From positions 1 through 43,859 of the IMG/VR virus record IMGVR_UViG_3300011244_000021: 43,859 nt of DNA, one strand, 5' to 3'. The position numbers and the translations under genes are program-made. The notes beneath the pieces are model-generated. The model saw only the letters and a program-made list of their open reading frames with translations, did not search any database and was not told where the DNA came from. The stretch is from a virus. This document shows, piece after piece, positions 1 to 43,859 of this stretch. Within the stretch, counting starts at the first letter, position 1. Each line of letters opens with the position of its first letter.

Positions 1-300
1 ATCGATCACCGAATTGCCGTCGGTGTCCACGGACACATCGCCTAGCAGGGCCATCGCAAGATTGTCGGCGGTCCACTCGTCCATGACGAGGCGGACGGTC
101 AGTTTTTTCTCGGTGACGACTTCCTTATCCTTCTTCTTGACGCCCTCGCGCGAGGAGAAGTGCTACAGCGTCGTCAGGTTTGGCGTCGTCTCAAGTTCGG
201 TCACGTTGCCGAGATCGCGGAATGCTCCTGAGCCGGCCGCCTTAAAGCTGAGCTTGCCTTTGCCGACGTAGTAGTTGTCGGTCGAAGGGGAAACGGGCAT
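1..300 (-). pseudogene. Phage major tail tube protein, interrupted by an in-frame amber codon; runs off the window
   Basis: The reading frame starts with ATG at 300, preceded by a strong GAGGAGG ribosome site, 23 bases after the tail-terminator-like gene. The first 45 codons give a typical tail-tube N-terminus (MPVSPSTDNYYVGKGKLSF, then a DLGNVTELE segment). Codon 46 (163-165) is TAG. The frame then continues open to the window edge with HFSSREGVKKKDKEV and LVMDEWTADNLAMALLG, which is the expected continuation of this family. The family forms the tube of siphophage tails, and the position downstream of the head genes fits. A single base change (for example GAG or CAG to TAG) would explain the stop. 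It could be a real nonsense mutation in a decaying prophage, a suppressible amber, or a sequencing error. Confidence 0.75.
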
Positions 301-323
301 CCGTGTGCCTCCTCACTGCTAAG

Positions 324-767
324 TCAGAGTTGATCGGGTCGCAGCACATAGGCGAATGCGAAATGCACACCCATGGAGCCTTCCATAGAGCGGCCATGTC
401 CCAGATGCGTGCTGCAGCCGACGTACCGCACGCGACCGTTCGTCCCGGTGAGAGCCGCAAGCTGCGCGTCGGAAAGAACCGCCTTCACGAACTTCGCGCG
501 CATCTCGTTGAGGGCCGTGCCGATGCTCTCAGGTGTCCCACCGAGAAGGATCAAAGTCTCGGGTGACATCTCAATGATGTTGGGAGCCCGGCCGCCGTGT
601 CCCTGTTCATTGGCTCTTTCGTCTGCGGTCTCGTCCGCGTCAAAGATCACGATCGCCGGCCGCGCGCGTTCGGAGATTTCGTCCTGGTTGCGAACCGCGG
701 TCCTGATACCGGGCAAACCGGCGGCAATCTCGACGAGCCGCACCAGGATGGCTTCGCGTTTGTCCAT
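324..767 (-). CDS. Phage tail terminator/completion-like protein (147 aa)
   Basis: The start ATG at 767 overlaps the stop of the upstream connector gene (TGATG), so the two are translationally coupled. A longer frame continues upstream to 1574, but that part is a shadow of the connector and capsid genes. The protein begins MDKREAILVRLVEIAAGLPGI and has a central segment EMSPETLILLGG; it ends GVHFAFAYVLRPDQL, a beta-rich end typical of small minor tail and tail-terminator proteins. Order head connector - this gene - tail tube is what lambda-like phages show for the Z/U proteins. The exact family (gpU-like or gpZ-like) is not certain; the role in capping the tail or joining head to tail is inferred from position. 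Confidence 0.6.
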   Translation of the reverse strand: MDKREAILVRLVEIAAGLPGIRTAVRNQDEISERARPAIVIFDADETADERANEQGHGGRAPNIIEMSPETLILLGGTPESIGTALNEMRAKFVKAVLSDAQLAALTGTNGRVRYVGCSTHLGHGRSMEGSMGVHFAFAYVLRPDQL

Positions 768-1087
768 CAGTCGTCTTGCATCAGGATCAGGCGAACGTCG
801 GCCTCGTTCTCGATGAGGCTCTTGATGCGCCAGGTCGTGCCAGCCAGCGCCAGTCGTCCATCGACCAGATCGTCCAACGCGATGCCGGCGGCCGCCAGCG
901 TCGTGCGGCGGACATCGGCAGCCGGCCGGATAGTCTGAACGCCAATCGCGCCGTCGTCTTGGACGGTGACGCCTTTGGTGTAGTCGACCACGACGAACTC
1001 GTAGGCGATCGGCCCGATCGTCAGCACGGCCGGCTTCCCGAACGTGTCGTACACCGGGCCAAGCACCAAAGCGTCGAAGTCGATCAC
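767..1087 (-). CDS. Head-tail attachment protein, lambda gpFII-like (106 aa)
   Basis: The likely start is GTG at 1087, four bases downstream of the major capsid stop; there is no good ribosome site, so coupling to capsid translation is likely. The protein starts MIDFDALVLGPVYDTFGKPA, followed by a central VQTIRPAADVRRTTLAAAGI and a C-terminal TTWRIKSLIENEADVRLIL. That pattern (FDALF..VF..FG.PA near the N-terminus, then RG..Y.V near the end) and the length of just over 100 residues match the gpFII family, which sits on the head vertex and receives the tail. Genome position between capsid and tail genes agrees. Confidence 0.65.
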   Translation of the reverse strand: MIDFDALVLGPVYDTFGKPAVLTIGPIAYEFVVVDYTKGVTVQDDGAIGVQTIRPAADVRRTTLAAAGIALDDLVDGRLALAGTTWRIKSLIENEADVRLILMQDD

Positions 1088-1090
1088 GGC

Positions 1091-2113
1091 TCAGTTGCTG
1101 GTCAGGATCTTGACGGCCAGGCGGGGCCGCTTGTTGACCGGCAGCGGCGAGGCCTCGGTTTTCACGTCGATGGCACTCCCGTCCTGCCGTGCGATCTGGC
1201 GGGCGTACATCGGGAGACCCATCGTGTTGACGGTTTCGATCAGGTTGGCGGGCGCACCGTAGGTCACGAACGTGTCCTGCGTGCCCAGCGGGAACACGAT
1301 GCCTTCGCCCGCCGGCACCAGGGTTTCGGTCGCGCCGGTCGCGAGCGTGACGGTGGCGTTGTATTCCTCGAACACGAGACCCGCGAATGGGAAGCGGCGT
1401 CGGGTATCCTCCCGCAACGGCTGTGCGCCGGTCGTGGAATAATACTTGTAGGCCTCTTCCACCTTCGCGTGGCCAATGAGCTTGTCGAAGAACGTCGGGC
1501 TGACCAGCGCCAAGATGCCGTTCATGGTCTCGCCCTTGAGCTCGGTCTCGACGTTGCGGAGCACCTCGCGGCACTTGGCCTGCACATTGGTGCCCGCGGT
1601 TCCAAGGACGAAGTCCACGGTGATTTGCGAGAGCCCAAACTCAGCGAAGTAATCGTAAAGTGCAAAGCCGGCACCGTCCTTCACGACGCCTCGCAGGGCA
1701 TTGATCTCCATGTACTCTCGGGTCTGCGCATGCTTGGCGCGCATGCGGGTCAGCTTGCGCTCCATCACGGTCGTCAGCGGGTCGGCGGCGTCCGCGACAC
1801 CGAAACCCCGGATGCCCTGAATGTCCTGTGGCGTGATGATGTCGTCGTGCGGGATCCACGGGACGCTGAACGAGCGGGTGGAGCGCGAGGTGCGGTTCGC
1901 CACCGTGGCGGGCGCGCCCAGCGGGACGGTGGGCAAGAGGTCGAGGACCCCCTCAGCTTGCTCGATCATGACGCTGCGCTGCGTCACGCCCTCGAAGCGG
2001 AACAGCCCTAGTTCGCCCAAGCGCGTGTAGATGTTGGGCAAGATGTTGATGGCGGTTGTCATTTCGGTGAGCGTATAACCGCTCGCGTCGAAAGGATTGA
2101 TGATAGCGGTCAT
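1091..2113 (-). CDS. Phage major capsid protein, lambda gpE family (340 aa)
   Basis: ATG at 2113 is preceded by a GGGAGAC ribosome site. The protein starts MTAIINPFDASGYTLTEMT, with INILPNIYTRLGELGLF and MIEQAEGVLDLLPTVPLGAP, the well-known N-terminal pattern of lambda gpE-type shell proteins. A central ERKLTRMRAKHAQTREYMEI helix and a C-terminal VDVKTEASPLPVN-type end also fit. Length 340 matches lambda gpE (341). It forms the icosahedral shell with the decoration protein encoded just upstream. Nothing unusual is seen; the gene appears intact. Confidence 0.9.
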   Translation of the reverse strand: MTAIINPFDASGYTLTEMTTAINILPNIYTRLGELGLFRFEGVTQRSVMIEQAEGVLDLLPTVPLGAPATVANRTSRSTRSFSVPWIPHDDIITPQDIQGIRGFGVADAADPLTTVMERKLTRMRAKHAQTREYMEINALRGVVKDGAGFALYDYFAEFGLSQITVDFVLGTAGTNVQAKCREVLRNVETELKGETMNGILALVSPTFFDKLIGHAKVEEAYKYYSTTGAQPLREDTRRRFPFAGLVFEEYNATVTLATGATETLVPAGEGIVFPLGTQDTFVTYGAPANLIETVNTMGLPMYARQIARQDGSAIDVKTEASPLPVNKRPRLAVKILTSN

Positions 2114-2191
2114 GAGGTCTCCCGAAAATGGAAAGGGCCTCGTCGGAGGATCCGGCGAGGCCCACGGTTACGGCGATCGATGGGTGAGTGA

Positions 2192-2581
2192 TCAGGCGGC
2201 GTCGCGCGGGACGATCCCGGCCGCGGCGAGCTGAACGTGTTTGGCGGTCCTCTCGGCGGAGAGATCCACCGAGGCGTCGAAGACAAGCGCCGCCTTTGAC
2301 ACGATGGCGGGACCACGGCCGACCACCAGGCCGGTCTTGTCACCACCCGTAGCGTCGACGGCCTCGAGCAAAACCACTGAGGCGCTCTCCGCGCCCTCGT
2401 CGCCGGCGACCTGAGCTGCCGGGGACAGGCGGTACTTGCTGGACGCCGTAATCTTGCCCAGCACTGAACCCAGTAGGTAGGCGGTGCCGGCCTTCAGCGT
2501 GATCGTCTCGCGGCAGAAGTTGCCGTTCAGTTCGTACTTGAGCAGGTCGCCGAGACTGGGCGACATCGTGAGAACAGGCAT
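2192..2581 (-). CDS. Head decoration protein, lambda gpD-like (129 aa)
   Basis: The start ATG at 2581 has an AGGAG ribosome site six bases upstream; a longer frame to 2695 lacks a signal and overlaps the scaffold, so it was not used. The sequence MPVLTMSPSLGDLLKYEL, then a lid-like LKAGTAYLLGSVLGKIT and VLLEAVDATGGDKTGLVVGRGPAIVS, is typical of gpD-type trimers that clamp the expanded capsid. It lies between the protease/scaffold and the major capsid genes, as in lambda. The C-terminal AAAGIVPRDAA also matches the family. Confidence 0.8.
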   Translation of the reverse strand: MPVLTMSPSLGDLLKYELNGNFCRETITLKAGTAYLLGSVLGKITASSKYRLSPAAQVAGDEGAESASVVLLEAVDATGGDKTGLVVGRGPAIVSKAALVFDASVDLSAERTAKHVQLAAAGIVPRDAA

Positions 2582-2609
2582 TAGGTGCTCCTGAATGGTG
2601 TGAGGGGGC

Positions 2610-3017
2610 TCAGGTGCGCGCCGCCGCTGCACGCTGACGTGCACGGCGCACGATGGCGCTTTCATTGATGGCTGGCGCCGATGGCGCCGCCGCAATCACG
2701 GTGATCGCCTCGGCGCGTGAGGCGAGCGTGTCGAGCACCGTGCGACGCAGCGCCTCGGCCGAGATGCCCTTGCGCATCGCATCTGCGGCGTCGACGGTAA
2801 CGCCGAGCCTTGCAGATTGAGCAGTGAGCGACGCGATATCGGCGTACTCGCTCCGCAAGGCATCGGCCGGATCAATCTCGGGATCGGGGCTCGGGTCAGG
2901 AGCTGCAGGGGGCTGGACCGGTGCGGGAGCAGAATCTGTCTGCTCGCAGACAGCTGCCGCAGGCAGCACGGCTGGCGCCGCGGCCGAAACCTCCGTCTCA
3001 CTTACGTTCGTCGTCAT
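2610..3017 (-). CDS. Nested capsid scaffold protein, lambda Nu3-like (135 aa, in frame inside the protease gene)
   Basis: Inside the protease frame, ATG at 3017 is preceded by AAGGAG with a seven-base spacer, a better ribosome site than that of the protease itself. The product starts MTTNVSETEVSAAAP, is followed by a proline/alanine-rich stretch and then a helical region (DALRSEYADIASLTAQSARL) ending in an arginine-rich tail (ESAIVRRARQRAAAART). In lambda the scaffold Nu3 is made in just this way from the 3' end of gene C. The basic C-terminus is the part that would bind the capsid protein. Independent translation is inferred from the ribosome site. Confidence 0.65.
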   Translation of the reverse strand: MTTNVSETEVSAAAPAVLPAAAVCEQTDSAPAPVQPPAAPDPSPDPEIDPADALRSEYADIASLTAQSARLGVTVDAADAMRKGISAEALRRTVLDTLASRAEAITVIAAAPSAPAINESAIVRRARQRAAAART

Positions 3018-3896
3018 CACTGTGCTCCTTGGTGCGATTTGAACCGGTGCCGTGTAGGTGAGCGCGGCATCGAGATCGGCCGCCATCTCGGCCGCCGCGA
3101 GATCGAGCGTTCCCAGCCGATCGGCGAATCCGGCCCGGATTGCCAATTCGCCTCGATAGGTCGCGGCCTGCGTTCCGCGCACGGCCGCAACGGTCAGATC
3201 GCGATTGGCAGCGACCAGCGTGCAGAATTCTTCATAGAGGCGGTCGACATCGGCTTGGATCGTGTCGCGCGCCCGCTGCGAGAGCGGCTCATGGGCGTTG
3301 CCGTCGACCTTCTGTTGTCCCGCAAAGATAAAGCTCCAGGCGAACCCGGTTTGGGCGTCCGCGCCGCTTTCATCCAAGTGAGCCGCAACAACACCGACTG
3401 AGCCAATCTCGCCGGTCTGGGTCACATAGATGCGGTCTGCCGCCGAGGCGATCGCATAGGCGGCGGACAGCGCGTCCTCATTGGCGACCGCCCACAGAGG
3501 CTTGCTGGCGCTTCCCTTGAGTGCACCGATCCGCGCGACCAGGTCGAAGAGACCGCCCACCTCGCCGCCCGGGGAATCCACGTCGAGGATGATGCCGCGA
3601 ACCAATGGATCGGCCATTGCGGTTTCAATCGCATCGCCGACAGCGCCGTAGGCGAGTAGCCCGCTTGAGGAATCCAAGTAGCCCGAGCGTGCGACGAGCG
3701 TTCCGACCACCGAGACGACCGCGATGCCCTCAGCCGTGATTACGATCTGCTCCGCAGGCTCCGGATCGGTCTCGCGCGGCAAAAGCACGCCGCCCGTCAA
3801 GCGAGGCGCGAGCACGCCGAGGATGATGTCGAGCTTGCCGCGGGAAATCAGCAACGGCGTGCCGAACACGCGTGCCACGAGATGCGGAAGGTTCAT
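2610..3896 (-). CDS. Prohead protease of family S49, lambda gpC-like (428 aa)
   Basis: ATG at 3896 is chosen because the homologous part begins MNLPHLVARVFGTPLLIS; the frame is open further upstream but that segment looks non-coding. The protein has the S49 (SppA-like) fold signatures: VVSVVGTLV near residue 60, DVDSPGGEVGG at about 106-115, the nucleophile region DALSAAYAIASAADRIYV with Ser144, and FAGQQKVDGN with Lys196, a candidate general base 52 residues later. The Ser-Lys dyad cleaves scaffold and portal during capsid maturation. The C-terminal third is proline and alanine rich and serves as scaffold (see nested gene). It follows the portal gene, but with a plus-strand gene in the gap. 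Confidence 0.85.
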   Translation of the reverse strand: MNLPHLVARVFGTPLLISRGKLDIILGVLAPRLTGGVLLPRETDPEPAEQIVITAEGIAVVSVVGTLVARSGYLDSSSGLLAYGAVGDAIETAMADPLVRGIILDVDSPGGEVGGLFDLVARIGALKGSASKPLWAVANEDALSAAYAIASAADRIYVTQTGEIGSVGVVAAHLDESGADAQTGFAWSFIFAGQQKVDGNAHEPLSQRARDTIQADVDRLYEEFCTLVAANRDLTVAAVRGTQAATYRGELAIRAGFADRLGTLDLAAAEMAADLDAALTYTAPVQIAPRSTVMTTNVSETEVSAAAPAVLPAAAVCEQTDSAPAPVQPPAAPDPSPDPEIDPADALRSEYADIASLTAQSARLGVTVDAADAMRKGISAEALRRTVLDTLASRAEAITVIAAAPSAPAINESAIVRRARQRAAAART

Positions 3897-4037
3897 CAGA
3901 GTTGCAAGCCTACGAGGGACAATCAGGGAGAGCCGCCCAGCTTGCCGTTCTGAACGGCCGTCAAAGCTGATTTCACGTCTGGCCACGTTGCTGGAGCGCT
4001 TCGCGTCCGATTGGATGAGCGGCGATTGGGAGAGATC

Positions 4038-4310
4038 ATGACAAAGGCGACGTACCTGACCACGCACTTGCGCGAGTCTGCTCCGTACCTGAAGGATGCC
4101 GGTTGGCGCGAAAGCGCAAAGTTGCTACTTTTGGCTGCCGACGAGATCGAAGCATTGCGAGCACGTGTTCAGAATCTCGAAGAGATGCGCACCGCGTCGA
4201 GCGCGATCGTTTCCCCCACGAGTCGAACCGCATCACTCGGTCGGCTCCTGAACCATTTCGGAGCTGGCACGCGCGGCGGCCATCAGTCCGCCAGCGTCCC
4301 CGAAAATTAG
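4038..4310 (+). CDS. Small helical protein of unknown function on the opposite strand of the head operon (90 aa)
   Basis: ATG at 4038 follows a GGGAGAG ribosome site. The first 55 residues (MTKATYLTTHLRESAPYLKD, then WRESAKLLLLAADEIEALRA) read as a real amphipathic protein of a kind common in Rhizobiales phages, with an alternating K/E/A helix and a short coiled-coil-like end. The last 35 residues overlap the 3' end of the portal gene and look like antisense sequence, so the natural C-terminus may have been lost. It occupies the gap between portal and protease, which touch each other in lambda, so it looks like a small insertion. Function unknown. Confidence 0.5.
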   Translation: MTKATYLTTHLRESAPYLKDAGWRESAKLLLLAADEIEALRARVQNLEEMRTASSAIVSPTSRTASLGRLLNHFGAGTRGGHQSASVPEN

Positions 4311-5684
4311 GCCAAGCTGCTTCTCGCGAGCCTTGTCGGCCGCGATCTCGCCATCGACCTGGTCGGCGTCGTACCCACGTTCCGCGAGCGCCTGCGTGCG
4401 GCTCTTGAGGCCTGCATCGATCTGCTCGATCTCGGCGCGTGCGTCTTTGAGCGGGTCGACCCAGTCCCATTTGGGCGGAAGCCAGCCACAAGCTAAGTAT
4501 TGCCGTCGCCGCTGATCGTAATCGGGAATCGTCAGCGCGCCGGCCAGCACCGCGGTATCCATCCAGCGCGCCCAGACCTGCCGGCACAGCTGCCAGACAA
4601 TGACGGCATGCTGATAGGCCTCAATGCGCCGACGGAATTCCAGCAGAGCCAGGCGCGAGTTCGAATAATTCGCCTTCAGCATGTCGTTCGACAGATACGC
4701 GTACGGCACGCCGAGGGCCGCCGAGACCTGCAGCAGCGTGCGGTACTGAAACGGCTCATAGGTCTGGCCGACGTCCGCCGGCGCCGAGGTTTGCACCTCT
4801 TCGCCAGGCTCGAGCATGGTGATCTGGCCAGGTTGCAGATCGATCGTGCGCTCGTCATTCTCGTCGCGTCCTTCGACGGCATCGAGAGGTTCGGTCGGCG
4901 CCGGCGTGGTGATGAATAGAGCGTGCATCGCCGCGACCTTCTTCCGGTCGAGTTCCGCGTCGTCATATTGGTCGAGCAGGAACAACTTCACGATGCCGGC
5001 TGCGAAGCGCGAGACGCCGCGCAACTGTCCGGCGTCGACCGGATCGATGACGTGTACCACCTCGAACGCCGGCACACGGACGATCTCGCCCGCAACGCCA
5101 AGATCAGTGATATCGCCCGGATGGCGGCGCAGAAAATGGTACGCGACGCGCCGACCAATCGCATCGAACTCGATGCCTTGCCGGATCACATTGCCGTTCG
5201 CCAGTACCTCATTGCGGTTGAGCGGCAGCATCTCCGAAGGGAGCATCTGCAGCTGCAGCGGTACCGACAGTCCGTCTTGCGGACGGCGCGGGCGGAAACG
5301 GAAGAACACCTCGCCAGCAATGAACACCTCACGCGCGGCTCGCCTTTCCAACCCGTAGAAGTCCGTGAACCCTTCGGCGTCTGCCTCGTCGGTCCAGTCG
5401 AGCCAGAGCTGTAGGATCCCCGCCTTAAGTGCCGGATCCTTGATCAACGAGGACGGCTTGATGCCGGCGCCGACCACGTTGCCGGCCCAGCTTTCGATCG
5501 CGTTTGCCGCATAGCCATTGTTGCGAACCAGCCAGCGGGCTCGTGCCGTGACATCGGGTCCGGCAGCCGCGATCAGCGTGTTGAGGTGCGCTCGCGTCGG
5601 CTGAAACCCTTTAAGCCGACGGTTCGCGAGCCCCGCCTCGAACCCGCCAATGAACGCTCCGACACGGCGCCGGAGATGTTTCAT
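4233..5684 (-). CDS. Phage portal protein, lambda gpB family (483 aa)
   Basis: ATG at 5684 is used; a GTG at 5696 in the same frame is an equally possible start, 5 bases after the gpW stop. The family pattern is clear: ARARWLVRNNGYAANAIESW, then AGNVVGAGIKPSS near the N-terminus, EGFTDFYGLERRAAREVFIA, AYHFLRRHPGD, VVHVIDPVDAGQLRGVS, and NYSNSRLALLEFRRRIEAYQ near the C-terminus. The portal dodecamer sits at one vertex and is the channel for DNA and the dock for terminase. Length is close to lambda gpB (533) but shorter at the C-terminus. Confidence 0.88.
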   Translation of the reverse strand: MKHLRRRVGAFIGGFEAGLANRRLKGFQPTRAHLNTLIAAAGPDVTARARWLVRNNGYAANAIESWAGNVVGAGIKPSSLIKDPALKAGILQLWLDWTDEADAEGFTDFYGLERRAAREVFIAGEVFFRFRPRRPQDGLSVPLQLQMLPSEMLPLNRNEVLANGNVIRQGIEFDAIGRRVAYHFLRRHPGDITDLGVAGEIVRVPAFEVVHVIDPVDAGQLRGVSRFAAGIVKLFLLDQYDDAELDRKKVAAMHALFITTPAPTEPLDAVEGRDENDERTIDLQPGQITMLEPGEEVQTSAPADVGQTYEPFQYRTLLQVSAALGVPYAYLSNDMLKANYSNSRLALLEFRRRIEAYQHAVIVWQLCRQVWARWMDTAVLAGALTIPDYDQRRRQYLACGWLPPKWDWVDPLKDARAEIEQIDAGLKSRTQALAERGYDADQVDGEIAADKAREKQLGLIFGDAGGLMAAARASSEMVQEPTE

Positions 5685-5701
5685 CGAAGCGAGCACGTAC
5701 G

Positions 5702-5914
5702 TTACAGGCCCTTGCTGGCGGAGGTGAGTATTCTGCGGCGACGGCCGCCCTCGGTGGCCGTCGCAATCCGCCGTTCCAAATCCGTGAGAGCAGACGCCAT
5801 CTCGGCATCGGTCGCGTAGGTCACCCGCTTGCCTTCGATCTCCACGGTGCGCACGCCGCGGAAGCGCGCTGCGAGCAACGCGTCGCGTTGCGCGGTCAAC
5901 TCTTCGAGGGTCAT
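5702..5914 (-). CDS. Head-tail joining protein gpW (70 aa)
   Basis: MTLEELTAQRDALLAARFRG followed by a VRTVEIEGKRVTYATDAEM hairpin and DLERRIATA helix is the gpW pattern of two helices around a small beta-hairpin. Length 70 agrees with lambda gpW (68). It precedes the portal gene by five to eighteen bases depending on the portal start. In lambda it lies directly after the large terminase; here the terminase is 2.8 kb away because of an insertion. The protein fills the portal channel before tail attachment. Confidence 0.85.
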   Translation of the reverse strand: MTLEELTAQRDALLAARFRGVRTVEIEGKRVTYATDAEMASALTDLERRIATATEGGRRRRILTSASKGL

Positions 5915-5987
5915 TGCTTATAGGCCAGTCGAATTCACCGGGCTTACGCCCCGGGCCAAGGCTTCGAATTCATGTCCGGTTTGGACG

Positions 5988-5997
5988 AACTGCGGCA
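5988..5997 (+). repeat. Left copy of a 10-bp direct repeat (AACTGCGGCA) bounding the 2.7-kb insertion
   Basis: AACTGCGGCA occurs here and again at 8696-8705, where it touches the stop codon of the large terminase. The two copies bracket exactly the segment that separates terminase from gpW. No terminal inverted repeats or transposase were seen inside the segment, so if this is a target duplication the inserting enzyme acted from elsewhere. Confidence 0.5.
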
Positions 5998-6158
5998 ATC
6001 GCACTGCAACATGGGACTGGTCGGATCGGTACTGAATGACCCGAAGCGGTCCTCGCGTCGTGAAGCTGACGAAAGACGCGAGCAGTCAAAACCCGTCGCG
6101 AACACACGACAATGATATTGCGCCCATTGACGCGCGTTGCCACAAAATCCAGCATGGC

Positions 6159-7163
6159 ATGATGCAGTCCGAGATCAAGCCGGCCACAATCTTTCGTCAC
6201 GCCTATGGCGTCTATCCGCCTTTGGCGATGCTCGCGGGCATGCAGCTCGACGTCTTCACGCCGCTCAAGGGCGGGCCGATGATGGCGACCGCGCTGGCGG
6301 ATGAGATCGGCGCGAATGCCGCAAGGCTCCGGCCGCTGCTCTACGCGCTGGTCCACGCCGAGCTGCTCACGGTCGACGGCGACCGTTTCGCCAACACACC
6401 GGAAGCCGATCTCTATCTTGTGCGGGGCCGCGCGACCTACATGGGAAGCGCGCATGAACTCTACTCAGACCTGTGGAGTGCGACGCTTACGGTGGCTCAG
6501 TCTATTCGTGCAGGCGCCCCGCAGCACAAACACGATTTCGCAGCGATGTCGGATGATGAGCTTGCCGCCTTCTTTCGTGGCCTACATGCTGGCGCGCTCG
6601 CAACCGGTCGGCAGTTAGCCACGACCTTCCACTTCGACAGGTTCCGAGACCTCCTTGACGTTGGTGGGGGCTCCGGGGGGGTCGCCATCGCGGCGTGCCA
6701 GACCTGCCCAAACCTCAAGGCAACGGTTGTTGAACTGCCGCGAGTAGCCCGTATCGCACAGGTCCTCGTTAACGAGTCAAAGCTCGCGACCCGTGTGCAG
6801 GTCCAGGTGGCCGATATCCTGGAGTGCGGGCCCAACGGCCGCTTCGACGTGGCGGTGCTGCGTTTCCTCATTCAGGTGCTGGCGCCGGACCAAGCACGCG
6901 CTGCGTTGCTCAATGTCGGGGCGGCAATGGAGCCCGGTGGTGCTCTCTTTATCGTGGGCCACGTGCTGGACAACAGCCGCCTCAACCCCGCAGCTGCCGT
7001 TGGAATGAACCTCGCGTTCGTCAGCATCTACGATGACGGGCAAGCGTACACCGAGCAGGAACACCGTGACTGGCTTGCCGAGGCTGGTTTCGATGACATC
7101 GATGTTCAGTATGGGGCCGCACCGAACGGCGCGAGCATCGTAACCGCGCGAAAAAGGAACTGA
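6159..7163 (+). CDS. SAM-dependent O-methyltransferase of the acetylserotonin/COMT-like family (334 aa)
   Basis: ATG at 6159 (or 6162) is preferred; the frame is open to an ATG at 6036 but the extra residues look non-coding. The N-terminal part (ATIFRHAYGVYPPLAMLAGM, ALADEIGANAARLRPLLYAL, ELLTVDGDRFANTPEADLYL) is the winged-helix dimerisation domain of small-molecule O-methyltransferases. The catalytic domain has the SAM-binding LLDVGGGSGGVAIAACQTCP at about residue 175, an acidic VVELPRV strand, VQVQVADIL, and a typical C-terminal WLAEAGFDDIDVQ. It probably methylates a hydroxyl group on a small molecule; the substrate cannot be told. It has no evident role in phage assembly and reads against the operon. 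Confidence 0.8.
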   Translation: MMQSEIKPATIFRHAYGVYPPLAMLAGMQLDVFTPLKGGPMMATALADEIGANAARLRPLLYALVHAELLTVDGDRFANTPEADLYLVRGRATYMGSAHELYSDLWSATLTVAQSIRAGAPQHKHDFAAMSDDELAAFFRGLHAGALATGRQLATTFHFDRFRDLLDVGGGSGGVAIAACQTCPNLKATVVELPRVARIAQVLVNESKLATRVQVQVADILECGPNGRFDVAVLRFLIQVLAPDQARAALLNVGAAMEPGGALFIVGHVLDNSRLNPAAAVGMNLAFVSIYDDGQAYTEQEHRDWLAEAGFDDIDVQYGAAPNGASIVTARKRN

Positions 7164-7916
7164 CCCGCGCGCAAGCGGCTGTCCGGTAATGTCTTCTCCT
7201 CGGGCAAAGGAAGCGTGTGGGGCGTCCTTAAAGAAAGATGGGACGCGCATCTGACAAGGCGGCGTGTCTGAAGCTTCGGGAGCCCGGTGCGGTTGGCGCC
7301 GCGCTTTCCGTTCATGGCGCGAAATGTCCGCACCTGGCCGCGAGCAACTGCCGAGAAAGGTCATACCTGGCTGAACTTGTGCATCCCACACCCCTTAAAT
7401 GCGGTCTGGCCGCCTGCTGACCGCGCCGGCAAGTTTACCCTCGCCTTTTAATCTTAACTTTCCCGGGCTGCTGACAAGAACCGCAGCGACGGACGTGGAC
7501 GCTGGTCGAGAGTATCGCGAAGCGAAGCGCGAACGCCCCTTTCGAGGGCCGTCATCCGGCAAAGGCCGTTCTCCGCTCGGTTCGCGCCAAGATGAGCGCA
7601 ACATCGTCAGGTTACTCTAAAGAGTCGAGCGAATGTCATCTGTTCGGGACCTCGATCGATCGGACCAAGCCTGCAGTTCTGCCAATGTGTTAGAAAGTTC
7701 TTCTCTGCCACGGCAGCTCATGGCCCGTTTCAACCGTTCGCGGCAACGCAGCATGACTTCCGGAGTCGGGGGTTAAGCCGACATAGCGGGCACATCGCAA
7801 ATCGGTCGAGTTTGACCCGGAACGGACCTTGAGCACCTTTTCCACGAAGGCTCCAACTGATAGTTTGAATTGTATAATTTCGTCCAATCGCTCATTTGAA
7901 GTGAGGGCATCTTGCG
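7164..7916. other. 753-bp region without a convincing gene
   Basis: Frames of 60-75 codons exist on both strands (7238-7420, 7399-7620, 7395-7604) but are arginine/proline-rich, lack ribosome sites and overlap each other. The stretch 7740-7850 contains a TGACCCGGAACGGAC motif that resembles dispersed intergenic repeat remnants. The last 30 bases hold the GAGGG ribosome site of the following gene. Confidence 0.5.
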
Positions 7917-8561
7917 ATGGGAAACCCTACAGCCAGTTATCCCGCGATCCTTGACGTGCTCTCGACCGAGGCCGAGATCGAGAACGCGATTGGCAAGCCC
8001 AGTTCAAGGGTATTTGCCAAGGTCTTGAACGCTCTGGACGATATCTGCCGCGCTTTCATTGCCCGATCCCCGTTCGTTGTTGTGGCGTCCTCTGATTCTG
8101 CCGGAAACCTCGATGTTTCTCCCAAGGGAGACCCCGCCGGCTTCGTGCACGTGCTGGACGATCGGACTATTGCGATCCCTGAGCGCCCGGGGAATCGGCG
8201 TGCCGATACCTTTCGGAATGTGCTGCAGAATTCAAAGGTGGGATTGATCTTCGTGGTGCCCGATAAGGGTGAGACGCTGAGAGTCAGCGGCAGCGCGCGG
8301 ATCGTGCGTGACGAATGGTTGCGTGAGCGAATGAAGGTGGCCGATCGTTTGCCGGAACTGGCTCTGGTGGTGACTGTGGAAGAGGCCTTCCTTCATTGTA
8401 CCAAATGCATGGTTCGATCACGGATGTGGAAGCCTGAGACGTGGAATCCCGAAGGGCTGGCCTCGATCGGGGAAGCCATGGTCGTCCACGGGCATCTTGA
8501 TCTCTCGGTCGCCGAGATGCGGGCTATTGCTGAAAATGATGAGCAAACGCGTCTGTATTAA
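7917..8561 (+). CDS. Pyridoxamine 5'-phosphate oxidase-family flavoprotein (214 aa)
   Basis: ATG at 7917 follows a GAGGG ribosome site. The split-barrel FMN-binding fold is visible as AFIARSPFVVVASSDSAGNLDVSPKGDPAG (given here only in outline, near residues 47-78), then TIAIPERPGNRRADTFRN, VGLIFVVPDKGETLRVSGSA and a C-terminal CTKCMVRSRMW. These segments mark the MSMEG_1061-like subgroup of the PPOX superfamily, whose members bind FMN or F420 and reduce or oxidise small molecules; true PdxH activity is not implied. It is co-directional with the O-methyltransferase 750 bases upstream and both stand against the head operon. It is best viewed as host-type cargo. Confidence 0.8.
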   Translation: MGNPTASYPAILDVLSTEAEIENAIGKPSSRVFAKVLNALDDICRAFIARSPFVVVASSDSAGNLDVSPKGDPAGFVHVLDDRTIAIPERPGNRRADTFRNVLQNSKVGLIFVVPDKGETLRVSGSARIVRDEWLRERMKVADRLPELALVVTVEEAFLHCTKCMVRSRMWKPETWNPEGLASIGEAMVVHGHLDLSVAEMRAIAENDEQTRLY

Positions 8562-8564
8562 AGT

Positions 8565-8583
8565 CCAAATGATCCCCCTTTGG
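8565..8583 (+). terminator. Weak hairpin after the PPOX-family gene
   Basis: CCAAA and TTTGG pair across a nine-base loop directly after the TAA of the flavoprotein gene, between it and the convergent terminase. No run of T follows, so terminator function is uncertain. Confidence 0.25.
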
Positions 8584-8695
8584 AATTGGCCGCGTTTTTC
8601 TGGCGACCGATACTGCTTTTGGCCCTTCGCTACATATTGCGCCGCACCCGATCTCTCCAAAATCCTCTGACGCTCTTGGGTTAAAAGCGGAAGTA

Positions 8696-8705
8696 AACTG
8701 CGGCA
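8696..8705 (+). repeat. Right copy of the 10-bp direct repeat AACTGCGGCA
   Basis: This is the second copy of the repeat at 5988-5997. On the minus strand it forms the start of an ATG-CCG-CAG-TT frame that overlaps the terminase stop (TGATG). Confidence 0.5.
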
Positions 8706-10709
8706 TCAGCTCAAGTAGCTCGACCGAAACACGCGTCGCGCGCGCGACTCAGGTCGGCGCCGCACAACGCCAGCGACGATTTCGGGACCAGTATCGTTTG
8801 GCTCTTGATCAGGCGTCGCCGCCGAACCGACTTGACGTTCGAGGTCGCGCCACATTGCCTCGGTCCAACGGTCGGCACCTGCGATCCAGGCCGCGGCGCG
8901 CGCATAGACGCGGCAGTCGAGCGCTTCGTTGCGCTCGCGCAGCTTCTGCCATTCGAGCCGGCTGAAGCCGCGCTTGGTTTTGATCGTGACGAGTTGCTCG
9001 GAGACGAGCTGCTTGACCCATTCGGCTTCGGCCCCAGCAGGCAGGTGCACGTATCCGGCCGGCGCACGCGCGCCTTCGGCGGCCTCTTCATCCGTTGGCC
9101 TGGTGAGACGCAGGAAGCGGTAGGTCTCGCTCTTGAAGGTCGCGACCGCGATCGTCCAGAGCCGGGCACCGCGGCGGAGCTTCTTTCCGCCTTCGGTGAC
9201 GTCGACGTGTGTTGGACCAGCGACCGGCGCTGAGCGGTTGAAGCCCTCGACGCCCTTGATCGGCGCGACCTGCGCGTGCCCCATCCGGCGCGCCCAGGCA
9301 TAGACGGCGGGACTTTCGTAGCCGGTATCGATCGCGAGTTTCGCCAGACCGAGCTGCGTTCCACCGGCATGCAGCCACGTGCGACCGAGCAGGAGCGCAA
9401 GCCCGTCCCATGTCGCGGCGTGTTCGGGCCCGCCATCGATCACGATGTGGTCGACCAGCCAGCTTTCGAGTCCTCGCCCCCACGCCCAGATATCGACTTC
9501 GATGCGATCCTTCTGAACGTCGGCGCCGGCGGTCAGGAAGAGACCGCCATGGGGCACGGTTTCGATCTGCCAGTTTTCGCGACGTTCATAGAGACGCTGC
9601 CAGTCCGGCGCCTCGCCGGTCTCGATCCAGGTCTCTCCGAGCACACTATTCTTGAAGCTACGCTTGGCCTCGTCGGTGGTCGCGGCTTCCCATGCGCGTG
9701 CGATGTGCTCCCACGAAAACCATCCGACCGGCGAGTACAGCGCCGAAACGTGAAACCCGATCGTGCCGGGGTCGTGGGACAGGGCTGTCGCTCGCCATTC
9801 CCCTGCGGCAAGCATCGCGGTCTTGTGGTGTTCCTCGATCCGTCCGTCGCAGCACGCGCATATATAATGTGTGGTCTCTGGCCGGCCCTTCTCCCAGCGT
9901 AGCCGTTCGAACCTAAGCCATTGTTTCTCCTCACAATGCGGGCACGGGACGAAGAAACGCCGCTGGTCAGTCGTCTCGTATTCGCGCTCGATCCGCGACA
10001 GGCCATGAATCGTCGGCGTCGACCCCAGTAACACCTTGGACCGCCACGAGAATGTGCGGGTTCGGGCCTCGGCGAGCGCGACCGGATCGCCTTCCTCGTC
10101 GGCCGACGGCGGGTACGCGTCGACCTCGTCCAGAAACAGGTAGCGCGCCGGCATCGAGCGCAGGCCGACCGCGCTGTTGGCACCGGTGATGACCAGCAAA
10201 CCGGCCGGGAACTCCTTCGACAGCACGGTGTTGCCGGCGTCGCGAGATCGCGCCGGCCGGACACGTTCTCGCAATGCCGGGCTCTCGCTGATCAGTGGAT
10301 CGACGCGTTGGCGCGAGAAGCGCTTTGCGAGCTCTACAGTCGGCTGCACTGCGAGCATCGGCCCGGGCGCGTGGTGGATCACATAGCCGATCCAGTTGTT
10401 GCCGCCCTCTGTGAAGCCGACTTGCGCCGACTTCATCACCACGACGCGCCGCGTCGGGTTCATTGGCGAGAGCGCGTCGACGATCTCCCGGATGTAGGGA
10501 GTGCGGTCCGTCCGGTACCGACCGGGCTCCGCCGAGGCACGCGGGCTCAACAGCCGATGCCTGTCGGCCCACTCGGAAACGGTGAGCGCCGGGTCGGGCA
10601 GCAGCCCGGCGCGCCAAGCCTGGCTCAGCTCATCGGCGCCGTCGAACCCAAAGAGATCATCTGAGCTCAGCCCGGATCTCGGCGAGTTCGGCGAGGTGAC
10701 CGCGGACAT
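8706..10709 (-). CDS. Terminase large subunit, lambda gpA family (667 aa)
   Basis: The ATPase domain has a variant Walker A, VVMKSAQVGFTEGGNNW, near residues 90-106, Walker B FLDEVDAYPPSADEEGDP near 192 and a motor motif KVLLGSTPTIHGLSRIE. A zinc-finger-like CPHCEEKQW...CACC follows at about 258-287. The nuclease domain shows GGLFLTAGADVQKDRIEVDI and LAIDTGYESPAVYAW, with acidic residues for metal binding. Length agrees with lambda gpA (641). It translocates DNA into the prohead and cuts at the packaging site. The start ATG at 10709 lies inside the 3' end of the small subunit gene (53-base overlap). The gene appears intact. Confidence 0.93.
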   Translation of the reverse strand: MSAVTSPNSPRSGLSSDDLFGFDGADELSQAWRAGLLPDPALTVSEWADRHRLLSPRASAEPGRYRTDRTPYIREIVDALSPMNPTRRVVVMKSAQVGFTEGGNNWIGYVIHHAPGPMLAVQPTVELAKRFSRQRVDPLISESPALRERVRPARSRDAGNTVLSKEFPAGLLVITGANSAVGLRSMPARYLFLDEVDAYPPSADEEGDPVALAEARTRTFSWRSKVLLGSTPTIHGLSRIEREYETTDQRRFFVPCPHCEEKQWLRFERLRWEKGRPETTHYICACCDGRIEEHHKTAMLAAGEWRATALSHDPGTIGFHVSALYSPVGWFSWEHIARAWEAATTDEAKRSFKNSVLGETWIETGEAPDWQRLYERRENWQIETVPHGGLFLTAGADVQKDRIEVDIWAWGRGLESWLVDHIVIDGGPEHAATWDGLALLLGRTWLHAGGTQLGLAKLAIDTGYESPAVYAWARRMGHAQVAPIKGVEGFNRSAPVAGPTHVDVTEGGKKLRRGARLWTIAVATFKSETYRFLRLTRPTDEEAAEGARAPAGYVHLPAGAEAEWVKQLVSEQLVTIKTKRGFSRLEWQKLRERNEALDCRVYARAAAWIAGADRWTEAMWRDLERQVGSAATPDQEPNDTGPEIVAGVVRRRPESRARRVFRSSYLS

Positions 10710-11217
10710 GCGTTTCTACGAGTTTTTGAACCGCATGGGCGTCCACGCCGAGATCGGCCGCGATGAGTGCGGCGACGCGCGCCGGCCAGTTGAGCCAAGA
10801 ATCCCTTTCCTCGCGCGCCAGGCGGAAGATCATCGCAGTCGCCCGGGCACGATCGACGAGTTCTCCCTTCATGCGTTGTAGGCGCAGTCGCGCGAGGTGA
10901 GCCTTGGCGATCTCATGAGCGGTGCGCGCCTGGACGAACGTGACGTTCGACCCGGTCGGGAGCCCTTGCTCCTTGAGTGTCTCCCGCACCGAGCCGAGAG
11001 CGACGTCGGCGACGGGCTTAAGGTTTTCCGAGGCCGCACGCTTTGGCGCCGACTTGGCGCGACCAGGATCGGTCGAGCGTTGCCATGCGGCGTCCGCCTT
11101 AGCGGTTTCAATCGTGCCGTCTGACTCGACTGGGACGCGGCCAGCCTTGATGGCGCGCATCACCGCGACATGGCTGACGCCGCGGTGACGCGCATAAGCT
11201 CGGATCGAAAGTCCCAT
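10657..11217 (-). CDS. Terminase small subunit-like DNA-binding protein (186 aa)
   Basis: The N-terminus MGLSIRAYARHRGVSHVAVM, followed by AIKAGRVPVESDGTI, is a winged-helix DNA-binding motif as in lambda Nu1 and the related 'elements of external origin' proteins. The middle (VTFVQARTAHEIAKAHLARL, RLQRMKGELVDRARATAM) is helical and matches the oligomerisation part. The C-terminal DSWLNWPARVAALIAADLGV fits the same family. It should bind the packaging site and load the large subunit, whose gene it overlaps. Confidence 0.75.
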   Translation of the reverse strand: MGLSIRAYARHRGVSHVAVMRAIKAGRVPVESDGTIETAKADAAWQRSTDPGRAKSAPKRAASENLKPVADVALGSVRETLKEQGLPTGSNVTFVQARTAHEIAKAHLARLRLQRMKGELVDRARATAMIFRLAREERDSWLNWPARVAALIAADLGVDAHAVQKLVETHVRGHLAELAEIRAELR

Positions 11218-11283
11218 GGTGACTATCGCGCCCTATCCGCATCTGCGACGCGGTACGAGGCCGGGCATCGCGGCAGGAAGCAA

Positions 11284-11730
11284 TCAGCGGCAGGCGCGCA
11301 TGACCCGGCCCACGTAAGCGGGCGAGGGGTGACCGCCTATGCCGCTTTGATAGAGTCCGATTGATCCTGCCGTAAGTGCTCGATGCGCATAGCGGAAGCC
11401 GAACGTGAGGTTGGTACGTGGATCAAAAAGCAGCGACCGCGACCCCCGAAACCCAACGTCGCGCGCTGTGGCAAGCTTGATCTGCGTCAGGCCAACCTCA
11501 CCGGCGCGGCCGACCATGTGAGGCCTGTAGCCACTTTCCGTACGCACAAGCCCGTGAGCCACACAGTCCGGAATCCCCGCCCGGGCCGCTACCTCGCTTA
11601 CGAGATGGTGCAGGGCGAGACGCTGCTTGCGTAAGGCTCCGAGCACATCGAGTGCGGCGTTAGCCCGCGCCATGGATGGGTGAAGCGACAGCGCAACTGC
11701 GAGCGCCGCGCCGAGCAGAGCATGGGACAT
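11284..11730 (-). CDS. Secreted lytic transglycosylase-like (SLT) protein (148 aa)
   Basis: An N-terminal signal peptide is visible (MSHALLGAALAVALSLHPSMARA, hydrophobic core then AxA-type site near residue 23). The SLT core follows: ARAGIPDCVAHGLVRTESGY with the catalytic Glu in TES, GRAGEVGLTQIKLATARDVG and a C-terminal NLTFGFRYAHRAL with a Tyr. Such enzymes cut peptidoglycan between MurNAc and GlcNAc. Position upstream of terminase suggests a lysis or entry role for the phage, though single-domain SLT proteins of this size also occur in secretion systems. A terminator lies directly upstream, so it probably has its own promoter. Confidence 0.8.
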   Translation of the reverse strand: MSHALLGAALAVALSLHPSMARANAALDVLGALRKQRLALHHLVSEVAARAGIPDCVAHGLVRTESGYRPHMVGRAGEVGLTQIKLATARDVGFRGSRSLLFDPRTNLTFGFRYAHRALTAGSIGLYQSGIGGHPSPAYVGRVMRACR

Positions 11731-11746
11731 CAGGATTGCTCTCGTA

Positions 11747-11768
11747 GAAAAGCCCGCCGGTGGCGGGC
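11747..11768 (-). terminator. Rho-independent terminator
   Basis: On the minus strand GCCCGCC, a three-base loop ACC and GGCGGGC are followed by TTTTC. It would stop minus-strand transcripts coming from the right, just before the transglycosylase gene. Confidence 0.75.
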
Positions 11769-11928
11769 GCTTTCAGTCAGGCGACGGACGGCACGATGGT
11801 GCGCGTCAGCGGCTCGATAATTCCATGATTGTTCAGAGGCGAACAAAGCAATCAAATGATCGCTCTATTCACTTGGCTTTTGCCGCACACCGAGCATGTA
11901 TGGCTTCATCGAAAGCGGGAAACACGCC

Positions 11929-12288
11929 ATGACGACACTTCCATCCAACAATACCGAATGGGGCTTCTGGGGAACTATTCGTCACCACGACGATCCAGCT
12001 CTGGCTTGGCCGATTGCGATCCAAGCCATTGCTGCGGCAACCGGCGCTCCTGTCAGCGCGGCGCGCGATTTCCTCGACAGCCAACACGGCCGCCATTTCG
12101 GAGACGACGTCGCGAACGGCCTCAGCCGCGGGCTCGCCTTGCCCGTAGCAGTCAACGCCGCGATCGAGCGCTGGCTGACCTGGACTATTGGCCGGCGATT
12201 GTCTCGCGAGACTGGCGTCCCTCGCGGGTTGCCCTACCTTGTCGGTTTCGTGACCGAATACGAGATTCTTGCCGAAGCAAACGCCTGA
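11929..12288 (+). CDS. Uncharacterised protein of a Rhizobiales family (119 aa)
   Basis: ATG at 11929 is chosen over one at 11896 because the conserved-looking part begins MTTLPSNNTEWGFWGTIRHH. The protein continues WPIAIQAIAAATGAPVSAAR, FLDSQHGRHFGDDVANGLSR and IERWLTWTIGRRLSRETGVP. I recall similar proteins next to DUF3489 genes in Rhizobiales genomes and plasmids, which is the arrangement here. No catalytic motif, signal peptide or membrane segment is evident. It is on the plus strand, opposite to the surrounding phage genes, so it belongs to an accessory unit with DUF3489. Function unknown. Confidence 0.65.
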   Translation: MTTLPSNNTEWGFWGTIRHHDDPALAWPIAIQAIAAATGAPVSAARDFLDSQHGRHFGDDVANGLSRGLALPVAVNAAIERWLTWTIGRRLSRETGVPRGLPYLVGFVTEYEILAEANA

Positions 12289-12308
12289 ACCTTGATCGCC
12301 CTGCTAGC

Positions 12309-12377
12309 GCCCCGCGCTGCGAAAGCAGCCGGGGCTCCGGTCAGTAGAAGGGCCGCGATCATCGCGGTTCGCTACTG
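12309..12377 (+). ncRNA. Two tandem stem-loops between the 119-aa gene and DUF3489, candidate structured RNA
   Basis: The first hairpin (12309-12335) pairs GCCCCG with CGGGGC and CTGC with GCAG around a GAAA tetraloop. The second (12342-12377) pairs CAGTAG with CTACTG outside and CCGCGAT with ATCGCGG inside. Neither is followed by a run of T. The ribosome site GAGGAG of DUF3489 begins right at the end of the second stem, so the structure could gate its translation. Confidence 0.5.
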
Positions 12378-12388
12378 AGGAGCCCGAT

Positions 12389-12667
12389 ATGGCCAAGGCG
12401 AAATCCCGCAAGTCCCCTGCGAAGAAGCAGAAGCGCGCGACCGCGAGCAAAGCACCGGCCAAGCGCGCCGGTACTAAGCAGGCTCAACTGATCGCGATGC
12501 TTGAGCGTCCTGACGGCGCAACGATCGAGGAGATCGTCAAGAAGCTCGAATGGCAGTCGCACACGGTACGCGGCGCCATTGCGGGCGCGCTCAAGAAGCG
12601 GCTTAAGCTCAAAGTCGATTCGGAGAAGGTCGAGGGCCGAGGTCGCGTCTATCGTATCGCCGCCTAG
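12389..12667 (+). CDS. DUF3489 protein, small basic winged-helix-like (92 aa)
   Basis: ATG at 12389 follows GAGGAG. The first 30 residues are lysine-rich (AKSRKSPAKKQKRATASKAP), like the tails of histone-like proteins. The rest (KQAQLIAMLERPDGATIEEI, LEWQSHTVRGAIAGALKKRL, and a C-terminal EKVEGRGRVYRIAA) is the DUF3489 domain, which looks like a winged helix. DNA binding is likely from the basic charge and the fold. Such genes are frequent on alphaproteobacterial plasmids and phages. Expression may be governed by the hairpins just upstream. Confidence 0.8.
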   Translation: MAKAKSRKSPAKKQKRATASKAPAKRAGTKQAQLIAMLERPDGATIEEIVKKLEWQSHTVRGAIAGALKKRLKLKVDSEKVEGRGRVYRIAA

Positions 12668-12699
12668 TAGTTTTACGCTTTCGCGTCCGCAAGGTCTGA

Positions 12700-12730
12700 C
12701 CGGTGGTAGCGTGCGTCGCGCTGCCGCCGG
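12700..12730. terminator. Long hairpin in the convergent gap after DUF3489
   Basis: CCGGTGGTAGCG can pair over 12 positions (two G-T pairs) with CGCTGCCGCCGG across a seven-base loop. It lies between the stops of two convergent genes and could end transcription from both, though no clear T run follows on either side. Confidence 0.5.
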
Positions 12731-12771
12731 TGACTTGCCGCAATCCGAATCCCAAATTCTTGATATCCGAG

Positions 12772-13218
12772 CTATGCGCTCGCTGCCTGTAGCGCGGCCT
12801 CGGCTTTGTTTAGGCTCCCGGCTACCCTGTCAAAATCCCCGCGCAGTGCTTTAAGCGCCGTGCGCTCTTTTCCGATTTCGTTCGCGGTGCGGAAGCCCAG
12901 CCTCCGAAGGATTGGAACGGGCGGACACCACCCTTGGATGGCGTGTTGAAACAAAAATGCTGTCACGAGGGCCGATAGTGCGAACCATTTGCGATTGCCC
13001 ATCGAGCCAAGGGCAACGCCAGTGAACGCGAGTGCGGATGCGTTGGCTTCGATCGCCCGCTCGATGTCCCATTCCTCGTCCAGCTCGCGCAGCCGGTGCG
13101 GAATGTCGTCCAGATGTGAACTGTAATAGCGGACCCGCCGCGCAATCTGGCGCTGAATCCGCTGGTTGATTTCCTTGCTGGTGTGCGCGGGGACCCGCTC
13201 GGTCGTGGTCGTCGACAT
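12772..13218 (-). CDS. Membrane protein with a DUF2892/YgaP-like segment (148 aa)
   Basis: ATG at 13218 has a GGAGA ribosome site. The N-terminal third is charged (KEINQRIQRQIARRVRYYSS). Residues about 60-95 contain two hydrophobic stretches (ANASALAFTGVALGSM, WFALSALVTAFLFQHAIQGW) followed by PPVPILRRLGFRTANEI, the pattern of DUF2892 inner-membrane proteins, which end the hairpin with P..LL..G.R. The C-terminus is a short helix. It lies nine bases after DUF3606 and is probably co-transcribed from the stress promoter. Function unknown; a role in stress or envelope physiology of the lysogen is inferred from the promoter only. Confidence 0.65.
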   Translation of the reverse strand: MSTTTTERVPAHTSKEINQRIQRQIARRVRYYSSHLDDIPHRLRELDEEWDIERAIEANASALAFTGVALGSMGNRKWFALSALVTAFLFQHAIQGWCPPVPILRRLGFRTANEIGKERTALKALRGDFDRVAGSLNKAEAALQAASA

Positions 13219-13227
13219 GAGGGTCTC

Positions 13228-13410
13228 CTAACCGGCTTTATCGAGCTGTTTTCGAACAGTCGCGGCGGAATTGCCCACCTTATCAACGGCTTTTTGTAGC
13301 TCGTCTCGGGTAACGCCAAGCTCCTTGGTCCAGTATTTGACCTCGTAATCCTCACTCATATTGATTTTGCTGCGATCTGGCTGGCCGCGTTTGAGCTTGT
13401 TGTCAGACAT
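13228..13410 (-). CDS. DUF3606 protein (60 aa)
   Basis: The sequence has MSDNKLKRGQPDRSKINMSE, then EVKYWTKELGVTRDELQKAV and VGNSAATVRKQL, the full DUF3606 pattern of a short basic N-terminus and two helices. Such proteins are abundant in Rhizobiales, often controlled by general stress sigma factors. Here a perfect GGAAC-N16-CGTT lies just upstream; the -10 element ends only eight bases before the ATG, and no Shine-Dalgarno sequence is seen, so the message may be leaderless. The function of the family is unknown to me. Confidence 0.8.
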   Translation of the reverse strand: MSDNKLKRGQPDRSKINMSEDYEVKYWTKELGVTRDELQKAVDKVGNSAATVRKQLDKAG

Positions 13411-13418
13411 GCCGGAAC

Positions 13419-13443
13419 AACGTCGACCGCAAAATTCCGTTCC
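13419..13443 (-). promoter_or_regulatory. EcfG-type (general stress response) promoter
   Basis: On the minus strand GGAAC (13443-13439) is followed after exactly 16 bases by CGTT (13422-13419), the alphaproteobacterial sigma-EcfG consensus. The -35 element is embedded in a perfect 14-bp palindrome, CCGTTCCGGAACGG (13437-13450). It points at DUF3606 and the downstream membrane protein gene. Confidence 0.7.
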
Positions 13444-13473
13444 GGAACGGGGAACCGGAATCTTGCTTAGTGA

Positions 13474-14700
13474 TTAGGTCCCGAACCGCTGTTCGGTCAC
13501 GGCGTGCTCCGCAGTCCCCCCGGTCAAATTTTGCCAACGCTGCACGATCACGTCGACGTATTTCGGATCGAGTTCCACCAGCCGCGCGCGGCGGCCTGCT
13601 CGCTCCGCCGCGATCATCGTGGTACCCGAGCCGCCGAAGAGGTCGAGTACGATGTCGCGGCTCTTCGACGAGTTCCGGATGGCGCGCTCGACCAGCTCGA
13701 TCGGCTTCATCGTCGGGTGCAAATCGTTCTTTGCAGGTTTGTCGATGAACCAGACGTCGCCCTGGTCGCGCGCGCCACACCAGTAGTGATCGACGCCGTC
13801 CTTCCAACCGTAGAGGATCGGCTCGTACTGACGCTGATAGTCGGAACGGCCAAGCGTGAAGGTGTTCTTGGCCCAGATCACGAAGGTCGACCACTTACCG
13901 CCGGCTTCTCGAAACGCCTTCTGCAGGACATCCAGTTCCGATGACGACATGCAGATGTAGATCGCGCCCTTCGTCATGCTGAGCATGTTGACGCTTGCGT
14001 CGTAGAGCAGCGCACCGAACTCGGCGCCGAGGGCATCATTCAAGATCGGTCGGCTTTTTCCCTTGCGCTTGTCCTTCGCGGAATTCGCGTAGTTCACATT
14101 GTAGGGCGGGTCGGTGAAGCACATGTCGGCCAACTCGCCGCCGAGCGCTGTCTCGACATCCGCCAGGACAGTGGCATCACCACACAAAACGCGATGCTCG
14201 CCGCAGATCCATAGGTCTCCGGGACGGCTGACTGCCTCCACGGGCAGTGGGGGCGCCTCATCGGCGTCCTCTGCTTCACCCCCGGCTTCCGCCAGCAGTC
14301 GGTCCAGGTCCTCATCATCGAAGCCGAGCATTCCCAGGTCGACGTTCTCGTCTCGGAGTGCGGTCAGCTCCGCGGCGAGCATCTCGTCATCCCAGCCGGC
14401 GTTCTCGGCGATCCGGTTGTCGGCGAGCATCAAGGCCCGCCGTTGCGTCGGCGATAGGTGCGACAGGACGATGACCGGCGCTTCGTTCATCCCAAGCTTG
14501 CGCGCCGCGAGAACGCGGCCGTGGCCAGCGACGATCACACCGTCGTCCCCGACAAGAACCGGATTCACGAACCCGAATTCGGCGATCGACCCGGCGATTT
14601 GCGCCACCTGCGCGTCCGAGTGCGTTCGTGCATTGCGGGCGTGCGGGATCAAGCGGTCGAGCGGCCAATGCTCGACCCTGTCGTCTGCGATAGATTGCAT
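13474..14700 (-). CDS. ParB-like domain fused to a DNA adenine/cytosine methyltransferase of class beta (408 aa)
   Basis: ATG at 14700 is chosen because the ParB-like part begins there (WPLDRLIPHARNARTHSDAQ; then VNPVLVGDDGVIVAGHGRVL). Residues 1-135 are this ParB N-terminal domain, with the GHGR nucleotide-binding motif at about 59-62. The methyltransferase follows: DPPYN at 197-201 (motif IV), HPTMKPIELVERAI, and FGGSGTT at 355-361 (motif I), the order of class beta. Orphan enzymes like this are common in phages of Rhizobiales and mark phage DNA or block host restriction. No cognate nuclease is adjacent. The recognition site is unknown. Confidence 0.88.
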   Translation of the reverse strand: MQSIADDRVEHWPLDRLIPHARNARTHSDAQVAQIAGSIAEFGFVNPVLVGDDGVIVAGHGRVLAARKLGMNEAPVIVLSHLSPTQRRALMLADNRIAENAGWDDEMLAAELTALRDENVDLGMLGFDDEDLDRLLAEAGGEAEDADEAPPLPVEAVSRPGDLWICGEHRVLCGDATVLADVETALGGELADMCFTDPPYNVNYANSAKDKRKGKSRPILNDALGAEFGALLYDASVNMLSMTKGAIYICMSSSELDVLQKAFREAGGKWSTFVIWAKNTFTLGRSDYQRQYEPILYGWKDGVDHYWCGARDQGDVWFIDKPAKNDLHPTMKPIELVERAIRNSSKSRDIVLDLFGGSGTTMIAAERAGRRARLVELDPKYVDVIVQRWQNLTGGTAEHAVTEQRFGT

Positions 14701-14747
14701 CGTTCGGGAGATCGATTCAGGTGATGAGAGAGTGTAGGCGGGGACGT

Positions 14748-15209
14748 TCAATTCAGGGCGAAGATGCCGCCATTCAGTGCCGTGGCAAACGCGGTCCACG
14801 CAGCATACGGAATGAACAGCAACGCTGATGTGCGATCCGTCCACCACGTGGTGGCGATGAATGCCAGATTGACCACCACCAGCAGCGTGACGATCGCGAG
14901 CGCAAAACCTATCTTGTGTGCTGAAAAGAAAATCGGCGTCCACATGAAGTTCAATGCGAGCTGAACCCACCACAGAAGCATCGCGACCGATCGCGGCCGA
15001 ACGCGTGCCGTGCGCCAACCGGCAACCGCTATGAACACGTAGAGGAGTGTCCAAACCGGGCCGAACAACCAGCCCGGAGGCGTGAACTCAGGCTTTGCGA
15101 GTTCTGCGTACCAAGGTCCTGGCCTGTTGAGGAATCCAATTGCCCAACCACCTCCGACCACTAGGACGAGGAAGGCAACAATGAGGAGACGAGAACCAAG
15201 AGACCGCAT
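14748..15209 (-). CDS. tspO: TspO/MBR family tryptophan-rich sensory protein (153 aa)
   Basis: ATG at 15209 gives a normal length for TspO; the frame is open to a TTG at 15251. Five membrane segments are visible (LLIVAFLVLVVGGGWAIGFL first), with the conserved KPEFTPPGWLFGPVWTLLYV, the central ALNFMWTPIFFSAHKIGFAL and the C-terminal PYAAWTAFATALNGGIFALN. TspO binds porphyrins and sterol-like ligands and is linked to oxidative and light stress in alphaproteobacteria. It is not a phage structural or replication gene, and its place between the methyltransferase and the early operon suggests a lysogenic conversion gene. The aromatic and proline residues of the ligand site appear intact. Confidence 0.88.
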   Translation of the reverse strand: MRSLGSRLLIVAFLVLVVGGGWAIGFLNRPGPWYAELAKPEFTPPGWLFGPVWTLLYVFIAVAGWRTARVRPRSVAMLLWWVQLALNFMWTPIFFSAHKIGFALAIVTLLVVVNLAFIATTWWTDRTSALLFIPYAAWTAFATALNGGIFALN

Positions 15210-15450
15210 GTTACCACTATGTGTACCAGCCCCGTTTCTGCGCAAGCCCAATAACGATGCGGGTTTCTCAGTCCCGGGGGTGGTAACTGGTAACTCAGAT
15301 TTCGCGGGTGTCGGTAGCGAAGCGGCGCGCCATTGCCCCCCGCATTCAATTCTGAGCCAGGGAGGACCCGCGATTTGGTGTGGGGGTGTCAGTCACGACT
15401 CTCGCGACCATAACGAAATTCATAGCCATTCTTTCCGCTTTTGTCCGCGC
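15210..15450. other. Non-coding gap between tspO and the early operon
   Basis: About 240 bases without a convincing frame on either strand. It should hold the tspO promoter on the minus strand, but I could not assign clear -35/-10 elements, and no GGAAC-N16-CGTT is present. Confidence 0.4.
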
Positions 15451-15475
15451 GAAAAGTGTCCGCCAGACACTTTTC
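15451..15475 (-). terminator. Terminator at the end of the early (replication) operon
   Basis: GAAAAGTGTC and GACACTTTTC form a 10-bp perfect stem with a five-base loop, touching the stop codon of the last gene. With A and T runs built into the stem it can act in either direction. Its core is shared with 28283-28297. Confidence 0.7.
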
Positions 15476-15924
15476 TATTTGCTACGCACCTTTGTCCTTG
15501 CGGACGTGATCGCCTCCCGTCGTGAGCACCGGGGCGACAGTGGCCGGCCGCTCAGACGGAATGCGATGACGCAAAGGCCGTAGAGCCAGCGTTCGTTTGC
15601 GGCAGACCGAACCAGGCCCACTTTCCAGCAGATCTCTTTCCAGCGTGCGCCAGTCGCGCGCAGCCAGACGATCTTTGCATCTGTCGGCTCCAACCAACGC
15701 AACCACTCCAACGCTTCCTCCATCCGTGTGATGGCGTCCGGCGCAGGTGGTCCCCGCCGAAGCCGTTCGGGCTCTCGGCCGATTAGATCGGCGAACTCGG
15801 CCATCATGGCGGGCCAGGTGTTGAAGTGTCCGGGAATGCGTACGTTAGGCAGTCGTTTCATCACGTCCGCGGCGTCAACGAAACGTTCTTCGATAAGCGA
15901 GGGTGTCCACTTGGTTTCGGTCAT
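15475..15924 (-). CDS. DUF6362-like protein (149 aa)
   Basis: The protein reads MTETKWTPSLIEERFVDAAD, VMKRLPNVRIPGHFNTWPAM, then MEEALEWLRWLEPTDAKIVW and ATGARWKEICWKVGLVRSAA. This resembles a widespread phage and prophage family (DUF6362) with a sigma-factor-like or HTH C-terminal half: the WKEICWKVG..RSAANERW stretch looks like a recognition helix. Its start overlaps the next upstream gene by ATGA. It is the last gene of the early operon, a position often used for late-gene regulators; that role is inferred. Confidence 0.6.
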   Translation of the reverse strand: MTETKWTPSLIEERFVDAADVMKRLPNVRIPGHFNTWPAMMAEFADLIGREPERLRRGPPAPDAITRMEEALEWLRWLEPTDAKIVWLRATGARWKEICWKVGLVRSAANERWLYGLCVIAFRLSGRPLSPRCSRREAITSARTKVRSK

Positions 15925-16112
15925 GGGGATGTCTTCTCGGCTCGGGTGCCATAGAGCTTGTCGCCAAGCTGGCGAATCATTTCCCGCTCCGGCCAGCTCA
16001 GCCGTTCGTCGTCTGCGCTCACCACCAGGATGTTTTGGTCATGCCAGCCGCAACGTTTGACGCGGTCAGGCGAAATCCTTTCGCCCCCGAACCCTCTTGG
16101 TCCCCACCTCAT
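15921..16112 (-). CDS. Small phage protein of unknown function (63 aa)
   Basis: It begins MRWGPRGFGGERISPDRVKR and ends with a helix LSWPEREMIRQLGDKLYG. It overlaps both neighbours by ATGA, which argues that it is a real translated gene. No function is recognised. The WPEREMIRQLGDKLYG stretch may act together with the following DUF6362 protein, whose gene is coupled to it. Confidence 0.6.
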   Translation of the reverse strand: MRWGPRGFGGERISPDRVKRCGWHDQNILVVSADDERLSWPEREMIRQLGDKLYGTRAEKTSP

Positions 16113-16426
16113 TGCTGTGTCTCCCTTGCGAGGAGGTCGGTGAGGGAGCCGATGATCGATGCTGGGGTCTTGCCATCTCCGAGGCGGCCCATGCTGCTTG
16201 CGAGAGCTGCCGGCTCCACGCCATGCTGAAGCAGCAGGGACAGTGCAACACACGCATCGTCCAGGATGGCATCCATCGCGGAGCCGACTTTCGCTCCATG
16301 GGTGAACACTTCCCCAATCCTGTCTCGTTCGATATCGAAACCGATTGTGACCGCGTAGGTTCGCCAGTCGTGGACAAGCTCCATCGTTGTGCTCGGTCGA
16401 CGATCCGGGAGGCGCTCGCGTGTCAT
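16109..16426 (-). CDS. TSCPD-domain-like small protein (105 aa)
   Basis: ATG at 16426 overlaps the resolvase stop (ATGA). The protein shows RLPDRRPSTTMELVHDWRTY, then VTIGFDIERDRIGEVFTHGA and KVGSAMDAILDDACVALSLL, ending LQHGVEPAALASSMGRLGDG. This is the pattern of the TSCPD domain found at the C-terminus of class II ribonucleotide reductases (R..L...TY.....G......EVF......GS.......RL.SLAL..GV....L), though the Cys of TSCPD itself is not seen. Free-standing copies occur in alphaproteobacterial phages. Function unknown; it could modulate host nucleotide metabolism. Confidence 0.6.
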   Translation of the reverse strand: MTRERLPDRRPSTTMELVHDWRTYAVTIGFDIERDRIGEVFTHGAKVGSAMDAILDDACVALSLLLQHGVEPAALASSMGRLGDGKTPASIIGSLTDLLARETQQ

Positions 16427-16986
16427 TGCACGCCTCCCTTGGTCTCGATCGCCCAAAGCAGGATTGCGATCGCGTCCGCTTCGTTGTCATCGGCCGGGTG
16501 ATAACCACGTGCGCGGACAGCATTCACCACCGCGGCCTTGTCGGCATTGCCCTTGCCGGCAATGAATCGCTTGATCGTACCCACGGGCACGCCTTGGTAG
16601 GCGACCTTCTGTTGCTCGCACCACGCGGTCAGCGTGGCCATGAAGCCACCGTAGAGATGCGCCGCATCCGTCCCGGCGTGCCTTCGGACTTCCTCGAAGT
16701 AGATTGACGTTAATCCGGCATTCGCAGACACGCTGTTGAGCCAGCCGCGAAATCGCAGATACCGCATGCCACCGCCGTCGTAACGGCTCGGGCGGAACGA
16801 GACCGTGCCGCTTTCGATCTTGCGATCACCAGCGTGCATGGCCCATCCGGTCATTGTGCCAAGGTCGAGCGCAAGAACGCTCTTCCTAGCTTGGACGAGA
16901 GGCCTACCGTCCTGATGCGGAGGCAGGACGATCGGCATAGAAAGTTCGTTCGCGGCGCCAGAGGCGCGCGTAATTGTCGCGTTCAT
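16423..16986 (-). CDS. RuvC-like Holliday-junction resolvase (187 aa)
   Basis: ATG at 16986 follows CAGGA. An RNase H-type fold is evident: VLALDLGTMTGWAM with the first catalytic Asp at about residue 40, the second strand TSIYFEEVRRHAGTDAAHLY with a Glu, PVGTIKRFIAGKGNADKAAV and the C-terminal HPADDNEADAIAILLWAIE with the Asp pair. These are the signatures of phage RuvC-type crossover junction endonucleases. It should resolve branched DNA before packaging. It is the first gene after the repeat array and is overlapped by the TSCPD-like gene. A GCGCGC hairpin (17017-17034) lies in its leader. Confidence 0.8.
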   Translation of the reverse strand: MNATITRASGAANELSMPIVLPPHQDGRPLVQARKSVLALDLGTMTGWAMHAGDRKIESGTVSFRPSRYDGGGMRYLRFRGWLNSVSANAGLTSIYFEEVRRHAGTDAAHLYGGFMATLTAWCEQQKVAYQGVPVGTIKRFIAGKGNADKAAVVNAVRARGYHPADDNEADAIAILLWAIETKGGVQ

Positions 16987-17016
16987 GATGATGTCCTGAG
17001 TTGAGTGAGGGTTCTG

Positions 17017-17034
17017 GCGCGCTGTCAGGCGCGC
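17017..17034 (-). promoter_or_regulatory. GC hairpin in the leader of the resolvase gene
   Basis: Two GCGCGC copies, each self-complementary, are separated by six bases and can form a stem 30 bases before the resolvase ATG. There is no T run. It may stabilise the mRNA after the repeat array or regulate translation. Confidence 0.3.
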
Positions 17035-17084
17035 GATCCGGTCACATGTTCAGGTCGGGGAGGCGCGCGAACGCGGAACAGTCC

Positions 17085-17390
17085 GTGGCCACTGTGGCCA
17101 CCGGCAAAATTCAGGTGGCCACACCTAACTGTTTGAAAGGAAAGGCGAGTAGCCACCTGTACCACTGTGACCACCTTCAAACATAAGATACTACGCGCGA
17201 CCTTTCCTCGAATTGAGGAAACGTCATTCCCAAAATCTGCTGTTCTGCGGTGGCTCCGGTGGCCACAGTGGCACCTGGGCTGTCTCGTCAATGGGTTAGC
17301 TGTGGCCACCGCAAATTTCCGGGTGGCCACGGTGGCCCAAAACAGGGCTGCATGACGCGCGTCAGTGGCCACCGGAGCCACTGTGGCCAC
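17085..17390. repeat. Array of the palindrome GTGGCCAC (eight exact copies)
   Basis: Exact copies begin at 17085, 17094, 17115, 17259, 17302, 17323, 17365 and 17383. Near-copies occur at 17149 (GTAGCCAC), 17167 (GTGACCAC), 17250 and 17332. The segment lies between the primase/helicase and resolvase genes and has no convincing gene, although a minus-strand frame (17025-17423) turns the repeats into Val-Ala-Thr runs. The spacing 43 between the fourth and fifth copies breaks a multiple-of-three pattern, which argues against coding. It is a candidate replication origin (iterons), operator array or nucleoid-protein site. Confidence 0.85.
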
Positions 17391-17419
17391 CGCGAAAAAG
17401 CCGGAAGACGGGGTTGGCG

Positions 17420-20296
17420 TCATCGTGCGTCCTCCATGCCGAGAGGCATGCTCTGCCAGGCGGATTGCCGTCCGAACTCTTGGCGCTTGAGCGCATAGGC
17501 GTCGATCCGCCCGATCTGGGGCACGTACCGGACGGACACACGTTTGGTGTCGGTCCGCTTTGCGAGCAGATCCCGGTCGCTCAAAGCCTTGACGATTTGC
17601 TGGGCCTTGAGCGTCTCGCCGCTCGCCTCTCGGATGCGCTGGACGGGCAGATAGATCGCTGCCTGGTCATACCAGGCGACCGCCTCGCGGTTGTTGAGCT
17701 TGCGGTCGAAGCCGTCGGAACCTGTGTCGACGGACTTTATGGTGACGTCCCACCGTTCCGCGATCCACGCTCGGATGTTCGCGATCGCCTGTTCGTCGGG
17801 CGTCAATGCATCGGCGTCAGAAGAGCGCGAGAACCGTTCCCAGCACCACTGCACGGTTCCCTCGAGATCGAGCGACCATGGCAGCAGGTCGAAATCTTGC
17901 GCGAGCTTTCCTGCGACCAGCGGCAGGGCGAGACAGGTCGCCGCCCGCAGGCGGGCCGAGTCCGCCTTGTCGCCGGCAATCGTGCGGGCTGCGTCGATGA
18001 CGCTCTCGCGAAGCACATCCGGGTGCTGGTGTCGCTTCTCCTTGATGAGGCGGGCGACGAACGCCGGTCCGGCATGACCGTGATGCTTTCCGACCCCTGC
18101 GATCGCGCGCATGAGGTCGGGCGATACGTTGCGATCCACGTCGGTGACATCAACATCGACGATGCGCACCGCCATGCCGGCAATCCATGACGCGCCGTCG
18201 GCGCGGACCTTTTCCTCCAGCGAGCACTCGCTCGACAACACCGCGTAAGTCGACCAGGCGTACCGCTGTTTCAGCAGCGCACCCGCCGTCAGCCGCGCTT
18301 TGCCTTGTCCTCCGGCAATCGCGTAAATCAGCCGCGCGACGGCCCTGCCGTCGGCGTGCGCCAGTTCGTCGAGCGCGAGCACCGTGCCGGAAGCCGCTTG
18401 GGCAAAGACCTCGACGGCATTCTCGGTGGAGCGCATCGACTGCAATAAGCCGGCGCCGATAGATGGCGATGTCCAGGCCGAGACTGCTAACCGTTGTGCC
18501 GTCGTCTTTCCGCTCGATGAGAGGCCGGAGAGATTGATGCCGCAGCTGTCGAGGCCGGCTAGCGATTGCACCGCACCGGCGAAACCCGCCAGCACACCCA
18601 GCAAGAAATGCGGACAACCGGTCGCTTCGGCTGCCGCGGTGACGGCCTTCTTCCATCCTTCCAGCGTCCCCTTGGCAACAGTTCCGAAACGCGCCGCCGT
18701 CGCCAACTCGAGTTTCGCAGCATCTTCGCTGATCGAAGCGCCGCCGGGCGTAACGAAGAGCGGATAATCATTGCCCTCGACGCGGTGCCACCCGGGGCGT
18801 GAGACAACCAGGATCTCATCGTCAGGATCGGCAGCTTTGAGAATCTGGACGGCTAGGCTGTCGCCATCGCTCTCGGTGCGCAGGCCGGCCGCGAAGAGCG
18901 CACCTTTGATTTCGCTGGCGCCGACCCGGGCAAGCGAAGCCCGGTCGAAATCGACCGCGCGGACGCGCGTGTCCATTGCTTCGACATGGACACGTAATCC
19001 GAATGCCTCGTCGTGATCCATGTAGCGAAGCCGGGCAACAGGTCCAAATGGCGTCGCGACCATCTCCCAGCGATCACGACCAAGCTTGTCCTTGCCGGCG
19101 AGCTTGTAGAGCCGGACGGAGCCGTCCTTTGCTTTGCGATAATCGAGGAAGAGGTTTTCGAGACGCGGAAGCGGGTACAGTTGCTTTGTCTGGTCGATGG
19201 TTCCTTCCACCGGAGCGTCGACAATGGCCGCACCAAGCACGGGCGAAGCCGGCACGAATTCGGTGCACACGTTGAGTATGGCCTGCACGGCCGACGGGCC
19301 ATCCGACGCCAAGACGTCGGCAAAGTCGGTGTCGACCTTCGGCGGCAGGGAAATCCAGACCCGCCGCCCTTCCGCGACGAGACGCTCAGCCAGGCGCTCG
19401 GCGGCCTTCAGCCCGGCGCCGTTTGCGTCGTGGTCGGCCGTGATCAGGACCTCCCGCAGTTCGGGGAGCAACTGACATTCCGCGAGGTGTCCGGCAGCGA
19501 TTGCGGCCCAAACCGGAAGATCAGGACGCGCCGTACGGATTGCCAAGGCTGTCTCGATGCCCTCGGCGAGCACCACAAACGTGGTGACGGGGAACAAGCG
19601 GATCGTACCGCCGCGGATTGAGCCGACAGATTTCTTGGGGTTATCGAGCGCGGCTTTGTTAGGCGCGGCAGGATCAAGCCAGATCCGGTGCACGCCTACC
19701 GCATTCCCGGCGTGGTCGCGCACGATTGCGACGAGAGCTGGATACCCCGCGCGGGTCTGGAAGTGCGAAAGGTCAGGATGGAAAAGAAGATCCTGCGTAT
19801 CGGTCGTAGCAAGGCCGCGACCGTGCAGGTAGGCCTCGGCATGCGTGCCAGGAAGTGGCAGGGCACGCGATAGGATGAACGCGATCTCGCGTTCGCTCGC
19901 ACCCTCGGGTGCTTTCCGCGTCTCGATCGCGGATGGGCTCGGAGCACTGCCTGTCCCATGCTTGTAGCCGGCAAACTCGGCCGCCAACGCCAGGAATGCT
20001 CGCCCCTCGAGCCGTGATCCTTCCGAAATCGTTGACAGCGGCCCACCTCCGACATTGCCGTCGAAGTCGAACCAGTCGCCAGCGTGCGGACCCTTGAGGT
20101 GGATGACGCAGGAGCCCATCTTGCGCGGCGCGTCACCGCGGATATTGGCGAGGCGCAACACGTCGTCGACCTTGCGGCCGTTCGGGAACAGCCTCGGTGC
20201 CCAGGCGTGCGCGGTGCGCCGCAGCGCCGCGCTGAGCGCATCGAGGTCGATCGGCGTCTGGTCAAACTGTGGCGCTGCGTCGTTGAGGTCAATCAT
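17420..20296 (-). CDS. Toprim-DUF927 primase/helicase, phage replication protein (958 aa)
   Basis: ATG at 20296 starts MIDLNDAAPQFDQTPIDLDA, eight bases after the helicase gene. The N-terminal 230 residues resemble the DNA-primase-like part of integrative-element proteins (GSCVIHLKGPHAGDWFDFDG). A Toprim domain follows: LAEGIETALAIRTARPD near residue 240 and VLITADHDANGAG near 285, with Glu and the DxD acidic pair. The C-terminal DUF927 helicase-like part has a Walker A variant SGLSSSGKTTAQRLA near 590 and VLALDELAHADGRAVAR as Walker B. The protein probably makes primers and unwinds the origin. The palindrome array lies just past its stop codon. Confidence 0.88.
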   Translation of the reverse strand: MIDLNDAAPQFDQTPIDLDALSAALRRTAHAWAPRLFPNGRKVDDVLRLANIRGDAPRKMGSCVIHLKGPHAGDWFDFDGNVGGGPLSTISEGSRLEGRAFLALAAEFAGYKHGTGSAPSPSAIETRKAPEGASEREIAFILSRALPLPGTHAEAYLHGRGLATTDTQDLLFHPDLSHFQTRAGYPALVAIVRDHAGNAVGVHRIWLDPAAPNKAALDNPKKSVGSIRGGTIRLFPVTTFVVLAEGIETALAIRTARPDLPVWAAIAAGHLAECQLLPELREVLITADHDANGAGLKAAERLAERLVAEGRRVWISLPPKVDTDFADVLASDGPSAVQAILNVCTEFVPASPVLGAAIVDAPVEGTIDQTKQLYPLPRLENLFLDYRKAKDGSVRLYKLAGKDKLGRDRWEMVATPFGPVARLRYMDHDEAFGLRVHVEAMDTRVRAVDFDRASLARVGASEIKGALFAAGLRTESDGDSLAVQILKAADPDDEILVVSRPGWHRVEGNDYPLFVTPGGASISEDAAKLELATAARFGTVAKGTLEGWKKAVTAAAEATGCPHFLLGVLAGFAGAVQSLAGLDSCGINLSGLSSSGKTTAQRLAVSAWTSPSIGAGLLQSMRSTENAVEVFAQAASGTVLALDELAHADGRAVARLIYAIAGGQGKARLTAGALLKQRYAWSTYAVLSSECSLEEKVRADGASWIAGMAVRIVDVDVTDVDRNVSPDLMRAIAGVGKHHGHAGPAFVARLIKEKRHQHPDVLRESVIDAARTIAGDKADSARLRAATCLALPLVAGKLAQDFDLLPWSLDLEGTVQWCWERFSRSSDADALTPDEQAIANIRAWIAERWDVTIKSVDTGSDGFDRKLNNREAVAWYDQAAIYLPVQRIREASGETLKAQQIVKALSDRDLLAKRTDTKRVSVRYVPQIGRIDAYALKRQEFGRQSAWQSMPLGMEDAR

Positions 20297-20304
20297 GCGC
20301 GGCC

Positions 20305-21597
20305 TCAATCGAGCAGCACGAGGCCGCGCTCGGCGCGCGTAATCGCGGTATAGAGCCAACGCGCTCGGTCTTCGGCGGTGCGACCGAGGCCGTCGTCGTA
20401 GATCACGATGTTCGGCCAGGATGAGCCCTGCGATTTGTGGCAGGTGATCGCCCAACCCCAGACGCATTCGACCGCCGTGCGTTTCTTGTGGTATTCGCGC
20501 CGCTCCCGTTCCGGGTCCGGCGATACGTGGTCGAGAAAGGGCCCGCGCCAGATCCGAAACCGCTCACTCTTACTGTTCGAACCGCCGCCGATCTGCTTGC
20601 CATCCTCGGATGTGATGGACGCTGTGAAGGCAATCTCGTCACCGTCGTCCTTGATGGCGTCGAGCGTGACGAACATCCCGTTCACAAGGCCGACGTCGTT
20701 GCGGTTCTTCAGGCAGATCAGCTTCTCGCCATTCCCGCCCGGAAACACCGCGTCGAACCCGGCCGCCCGCTTCATTCCGACATTGAGCTGGATGCGGGTC
20801 GCGTTCTTGCCGCAAATTACCTGGTCGGCGTTCAAGAGTTGCCGCGGCTCCAAATCGGTGCGGCGCATCTTCCATACGAAATCGTCGTGATGGCCGTAGG
20901 GTATCCACTTGCCCTCGCGCGCCAGCGTGGCAAGCCGCAGCACGGCGCTCTCGCCGGCCTGTCGGTGTACTTCGGTGAGCAGCACGTCGGGTGTTGGCGT
21001 ATCGAATGCGCCTTCGCCTCGCACCGGCGGCAGCTGACCCGGATCGCCGAGCACCAACGTGGGCTTGCCGAATGCCAGGAGGTCGCGCGCCATGTCCTCG
21101 CCGACCATCGACACCTCGTCGAGCACCAGCAGCTTGCAATCGCGCACCGCAGATTCCGAGTTGAGGACGAAGCGTGGCTTGTGCGCGTCCTTGAGGCGAA
21201 GCTCGAGAGATCGGAGCCTAGCCTCTTCGAATAGGCGCTCCGCCATTCCGAACGCGCCCAGCTTGACGCGGATATCGGCCGCTTCCTTCTCGAGCTTCTC
21301 GATCTCCTGCGGCGTCGCCTCGGATACTCGGTAGATCAGCGAATGGATGGTCGAAGCGGTCGTTCCCTTGCGCGTCATCACAAGGGCAGCCTTCCCGGTG
21401 AAGGCCGCGTACAAAACTTCGCCCGGCCTCTCAATCGAAAGCCCAAGCTCGTCGATCGCGTATTTGACGATGGTCGACTTGCCGACACCGGCGTAGCCGA
21501 ACACGCGGCAGACCTGCTGCTCCTTGGTGCGATTGGCATACCAGTCCTTGATAGTCGCAATCGCGGCGCGCTGCTTTTCCGAGAGTGCGATCGTCAT
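20305..21597 (-). CDS. SF1B DNA helicase of RecD/Dda type (430 aa)
   Basis: Motifs in order: LSEKQRAAIATIKDW (Q-motif-like), Walker A GYAGVGKST at 34-42, AAFTGKAALVMTRKGTTAST (motif Ia), LLVLDEVSMVGEDMA (motif II) near 157, LVLGDPGQLPPVRGEG (motif III) near 182, LTEVHRQA (motif IV), ITCHKSQGSSWPNIVI (motif V) and YTAITRAERGLVLLD (motif VI) at the C-terminus. This is a complete 5'-3' helicase of the kind that phage T4 Dda represents. A stretch of about 50 charged residues (about 95-145) inserted before motif II is longer than usual. It overlaps the upstream nuclease gene by four bases (ATGA). Confidence 0.88.
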   Translation of the reverse strand: MTIALSEKQRAAIATIKDWYANRTKEQQVCRVFGYAGVGKSTIVKYAIDELGLSIERPGEVLYAAFTGKAALVMTRKGTTASTIHSLIYRVSEATPQEIEKLEKEAADIRVKLGAFGMAERLFEEARLRSLELRLKDAHKPRFVLNSESAVRDCKLLVLDEVSMVGEDMARDLLAFGKPTLVLGDPGQLPPVRGEGAFDTPTPDVLLTEVHRQAGESAVLRLATLAREGKWIPYGHHDDFVWKMRRTDLEPRQLLNADQVICGKNATRIQLNVGMKRAAGFDAVFPGGNGEKLICLKNRNDVGLVNGMFVTLDAIKDDGDEIAFTASITSEDGKQIGGGSNSKSERFRIWRGPFLDHVSPDPERERREYHKKRTAVECVWGWAITCHKSQGSSWPNIVIYDDGLGRTAEDRARWLYTAITRAERGLVLLD

Positions 21598-22367
21598 GCG
21601 GCTGCTCCCAGCCGATGGCAGCGCCGCAGATACGGGCAGAACCGACAGACGTAATGCTCGGGATCATCCGAGATGCGCGGCAGCAACTCTCGGGACTCGA
21701 CTGAGCGGATGATCGTGACGGCGCGATCCGACAGGGCTTGTGCTTCCGCCGCACCGTAGGCGATCAGCTCCGGATAGAAGCGCATGGTGTCGCGATCGAG
21801 CGCGAGGAAGAGGGTCGTCTCGATCTGCAGATAACCCATGTAGATCTGGATCTGTGCCCAATAGACTGGCTTCGACTTGCGGACGCCGCGCTTCACGGTG
21901 TCCTGCCAGGACTTGGAGGACAGCGCCTTGTGCTCGAACAGGATCGGATAAGGAACACCGAGATCCGGTCCGCTGACGATCACGCCGTCGATGTGGCCGC
22001 GGAAGCGTCCATTGGCCGTCGCGAAGCCGAATTGCGATCCGTCTCGTTTGTGACTGCGAAGATCGAAGCCGGCGAGCCGCAGCCAGCGGATCGTCATGTC
22101 CTCGAAGCGGTGACCGGCCTCGAACACGCGCAAGATGCGCCCGCTGAAGGCGGCATCGGGGTCGACTGGAGTGCCGCCATATTCGTAACAGAGCCGACGC
22201 GCGCATGGCTCCCCAATGCGGGAAGCACCAAGGTAAGCACGCGGCGGCGATGTATCGCGCTGCGCGGTGAGCGCGGTTTCCATGAGCTTGTCGAACTCGG
22301 CGGCTAGCGCGGCGCCAGCCGTCTGGCTTCCGTAGACGTAGCCAGATCCATGGTTCAGATCGATCAT
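21594..22367 (-). CDS. PD-(D/E)XK exonuclease of Cas4/RecB type with Fe-S cysteines (257 aa)
   Basis: ATG at 22367 is used; GTG at 22370 is possible. A first Cys pair lies in GEPCARRLCYEYGG; the nuclease core shows GHRFEDMTIRWLRLAGFDL, then NGRFRGHIDGVIV with the metal-binding Asp, ILFEHKALSSKSW with the E-x-K, and VYWAQIQIYMGYLQI with the motif III Gln/Tyr. The C-terminal CRFCPYLRRC completes a one-plus-three 'iron staple' like that of Cas4, AddB and Dna2. It probably resects DNA ends for recombination with the Sak4-like and SSB-like proteins encoded in the same operon. Confidence 0.85.
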   Translation of the reverse strand: MIDLNHGSGYVYGSQTAGAALAAEFDKLMETALTAQRDTSPPRAYLGASRIGEPCARRLCYEYGGTPVDPDAAFSGRILRVFEAGHRFEDMTIRWLRLAGFDLRSHKRDGSQFGFATANGRFRGHIDGVIVSGPDLGVPYPILFEHKALSSKSWQDTVKRGVRKSKPVYWAQIQIYMGYLQIETTLFLALDRDTMRFYPELIAYGAAEAQALSDRAVTIIRSVESRELLPRISDDPEHYVCRFCPYLRRCHRLGAAA

Positions 22368-22376
22368 CACCAGGTC

Positions 22377-22721
22377 CTAGAAAGGGATGTCGTCGTTTAG
22401 CGCGAGGCGGCCCATGCCATTGCGGAAGCCGTCGACGCAGGCCTCGATGATCCGATCGATCTCGGCAGCGCTTCGCCCTTCGAAGGCCGGCATCAGGCCG
22501 AGTTCGGTGATGACCTCGGCAAATGGGCCCCGTGCCGCTTTGATGGCTTTGGTTTCGATTGCGGTTTTGTCGATCATTCCGTTCAGTCTCTTGGCAATGG
22601 CGCTGCCTACTTCCTGACAGCGGCGCGAGCAGAAGGCATAGGTCGGATGGCGATCCGGCCTCATGTGATGCGCGTAGTAGAAACCCCGTGATCCGCGCCC
22701 GCAGATGCGGCAGACTCTCAC
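22377..22721 (-). CDS. Zinc-finger protein with DUF6511-like C-terminus (114 aa)
   Basis: The start is GTG at 22721, overlapping the stop of the upstream gene (GTGA); the longer open frame to 22937 is a shadow of that gene. The protein opens VRVCRICGRGSRGFYYAHHM and continues with HPTYAFCSRRCQEVGSAI, a CxxC...CxxxC zinc site. The C-terminal part FAEVITELGLMPAFEGRSAA, then IIEACVDGFRNGMGRLAL, matches the helical DUF6511 type seen in alphaproteobacterial phages. It may bind DNA or a protein partner in replication; function is not known. Confidence 0.65.
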   Translation of the reverse strand: MRVCRICGRGSRGFYYAHHMRPDRHPTYAFCSRRCQEVGSAIAKRLNGMIDKTAIETKAIKAARGPFAEVITELGLMPAFEGRSAAEIDRIIEACVDGFRNGMGRLALNDDIPF

Positions 22722-22978
22722 CCCAGGAGCAGTGTCGAGAGCCTCGGCGACTCGGACTCGTCGGGTGCCTCCGCGATCCGCCGCGATGCCAGCACGATCC
22801 AGCAGCTGTTCGCTGCCTCCGCGATGTTCTCCAGTTCCTTCGCGGTGAGGCTGCGGATCGGTCGGTCCAGACGAACGGACCCTTCGAGCCATGCGCCAAC
22901 GGCCTTTGCGCATTCGCTTCTCACGTGATCGGCCCAAACATCCGAGGCGCTACGGTTCACCGGTCTAGGCGACGACAT
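22718..22978 (-). CDS. Small early-operon protein, unknown (86 aa)
   Basis: It starts MSSPRPVNRSASDVWADHVR and has helical stretches SECAKAVGAWLEGSVRLDRP and LTAKELENIAEAANSCWIVL. Its stop overlaps the GTG start of the zinc-finger gene and its start lies three bases after the SSB-like gene stop, so it is well embedded in the operon. No domain was recognised. Confidence 0.6.
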   Translation of the reverse strand: MSSPRPVNRSASDVWADHVRSECAKAVGAWLEGSVRLDRPIRSLTAKELENIAEAANSCWIVLASRRIAEAPDESESPRLSTLLLG

Positions 22979-22981
22979 GGC

Positions 22982-23743
22982 TCACTCATTGAGCCACGCG
23001 GGCCCCGCACGTTGCGGTGCGACATGGGCCGCCGGTGCCGCCTGACCCTGCTGCCATGCGGGCGTTGCCGCGACAGGCGGCGTGTTTGCCGCTGCGGTGG
23101 CGGTACGCGGGGCGTTCGGCGACAGTCCGCCTGCCGGCGCCGCCGCGCTATGACTTTGCCAGGCAGGCCCCGTGTTGGCTTGGGCGGAAGCCTTGGGCGC
23201 GCGACGCTGACCGGGTCGGGGCGGGACGTCCTCGCCCTTCATCACCTTCGCCCATTCGGGAAGATCCGGTGTGACAGCAATGTCCAGCTGATTTTTGTCG
23301 CCGTAGTTGTCCGACTTCACGCCGACCTTCGCCACAAACACAATGCCGTCGAGAGACTTGAGGCTTGGAAGTGTGCGCTTCGCCTTCGCGTCGGCGCTCT
23401 CGTCTTTGGGATTGAGGCCGAGCGCGCTCTCGATCATGCCGCGGATCGTCCGCTTGGTGATGGACCACCCGAGCGAAACGCCCTTCTCGTCGACCTTGCC
23501 TCCGGAGACGGTGAGCAACTGCCAGAATTTGCGTCGGATGTGCGGGCCCTCAACGACCGTGAATTCGCAGTCGAGCGACAGGACGTCCGATCCAGGTTGG
23601 TTCGAGGCTTTGAGGAACCCCGCATCCATCGGTCCGGGCCCGTCGACGCCGCCTGGGCGAACCAGCATCGAGACCTTCACGAACGAACCGTCGGGGATGA
23701 GATCGGAAGAGCGCTGAGGCTCCGCGTCATTGAGATCAAACAT
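22982..23743 (-). CDS. Single-strand-binding-like phage protein (DUF669-type role) (253 aa)
   Basis: The ordered part (residues 1-165) begins MFDLNDAEPQRSSDLIPDGS, then FVKVSMLVRP, LDCEFTVVEGPHIRRKFWQL and TKRTIRGMIESALGLNPKDE, with VFVAKVGVKSDNYGDKNQLD; this looks like a beta-barrel DNA-binding protein. The last 85 residues are rich in Ala, Pro and Gln and end in PAWLNE, an acidic tip like that of single-strand-binding proteins. Phage proteins of the DUF669 type play this part and are encoded next to Sak4-like annealing ATPases, as here. The Ala/Pro tail is probably disordered. The SSB function is inferred. Confidence 0.6.
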   Translation of the reverse strand: MFDLNDAEPQRSSDLIPDGSFVKVSMLVRPGGVDGPGPMDAGFLKASNQPGSDVLSLDCEFTVVEGPHIRRKFWQLLTVSGGKVDEKGVSLGWSITKRTIRGMIESALGLNPKDESADAKAKRTLPSLKSLDGIVFVAKVGVKSDNYGDKNQLDIAVTPDLPEWAKVMKGEDVPPRPGQRRAPKASAQANTGPAWQSHSAAAPAGGLSPNAPRTATAAANTPPVAATPAWQQGQAAPAAHVAPQRAGPAWLNE

Positions 23744-23773
23744 GCGTTGTCCTCTCGATATGAAAGCGTTGGA

Positions 23774-24616
23774 TTAGGCGGCTCTGCGGCTCGCAATGCC
23801 GCTGGCCTTGTTCAGGGCCGCCATCAGATCCGGCGGTTCGGTCGGATCGAGCATTCCGGAGCGGTCTTTGGCTGGAAGGCTCCACGGATTGCCGGACCGA
23901 CACACAAGCCGTCGCATCGCGCCGCTGCTTGGGTTATGGCGCCAGGTCTCGCCCTCCGGATCGAAGAGCGAGAGCGTCATCACCTGATCGACGATACCGG
24001 GGAGTTCGCGTGCGACCTTTCCGCCTTCCATTTGCGGCTGGAATGACTCCCGGTTCGCCTCATCGACCACGCGTTCGAGAATGCCGACGAAGATGACGGT
24101 TCGCCCGGGTGCGTGCTGAAGATGTTTGAGGAGTGTGATCGTCTCTCGCGCGAGAAGACCATACGCACCGCGCATGTCGGGTTTGCCAGTGCGCTCGGAG
24201 ATCGCTTCGGGCCGCCCCCTCGTCCAGGCTATCGCCTGTCGGGTTAGATCGGTGATCGAGTCAACAAACACATAGCGTTTCGTCGCGATCATCCGCGCAA
24301 GATCGGGGTATGATGTCAGGACATGGTCGTGATGCGCGGCCGAGAAAAACCCTTGCGAGTCCGCCGCCGGATCCACACCCCCGATGAGACACGCAACGTC
24401 CGCCGCGTCCTGGTACGTGCGGACCGGGATTGAGTCGCCGGGCCATCCTTGAAGCGACTTCATGCCGGCCTCGAGGTCGATGACGACCGTTTCGTCCGGC
24501 GGCAGGGTTCGAGCCAAAGACGTCTTGCCAGCGCCGGCAGGGCCGAAGATCGCGACGGTCGTCTTCGAATTCGCGACGGCGAGACGCTCGTCTGCTGTGA
24601 TGATGCGAAGGGCCAT
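23774..24616 (-). CDS. RecA-like AAA ATPase, Sak4-type recombination protein (280 aa)
   Basis: ATG at 24616 lies one base after the stop of the HTH gene; the upstream frame is open but does not look coding. Walker A is IFGPAGAGKTSLARTL at about residues 20-35, then VVIDLEAGMKSLQGW, and the Walker B-like YVFVDSITDLTRQAI near 125. TVIFVGILERVVDE and GKVARELPGIVDQVMTLSLF complete the phage nucleotide-binding (PF13479-like) pattern. Sak4 proteins anneal and exchange strands with the help of a phage SSB, and the SSB-like gene follows directly. Confidence 0.8.
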   Translation of the reverse strand: MALRIITADERLAVANSKTTVAIFGPAGAGKTSLARTLPPDETVVIDLEAGMKSLQGWPGDSIPVRTYQDAADVACLIGGVDPAADSQGFFSAAHHDHVLTSYPDLARMIATKRYVFVDSITDLTRQAIAWTRGRPEAISERTGKPDMRGAYGLLARETITLLKHLQHAPGRTVIFVGILERVVDEANRESFQPQMEGGKVARELPGIVDQVMTLSLFDPEGETWRHNPSSGAMRRLVCRSGNPWSLPAKDRSGMLDPTEPPDLMAALNKASGIASRRAA

Positions 24617-24617
24617 C

Positions 24618-24869
24618 TCAGGCATCCAATCGGGCTGGCGTTGATGATCTGCAGGGCTTCGCGAACGTGCCGTGATGCCGCGCCCGATTGATCTCGGCTG
24701 CGTGGACGTGATGACGTTCGAAAAGCTCAACATCTTCGAGCCGATAGACCACGCGGCCACCCAGCTTGAGGAAGTGCGGCCCCTGGCCGAGCCAGCGCCA
24801 CCGCTCCAATGTGCGCGGCGAGAGGCTCCAACGCCGGGCAAGGTCGACCTGGTTGAGGTGTCGCATCAT
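24618..24869 (-). CDS. MerR/excisionase-like HTH DNA-binding protein (83 aa)
   Basis: ATG at 24869 (or 24866) overlaps the Cro-like gene stop. The protein shows LNQVDLARRWSLSPRTLERW followed by LGQGPHFLKLGGRVVYRLED, the winged-helix pattern of MerR-type and excisionase-like proteins (HTH, then G..P.F.K.G..V.Y...D). The C-terminal HHVHAAEINRARHHGTF is basic. It is the second gene of the early operon and may be a regulator or a recombination directionality factor. Confidence 0.75.
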   Translation of the reverse strand: MMRHLNQVDLARRWSLSPRTLERWRWLGQGPHFLKLGGRVVYRLEDVELFERHHVHAAEINRARHHGTFAKPCRSSTPARLDA

Positions 24870-25087
24870 GCGGACTTCCGCTGACGCGTGCGCTTGGCGT
24901 CCGCGGCCTCGCAACGCTCGATGAAGGCGAGAACCTTGTCGGCCGTCGCCAGCGTCGGAGATCGTCCTCGCCGCAAGTTCAGGACAAACGACGGGTCGCC
25001 AACCGCCTGGCGGCCAAACTCACTGGGGCGAACGCCGCTGGCTGCGATAAATGCTTCAACTTGTTCACGAAATTCGTCGCTGATCAT
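24866..25087 (-). CDS. Cro-like small HTH protein, first gene of the early operon (73 aa)
   Basis: ATG at 25087 is used; an in-frame TTG at 25093 is the only longer start. The protein reads MISDEFREQVEAFIAASGVR, then PSEFGRQAVGDPSFVLNLRR and SPTLATADKVLAFIERCEA. The SEFGRQAVGDPSFVLNLRRG segment is a lambda-Cro/CI-type HTH recognition region. It lies divergent from the CI-like repressor across a 118-base operator region, the arrangement of cro and cI, so it is the likely early switch protein. Confidence 0.7.
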   Translation of the reverse strand: MISDEFREQVEAFIAASGVRPSEFGRQAVGDPSFVLNLRRGRSPTLATADKVLAFIERCEAADAKRTRQRKSA

Positions 25088-25117
25088 TGCCAACTGACCG
25101 TCTGTTACGCTGCCCTG

Positions 25118-25179
25118 TTAGGAATTAGAACATCGCAATTGGCCTATTGCGTCAATGAGAAAGAATTGTTAATTTCCTA
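25118..25179. promoter_or_regulatory. Operator region between the divergent cro-like and cI-like genes
   Basis: An AT-rich patch holds a dyad GCAAT-N6-ATTGC (25135-25150), and an outer pair TTAGGAATTA (25118-25127) and TTAATTTCCTA (25169-25179) in inverse orientation. These are the best candidates for repressor sites. I could not place the two promoters with confidence. Confidence 0.5.
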
Positions 25180-25205
25180 TCGTTGACGATTCAAGGAGTT
25201 AGGCC

Positions 25206-25916
25206 ATGGACCTCGATGTGGTTCGCAACCGCCTGCTGAAATTGATCGAGGACAGCGATACCGATCTCAAACACGCCTCGCTCAAGATCGGGCGCAACGC
25301 GGCGTACCTGCATCAGTTCATCTATCGCGGCACACCGAAGGTTTTGCCGGAAGCAGAACGCCATGCGCTGGCGAAGTTCCTATCGGTCGATGAGAACGAC
25401 CTTCGGCACCGCACCGTGCCTCGGCGCAAACAACGCAGCGCGTCACGTCCGACTCGCTCCAGCGCCCTTACGCCCGATCTCACCGGCGTCAATCATGGCT
25501 TCGTGCGTGTGGCGGAAATCGATGTACGTGCGTCAGCCGGACCGGGCGCGATCAACTCTGGCTTCGAAGAAGCCAAGGCAACATGGCTGTTCCCGGAAGG
25601 TGTTGTTCGGCACGAATTCCGGGCCAGCCCGACCGAACTGCGGATGATCACCGTCGACGGCGATTCGATGGAGCCGTTGCTGTCGACGGGCGACAGGATC
25701 GTGCTCGACATAAGCCAGAAGGTACCGGTGCCGCCCGGGATCTTCGTGATCTGGGACGGGATGGGACTCGTCGCGAAACGCGTCGAGCACATTCCCAATT
25801 CGGAGCCGCCCAAGGTGCTGATCAAGTCGGTCAACCCGAACTATCAGGCTTACGAGCGTTCCGCCGAGGAAGTGAATGTTGTCGGCCGCGTCGTGTGGAT
25901 GGCCCGCCGGCTGTGA
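25206..25916 (+). CDS. CI/LexA-type phage repressor with S24 autoprotease domain (236 aa)
   Basis: AAGGAG lies seven bases before ATG 25206. An N-terminal HTH (ASLKIGRNAAYLHQFIYRG, residues about 24-42) is followed by a basic linker and the LexA-like domain: a cleavage site Ala-Gly at 111-112 (ASAGPGA), the nucleophile Ser154 in GDSMEP and the Lys191 in LVAKRVEH. The C-terminal VNVVGRVVWMARRL is the last strand of the S24 fold. It should keep the prophage silent and be inactivated by RecA-dependent self-cleavage after DNA damage. All catalytic residues are present, so the prophage could still be inducible. Confidence 0.9.
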   Translation: MDLDVVRNRLLKLIEDSDTDLKHASLKIGRNAAYLHQFIYRGTPKVLPEAERHALAKFLSVDENDLRHRTVPRRKQRSASRPTRSSALTPDLTGVNHGFVRVAEIDVRASAGPGAINSGFEEAKATWLFPEGVVRHEFRASPTELRMITVDGDSMEPLLSTGDRIVLDISQKVPVPPGIFVIWDGMGLVAKRVEHIPNSEPPKVLIKSVNPNYQAYERSAEEVNVVGRVVWMARRL

Positions 25917-25952
25917 GACCCAGCATGAACGTTCGAGTGAGTGGAGTGAACG

Positions 25953-26246
25953 ATGACGCGCTATCTGTATTCAGCACCGCAACCGGCGGTCCGCGTGCGG
26001 TGTCTGCGGTGCCGACATGAATCGAGGCTCACCGAGACTGGCCTCAGACAGTTCGGGATCCCGCCCGCCGCGGCGATCGCAAGCTACGTGAAGCGGTTGC
26101 GTTGCAAGAAGTGCGGAAGCCAAAGTGTCGAAGCGTCTCACGTTGAGACGCCACAGCCCGTCCAGATCAGCGAGACCTATCTCGTGCGTCGATCAACAAA
26201 AGATGCTGCCATGCTGCAAGAGCCAGGTGAGAACGGAGTGAAATGA
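25953..26246 (+). CDS. Small zinc-ribbon-like protein, unknown (97 aa)
   Basis: ATG at 25953 follows GGAGTGAACG. Two Cys pairs, CLRC near residue 17 and CKKC near 51, frame about 30 residues (RLTETGLRQFGIPPAAAIAS), which suggests a zinc ribbon. The second half (VEASHVETPQPVQISETYLV) has no visible domain. It lies 36 bases after the repressor and may be co-transcribed with it, so it would be expressed in the lysogen. No function is recognised. Confidence 0.6.
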   Translation: MTRYLYSAPQPAVRVRCLRCRHESRLTETGLRQFGIPPAAAIASYVKRLRCKKCGSQSVEASHVETPQPVQISETYLVRRSTKDAAMLQEPGENGVK

Positions 26247-26321
26247 CAGGATGGTTTGAACAGACGGCGTGCCCAAGGCCTTTCGCTTCGCGGCGGACTC
26301 CGCACATGTTAGCTTGGTGTC

Positions 26322-27071
26322 ATGGCTGACAAATCAGCAATCGAATGGACCGACGCGACGTGGAATCCGGTGACGGGCTGCACGAAAATTAGCACGGGTT
26401 GCGACAACTGCTATGCGGCACGTTTCTCGGAACGCTTCCGTGGAACACCCGGCCACCCCTTCGAGAACGGCTTCGACCTTACGCTCCGACCGGAGAGACT
26501 TCAGCAGCCTCTGCAATGGCGTCGGCCTCGCATGATCTTCGTCAACTCCATGAGCGACCTCTTCCATAAGGACGTGCCCGATGAGTTCATCAGCCGTGTG
26601 TTCGACACGATGGAAGCTGCGCATTGGCACACCTTTCAGGTGCTGACGAAGCGGTCATCGCTAATGCGCGACTTCCTGAAGAAGCGCTACGGCGTGTCTA
26701 CGGGTCCGGTGCACATGTGGTTCGGCGTATCGGTCGAGGACGGCACGAAGCTATCGCGCGTGCGGCATCTTCAACAGGCGCGGGCAGGCGTGCGATTCCT
26801 GTCCATCGAGCCTCTAATCGATGATGTCGGAGAGCTCGACCTTGTCGGTATTGATTGGGTGATCGTCGGCGGCGAGAGCGGGCCGAGGGCGCGACCGATG
26901 GAGAAGGCATGGGTTCGTTCGATCCGCGACCAATGCAAGGCAGCGGGCGTGTCGTTTTTCTTCAAACAATGGGGCGGTATCAGGCCGAAAACGGGCGGCC
27001 GGCGACTCGATGGCCGGGAATGGAGCCAGTTTCCGAAGTCTTCCGCATCCTGTGTGGTGGCGGCTGAGTAG
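26322..27071 (+). CDS. Three-Cys-motif protein, DUF5131 / phage Gp37-Gp68 family (249 aa)
   Basis: The protein starts MADKSAIEWTDATWNPVTGC and has the hallmark cysteines GCTKISTGCDNCYA at about residues 19-32 (C-x6-C-x2-C), resembling a radical-SAM cluster site. Further family blocks are IFVNSMSDLFHKDVPDEFI, FQVLTKRSSLMRDFL, MWFGVSVEDGTKLSRVRHLQ, RFLSIEPLIDDVGELDL and WVIVGGESGPRARPMEKAWV, ending FFFKQWGG. The family is widespread in phages and islands but its reaction is not established to my knowledge. The next gene, nine bases on, is the known companion TcmP. Radical or iron-sulphur chemistry on nucleic acid or protein is an inference from the motif. Confidence 0.88.
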   Translation: MADKSAIEWTDATWNPVTGCTKISTGCDNCYAARFSERFRGTPGHPFENGFDLTLRPERLQQPLQWRRPRMIFVNSMSDLFHKDVPDEFISRVFDTMEAAHWHTFQVLTKRSSLMRDFLKKRYGVSTGPVHMWFGVSVEDGTKLSRVRHLQQARAGVRFLSIEPLIDDVGELDLVGIDWVIVGGESGPRARPMEKAWVRSIRDQCKAAGVSFFFKQWGGIRPKTGGRRLDGREWSQFPKSSASCVVAAE

Positions 27072-27080
27072 GCATCGCCC

Positions 27081-28250
27081 ATGCCCTCGCTAGATGATTA
27101 CGTCGATCGCGAGCAGGCCTACGTCAAACACATTTTTCTCGAGCGTTACCTTGAAGCACTGTTTCACAAGACAGGTAGCATCTTCGATCACATCGTCTAT
27201 GTCGACGGTTTCGCCGGGCCATGGCAAAGCGCCAACGAGCAATTCGGCGACACGTCATTCGGGATTGCGCTGAGCGCGCTGCGAAAGGCCAAGGCTTCGC
27301 TTCAACAGCGTCGCCGCACCGTGCGGATGACCGCCCTGCTGGTTGAGAAGAACGCCGAAGCACATGCGCGACTGGAGACGTTGCAGAGGCGCTATCCCGA
27401 TGTTGAAATCAAGACCTACAACGATGATTTTTGCACCATCGTGCAACGGATCGCCGATGACATTCCGCCCAATGCATTCGCCTTCTTTTTGATTGACCCG
27501 AAAGGCTGGAGCGTTCCACTTGACCAGATTCGCCCGCTGTTGAGCCGCCAAAAATCCGAGGTCGTCTTCAATTTCATGTTCGATTTCATCAACCGCGCGG
27601 CCAGCATGGGCGAGCACGTCACGCGCGGCCTCGACGAACTGATGCCCGGCAGCGACTGGCAGCGGCGCCTGCGCGAGGCGGAAGCAGCGTTCGGTCACTA
27701 CGGTTTGAGCGGCGACGATCGCAAGGAGGTCCTGGTCGGTGCGTTCGGCGACAGCCTGAAGCAGATCGGTGGTTACGCTTATGTGGCGGAGCTGACCGTT
27801 CTGCGACCGTTGAAGGATCGGCCTCTGTATTGTTTGGTTTACGGATCGCGACACGAGAGCGGCATCGAAGTGTTTCGCGATTGTCAGATGAAGGCGTTGC
27901 AGACGCAGGCCGAAATCCGTGCCCAGGGCAAGGTGAAGGCGACAGAGGTTAAGAGCGGCCAAAACGAGTTGTTCGAATCGATGCTCGACATGGCGCCCGA
28001 CCAGACCGAGGCCATGCTGGCGGAGGCAAAACAGAACGCGCGAGTCTTAGTGCTTGAGCTTGTGCCGCGCGTGCCGGGGGACATTACCTATAGGCGGCTG
28101 TGGGCGAGTGTGCTCGCGCAACATTCGGTGCGAAGAACAGACGTGAACAAGATTTGTGCCGCGATGAAGGATAGCGGCGAACTGCTGTTTCCTGACTGGG
28201 AGCCAGGCAAGCGCGTGCCGCAAGATCGCTATCGGGTCCAGCGCCCCTAG
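27081..28250 (+). CDS. tcmP: Three-Cys-motif partner protein TcmP (389 aa)
   Basis: ATG at 27081 lies nine bases after the DUF5131 stop, so the two form an operon. The N-terminal part, YVKHIFLERYLEALFHKTGS then HIVYVDGFAGPWQ, is the TcmP signature; VYVDGFAGPW resembles a nucleotide or SAM-binding loop, and AFFLIDPKGWSVPLDQIRPL looks like a D-P-x-G active-site strand of a methyltransferase-like fold. EVVFNFMFDFINRAAS and YCLVYGSRHESGIEVFRDCQ follow. The C-terminal 100 residues (YRRLWASVLAQHSVRRTDVN) look like a winged helix. The family is defined by its pairing with three-Cys proteins. The biochemical role is unknown; defence or modification is inferred from the island setting. Confidence 0.85.
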   Translation: MPSLDDYVDREQAYVKHIFLERYLEALFHKTGSIFDHIVYVDGFAGPWQSANEQFGDTSFGIALSALRKAKASLQQRRRTVRMTALLVEKNAEAHARLETLQRRYPDVEIKTYNDDFCTIVQRIADDIPPNAFAFFLIDPKGWSVPLDQIRPLLSRQKSEVVFNFMFDFINRAASMGEHVTRGLDELMPGSDWQRRLREAEAAFGHYGLSGDDRKEVLVGAFGDSLKQIGGYAYVAELTVLRPLKDRPLYCLVYGSRHESGIEVFRDCQMKALQTQAEIRAQGKVKATEVKSGQNELFESMLDMAPDQTEAMLAEAKQNARVLVLELVPRVPGDITYRRLWASVLAQHSVRRTDVNKICAAMKDSGELLFPDWEPGKRVPQDRYRVQRP

Positions 28251-28282
28251 GTCGAGTGTCTCGCTGGGCCGTCGTGCGGATC

Positions 28283-28297
28283 GCGGACACTTTTCGC
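28283..28297 (+). promoter_or_regulatory. GCGGACACTTTTCGC element upstream of the recombinase module
   Basis: This 15-mer is also present on the minus strand in the terminator at 15451-15475. Here it is framed by CGCGG and CCGCG, which can pair. It lies about 70-120 bases before the first gene of the module and may be a regulatory or recombination site. Confidence 0.35.
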
Positions 28298-28401
28298 CGC
28301 GCCTCCTTTGTTTTCGCTGGATCACGAAGCCTTCGCTTTTCTGCTGTCGTATCTTGGCAATGTCGCCTATCGGCAATTTCAGAGTATTGCCGAGCATCGA
28401 C

Positions 28402-28605
28402 ATGCACAACGAGATGAAATGCGTCATCGACCGTATGACCGCAGACGAGCGCCTCGACGAGGTCGCCGAGATCCTGGCCGCCGGCCTAATGCGGCTGATG
28501 TCGCGACAGTCCAGTCCTTTATCTGCCGACTCCGGAGAAAGTTCGCTCGACTGTCCTGCGGACCAGAGCGGTCATGCCAACGTCCTCAAGGGAGGCTTGG
28601 ATTGA
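28402..28605 (+). CDS. Small conserved protein of the DUF2924-recombinase module (67 aa)
   Basis: The recognisable part is MTADERLDEVAEILAAGLMR, followed by LMSRQSSPLSADSGESSLD. I recall such proteins directly before DUF2924 genes in many Rhizobiales. The start is uncertain (ATG at 28360, 28402 or 28435, none with a clear ribosome site). Its stop overlaps the TTG start of DUF2924. Function unknown. Confidence 0.6.
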   Translation: MHNEMKCVIDRMTADERLDEVAEILAAGLMRLMSRQSSPLSADSGESSLDCPADQSGHANVLKGGLD

Positions 28606-29045
28606 CCGATACGGTGCTGACGCGGGTCGCGGCGTTGAAGACGCTGCCGATCCCCCAACTGAAACAGCAATGGCGCGATCTCTTCGAGAGCGAGCCGCCG
28701 CCCTATAACCGCCGCTTCCTCGAACACCGGCTCGCCTATCGGATTCAGGAACTGGCCTATGGCGGACTGAAGCCCGCGACCGTCGCGCGGCTACGACAGT
28801 TGGCCGAGGATCTCGACGGCGGTGACCCAGCCAATCGCCGGCGCCACCATCAGGATCGCCCGATGCCGGGCACGCGGCTGATCCGCGAATGGCAGGGCGT
28901 CGAGCACTGCGTCACGGTGCGGGACGACGACTTCGAATATCAGGGCCGACCCTTCAAGTCGCTCTCGGCGATCGCGCGCGCCATCACCGGCACGCAGTGG
29001 AACGGCTGGCTGTTCTTCGGCCTCAAGCACCGGGGCACGCCGTGA
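28602..29045 (+). CDS. DUF2924 protein (147 aa)
   Basis: The start is a TTG at 28602, with AAGGGAGG six bases upstream and a TTGA overlap with the preceding gene; the open frame further upstream is a shadow. The protein shows LKTLPIPQLKQQWRDLFESE, PPPYNRRFLEHRLAYRIQEL and GTRLIREWQGVEHCVTVRDD, then FEYQGRPFKSLSAIARAITG and WNGWLFFGLK, the complete DUF2924 pattern. The second half resembles a DNA-binding domain of the SPD/PWWP-like 'phage-associated' type. It always seems to accompany this serine recombinase, with which it overlaps by GTGA, so it is probably an accessory DNA-binding factor. Confidence 0.85.
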   Translation: MTDTVLTRVAALKTLPIPQLKQQWRDLFESEPPPYNRRFLEHRLAYRIQELAYGGLKPATVARLRQLAEDLDGGDPANRRRHHQDRPMPGTRLIREWQGVEHCVTVRDDDFEYQGRPFKSLSAIARAITGTQWNGWLFFGLKHRGTP

Positions 29046-30355
29046 AGAAGCCGGTCGTCCGAAAACTGCGCTGTGCGGTTTACACCCGCAAGTCCAGCGA
29101 AGAGGGCCTCGAGCAGGAGTTCAATTCGCTCGATGCTCAACGCGAGGCCTGCGAGGCCTACATCGCGAGCCAGAAGCCAGAAGGGTGGGTACTCGTACCC
29201 GATCGCTACGACGACGGCGGCATCTCGGGCGCGACATTGGAGCGTCCAGCGCTGAAGCGGCTGCTTGCTGATATCGAGCAGCATCGCGTCGACGTGGTCG
29301 TCGTCTACAAGATCGACCGTCTCAGCCGCGCCCTGATGGACTTCTCAAAGCTGGTCGAGGTGTTCGATCGCAACAACGTCACCTTCGTCAGCGTCACGCA
29401 GTCGTTCAATACGACCACGTCGATGGGCCGGCTGACGCTCAACATCCTGCTGTCATTCGCGCAGTTCGAGCGGGAGGTGATCGGCGAGCGCATCCGCGAC
29501 AAGTTTGCCGCCTCGCGGAAGAAGGGGATGTGGATGGGCGGCTTCGTGCCGCTTGGCTACGACGTCAAGGACCGCAAGCTGGTTGTGAACGAGGCAGAAG
29601 CCGAGACCGTCCGGCGCATCTTCGAAAAATTCACGAAAACCGGATCGGTGACCAAGCTGGTCCGGGCGCTGCGAGATGAAGGCGTGCGCGGCAAGCGCGG
29701 GCGGTTGATCGACAAAGCCTATGTCTACCAACTCTTCCGAAACCGAACTTACATCGGTCAGGCCGTTCACAAGGGCGTCTCTTATCCAGGTGAGCACAAC
29801 GCGATCGTCAGCAAGGAGCTATGGGACAAGGTCTACGCCGTCCTCAGTCACGGGCCGCGACGACGCGCGGCGGCGACGAGGGCTCAGACACCGGCTCTGC
29901 TGAAGGGCCTCATCTTCGGCCCAACCGGCTGCGCGATGACACCGACCCACACCCGCAAGGGAGGGCGGCTCTATCGCTACTACATCGCCACCGATCTGCT
30001 GAAGCATGATGCGCCAGCATGCACCGTGCGGCGCGTGCCGGCCGCCGAGATTGAAGGCGCGGTGCTCGATCAGGTCCGCGGCCTCCTGCGCTCCCCGGAA
30101 ATGATCGTGCGCGCGTGGCGCGCGGGCAAGCGCCTCGTCGCCGGCCTGGACGAGTCCGAGGTCCGCGCCGCCCTGCAGCGGCTCGATCCCGTCTGGAACG
30201 AGCTGTTCCCGGCCGAGCAGGCGCGCGTCGTGCAGCTGCTCGTCGAGCGCGTCGACCTCAGCCCGGACGGCGTCGAAATACGACTGAGGACCGAAGGACT
30301 GGCGAACCTAACCGCGCAGTTGGATGCGGTCAGGCCGGAGCAGGGGGCTGCCTAA
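29042..30355 (+). CDS. Serine site-specific recombinase (437 aa)
   Basis: GTG at 29042 overlaps the DUF2924 stop. The resolvase domain has CAVYTRKSSEEG with the nucleophile Ser18, SLDAQREACEAYIASQ, YDDGGISGATLERPAL, VVVYKIDRLSRALMDF and FNTTTSMGRLTLNILLSFAQ, then FEREVIGERIRDKFAASRKK. The Recombinase domain follows (GFVPLGYDVKDRKLVVNEAE, FRNRTYIGQAVHKGVSYPGE), and a shortened zinc-ribbon-like part (PTGCAMTPTHTRKGGRLYRY...CTVRR) with only two cysteines. At 437 residues it is on the short side for a large serine integrase. It could be the prophage integrase or the engine of a separate module; the fixed association with DUF2924 favours the second. Confidence 0.9.
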   Translation: MKKPVVRKLRCAVYTRKSSEEGLEQEFNSLDAQREACEAYIASQKPEGWVLVPDRYDDGGISGATLERPALKRLLADIEQHRVDVVVVYKIDRLSRALMDFSKLVEVFDRNNVTFVSVTQSFNTTTSMGRLTLNILLSFAQFEREVIGERIRDKFAASRKKGMWMGGFVPLGYDVKDRKLVVNEAEAETVRRIFEKFTKTGSVTKLVRALRDEGVRGKRGRLIDKAYVYQLFRNRTYIGQAVHKGVSYPGEHNAIVSKELWDKVYAVLSHGPRRRAAATRAQTPALLKGLIFGPTGCAMTPTHTRKGGRLYRYYIATDLLKHDAPACTVRRVPAAEIEGAVLDQVRGLLRSPEMIVRAWRAGKRLVAGLDESEVRAALQRLDPVWNELFPAEQARVVQLLVERVDLSPDGVEIRLRTEGLANLTAQLDAVRPEQGAA

Positions 30356-30804
30356 TGGCAAAACCGAAGATCAAGAGCGACGGCCGCACCATCACGGTGC
30401 GCGTGCCGATTTCGATACGCAGGCGCGGCGGACGAAAGCTTGTCCTATCACCCGACGGCACACCCGATATAGGGCCAGTGATCCGCCGACGCATCGACAA
30501 CGCCATGGTCAAGGCGGTCGCCCGGGCGTTCCGCTGGCGCGAAATGATGGAGAGCGGCACCCACGTGACCATCGCGGAGATCGCCGCAGCCGAGAAGATC
30601 AACGAGTCCTACGTCGGTCGCGTCTTGCGATTGACCCTGCTGGCACCGGACATCGTCGAGGCGATCTTGGAGGGGCATCAGTCGATGAATATGACGCTAG
30701 CGATGCTGATGCGGCCGTTTCCGGCGAATTGGATCAGCCAGCGGGCCTCACATTTCGAATCGAGCGCGCATGTGAGAGCAAATTTACAAGACGCGGCGGC
30801 TTGA
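30355..30804 (+). CDS. HTH protein of the serine-recombinase module (149 aa)
   Basis: ATG at 30355 overlaps the recombinase stop (TAATG). The N-terminus MAKPKIKSDGRTITVRVPIS, then IRRRGGRKLVLSPDG, is basic. An HTH follows, VTIAEIAAAEKINESYVGRV, and the next helix LRLTLLAPDIVEAILEGHQS resembles a KorB/ParB-like second helix. The tail FPANWISQRASHF ends the domain. Co-translation with the recombinase and presence of an HTH point to a directionality or regulatory role. No experimental function is known to me. Confidence 0.75.
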   Translation: MAKPKIKSDGRTITVRVPISIRRRGGRKLVLSPDGTPDIGPVIRRRIDNAMVKAVARAFRWREMMESGTHVTIAEIAAAEKINESYVGRVLRLTLLAPDIVEAILEGHQSMNMTLAMLMRPFPANWISQRASHFESSAHVRANLQDAAA

Positions 30805-30840
30805 TCGCTGTAGACTGCGCTACTTCAGAAATGACCATGA

Positions 30841-31956
30841 ATGACAACAGCCCTCGCATACGATAAGAATTACGCGTTCAACGCAATATGCCCGTATTAC
30901 ACGATGTTTCCGCTGGAGTACCCGCTCCAGATCATCCGGAAACACAAAGCCGACGCTCCGATCATACTCGATCCGTTCTGTGGCCGAGGGACGACGATCT
31001 ACGCGGCGCGTAGGCTCGGCCTGAAATCGTACGGCTTCGACACCTCGCCGATCGCTGCTGCTATCGCGCGAGCGAAGCTCGCAAGTGCCTCGCTGCAGGA
31101 AGTGATCGCACTCGGCGATAAGCTTGTCGCCAAGTCGCCGAAAGATGTACCCGAGACCGCGTTCTTCAAGCGGGCCTTTTCCAAGACCACGCTTCGTGAG
31201 CTGTGCTGCCTCCGAGAAGGATTGCTGGCGGAGAAGAAACCGTCCGACGCATTGGCAATCCTGCGAGCGGCAGCGCTCGGGTGCCTGCATGGACCGATGG
31301 TCAAGAGCGACGGGACTCCGAGCTACTTCTCTAATCAAATGCCACGCACCTTCGCGTCGAAGCCGGACTACTCGGTTCGTTTCTGGAAGGAGCGAGACCT
31401 TTTTCCGCCCAAGGTCTCGGTCATGGACGTGATCAGAAAAAAACTGGAACGCATTGCGGACCTGGACAGCGATACGCATGGCCGCCCGCGCAATGTCAGA
31501 TGTTCCGATGCGAGAAAGGCCAAGACTTTTGCCGGCATTACCGGCTCCACGCTGACCATCACGTCTCCGCCGTATTACGGCATGCGCACTTACGTACAGG
31601 ACCAATGGCTGAGAAACTGGTTCATAGGCGGCCCCGAGGAGATCGACTACGACAGCCCCGACCAGCTCTGTCACACCGGACACGACGCCTTTATTGTGGA
31701 TTTGGCGAAGGTCTGGAAGAACGTTGGCAAGCACTCAATTGAAGGTGCGCATCTCTATGTGCGCTTTGGCACGTTGCCATCCGCCAAGAGCGATGCGAAG
31801 TATCTGCTCAGAAGCTCCCTCGAAGAAGCCGGACGCTGGGACCTCATATCGGTTAGGAACGCGCAGACAGCCAGCGCCGGAAAACGGCAGGCCGATCAGA
31901 TGGGCATGGAATCCGAGCCCTCGGAAGAATACGACTTCCACGCTATCCTCAACTAG
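30841..31956 (+). CDS. DNA methyltransferase with SPPY motif, probably N4-cytosine type (371 aa)
   Basis: The SAM-binding motif I is LDPFCGRGTTIYAARRLG, with DPFCGRGTT at residues 44-52; the catalytic motif IV is TITSPPYYGMRTYVQDQWLR near 240, SPPY being typical for N4-cytosine enzymes. The order I then IV sets it apart from the two class-beta enzymes of the window. A long region between the motifs (about 100-235) would hold the target recognition domain. It is on the plus strand, 36 bases after the recombinase module, and its TAG shares the palindrome CTAG with the stop of the convergent Dna2-like gene. It could protect host DNA from that nuclease. Confidence 0.8.
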   Translation: MTTALAYDKNYAFNAICPYYTMFPLEYPLQIIRKHKADAPIILDPFCGRGTTIYAARRLGLKSYGFDTSPIAAAIARAKLASASLQEVIALGDKLVAKSPKDVPETAFFKRAFSKTTLRELCCLREGLLAEKKPSDALAILRAAALGCLHGPMVKSDGTPSYFSNQMPRTFASKPDYSVRFWKERDLFPPKVSVMDVIRKKLERIADLDSDTHGRPRNVRCSDARKAKTFAGITGSTLTITSPPYYGMRTYVQDQWLRNWFIGGPEEIDYDSPDQLCHTGHDAFIVDLAKVWKNVGKHSIEGAHLYVRFGTLPSAKSDAKYLLRSSLEEAGRWDLISVRNAQTASAGKRQADQMGMESEPSEEYDFHAILN

Positions 31957-34900
31957 TGCCACCGTACTTCACCGTCCCTGAAAGTACCGTCCAGCTCGAT
32001 TTTCACTGAGGCACGCTTGCCGCAGAACTCCTCCAGATACGACTTGATTGCGACGGACGTTTCTGCCGCCGCCTGATCGGTCGGCAAATGATACGCCAGC
32101 GACTTCGGCATCAACACGATGCACTTCGCTTTGGCTCGTGAGACGGCGACATTCGTCCGCTCTAGTTGCAGGAGAAATTCCTCCTCGCCTTCGATGATGT
32201 CGGTGTCACCAACCCCGAACGACACGATGATCGTATCGCGCTCACCGCCCTGAAACCGCTCGACGGTATCGACCGCGCTAAAAACCAGCTCGGGATTGGC
32301 CTTTGGAAACAACTCCATCAGCTTGCGCAGCACGAGGGCTTTTTGCGCCTTGTGCGGCGTGACGATGCCGAGCCCTCGTTCAAAAAACTCGTCGTCGGTG
32401 AACAGCACCGTCTTGTTCGTGACCCCGATGTTCAGGTCTTTTCCGATGGAATGCCGCACCACAAAGGCGAGGCCGGCGACTAGTCCGGCCTCGATCTCGT
32501 TCGCCTGTGACGACGTGGGATCGTCATGGATGAGCGCGGTCACGCGTCGCTCAGGCACCAGCAGCTCGCGATAGGCGTCCGTCTTAGGTAGGTTGGCAGG
32601 CAGCGTCTTGATCACGTCATCGAGCGGGACCACTACCTGCAAATCCTTCTGTTTTGTTGCCGCGCTCAAGCCGGGCGGGTAGCCCAACGACTTCGCGTAA
32701 TCGACAAGGTCCTGATTGGACCGATAGTTGACCAACAGCGGCTCCTGCCGGACCGTAAAACGGCTGATGAGATAGCTTTGAATGCTGTCCACCAGGTGCT
32801 CGGCCCCCTTGGGCGGCTCCAGTTGCTGGATCGGTGGCATTTGCTTGTGATCACCAGCGATGATGATCTGACCGTCGGGCCTGAGCGCTGCCAAGGGCCG
32901 CAAAGCCAACGTGACCGGGATTTGCGAGCTTTCGTCGAGGACCACCAAATGGAACAGCTCGTCAAGATACGACATCTTCGATCCGGCGCGCTGGGTCAGT
33001 TGATGCACCATATGCGCCGTCGTCGAAATGATGGTTGTGCGCTTGTCGTCGGCCATGCTCTCCAGCAATTTGCCGAAATCCGGATCGTTGCTATCGAGCG
33101 GCACGCCTTTCAAGGTCAGATGCTTGGCGTTCGACGTGAGCGCCTTCGCGCCGCGCGAACGTGAGTAGAGCCAGTAGAAGTCGCATGTTGCGGCCGCATC
33201 GCCTTCAAGGTTCTTGGCAAGGCGGCCCGAGAGTTCTTCCGCCGTCCGGTAGTTTGGGCCGGCGATCAGAATCTTGCGCGGCTTCCCTTCACGAACGACC
33301 GCATGCAGAAATGCGACCAAAGTATCGGTCTTGCCAGTACCCGGAGGACCCCAGACGATCACCAGTTGCTGCTTGGCGCAGGCCTTTACGGCGTCGATCT
33401 GGCTTGCATTGAGTGTGTACTCATTCGCGTTGGTCGCAAACTTCGCGAGCGCCTGCACCTCCTTGTCAGCCCGAACGACTGCCTTGGCGAGCTGGTCGGC
33501 CTGCCACAAGACGCGCGCGACAGGCGTGCTTGCCCCGGTCCCTTTGGGAAGTTTTTTGGCCGCCGATGTACCCATCGCGCGCAATGCTTCCGGCGCGGGC
33601 GATGCAACAGTGGGATCGCCGATCTCGATCAGAATGTCGGTCGTCGATTTGGAATCATCATAAGGCATTCCCTCAAGCAGATACACCGGCGCTTTTCCGA
33701 TCGGGATCAAGCCCGAGGCCATGACAGCTTGGAATACGGCATCGACCCCGCCCCAGCGCGGTTCAAACTGCACAACAATCCGTTTGCCGACCCGATCGAA
33801 GTGATCGAACGTCGCCAACACGACCTTGTGCATCGGCGTGTAGGCATATTTGTTGTCGGTGGGCAGGCCCAGACCGAGCGTGTGCGCGGACTGCAAAGGA
33901 AAGCCCGGCCATCCGACAATGCCGAGCGTGCACCAATCGCCTTCCTCGATTTTCGCTTCGGTCGAATCGTCGCTGACCTCGAACTCATAACGGAACGAAC
34001 CATGATCCTTGACGAGCTTGGTGAGGATGATCGCCTTGTAAGATGCCTCAAGCCACTCAGCGCGCGTGATCTGCGCGTTTAGTCCTTCCGTGCGTGCGAC
34101 GGCCGCAGAGACTTTCGACCAGCGATCCCAAAGCTTGGAATCGTAGGCCACTGCCGAAAGCCCTGTGGGGATGGACATGGACAGTTCAGGCGCATTGCCG
34201 TCGATGCAGTCCTTCAAGTCAGAACGCAACCGCGCGGTGATGCTGGCGATGGCCCAGGTATGGGCCTTCAATGCGGTCCCGTAGCGCTCACTTGCCTCGA
34301 CGATGCTCACCGTCCTTCCAAACATCCGGACGGTTCCCGTCGTGGATTTCCAAATCTCGAAAATCCGCTCACGCGGCACGCCGTTACCCAGCGGCTCGAC
34401 GTAATAGCTGTCGATATTACGCGGCGTCATCTTGTCATGGTGGTAATGCTCGGCGGTGCCCAGCAGCGTGGTCGCAAAGCGCTGCGGCTGACGGACCGCC
34501 GCCATCACGATGTCCCTGATAAAAACGATATTCGGACAGATGCTGTCCGACTTCTCGAGCAACTCATCAGGTGGGAAGATCCACGCGAGCGCACGTTGGA
34601 ACCGTCCGGGCAGCTCAAGAATGCTCAACAGATGGCGGCCAAAAGCGTTGCACAGTTCCTCGTACTGGCGCAGTTCCCAAAAACAAATCTGGGTGCGCAA
34701 CGTACCGAACGTTTGCGCTTTGAACACCTTCTCGGCATCTTCAATCCACGTCGCCAGCTTATCGATGAAAGCCGACACTGCCGCCCATTCGGCTTGCAGG
34801 TTGTCCTTCCCGACGACAAAGGCCGCTTCACCCAAAGACTTGAATGATTGCGATTGCGCACCGCCCACTGCCGGGAACTGTTTGCCGTAGGGCGCAAACA

Positions 34901-36215
34901 AGATACCCCGCAAACCGATTCCAGTCAGAAATCCCGAACCAGCGTCGAAGTTGACGACAATGTCGTATTCGGCACTCTGCCGCTTCGCGAGTCCGCCGAC
35001 CTTCGAGCTTTGATCCACCGTCGTGGTGTTGCTCGCGATGGATGCCGCTCGCGCACCAATCTGGCCGCGATCTTTCTTGAGCAGTGAGTGACGGCGCAAG
35101 ACATCCGCATCGGGAGCGATACCGATAAGGTTTGCCACCTTCGGATGACCCCCCTTGCCGAGAACGTGGCTCGCGCCCTTGCTCAGGCTCGCCATCTTCG
35201 AAAGATGGTCGGTCGCTTCAGCGTTGCGCGAGCAGTAATGCTCAGGATGCGCATCAAAGTGGTTGCGATCATCGGGAGACAGCCACGTCCTGTTGCCGAG
35301 CCAGTCGCAAGAACTGCAACGCGGATTGACGTGATACTCGACCGACGCCCAGCCCTCCTGGTCGCCCTGCTGCACGACACGCGGCAGATCCTCGGCAAAA
35401 AACTTGCGAACGCTCGGCATGTAGATCAGATAATTGACCCGGCCTTCCTCCAAATCGTTCTGAAGCGCGGCCAGCCTTTTGGCGTGGTCACCGCCTTCCT
35501 TGGTTCCCATGATCTTGCTGAAGCGGGGCATTTCGATGTGCCGCCACAGGTACACGCGATCCGAGACGAAGAAATTCTTGAGGAATGCCTTGCCAGCCGA
35601 ATGCAGCCAATTCGAAAGGAAAACGGCATACAGACAGACTTCGGCCGAATAGCTCGCGTTCGCCTCGGTGATGTTCTTGAGATCGATGACGCAGAGCGCC
35701 AAGCGCTTGTCATCGTCCGGCAACAGTCGTCGACTGCCATCGGGTAAAATTTCATACTCCACCGCGCGACGCTGATCAGCGAGAACAACATCAGGCCGCA
35801 GTCCCGCCAGCTGCGGAATGAACGCGAGATTCGCTTTGCTGACACCAAGATTGGGAAGCGCGACATCGCGAAAATGTTCCGGCTCAAGCTCGGGCTGAAG
35901 GATCAGTGTCGGCTTAGTGAGTCCAGTCAGCGACTTTGCGATATCGACGTTTGCCCGGCCATTGCTCTTGTGAATCACGTTGTTCGGGAGGGCGGTGATC
36001 AGAATATCAAATTGATCATATTCGAACTCGCGGCCCGAGGCCGTGATCAACTGGACGCCGGGACGTGTTTTCAGCGGAACTGGAATGCCGGCTGCGGAAA
36101 GCTGCGCCGGGTTGTTCGAGAACAGTGACAGGTAGAGTTCGCGATCGCAGAGCGTCCGCAAGTACATCGAGAACTTGCTCTTGGAAACGGCGCGCTTTGG
36201 CAATACCTGAGTCAC
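31953..36215 (-). CDS. Dna2-like fusion: Fe-S RecB-type nuclease plus SF1 helicase (about 1420 aa)
   Basis: No ATG lies near the expected N-terminus; GTG at 36215 is chosen, with TTG at 36269 as a longer option (1438 aa; numbering below uses it). The nuclease part has Cys41 in SMYLRTLCDRELYLSLF, RPD at 158-160, VIDLKN at 194-199 (the D-x-K), and three cysteines C318, C321 and C346, a one-plus-three iron staple. After a long middle region (about 350-950) the helicase has Walker A VWGPPGTGKTDT near 972, LVVLDESSQIP, AGDHKQMPPIQQL, VNYRSN, ERFQGGERDTIIVSFG and NVAVSRAKAKCIV. The order nuclease-helicase equals that of eukaryotic Dna2. It probably degrades unprotected or branched DNA. It follows Res after about 240 bases. 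Confidence 0.82.
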   Translation of the reverse strand: MTQVLPKRAVSKSKFSMYLRTLCDRELYLSLFSNNPAQLSAAGIPVPLKTRPGVQLITASGREFEYDQFDILITALPNNVIHKSNGRANVDIAKSLTGLTKPTLILQPELEPEHFRDVALPNLGVSKANLAFIPQLAGLRPDVVLADQRRAVEYEILPDGSRRLLPDDDKRLALCVIDLKNITEANASYSAEVCLYAVFLSNWLHSAGKAFLKNFFVSDRVYLWRHIEMPRFSKIMGTKEGGDHAKRLAALQNDLEEGRVNYLIYMPSVRKFFAEDLPRVVQQGDQEGWASVEYHVNPRCSSCDWLGNRTWLSPDDRNHFDAHPEHYCSRNAEATDHLSKMASLSKGASHVLGKGGHPKVANLIGIAPDADVLRRHSLLKKDRGQIGARAASIASNTTTVDQSSKVGGLAKRQSAEYDIVVNFDAGSGFLTGIGLRGILFAPYGKQFPAVGGAQSQSFKSLGEAAFVVGKDNLQAEWAAVSAFIDKLATWIEDAEKVFKAQTFGTLRTQICFWELRQYEELCNAFGRHLLSILELPGRFQRALAWIFPPDELLEKSDSICPNIVFIRDIVMAAVRQPQRFATTLLGTAEHYHHDKMTPRNIDSYYVEPLGNGVPRERIFEIWKSTTGTVRMFGRTVSIVEASERYGTALKAHTWAIASITARLRSDLKDCIDGNAPELSMSIPTGLSAVAYDSKLWDRWSKVSAAVARTEGLNAQITRAEWLEASYKAIILTKLVKDHGSFRYEFEVSDDSTEAKIEEGDWCTLGIVGWPGFPLQSAHTLGLGLPTDNKYAYTPMHKVVLATFDHFDRVGKRIVVQFEPRWGGVDAVFQAVMASGLIPIGKAPVYLLEGMPYDDSKSTTDILIEIGDPTVASPAPEALRAMGTSAAKKLPKGTGASTPVARVLWQADQLAKAVVRADKEVQALAKFATNANEYTLNASQIDAVKACAKQQLVIVWGPPGTGKTDTLVAFLHAVVREGKPRKILIAGPNYRTAEELSGRLAKNLEGDAAATCDFYWLYSRSRGAKALTSNAKHLTLKGVPLDSNDPDFGKLLESMADDKRTTIISTTAHMVHQLTQRAGSKMSYLDELFHLVVLDESSQIPVTLALRPLAALRPDGQIIIAGDHKQMPPIQQLEPPKGAEHLVDSIQSYLISRFTVRQEPLLVNYRSNQDLVDYAKSLGYPPGLSAATKQKDLQVVVPLDDVIKTLPANLPKTDAYRELLVPERRVTALIHDDPTSSQANEIEAGLVAGLAFVVRHSIGKDLNIGVTNKTVLFTDDEFFERGLGIVTPHKAQKALVLRKLMELFPKANPELVFSAVDTVERFQGGERDTIIVSFGVGDTDIIEGEEEFLLQLERTNVAVSRAKAKCIVLMPKSLAYHLPTDQAAAETSVAIKSYLEEFCGKRASVKIELDGTFRDGEVRWH

Positions 36216-36458
36216 TGAGCTTTCCCGGACCAATACGCGAATTCCCGAGGCGCCCAAACGTCGCGACAATGCGGGACTCGCGTGCGGACACTATACCCGC
36301 AAGGTCGCAAGAGAAAGGCTGAACCCACTTGGGCTCATTGGCGCCCCAAGCTTTGTCATACGCACCGAACCCCACCGCCTTGCCGGCATGTCCGCGAGGT
36401 ACATTTACGTCAGTAGACAGGCGCCTCATCAGGCCTTGCCGATTTATAAGTGCATGAC

Positions 36459-39197
36459 CTAGTGATCAGGCCTAAGTCTGAATTCATCCTGCGCCCTGCT
36501 GACTTTTGGAGCCGTAGATGCACTTTTCTCGTGCTGTTCGGCCGTTACTATGCGTTCAACAAATTCATCAAATTGCTTTGCCGTCAAAATCTCGTATTCA
36601 AAAAGACTGTTTGAAGCCAGTTTTGTTGCGGCCTCTTTCTTCGCCTGGACAATCGGGTCGTCAAGCGTCCATTCATTTTTTACCTCGACGATGATTGATC
36701 TGCCTGCCTTGGTACAAACGAGAAAATCTGGGTGATAGTTTCTTACTGCATGGGACGCTGGATCGATGTAATTCACCTGAAATCCCGACTGACCATGTAC
36801 CAACATCCCAGTGAAATAGATTTTATCAACTTCGTCGAGCGAAAGAACCCGTTTGAAAAACTCAAGCTCTGGTTTGCTATCAAAACAATAGGCGTCAAGA
36901 TGGAACGTCTTCGCCTTGGCAGTAAGGTAGTCAGGATAATCTCGCTTTGCGAGAAGGTGTTCCTTCGCCCGAAATCGAAAACTCGGAAGCATATTACTTT
37001 TGGCGTTGTATCCCCGGATTAGCTCGACCTCTTCCGTCTCGGTTTTTGAGAATGAGTCGATTCTAAAGAATGCTTTGAACAAAGCGGGGACAAGCACATC
37101 ATAAACAATCCGATTGTTGAAGTTGGCCGCCCAAAGAACACGCTCTGCTCCTTCCTTAGACGAATCAATCGCTTGTTCGATGTCGAATGGAGAAAGACCA
37201 TCAAATTGAAAATACCTGGCGAGGTCGGCCGTTAGAGTGTAGCGGCTATATTCCCGTCGAGCTAATTCTGAGGTGACATCGCGTGTTTCCGTTGCCGCCT
37301 CATTCAACACACGATGTGTTGCCACCGTGACGCGATATTGATCGACGCGCTCGTCCGTTAGACCAAAGTCGATTTGGTCGATCTTATCGCGGCGTTTGCT
37401 CTCGTAGAGTACGCGCTCTCGTGCAAGCTTTAGGATCACGGGCGGAGGGACTGCGGATACATCCACAATGACGGTTTCGGATTTATTGCGCTCCAGTTCT
37501 TCCCGAGTGACGCGGAAGTTCTGTTGTAGTTCGGCTTCCAAGACCGCGCCGTTTGCCTCCGACAAAAAGATGTGGCCCGTTTCCTGGATGTCACCGATCG
37601 AACGCAAACACCTCATCGTCGATTGGAGGACGAATATTTTCGATCTCGGCTCGCGATAAAGCGCGACCCCAAAAAGGCTTCGACAATTCCACCCCTCTCG
37701 TCCTTTGCCAACGAGAATAATGAACTGTTTTTCCGACCGCTCAGTATCGAGCTGTATGAATTCACGAATATCATCGCTCGTGGTCAGTTTGTCATCTCCG
37801 ACATTAACCAGGACCCGGCTTGTTGGAATGCTCAGCTCCGTCAACACCTGCTCAATGGCCGGCCGTAACTCGTCCCTAACCTCTTCAATTGTCGAACCGA
37901 AAAAAGCCAACTTGGGCAACATGCCCTCTCGGCGCGAAGTTCCCTCCTTTTTCCAAAACTCCTTAATGACGGTTCGAACAAAATCGTCTGATTTGATCTC
38001 GCCTCGATACACTGCAAACCGAGGCTGCTTCAGATATTCGTTCGCGATCGCGTTTTTGAGACTGTAGGCGTAGACCACCTCCGGCATGATCTGATCGCCA
38101 ACATAGGGCGTACCAGTAAAATTGTAACAAGCGATAACGCTTGAATTCTTTGCCTTCAAGGCCTTGGCAAGCTCATCAATCGTCGTCCGCAGCGCTGATG
38201 CGGTTTTGTCTTGACCAAGGTCTTTGGCCAACGTAGCGCCCATCGAGTGATGAGCTTCATCGACGTAGATTCCCAAACGCGGCAGACGAGCCAACTTTTG
38301 GAAACGTGCATTTACAGCAAGATCGGCATCAGATTCTGGCGCAGGCTGACCGATGAGCTCATATAGTTCTCCATAGATCTCCGAGAGCCCGCCGGTTTTG
38401 GCTGCAAACAGTTGATCAGTGACGCTGGGCTGTGCTTTGCGCTTCTTCAGAATAATCTTCTGGGTGTTTGAGATAACGATATTAAATTGTGAGCCATCCA
38501 TCGTGCCGAGGCCGACAGTTGTCTCGTCGAGAAAATGAAACTTGATATTGCTCGTGATGAAGTTCACATACTCCGGTGGGACGACCTTTGCGATGTCGAA
38601 TGTTTGAATTTCCTTCAAGGATTGCAAGACGGTTCTGTCAGGCGCGAAGACAAGAGCGTTCTGGCAATAAACCGGGTCCTTCCGCCATTTGTTTGCAAGC
38701 AAAAACTCATAAAAAATGCAGGTGGCCATTAGGATGGTTTTGCCAGTGCCCATGGTCAACGCAAAGATGTAATTCGGGTAATCCCGTGCGCGTGCCTTCA
38801 GATTGTTGAAGATAGCCTCATATTGTTCCTGGCCGTGTAGCTCCATGTAGGGCAGCAACGTGGCTTGTCCTTGGTCGGTCAGTCCGGTTGTAACGAAGCC
38901 GTCGAAGATGCCCTCGTTCTTTGCCCATTCCTCGAAGAGCTGATGAACATGCCGATTCTCAGCGAACTCTTTTAAGAACACGTAGGTTTCGAGTGCCTCG
39001 AACTGTGGGCGACGGAAGAAGGCCTCGCTCTCATCATCTCCTGGATCATTGAAGTCGAGAAATTTCTTGGTCAGGTCACGATAGCGCTTTCTTAGCGCTG
39101 GGTTGTTCGCCTGCTGGAAATTGGTCAGGCTGTTGAAGAAGGCGAAGTCGAGAGAAATTGCTGCCTTTGATTTCTTCTTGCCGGGAGCTTTAGCCAT
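36459..39197 (-). CDS. Type III-like restriction subunit Res: SF2 helicase plus PD-(D/E)XK nuclease (912 aa)
   Basis: The SF2 motor has FALTMGTGKTILMATCIFYE (Walker A 149-154), ALVFAPDRTVLQSL, VISNTQKIIL, DEAH at 313-316 in GIYVDEAHHSMG, CYNFTGTPYVGD (motif III) and LVGKGREGWNCRSLFGVALY (motifs V-VI region), then QSTMRCLRSIG. The C-terminal nuclease shows YHPDFLVCTKAGRSIIVEVK at about 825-845. The layout matches type III Res. It starts eight bases inside the end of mod. Its DNA is visibly poorer in GC than the phage genes. All motor and nuclease motifs look intact. Confidence 0.88.
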   Translation of the reverse strand: MAKAPGKKKSKAAISLDFAFFNSLTNFQQANNPALRKRYRDLTKKFLDFNDPGDDESEAFFRRPQFEALETYVFLKEFAENRHVHQLFEEWAKNEGIFDGFVTTGLTDQGQATLLPYMELHGQEQYEAIFNNLKARARDYPNYIFALTMGTGKTILMATCIFYEFLLANKWRKDPVYCQNALVFAPDRTVLQSLKEIQTFDIAKVVPPEYVNFITSNIKFHFLDETTVGLGTMDGSQFNIVISNTQKIILKKRKAQPSVTDQLFAAKTGGLSEIYGELYELIGQPAPESDADLAVNARFQKLARLPRLGIYVDEAHHSMGATLAKDLGQDKTASALRTTIDELAKALKAKNSSVIACYNFTGTPYVGDQIMPEVVYAYSLKNAIANEYLKQPRFAVYRGEIKSDDFVRTVIKEFWKKEGTSRREGMLPKLAFFGSTIEEVRDELRPAIEQVLTELSIPTSRVLVNVGDDKLTTSDDIREFIQLDTERSEKQFIILVGKGREGWNCRSLFGVALYREPRSKIFVLQSTMRCLRSIGDIQETGHIFLSEANGAVLEAELQQNFRVTREELERNKSETVIVDVSAVPPPVILKLARERVLYESKRRDKIDQIDFGLTDERVDQYRVTVATHRVLNEAATETRDVTSELARREYSRYTLTADLARYFQFDGLSPFDIEQAIDSSKEGAERVLWAANFNNRIVYDVLVPALFKAFFRIDSFSKTETEEVELIRGYNAKSNMLPSFRFRAKEHLLAKRDYPDYLTAKAKTFHLDAYCFDSKPELEFFKRVLSLDEVDKIYFTGMLVHGQSGFQVNYIDPASHAVRNYHPDFLVCTKAGRSIIVEVKNEWTLDDPIVQAKKEAATKLASNSLFEYEILTAKQFDEFVERIVTAEQHEKSASTAPKVSRAQDEFRLRPDH

Positions 39198-41160
39198 TGA
39201 CTATGCTTCCTTCCCAGGATTCGGACAGAACATCAGTGATCTTGACTCGAATCGTGCCTGCATCCTTGGGGATTGCGTAGCGACCCTTGACCAGTTCCCC
39301 TTCCTCGGGGTTGTCGATTAAGAGAGGCGACAAAACCGCGCCATCATAATTCCAGTCGATCTTCACCGTCTCAACAAGCTGGCGCCAATCGTCGACCTTT
39401 TCCACCGAGAGCTTCTGCAGAAGATTCATGGGGTAAAACCCCGCGATCACAAGCTCTCCAGTTTTGATCGAAAGCTTTGCGTCGGCCCCTCGCTTGAAAT
39501 GCAAATGCGATTTGTCGCGCAGAATGTCGACAACCTGCACTTCGATGTCAAAAGGCTTGGCCTGGAGCTTGAGATGCTCGCCAAGATCGGGCTCATGGCC
39601 CATGCAAACCAGCATGATCTTCTCGACAGGCTTACTCGGATTTTCGTTGCGTCGCTTGTCGAACGCCTTGAAGTCCAGATTAGTGGTGACCTCATTCAGG
39701 TCCTGACGTGTTGCTATGCGATTTACCGGCATGATCTTGACGAGAAAGCCGTCCTTTTCGCCATCGAACGCGATGTCCTGCGCTAATGGGTGAAGTTCCA
39801 AAGACTCTTTTATGAGCTGAGCGGCCTCGGCAGGATTCCGAAACAGATCGTAATCATTGACATTGAAAAGCTGGAACCCTCCATAAAAAGTAAGCGGCTT
39901 TTCAGCGACAAGAAGTTGATTTTGCTTCTCCTCGCCTTCTTCTTCTCGAATGCGATTGAGGCGCTCAATAGTCGTTTCGATCGCCCCGAGGTTGATGTCG
40001 GCTCCAATAAATCGACGCCCAAGCTTCATTGCCACTGCTTGAGTCGTGCCTGACCCCATGAAACAGTCAAAGACCAGATCGTCCGGATCCGTTGAAGCCC
40101 TAATGATCCTACTAAGCAAAACCTCTGGTTTCTGGGTTGGATAGTCGAGATTTTCCGCCGCATTGCCTGAAATAGCCGTGAAATCGCTCCATACTGACTG
40201 AAGTTCTACGCCAGGCATATCGTCTGCATATTGGATTGCGTTGGGTCGACCTTCTCCGTCCTTAGCCCAAACGATCCGCCCACAACTCTCCAATTCATTC
40301 AAGGCCGTCAGTGGGCTTTTTTTTGCCTTCTCAGAAAGATAGGAATTCAAAAAGCCCGGGATTGCCCAATGTCGCCCCTTCCCGATGTCGCCGGGGTTTA
40401 GTCCCTGCCAAGGAGAGCCAGATTCACCGGTCCGAAGTCCAGGCGCCGTAATAGGCGACTCTCGAAACAAACGACCAGAGGAATCCTTCTTGAAATTAGA
40501 ACTCAAATATTCTGGCGTATATGGCGTATGCTGAACCCGCCATTTAAATTCGTTACCCTTGGTATAAAAGAAGATCGTATCGTGGACATGATTGTAGTCA
40601 ACGCCTTCAGAACGTGCCGTCGTTCGCCTCCAGACTATTTCGTTCTGAAATCGATTCTGCCCGAAAATTTCATCGAGGACAATCTTGAGGTAGTGAGCCT
40701 TTCGATAGTCACAATGCAGATAGAGCGCACCAGTGCCAGACAGCAATTCCCGGCAGATAATTAGTCTCTCATAGACATACTGGATATAGTTGTCGTTCGT
40801 CCAAATGTCCGTATACTGCTTCTCTTCAAAAGACGAATAATCGGACGCCGCAGTTTTGTTTCTGACGGAAATTTTCTTTTTGTAGTCAGCCGCGCTATCA
40901 AACGGTGGATCAATGTAAATCAGGTCCACTGCACCTCTGAATTCCCGCAGGAGGTGGCTCATCACTTGAAGATTGTCGCCCCAAAAAATCTTATTCCACC
41001 ATCCTTCAACGGAATGGCCGTACTCTTCCTTTAACTGAGCGGGAAAATACTGCGTCGACGTGAAGGGGCGTTTGCCCATCCACCGCAGTTCCGGAAAGCC
41101 TCGGATGGGCTCAAGATCAAAATTGAATACTTCGAAAGCCTCGATCTTGTCCTTGGCCAT
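39190..41160 (-). CDS. Type III-like DNA methyltransferase Mod (656 aa)
   Basis: ATG at 41160 is used; an upstream TTG at 41193 would overlap the UvrD-like gene. Class-beta order: IYIDPPFDSAADYKKKI with DPPF at 84-87 (motif IV), LYLHCDYRKAHYLKIVLDEI, EIVWRRTTARSEG, then DYPTQKPEVLLSRII and DCFMGSGTTQAVAMKLGRRF with FMGSGTT at 367-373 (motif I). The DPPF form is common in type III N6-adenine enzymes. The C-terminal 250 residues (LTFYGGFQLFNVNDYDLFRN onward) have no motif that I recognise and are longer than in standard Mod; they may contact Res. It is coupled to res by an 8-base overlap. Confidence 0.87.
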   Translation of the reverse strand: MAKDKIEAFEVFNFDLEPIRGFPELRWMGKRPFTSTQYFPAQLKEEYGHSVEGWWNKIFWGDNLQVMSHLLREFRGAVDLIYIDPPFDSAADYKKKISVRNKTAASDYSSFEEKQYTDIWTNDNYIQYVYERLIICRELLSGTGALYLHCDYRKAHYLKIVLDEIFGQNRFQNEIVWRRTTARSEGVDYNHVHDTIFFYTKGNEFKWRVQHTPYTPEYLSSNFKKDSSGRLFRESPITAPGLRTGESGSPWQGLNPGDIGKGRHWAIPGFLNSYLSEKAKKSPLTALNELESCGRIVWAKDGEGRPNAIQYADDMPGVELQSVWSDFTAISGNAAENLDYPTQKPEVLLSRIIRASTDPDDLVFDCFMGSGTTQAVAMKLGRRFIGADINLGAIETTIERLNRIREEEGEEKQNQLLVAEKPLTFYGGFQLFNVNDYDLFRNPAEAAQLIKESLELHPLAQDIAFDGEKDGFLVKIMPVNRIATRQDLNEVTTNLDFKAFDKRRNENPSKPVEKIMLVCMGHEPDLGEHLKLQAKPFDIEVQVVDILRDKSHLHFKRGADAKLSIKTGELVIAGFYPMNLLQKLSVEKVDDWRQLVETVKIDWNYDGAVLSPLLIDNPEEGELVKGRYAIPKDAGTIRVKITDVLSESWEGSIVNG

Positions 41161-41180
41161 CTGATTCCCCCGACCAAATG

Positions 41181-43859
41181 TTAAGCGCGACAAAAGTTCA
41201 TGTCACAATAGGCGCGGAAGTCGCAATTTCGGCACAGCTTCTCCGGCCGTTCGTTCAATCGATAGTCCTTGGCTACGATCTTCTTGACCACTTTGTCCAC
41301 GGCTTCAATTGTACCTTTCACATCGGACCGCGATCGGTCGAACGTAATCCTCGGGTTGCCCGCCTCCTCACTGGTATAATACAGTGTCATACGTCGGACC
41401 GTGATGCGGCGTTGTTCCTCCAGAAGATGCGCGTAGATTTGCAACTGGCGGCGATATCGATCGATCTTTTCCTTATCGTCGAACATGTCGGGCTTCTTTT
41501 CCGACTTGAAGTCGACGATCTCGTAACTGCCATCATCGGACTGCACCAAGTCGACGGTACCTTGGAGTATGTAGTCCGGTTTCAAAAGCGATAGTTCGAC
41601 TTCGGCGTCCTTTAAGCGATGCCAATTTGAGCGTTCTCTTTCAGCATAGCGTTGCACGTGCTGTTCAGCAATTCTAAGCACCGGTTCGGCCAAGTAAGTA
41701 CGCTCCCTTTGGCTGATGTTATTGTAGTTCGCGCGGAACCATGACGATATTTGTACGGGTGTCACGCGGCTCTCGTCGCCACGCAATACGCTTTTGTGGA
41801 TGTCTTCGATCGTTTGATGAACGAGCGTACCGAACAAGATCGCGTTGGTGCGAACCGGTGAGAAGTCCAAATCTTTGAAGAAGCGGTATTGCTGTGCGCA
41901 CCCTTCGAACACCAAAACATCGGATGTAAACGAATAAGCAGTTTTCAGATTTACATCCTTCACCTCAGCCAAGATGGTGCGTGCGGGGTCGAACGTTAGT
42001 TCGTGCGAAGGCCTCAATAGGTGATAGACGGGACGAAAATAGGCAGAAGGGACATTGCGCTGGCCCCTTCCCCTCGGTGTGTTTTCCTGCGCCGTCAATA
42101 CCAGCATATTTTGAGCACGCGAAAAGGCCGTGTAAAACAACCTCCAAAAATCAAAGGTCTTGGTCCGATCCCAGGGCTCGAACGGCTCTCGATCATCAAA
42201 TGTCTGTTGAATCAGAATATCGAGATCGCTGTGTTGTTTGCGCGGCGATGCATCTAACGACCCAACGATGACGATGGGAAACTCCATTCCCTTTGATTGG
42301 TGAATCGTCATCATCGACACACAGCCAGACGGCGCGTATTCTGACTCGTCCTCATACTCTCCGATGCCGCCGTCAACGAGGAAGCGCAGGAAGATATTAA
42401 AAAACATCAGGAGGTCTCGCTCCAGTCGGTCCGGCTGAAAGACGATGACGCGATAGAGGTATTCGTATTTATTCAGGAGACGAGAAAACTTTGACAAATT
42501 TCGCGCTGGCCTGCTGTCGCGAACGCCTGAATGCGCAATGTCCTCCCCTAAGTATCGGCTGAAGGTCGGAAACTGCAGGAGTTGGTAGAACAAGCCTGAG
42601 AACGCGTAATTGGTATTCTCAGACAGCCCAATATGCGTTTTCGCGATACTGATGAGCCAAGAACTGATCTGGGTGTCGAAACCTGACTTGATGTGCGACA
42701 GGAAATCCTTCAGACACGCGTCGTAATAGGCCCACACATCCAATTGTAGGCCTTCCCGTACCTGTCGAACTGACCCGTATTGAGGGAACATTGTGAGAAA
42801 TGCGCCGATCATGAGCCTTATTTCTTCGCGTTCGAAGAACATGTTCGAGCGCGGTGCATAGATGGGAATTCCGCTCTGTTCCAACGTTCGGGCGAATTCA
42901 ATGACCTTGTCATTTCTCACTGAACGAAAAAGGAAGGCGACCTGGTTCCAATCCTTGATTATTCCGTCTTTGCGACGGTTCATCAAAAACGTTGTGACTT
43001 GATCCGCCCAGTCGTTTTGTCCGTCTTTGCCAGCGACCTTGAAAACTGCCGGTCGATCCGCTCGGTCGTGACTTGCTGACCTGATTTTCTTGTCAAAGCG
43101 GTATGATTTCGTGGCCGTACCATCGTGGCTAGGCGCGGAACTCCAATCCGTCAGGTGCATCCAACCATTGCAAAAGTCGACGATGGCGGGATGAGACCTA
43201 TAATTCTCAGTTAGATAAACACGCTTGCAAGAACCCGGCGAGAATCGCTGGGAGAATTCCAGAATGTTGCGAATGGACGCTCCTCGAAATCGATAAAGCG
43301 ATTGATCGTCATCGCCGCATACACAGATATTGTTCGCGCCGTTACCAAGCTTCAGAATGATCTTTTCCTGAATGGTGTTAGTGTCCTGATATTCATCGAT
43401 CATCAAATAGTCGAACCTATTTTCAAGCTCTTTGCGCACCTTCTCATGAGAAAACAGTTTTAACGCCTCGACCTGTATCGTCGAAAAGTCAATGGCATTA
43501 TTGCTATCGAGAAGCTCGAGATACTTGTTGTAGGCTGATCCGAGAATGTGAAGCTCCGGAATGTCGGATGCTCCGAGAGTATTGTGATCGATACCTTCCT
43601 CACTCAATTTATTTAGGCGATTCATCAGCGCTTCTGCGAACCACCAGCTTGATACGTTCTGGCCAGGGAAAAGTAGGTTTTCCAATTCTGGAATTGCGCG
43701 AAAGTCCCGCAGGTTTTGATAGAAGAAATACTGCTGATCGAACTGATCGAGCACGGTGTAATTGCGTCGGATACGGGTGAACGACCGAAACTCCTCCAGC
43801 AAGCGAAGAAAAATGGAATGGAGCGTGCCGATAGCCATGTCGGCCGGATTTACGGTCAT
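41181..43859 (-). CDS. UvrD/AddA-like helicase fused to a RecB-type Fe-S nuclease, N-terminus outside the window (892 aa visible)
   Basis: The visible part begins at motif Ib (MAIGTLHSIFLRLLEEF); the Q motif and Walker A must lie beyond 43859, so the Met at the edge is probably internal. Motif II YLMIDEYQDTNTIQEK lies near 152, motif III CGDDDQSLYRFRGASIRNIL near 187, LTENYRSHPAIVDF, motif V MTIHQSKGMEFPIVIVGSL near 523 and VI FYTAFSRAQNMLVLTAQ near 575. The nuclease has LFGTLVHQTIEDIH, ILQGTVDLVQ, YEIVDFKSEKKPD and YRRQLQIYAHLL. Cys in FEGCAQQYRFF plus CRNCDFRAYC form an iron staple. It resembles AdnA/AddA-type resection enzymes. It ends 20 bases before mod and is part of the same operon. 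Confidence 0.87.
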   Translation of the reverse strand: MTVNPADMAIGTLHSIFLRLLEEFRSFTRIRRNYTVLDQFDQQYFFYQNLRDFRAIPELENLLFPGQNVSSWWFAEALMNRLNKLSEEGIDHNTLGASDIPELHILGSAYNKYLELLDSNNAIDFSTIQVEALKLFSHEKVRKELENRFDYLMIDEYQDTNTIQEKIILKLGNGANNICVCGDDDQSLYRFRGASIRNILEFSQRFSPGSCKRVYLTENYRSHPAIVDFCNGWMHLTDWSSAPSHDGTATKSYRFDKKIRSASHDRADRPAVFKVAGKDGQNDWADQVTTFLMNRRKDGIIKDWNQVAFLFRSVRNDKVIEFARTLEQSGIPIYAPRSNMFFEREEIRLMIGAFLTMFPQYGSVRQVREGLQLDVWAYYDACLKDFLSHIKSGFDTQISSWLISIAKTHIGLSENTNYAFSGLFYQLLQFPTFSRYLGEDIAHSGVRDSRPARNLSKFSRLLNKYEYLYRVIVFQPDRLERDLLMFFNIFLRFLVDGGIGEYEDESEYAPSGCVSMMTIHQSKGMEFPIVIVGSLDASPRKQHSDLDILIQQTFDDREPFEPWDRTKTFDFWRLFYTAFSRAQNMLVLTAQENTPRGRGQRNVPSAYFRPVYHLLRPSHELTFDPARTILAEVKDVNLKTAYSFTSDVLVFEGCAQQYRFFKDLDFSPVRTNAILFGTLVHQTIEDIHKSVLRGDESRVTPVQISSWFRANYNNISQRERTYLAEPVLRIAEQHVQRYAERERSNWHRLKDAEVELSLLKPDYILQGTVDLVQSDDGSYEIVDFKSEKKPDMFDDKEKIDRYRRQLQIYAHLLEEQRRITVRRMTLYYTSEEAGNPRITFDRSRSDVKGTIEAVDKVVKKIVAKDYRLNERPEKLCRNCDFRAYCDMNFCRA

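Follow-up and report, generated by a model that had tools for sequence, protein, structure and literature searches.

Gene content of the window and the apparent end of the prophage

The window, meaning the whole 43,859-nucleotide stretch of DNA that was analysed, corresponds to the final part of the 62,401-bp IMG/VR contig IMGVR_UViG_3300012668_000378. It runs from a prophage of the lambda type, with genes for major capsid protein E, a portal protein and a gpA terminase, through an S24 repressor, a DUF5131/TcmP pair and a recombinase module to five genes, which are divided here into module A (UvrD–Mod–Res) and module B (a Dna2-like gene and a methyltransferase gene; Table 1).

Table 1. Features of the two modules and of the adjoining recombinase region, in window coordinates
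Feature	Position	Strand	Remarks
DUF2924 – large serine recombinase – small recombinase-associated (HTH-like) ORF	28308..30804	+	Flank, outside both modules
Module B methyltransferase	30841..31956	+	371 aa; Pfam N6_N4_Mtase E 2.7e-10
Tail-to-tail stop-codon overlap (CTAG), methyltransferase/Dna2-like gene	31953..31956	.	4 bp
Module B Dna2-like gene	31953..36269	-	AAA_11/AAA_12; probable start near 36215
Spacer between modules	36216..36458	.	~243 bp; GC ~58 % to ~50 %
Module A Res	36459..39197	-	912 aa; ResIII, Tn7_TnsA-like_N
Module A Mod, type III class beta, DPPF	39190..41193	-	667 aa from TTG; N6_N4_Mtase E 1.7e-47
Module A UvrD-RecB	41181..43859	-	UvrD-helicase E 3.3e-37, UvrD_C, PDDEXK_1 E 4.4e-23, Cas4

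An earlier, sequence-only reading of this DNA had named the five genes, and all were present with the orientations and catalytic motifs it gave, the exception being uvrD, which is truncated by the contig end at 892 codons and, compared to homologues of ~960 aa, is missing ~75–110 N-terminal residues including the Walker A region. The 8 bp overlap between mod and res that it reported was also correct (shared letters ATGGCTAA), while its 20 bp gap between uvrD and mod holds if mod begins at an ATG near 41160, which is the likelier start, and fails with the listed TTG, from which mod overlaps uvrD. The start of the Dna2-like gene was placed by alignment, which leaves ~243 bp to res, and the gene is uncoupled from res. 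The sharing of 4 bp by the stop codons of the methyltransferase and Dna2-like genes was absent from that reading.

The recombinase module is the apparent end of the prophage. Many contigs with related recombinases end 380–440 bp past the recombinase, which corresponds to position 30804 of the window, and the sequence beyond this point varies between them; a search for an attachment site found only a 10 bp match at chance level. Among 50,697 phage records there was one full-length UvrD homologue and no full-length Dna2-like homologue. Because the recombinase contigs end near 30804 and full-length Dna2-like homologues are missing from the phage records, it is more probable that the defence genes belong to host DNA next to the prophage than that the phage carries them. 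It is rather unlikely that both modules are carried by the prophage, with the phage shielding its host from other phages; the modules do begin 36 bp past the recombinase module and the contig was classed as viral, but this reading has to contend not only with the contig ends and the phage records, but also with relatives on plasmids and chromosomes and with a host-like hydrolase at the far end of the contig.

A described three-gene system beside an unrelated pair

Domain searches identified the UvrD protein of module A as an SF1A UvrD-type helicase fused to a RecB/Cas4-type nuclease, with Walker A falling past the contig end. It adjoins a Mod of class beta (DPPF) and a Res in which a DEAH ATPase is joined to a C-terminal TnsA-like PD-(D/E)XK nuclease, and the Walker A, DEAH, PD and EVK motifs of Res were kept in five homologues. 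Type III Mod/Res has been reported as the commonest conserved neighbourhood of a UvrD–Cas4-like fusion (Hudaiberdiev et al. 2017, Fig. 6; PMC5704561). Module A has the same UvrD helicase and pfam12705 nuclease, the same partners and identical gene content, differing in its unrelated neighbouring pair and in its truncation at the contig end; it is the already described three-gene restriction system UvrD–Mod–Res.

This arrangement recurred on plasmids. A UvrD-RecB relative lay on the same strand, upstream of Mod, in 14/14 plasmid records with this Mod family (counting records in which 80 % or more of the window Mod is covered), with Mod homologues 47.6–56.8 % identical and the genera Blastomonas, Nitrosomonas, Phaeobacter, Yoonia, Tunicatimonas, Vibrio, Enterococcus and Spirosoma represented. 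On the Spirosoma plasmid two small genes separate UvrD-RecB from Mod, Priestia carries the same UvrD family ahead of a different, longer Mod and Res, and the cyanobacterium Annamia has a UvrD gene without annotated Mod/Res neighbours. Across 398 Pseudomonadota genomes, the sole full-length Res of the window family was found in a UvrD–Mod–Res operon. In such a system Mod would mark and recognize an asymmetric site, Mod–Res would cut unmarked DNA, and the UvrD fusion would probably load on the ends and degrade the DNA further.

The sequence-only reading had put forward two possibilities, one composite five-gene system or two stacked systems (UvrD–Mod–Res and Dna2-like plus methyltransferase), and our analysis supports the latter, with the split exactly where it had been set. 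Adjacency in other genomes had been proposed as the deciding observation, and gave a divided answer, as UvrD-RecB does occur next to Mod/Res elsewhere, whereas the Dna2-like gene was nowhere else seen next to UvrD or the window Mod/Res. Neither UvrD nor the window Mod/Res was found within 10 kb of the other Dna2-like/methyltransferase loci, and the inspected UvrD–Mod–Res loci had no Dna2-like gene. Nine of the Dna2-like host genomes gave no match to the window Res family; as this search had no positive control genome, it lends support but does not decide the matter. The five genes did not recur together as a conserved set. Composition also changes between the modules; GC content is ~58 % over the methyltransferase and Dna2-like genes and ~50 % over res, mod and uvrD, and GC3 is 0.715 in module B (1,811 codons) compared to 0.574 in module A (2,463 codons), a difference at least as large being reached in 0/2000 permutations. 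The step falls between the Dna2-like gene and res.

The five-gene composite is rejected on the lack of co-occurrence of the full set and on composition, and as a conserved entity it does not exist. That two modules have been stacked is almost certain, and the best explanation of the locus, which we regard as likely, is two independent restriction-type modules lying side by side. It is extremely unlikely that the five genes form one system in which type III cleavage is carried through to full degradation by UvrD-RecB and the Dna2-like protein, while the second methyltransferase confers protection. Four of the genes are contiguous and co-directional, and one other locus (L012) likewise has a type III system beside a Dna2-like gene; however, the Mod/Res at L012 is unrelated, being of another family and divergently oriented, the gene sets are separate everywhere else, the ~243 bp spacer parts res from the Dna2-like gene and the GC3 difference of 0.14 breaks at the module border. 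Modules A and B may cooperate in the host of the window. The same reading had not recognized the set as BREX, DISARM, Druantia or Zorya, and this was borne out; PADLOC returned generic helicase, nuclease and methyltransferase matches for the five proteins and no system-level match, and the marker proteins of BREX, DISARM, Druantia, Zorya, Gabija, Mokosh and Dpd (PglZ/BrxC, DrmAB, DruE, ZorAB, GajA, full-length MkoA and DpdA) were absent from them. Yet UvrD–Mod–Res was already in the literature (PMC5704561), and the corrected reading spares defence catalogues a spurious five-gene system.

The Dna2-like protein and its convergent methyltransferase

The Dna2-like protein (~1420 aa) comprises an N-terminal RecB-type PD-(D/E)XK nuclease, a centre of ~500 aa, at residues ~380–930, in which no domain was recognized and a C-terminal SF1B helicase that is nearest to IGHMBP2, UPF1 and DNA2. 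The nuclease motif D196-L-K198 (IDLK) and four cysteines (C41, C318, C321 and C346) were invariant in 11 homologues, and the cysteines predict a nuclease of the Fe-S type, their pattern being that of the iron-staple domain in Wilkinson et al. 2020 (PMC7430649). A predicted structure of residues 19–945 had a pTM of 0.38, with a poor central region, and gave no fold match; target recognition by the central region is unsupported, as there is neither a recognized domain nor a good model for it.

The module B methyltransferase has motif I (DPFCGRGTT, residues 44–52) ahead of motif IV (TSPPY, residues 241–245), and both were kept in 12 homologues. These motifs are those of N6-adenine/N4-cytosine enzymes. 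A structure model of the protein matched only generic Rossmann methyltransferases.

A scan of genome contigs with the window Dna2-like protein by itself gave no match, and a three-member profile found ten Dna2-like loci (two-pattern scan, 84,980 species). Distant helicase matches on plasmids were considered as relatives and turned out to be DpdJ-sized or other proteins. Together, the window, the Rhizobium/Bradyrhizobium plasmids, ten genome contigs and one further Bacteroidota genome make up 14 close loci, with Dna2-like homologues that are 46–69 % identical and full-length or partial. A convergent methyltransferase gene was present at 13 of these 14 (in Alphaproteobacteria, Gammaproteobacteria and Bacteroidota), a count that takes in L017, where the locus is fragmentary, L018, where an HNH gene separates the two, and L020, where the gap is 20 bp. 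At nine loci the stop codons overlap by 4 bp, as CTAG, TTAG, CTAA or TTAA. The exception among the 14 is Nostoc, where the Dna2-like gene stands alone and the methyltransferase family is absent from the genome; in 8/9 genomes the family is single-copy and lies beside the Dna2-like gene. Locus L135 has two methyltransferases of the window family. At L136, a divergent full-length Dna2-like homologue (570 bits, whole profile) lies directly behind a methyltransferase of another class (beta), in a gene row that also holds a NACHT/pentapeptide protein and a DUF4062 protein. The relative in M. extorquens AM1 is split over two reading frames, and no methyltransferase was seen among its neighbours.

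Relatives of the Dna2-like gene occur on plasmids and chromosomes, in defence islands, with neighbours that include Druantia DruE/DruF (L014), AbiEi/AbiEii (L016 and L004) and dGTPase (L011 and L004). The Dna2-like/methyltransferase pair is rare and patchy in its distribution; beyond the centre genomes it was found in 0/384 Alphaproteobacteria, 0/189 Gammaproteobacteria, 0/193 Cyanobacteriota and 2/394 Bacteroidota (one of them divergent), the sampled totals being 385, 190, 194 and 395 with the centre genome included.

Proposed function of module B and comparison with known systems

Convergence at 13 of the 14 loci, the 4 bp overlap at nine and the single-copy methyltransferase in 8/9 genomes argue that module B is a unit, and the pairing of different homologues with methyltransferases of different classes (at L136 and in the bacterial DNA2-like protein Bad, with two at L135) argues that this unit is a restriction–modification system. 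The best reading of module B is a two-gene system that would unwind and cut unmethylated DNA. We consider it somewhat probable that it acts by methylation-guided restriction; it would probably destroy unmarked foreign DNA, and may thereby have anti-phage activity. The methyltransferase would mark host DNA, and the Dna2-like protein would engage unmarked DNA, guided either by the methyltransferase or by its own central region, for which this role is conjectural. The SF1B motor would then unwind the DNA in the 5'-3' direction, as SF1B motors run, and the predicted Fe-S nuclease could cut the strands during unwinding, Fe-S RecB nucleases being enzymes that cut single strands. The Dna2-like gene without a methyltransferase in Nostoc and the rarity of homologues count against module B as a restriction–modification system.

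Bad cleaves single-stranded DNA and prefers 5' flaps, and this would also suit repair or an attack on replication intermediates. The Dna2-like protein might thus attack 5' flaps and forks in replicating phage DNA, with the methyltransferase regulating it or marking host forks and with no classical restriction site. The preference of Bad for 5' flaps and ss–ds junctions, the likeness of the helicase to IGHMBP2/UPF1/DNA2 and the defence-island context all agree with such a role; however, strict pairing with a site-specific-type methyltransferase, whose class varies among homologues, is what restriction–modification predicts, and we regard the attack on replication intermediates as unlikely. Relatives such as Dna2 and AddAB work in repair, but a housekeeping DNA-repair or epigenetic unit would be hard to reconcile with a pair that is so rare and patchy among the sampled genomes and is found on plasmids and in defence islands, and we judge it very improbable that the pair is one.

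The ATP-dependent restriction enzymes described so far are driven, to our knowledge, by SF2 motors, which slide along or translocate DNA and do not unwind it. Were a Dna2-like helicase-nuclease to serve as a restriction subunit guided by methylation, the mechanism would be distinct, and the purpose of bacterial DNA2-like proteins, a question standing since 2020, would be answered.

Module A resembles Eco86II and BspHIV (PMC8259958, 2021), type III systems in which an additional gene encodes an ATPase, in having a third helicase-like gene 5' of mod; however, their ATPase is called SF2-like and has no PD-(D/E)XK motif, whereas module A encodes an SF1A UvrD helicase with a nuclease. For module B, the SF1B helicase core is common to the TM0106-family and IGHMBP2-family nuclease-helicases, Mokosh and the DpdJ helicases, but their likeness to the Dna2-like protein is limited to the helicase domain.

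The closest comparison is with Bad, a DNA2-like enzyme from Geobacillus stearothermophilus that joins helicase and nuclease (Wilkinson et al. 2020; PMC7430649). Bad, which has 1245 aa (catalytic D150 and K815), is an Fe-S protein with a 5'-3' motor and ssDNA endonuclease activity, and in Geobacilli its gene was always found beside a type III-like methyltransferase (GCCAT, m6A); this neighbour prompted its discoverers to suggest a novel type of restriction enzyme (PMC7430649). Geobacillus plasmid pBSO1 was considered as a possible Bad locus, and the methyltransferase there is unrelated. The Dna2-like protein shares with Bad an N-terminal RecB-type nuclease with the four-cysteine iron staple (by sequence, from the invariant cysteines and IDLK), an uncharacterized central region, a C-terminal SF1B helicase and a methyltransferase gene next door. 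It is longer (~1420 compared to 1245 aa), and its central region matches that of Bad in position. Whereas the methyltransferase of Bad is type III-like, that of module B is of another class, with motif I before motif IV, and is convergent. As its neighbour is a convergent methyltransferase of a different class, the Dna2-like protein is filed as Bad-like and not as a Bad. Module B fits the proposal made by the discoverers of Bad, though with a different methyltransferase class. With the neighbourhoods described here, the hint of methyltransferase pairing, first seen in Geobacilli, reaches Proteobacteria and Bacteroidota as well, and clonable two-gene versions become available, among them those of Shinella (L011) and Rhizobium (L003). 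More tentatively, and with slightly more doubt than confidence, we suggest that the module B family, the L136 type and Bad form a separate class of restriction–modification system, in which the restriction subunit would be an SF1B Fe-S helicase-nuclease able to unwind DNA, and different methyltransferases would have been acquired on separate occasions. Taken together, module A is a known system, and module B appears to be a variant, with a different class of methyltransferase, of a kind of restriction system that has already been proposed.

Relatives of the methyltransferase/Dna2-like pair

Module B denotes the convergent SPPY methyltransferase/Dna2-like helicase-nuclease pair of the window. 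The four-gene row at locus L136 (see table) appears to be a relative of this pair, enlarged by further genes. At L135 (528-7151), module B is accompanied by a second methyltransferase of the same family, transcribed divergently, and the two enzymes perhaps each serve one strand of an asymmetric site. A further copy of module B, at L014 (2-9130), is immediately preceded upstream by Druantia-type genes, namely a DruF-like fragment and DruE.

At L018 (14382-15554), an inserted HNH_5 endonuclease gene separates the Dna2-like gene from the methyltransferase. The Dna2-like relative on the Methylorubrum extorquens AM1 megaplasmid (L005, 14106-18528) lies in two frames, representing either a frameshift or two genes, and inspection of the neighbouring genes revealed no methyltransferase near it.

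The methyltransferase family also occurs in a different context, on a Mesorhizobium plasmid (L007, 7201-13089), where a 32 % identical member is the last gene of a co-directional run that includes a ParB-like protein; an HTH-NTPase gene adjoins on the opposite strand.

Other genes of the window prophage

Features at L136 and in the window prophage
Location	Position	Feature	Orientation or setting
L136	5639-14810	SPPY methyltransferase (beta class), Dna2-like helicase-nuclease (divergent homologue), NACHT + pentapeptide repeats, DUF4062	Four genes, one direction
Window	6036-8561	Two genes	Plus strand; flanked by minus-strand portal and terminase genes
Window	13474-15054	ParB-N + N6_N4 methyltransferase fusion	Prophage-encoded
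Window	26322-28250	Paired genes: DUF5131 (radical-SAM mobile pair A-like) and TcmP (three-Cys-motif partner)	Between S24 repressor and large serine recombinase

The plus-strand pair, whose translations were read only by eye, bears likeness to an O-methyltransferase and a pyridoxamine-phosphate-oxidase-like protein, and may represent prophage morons. Using PADLOC, the DUF5131/TcmP pair was found to match the PDC-M30/M41 candidates.
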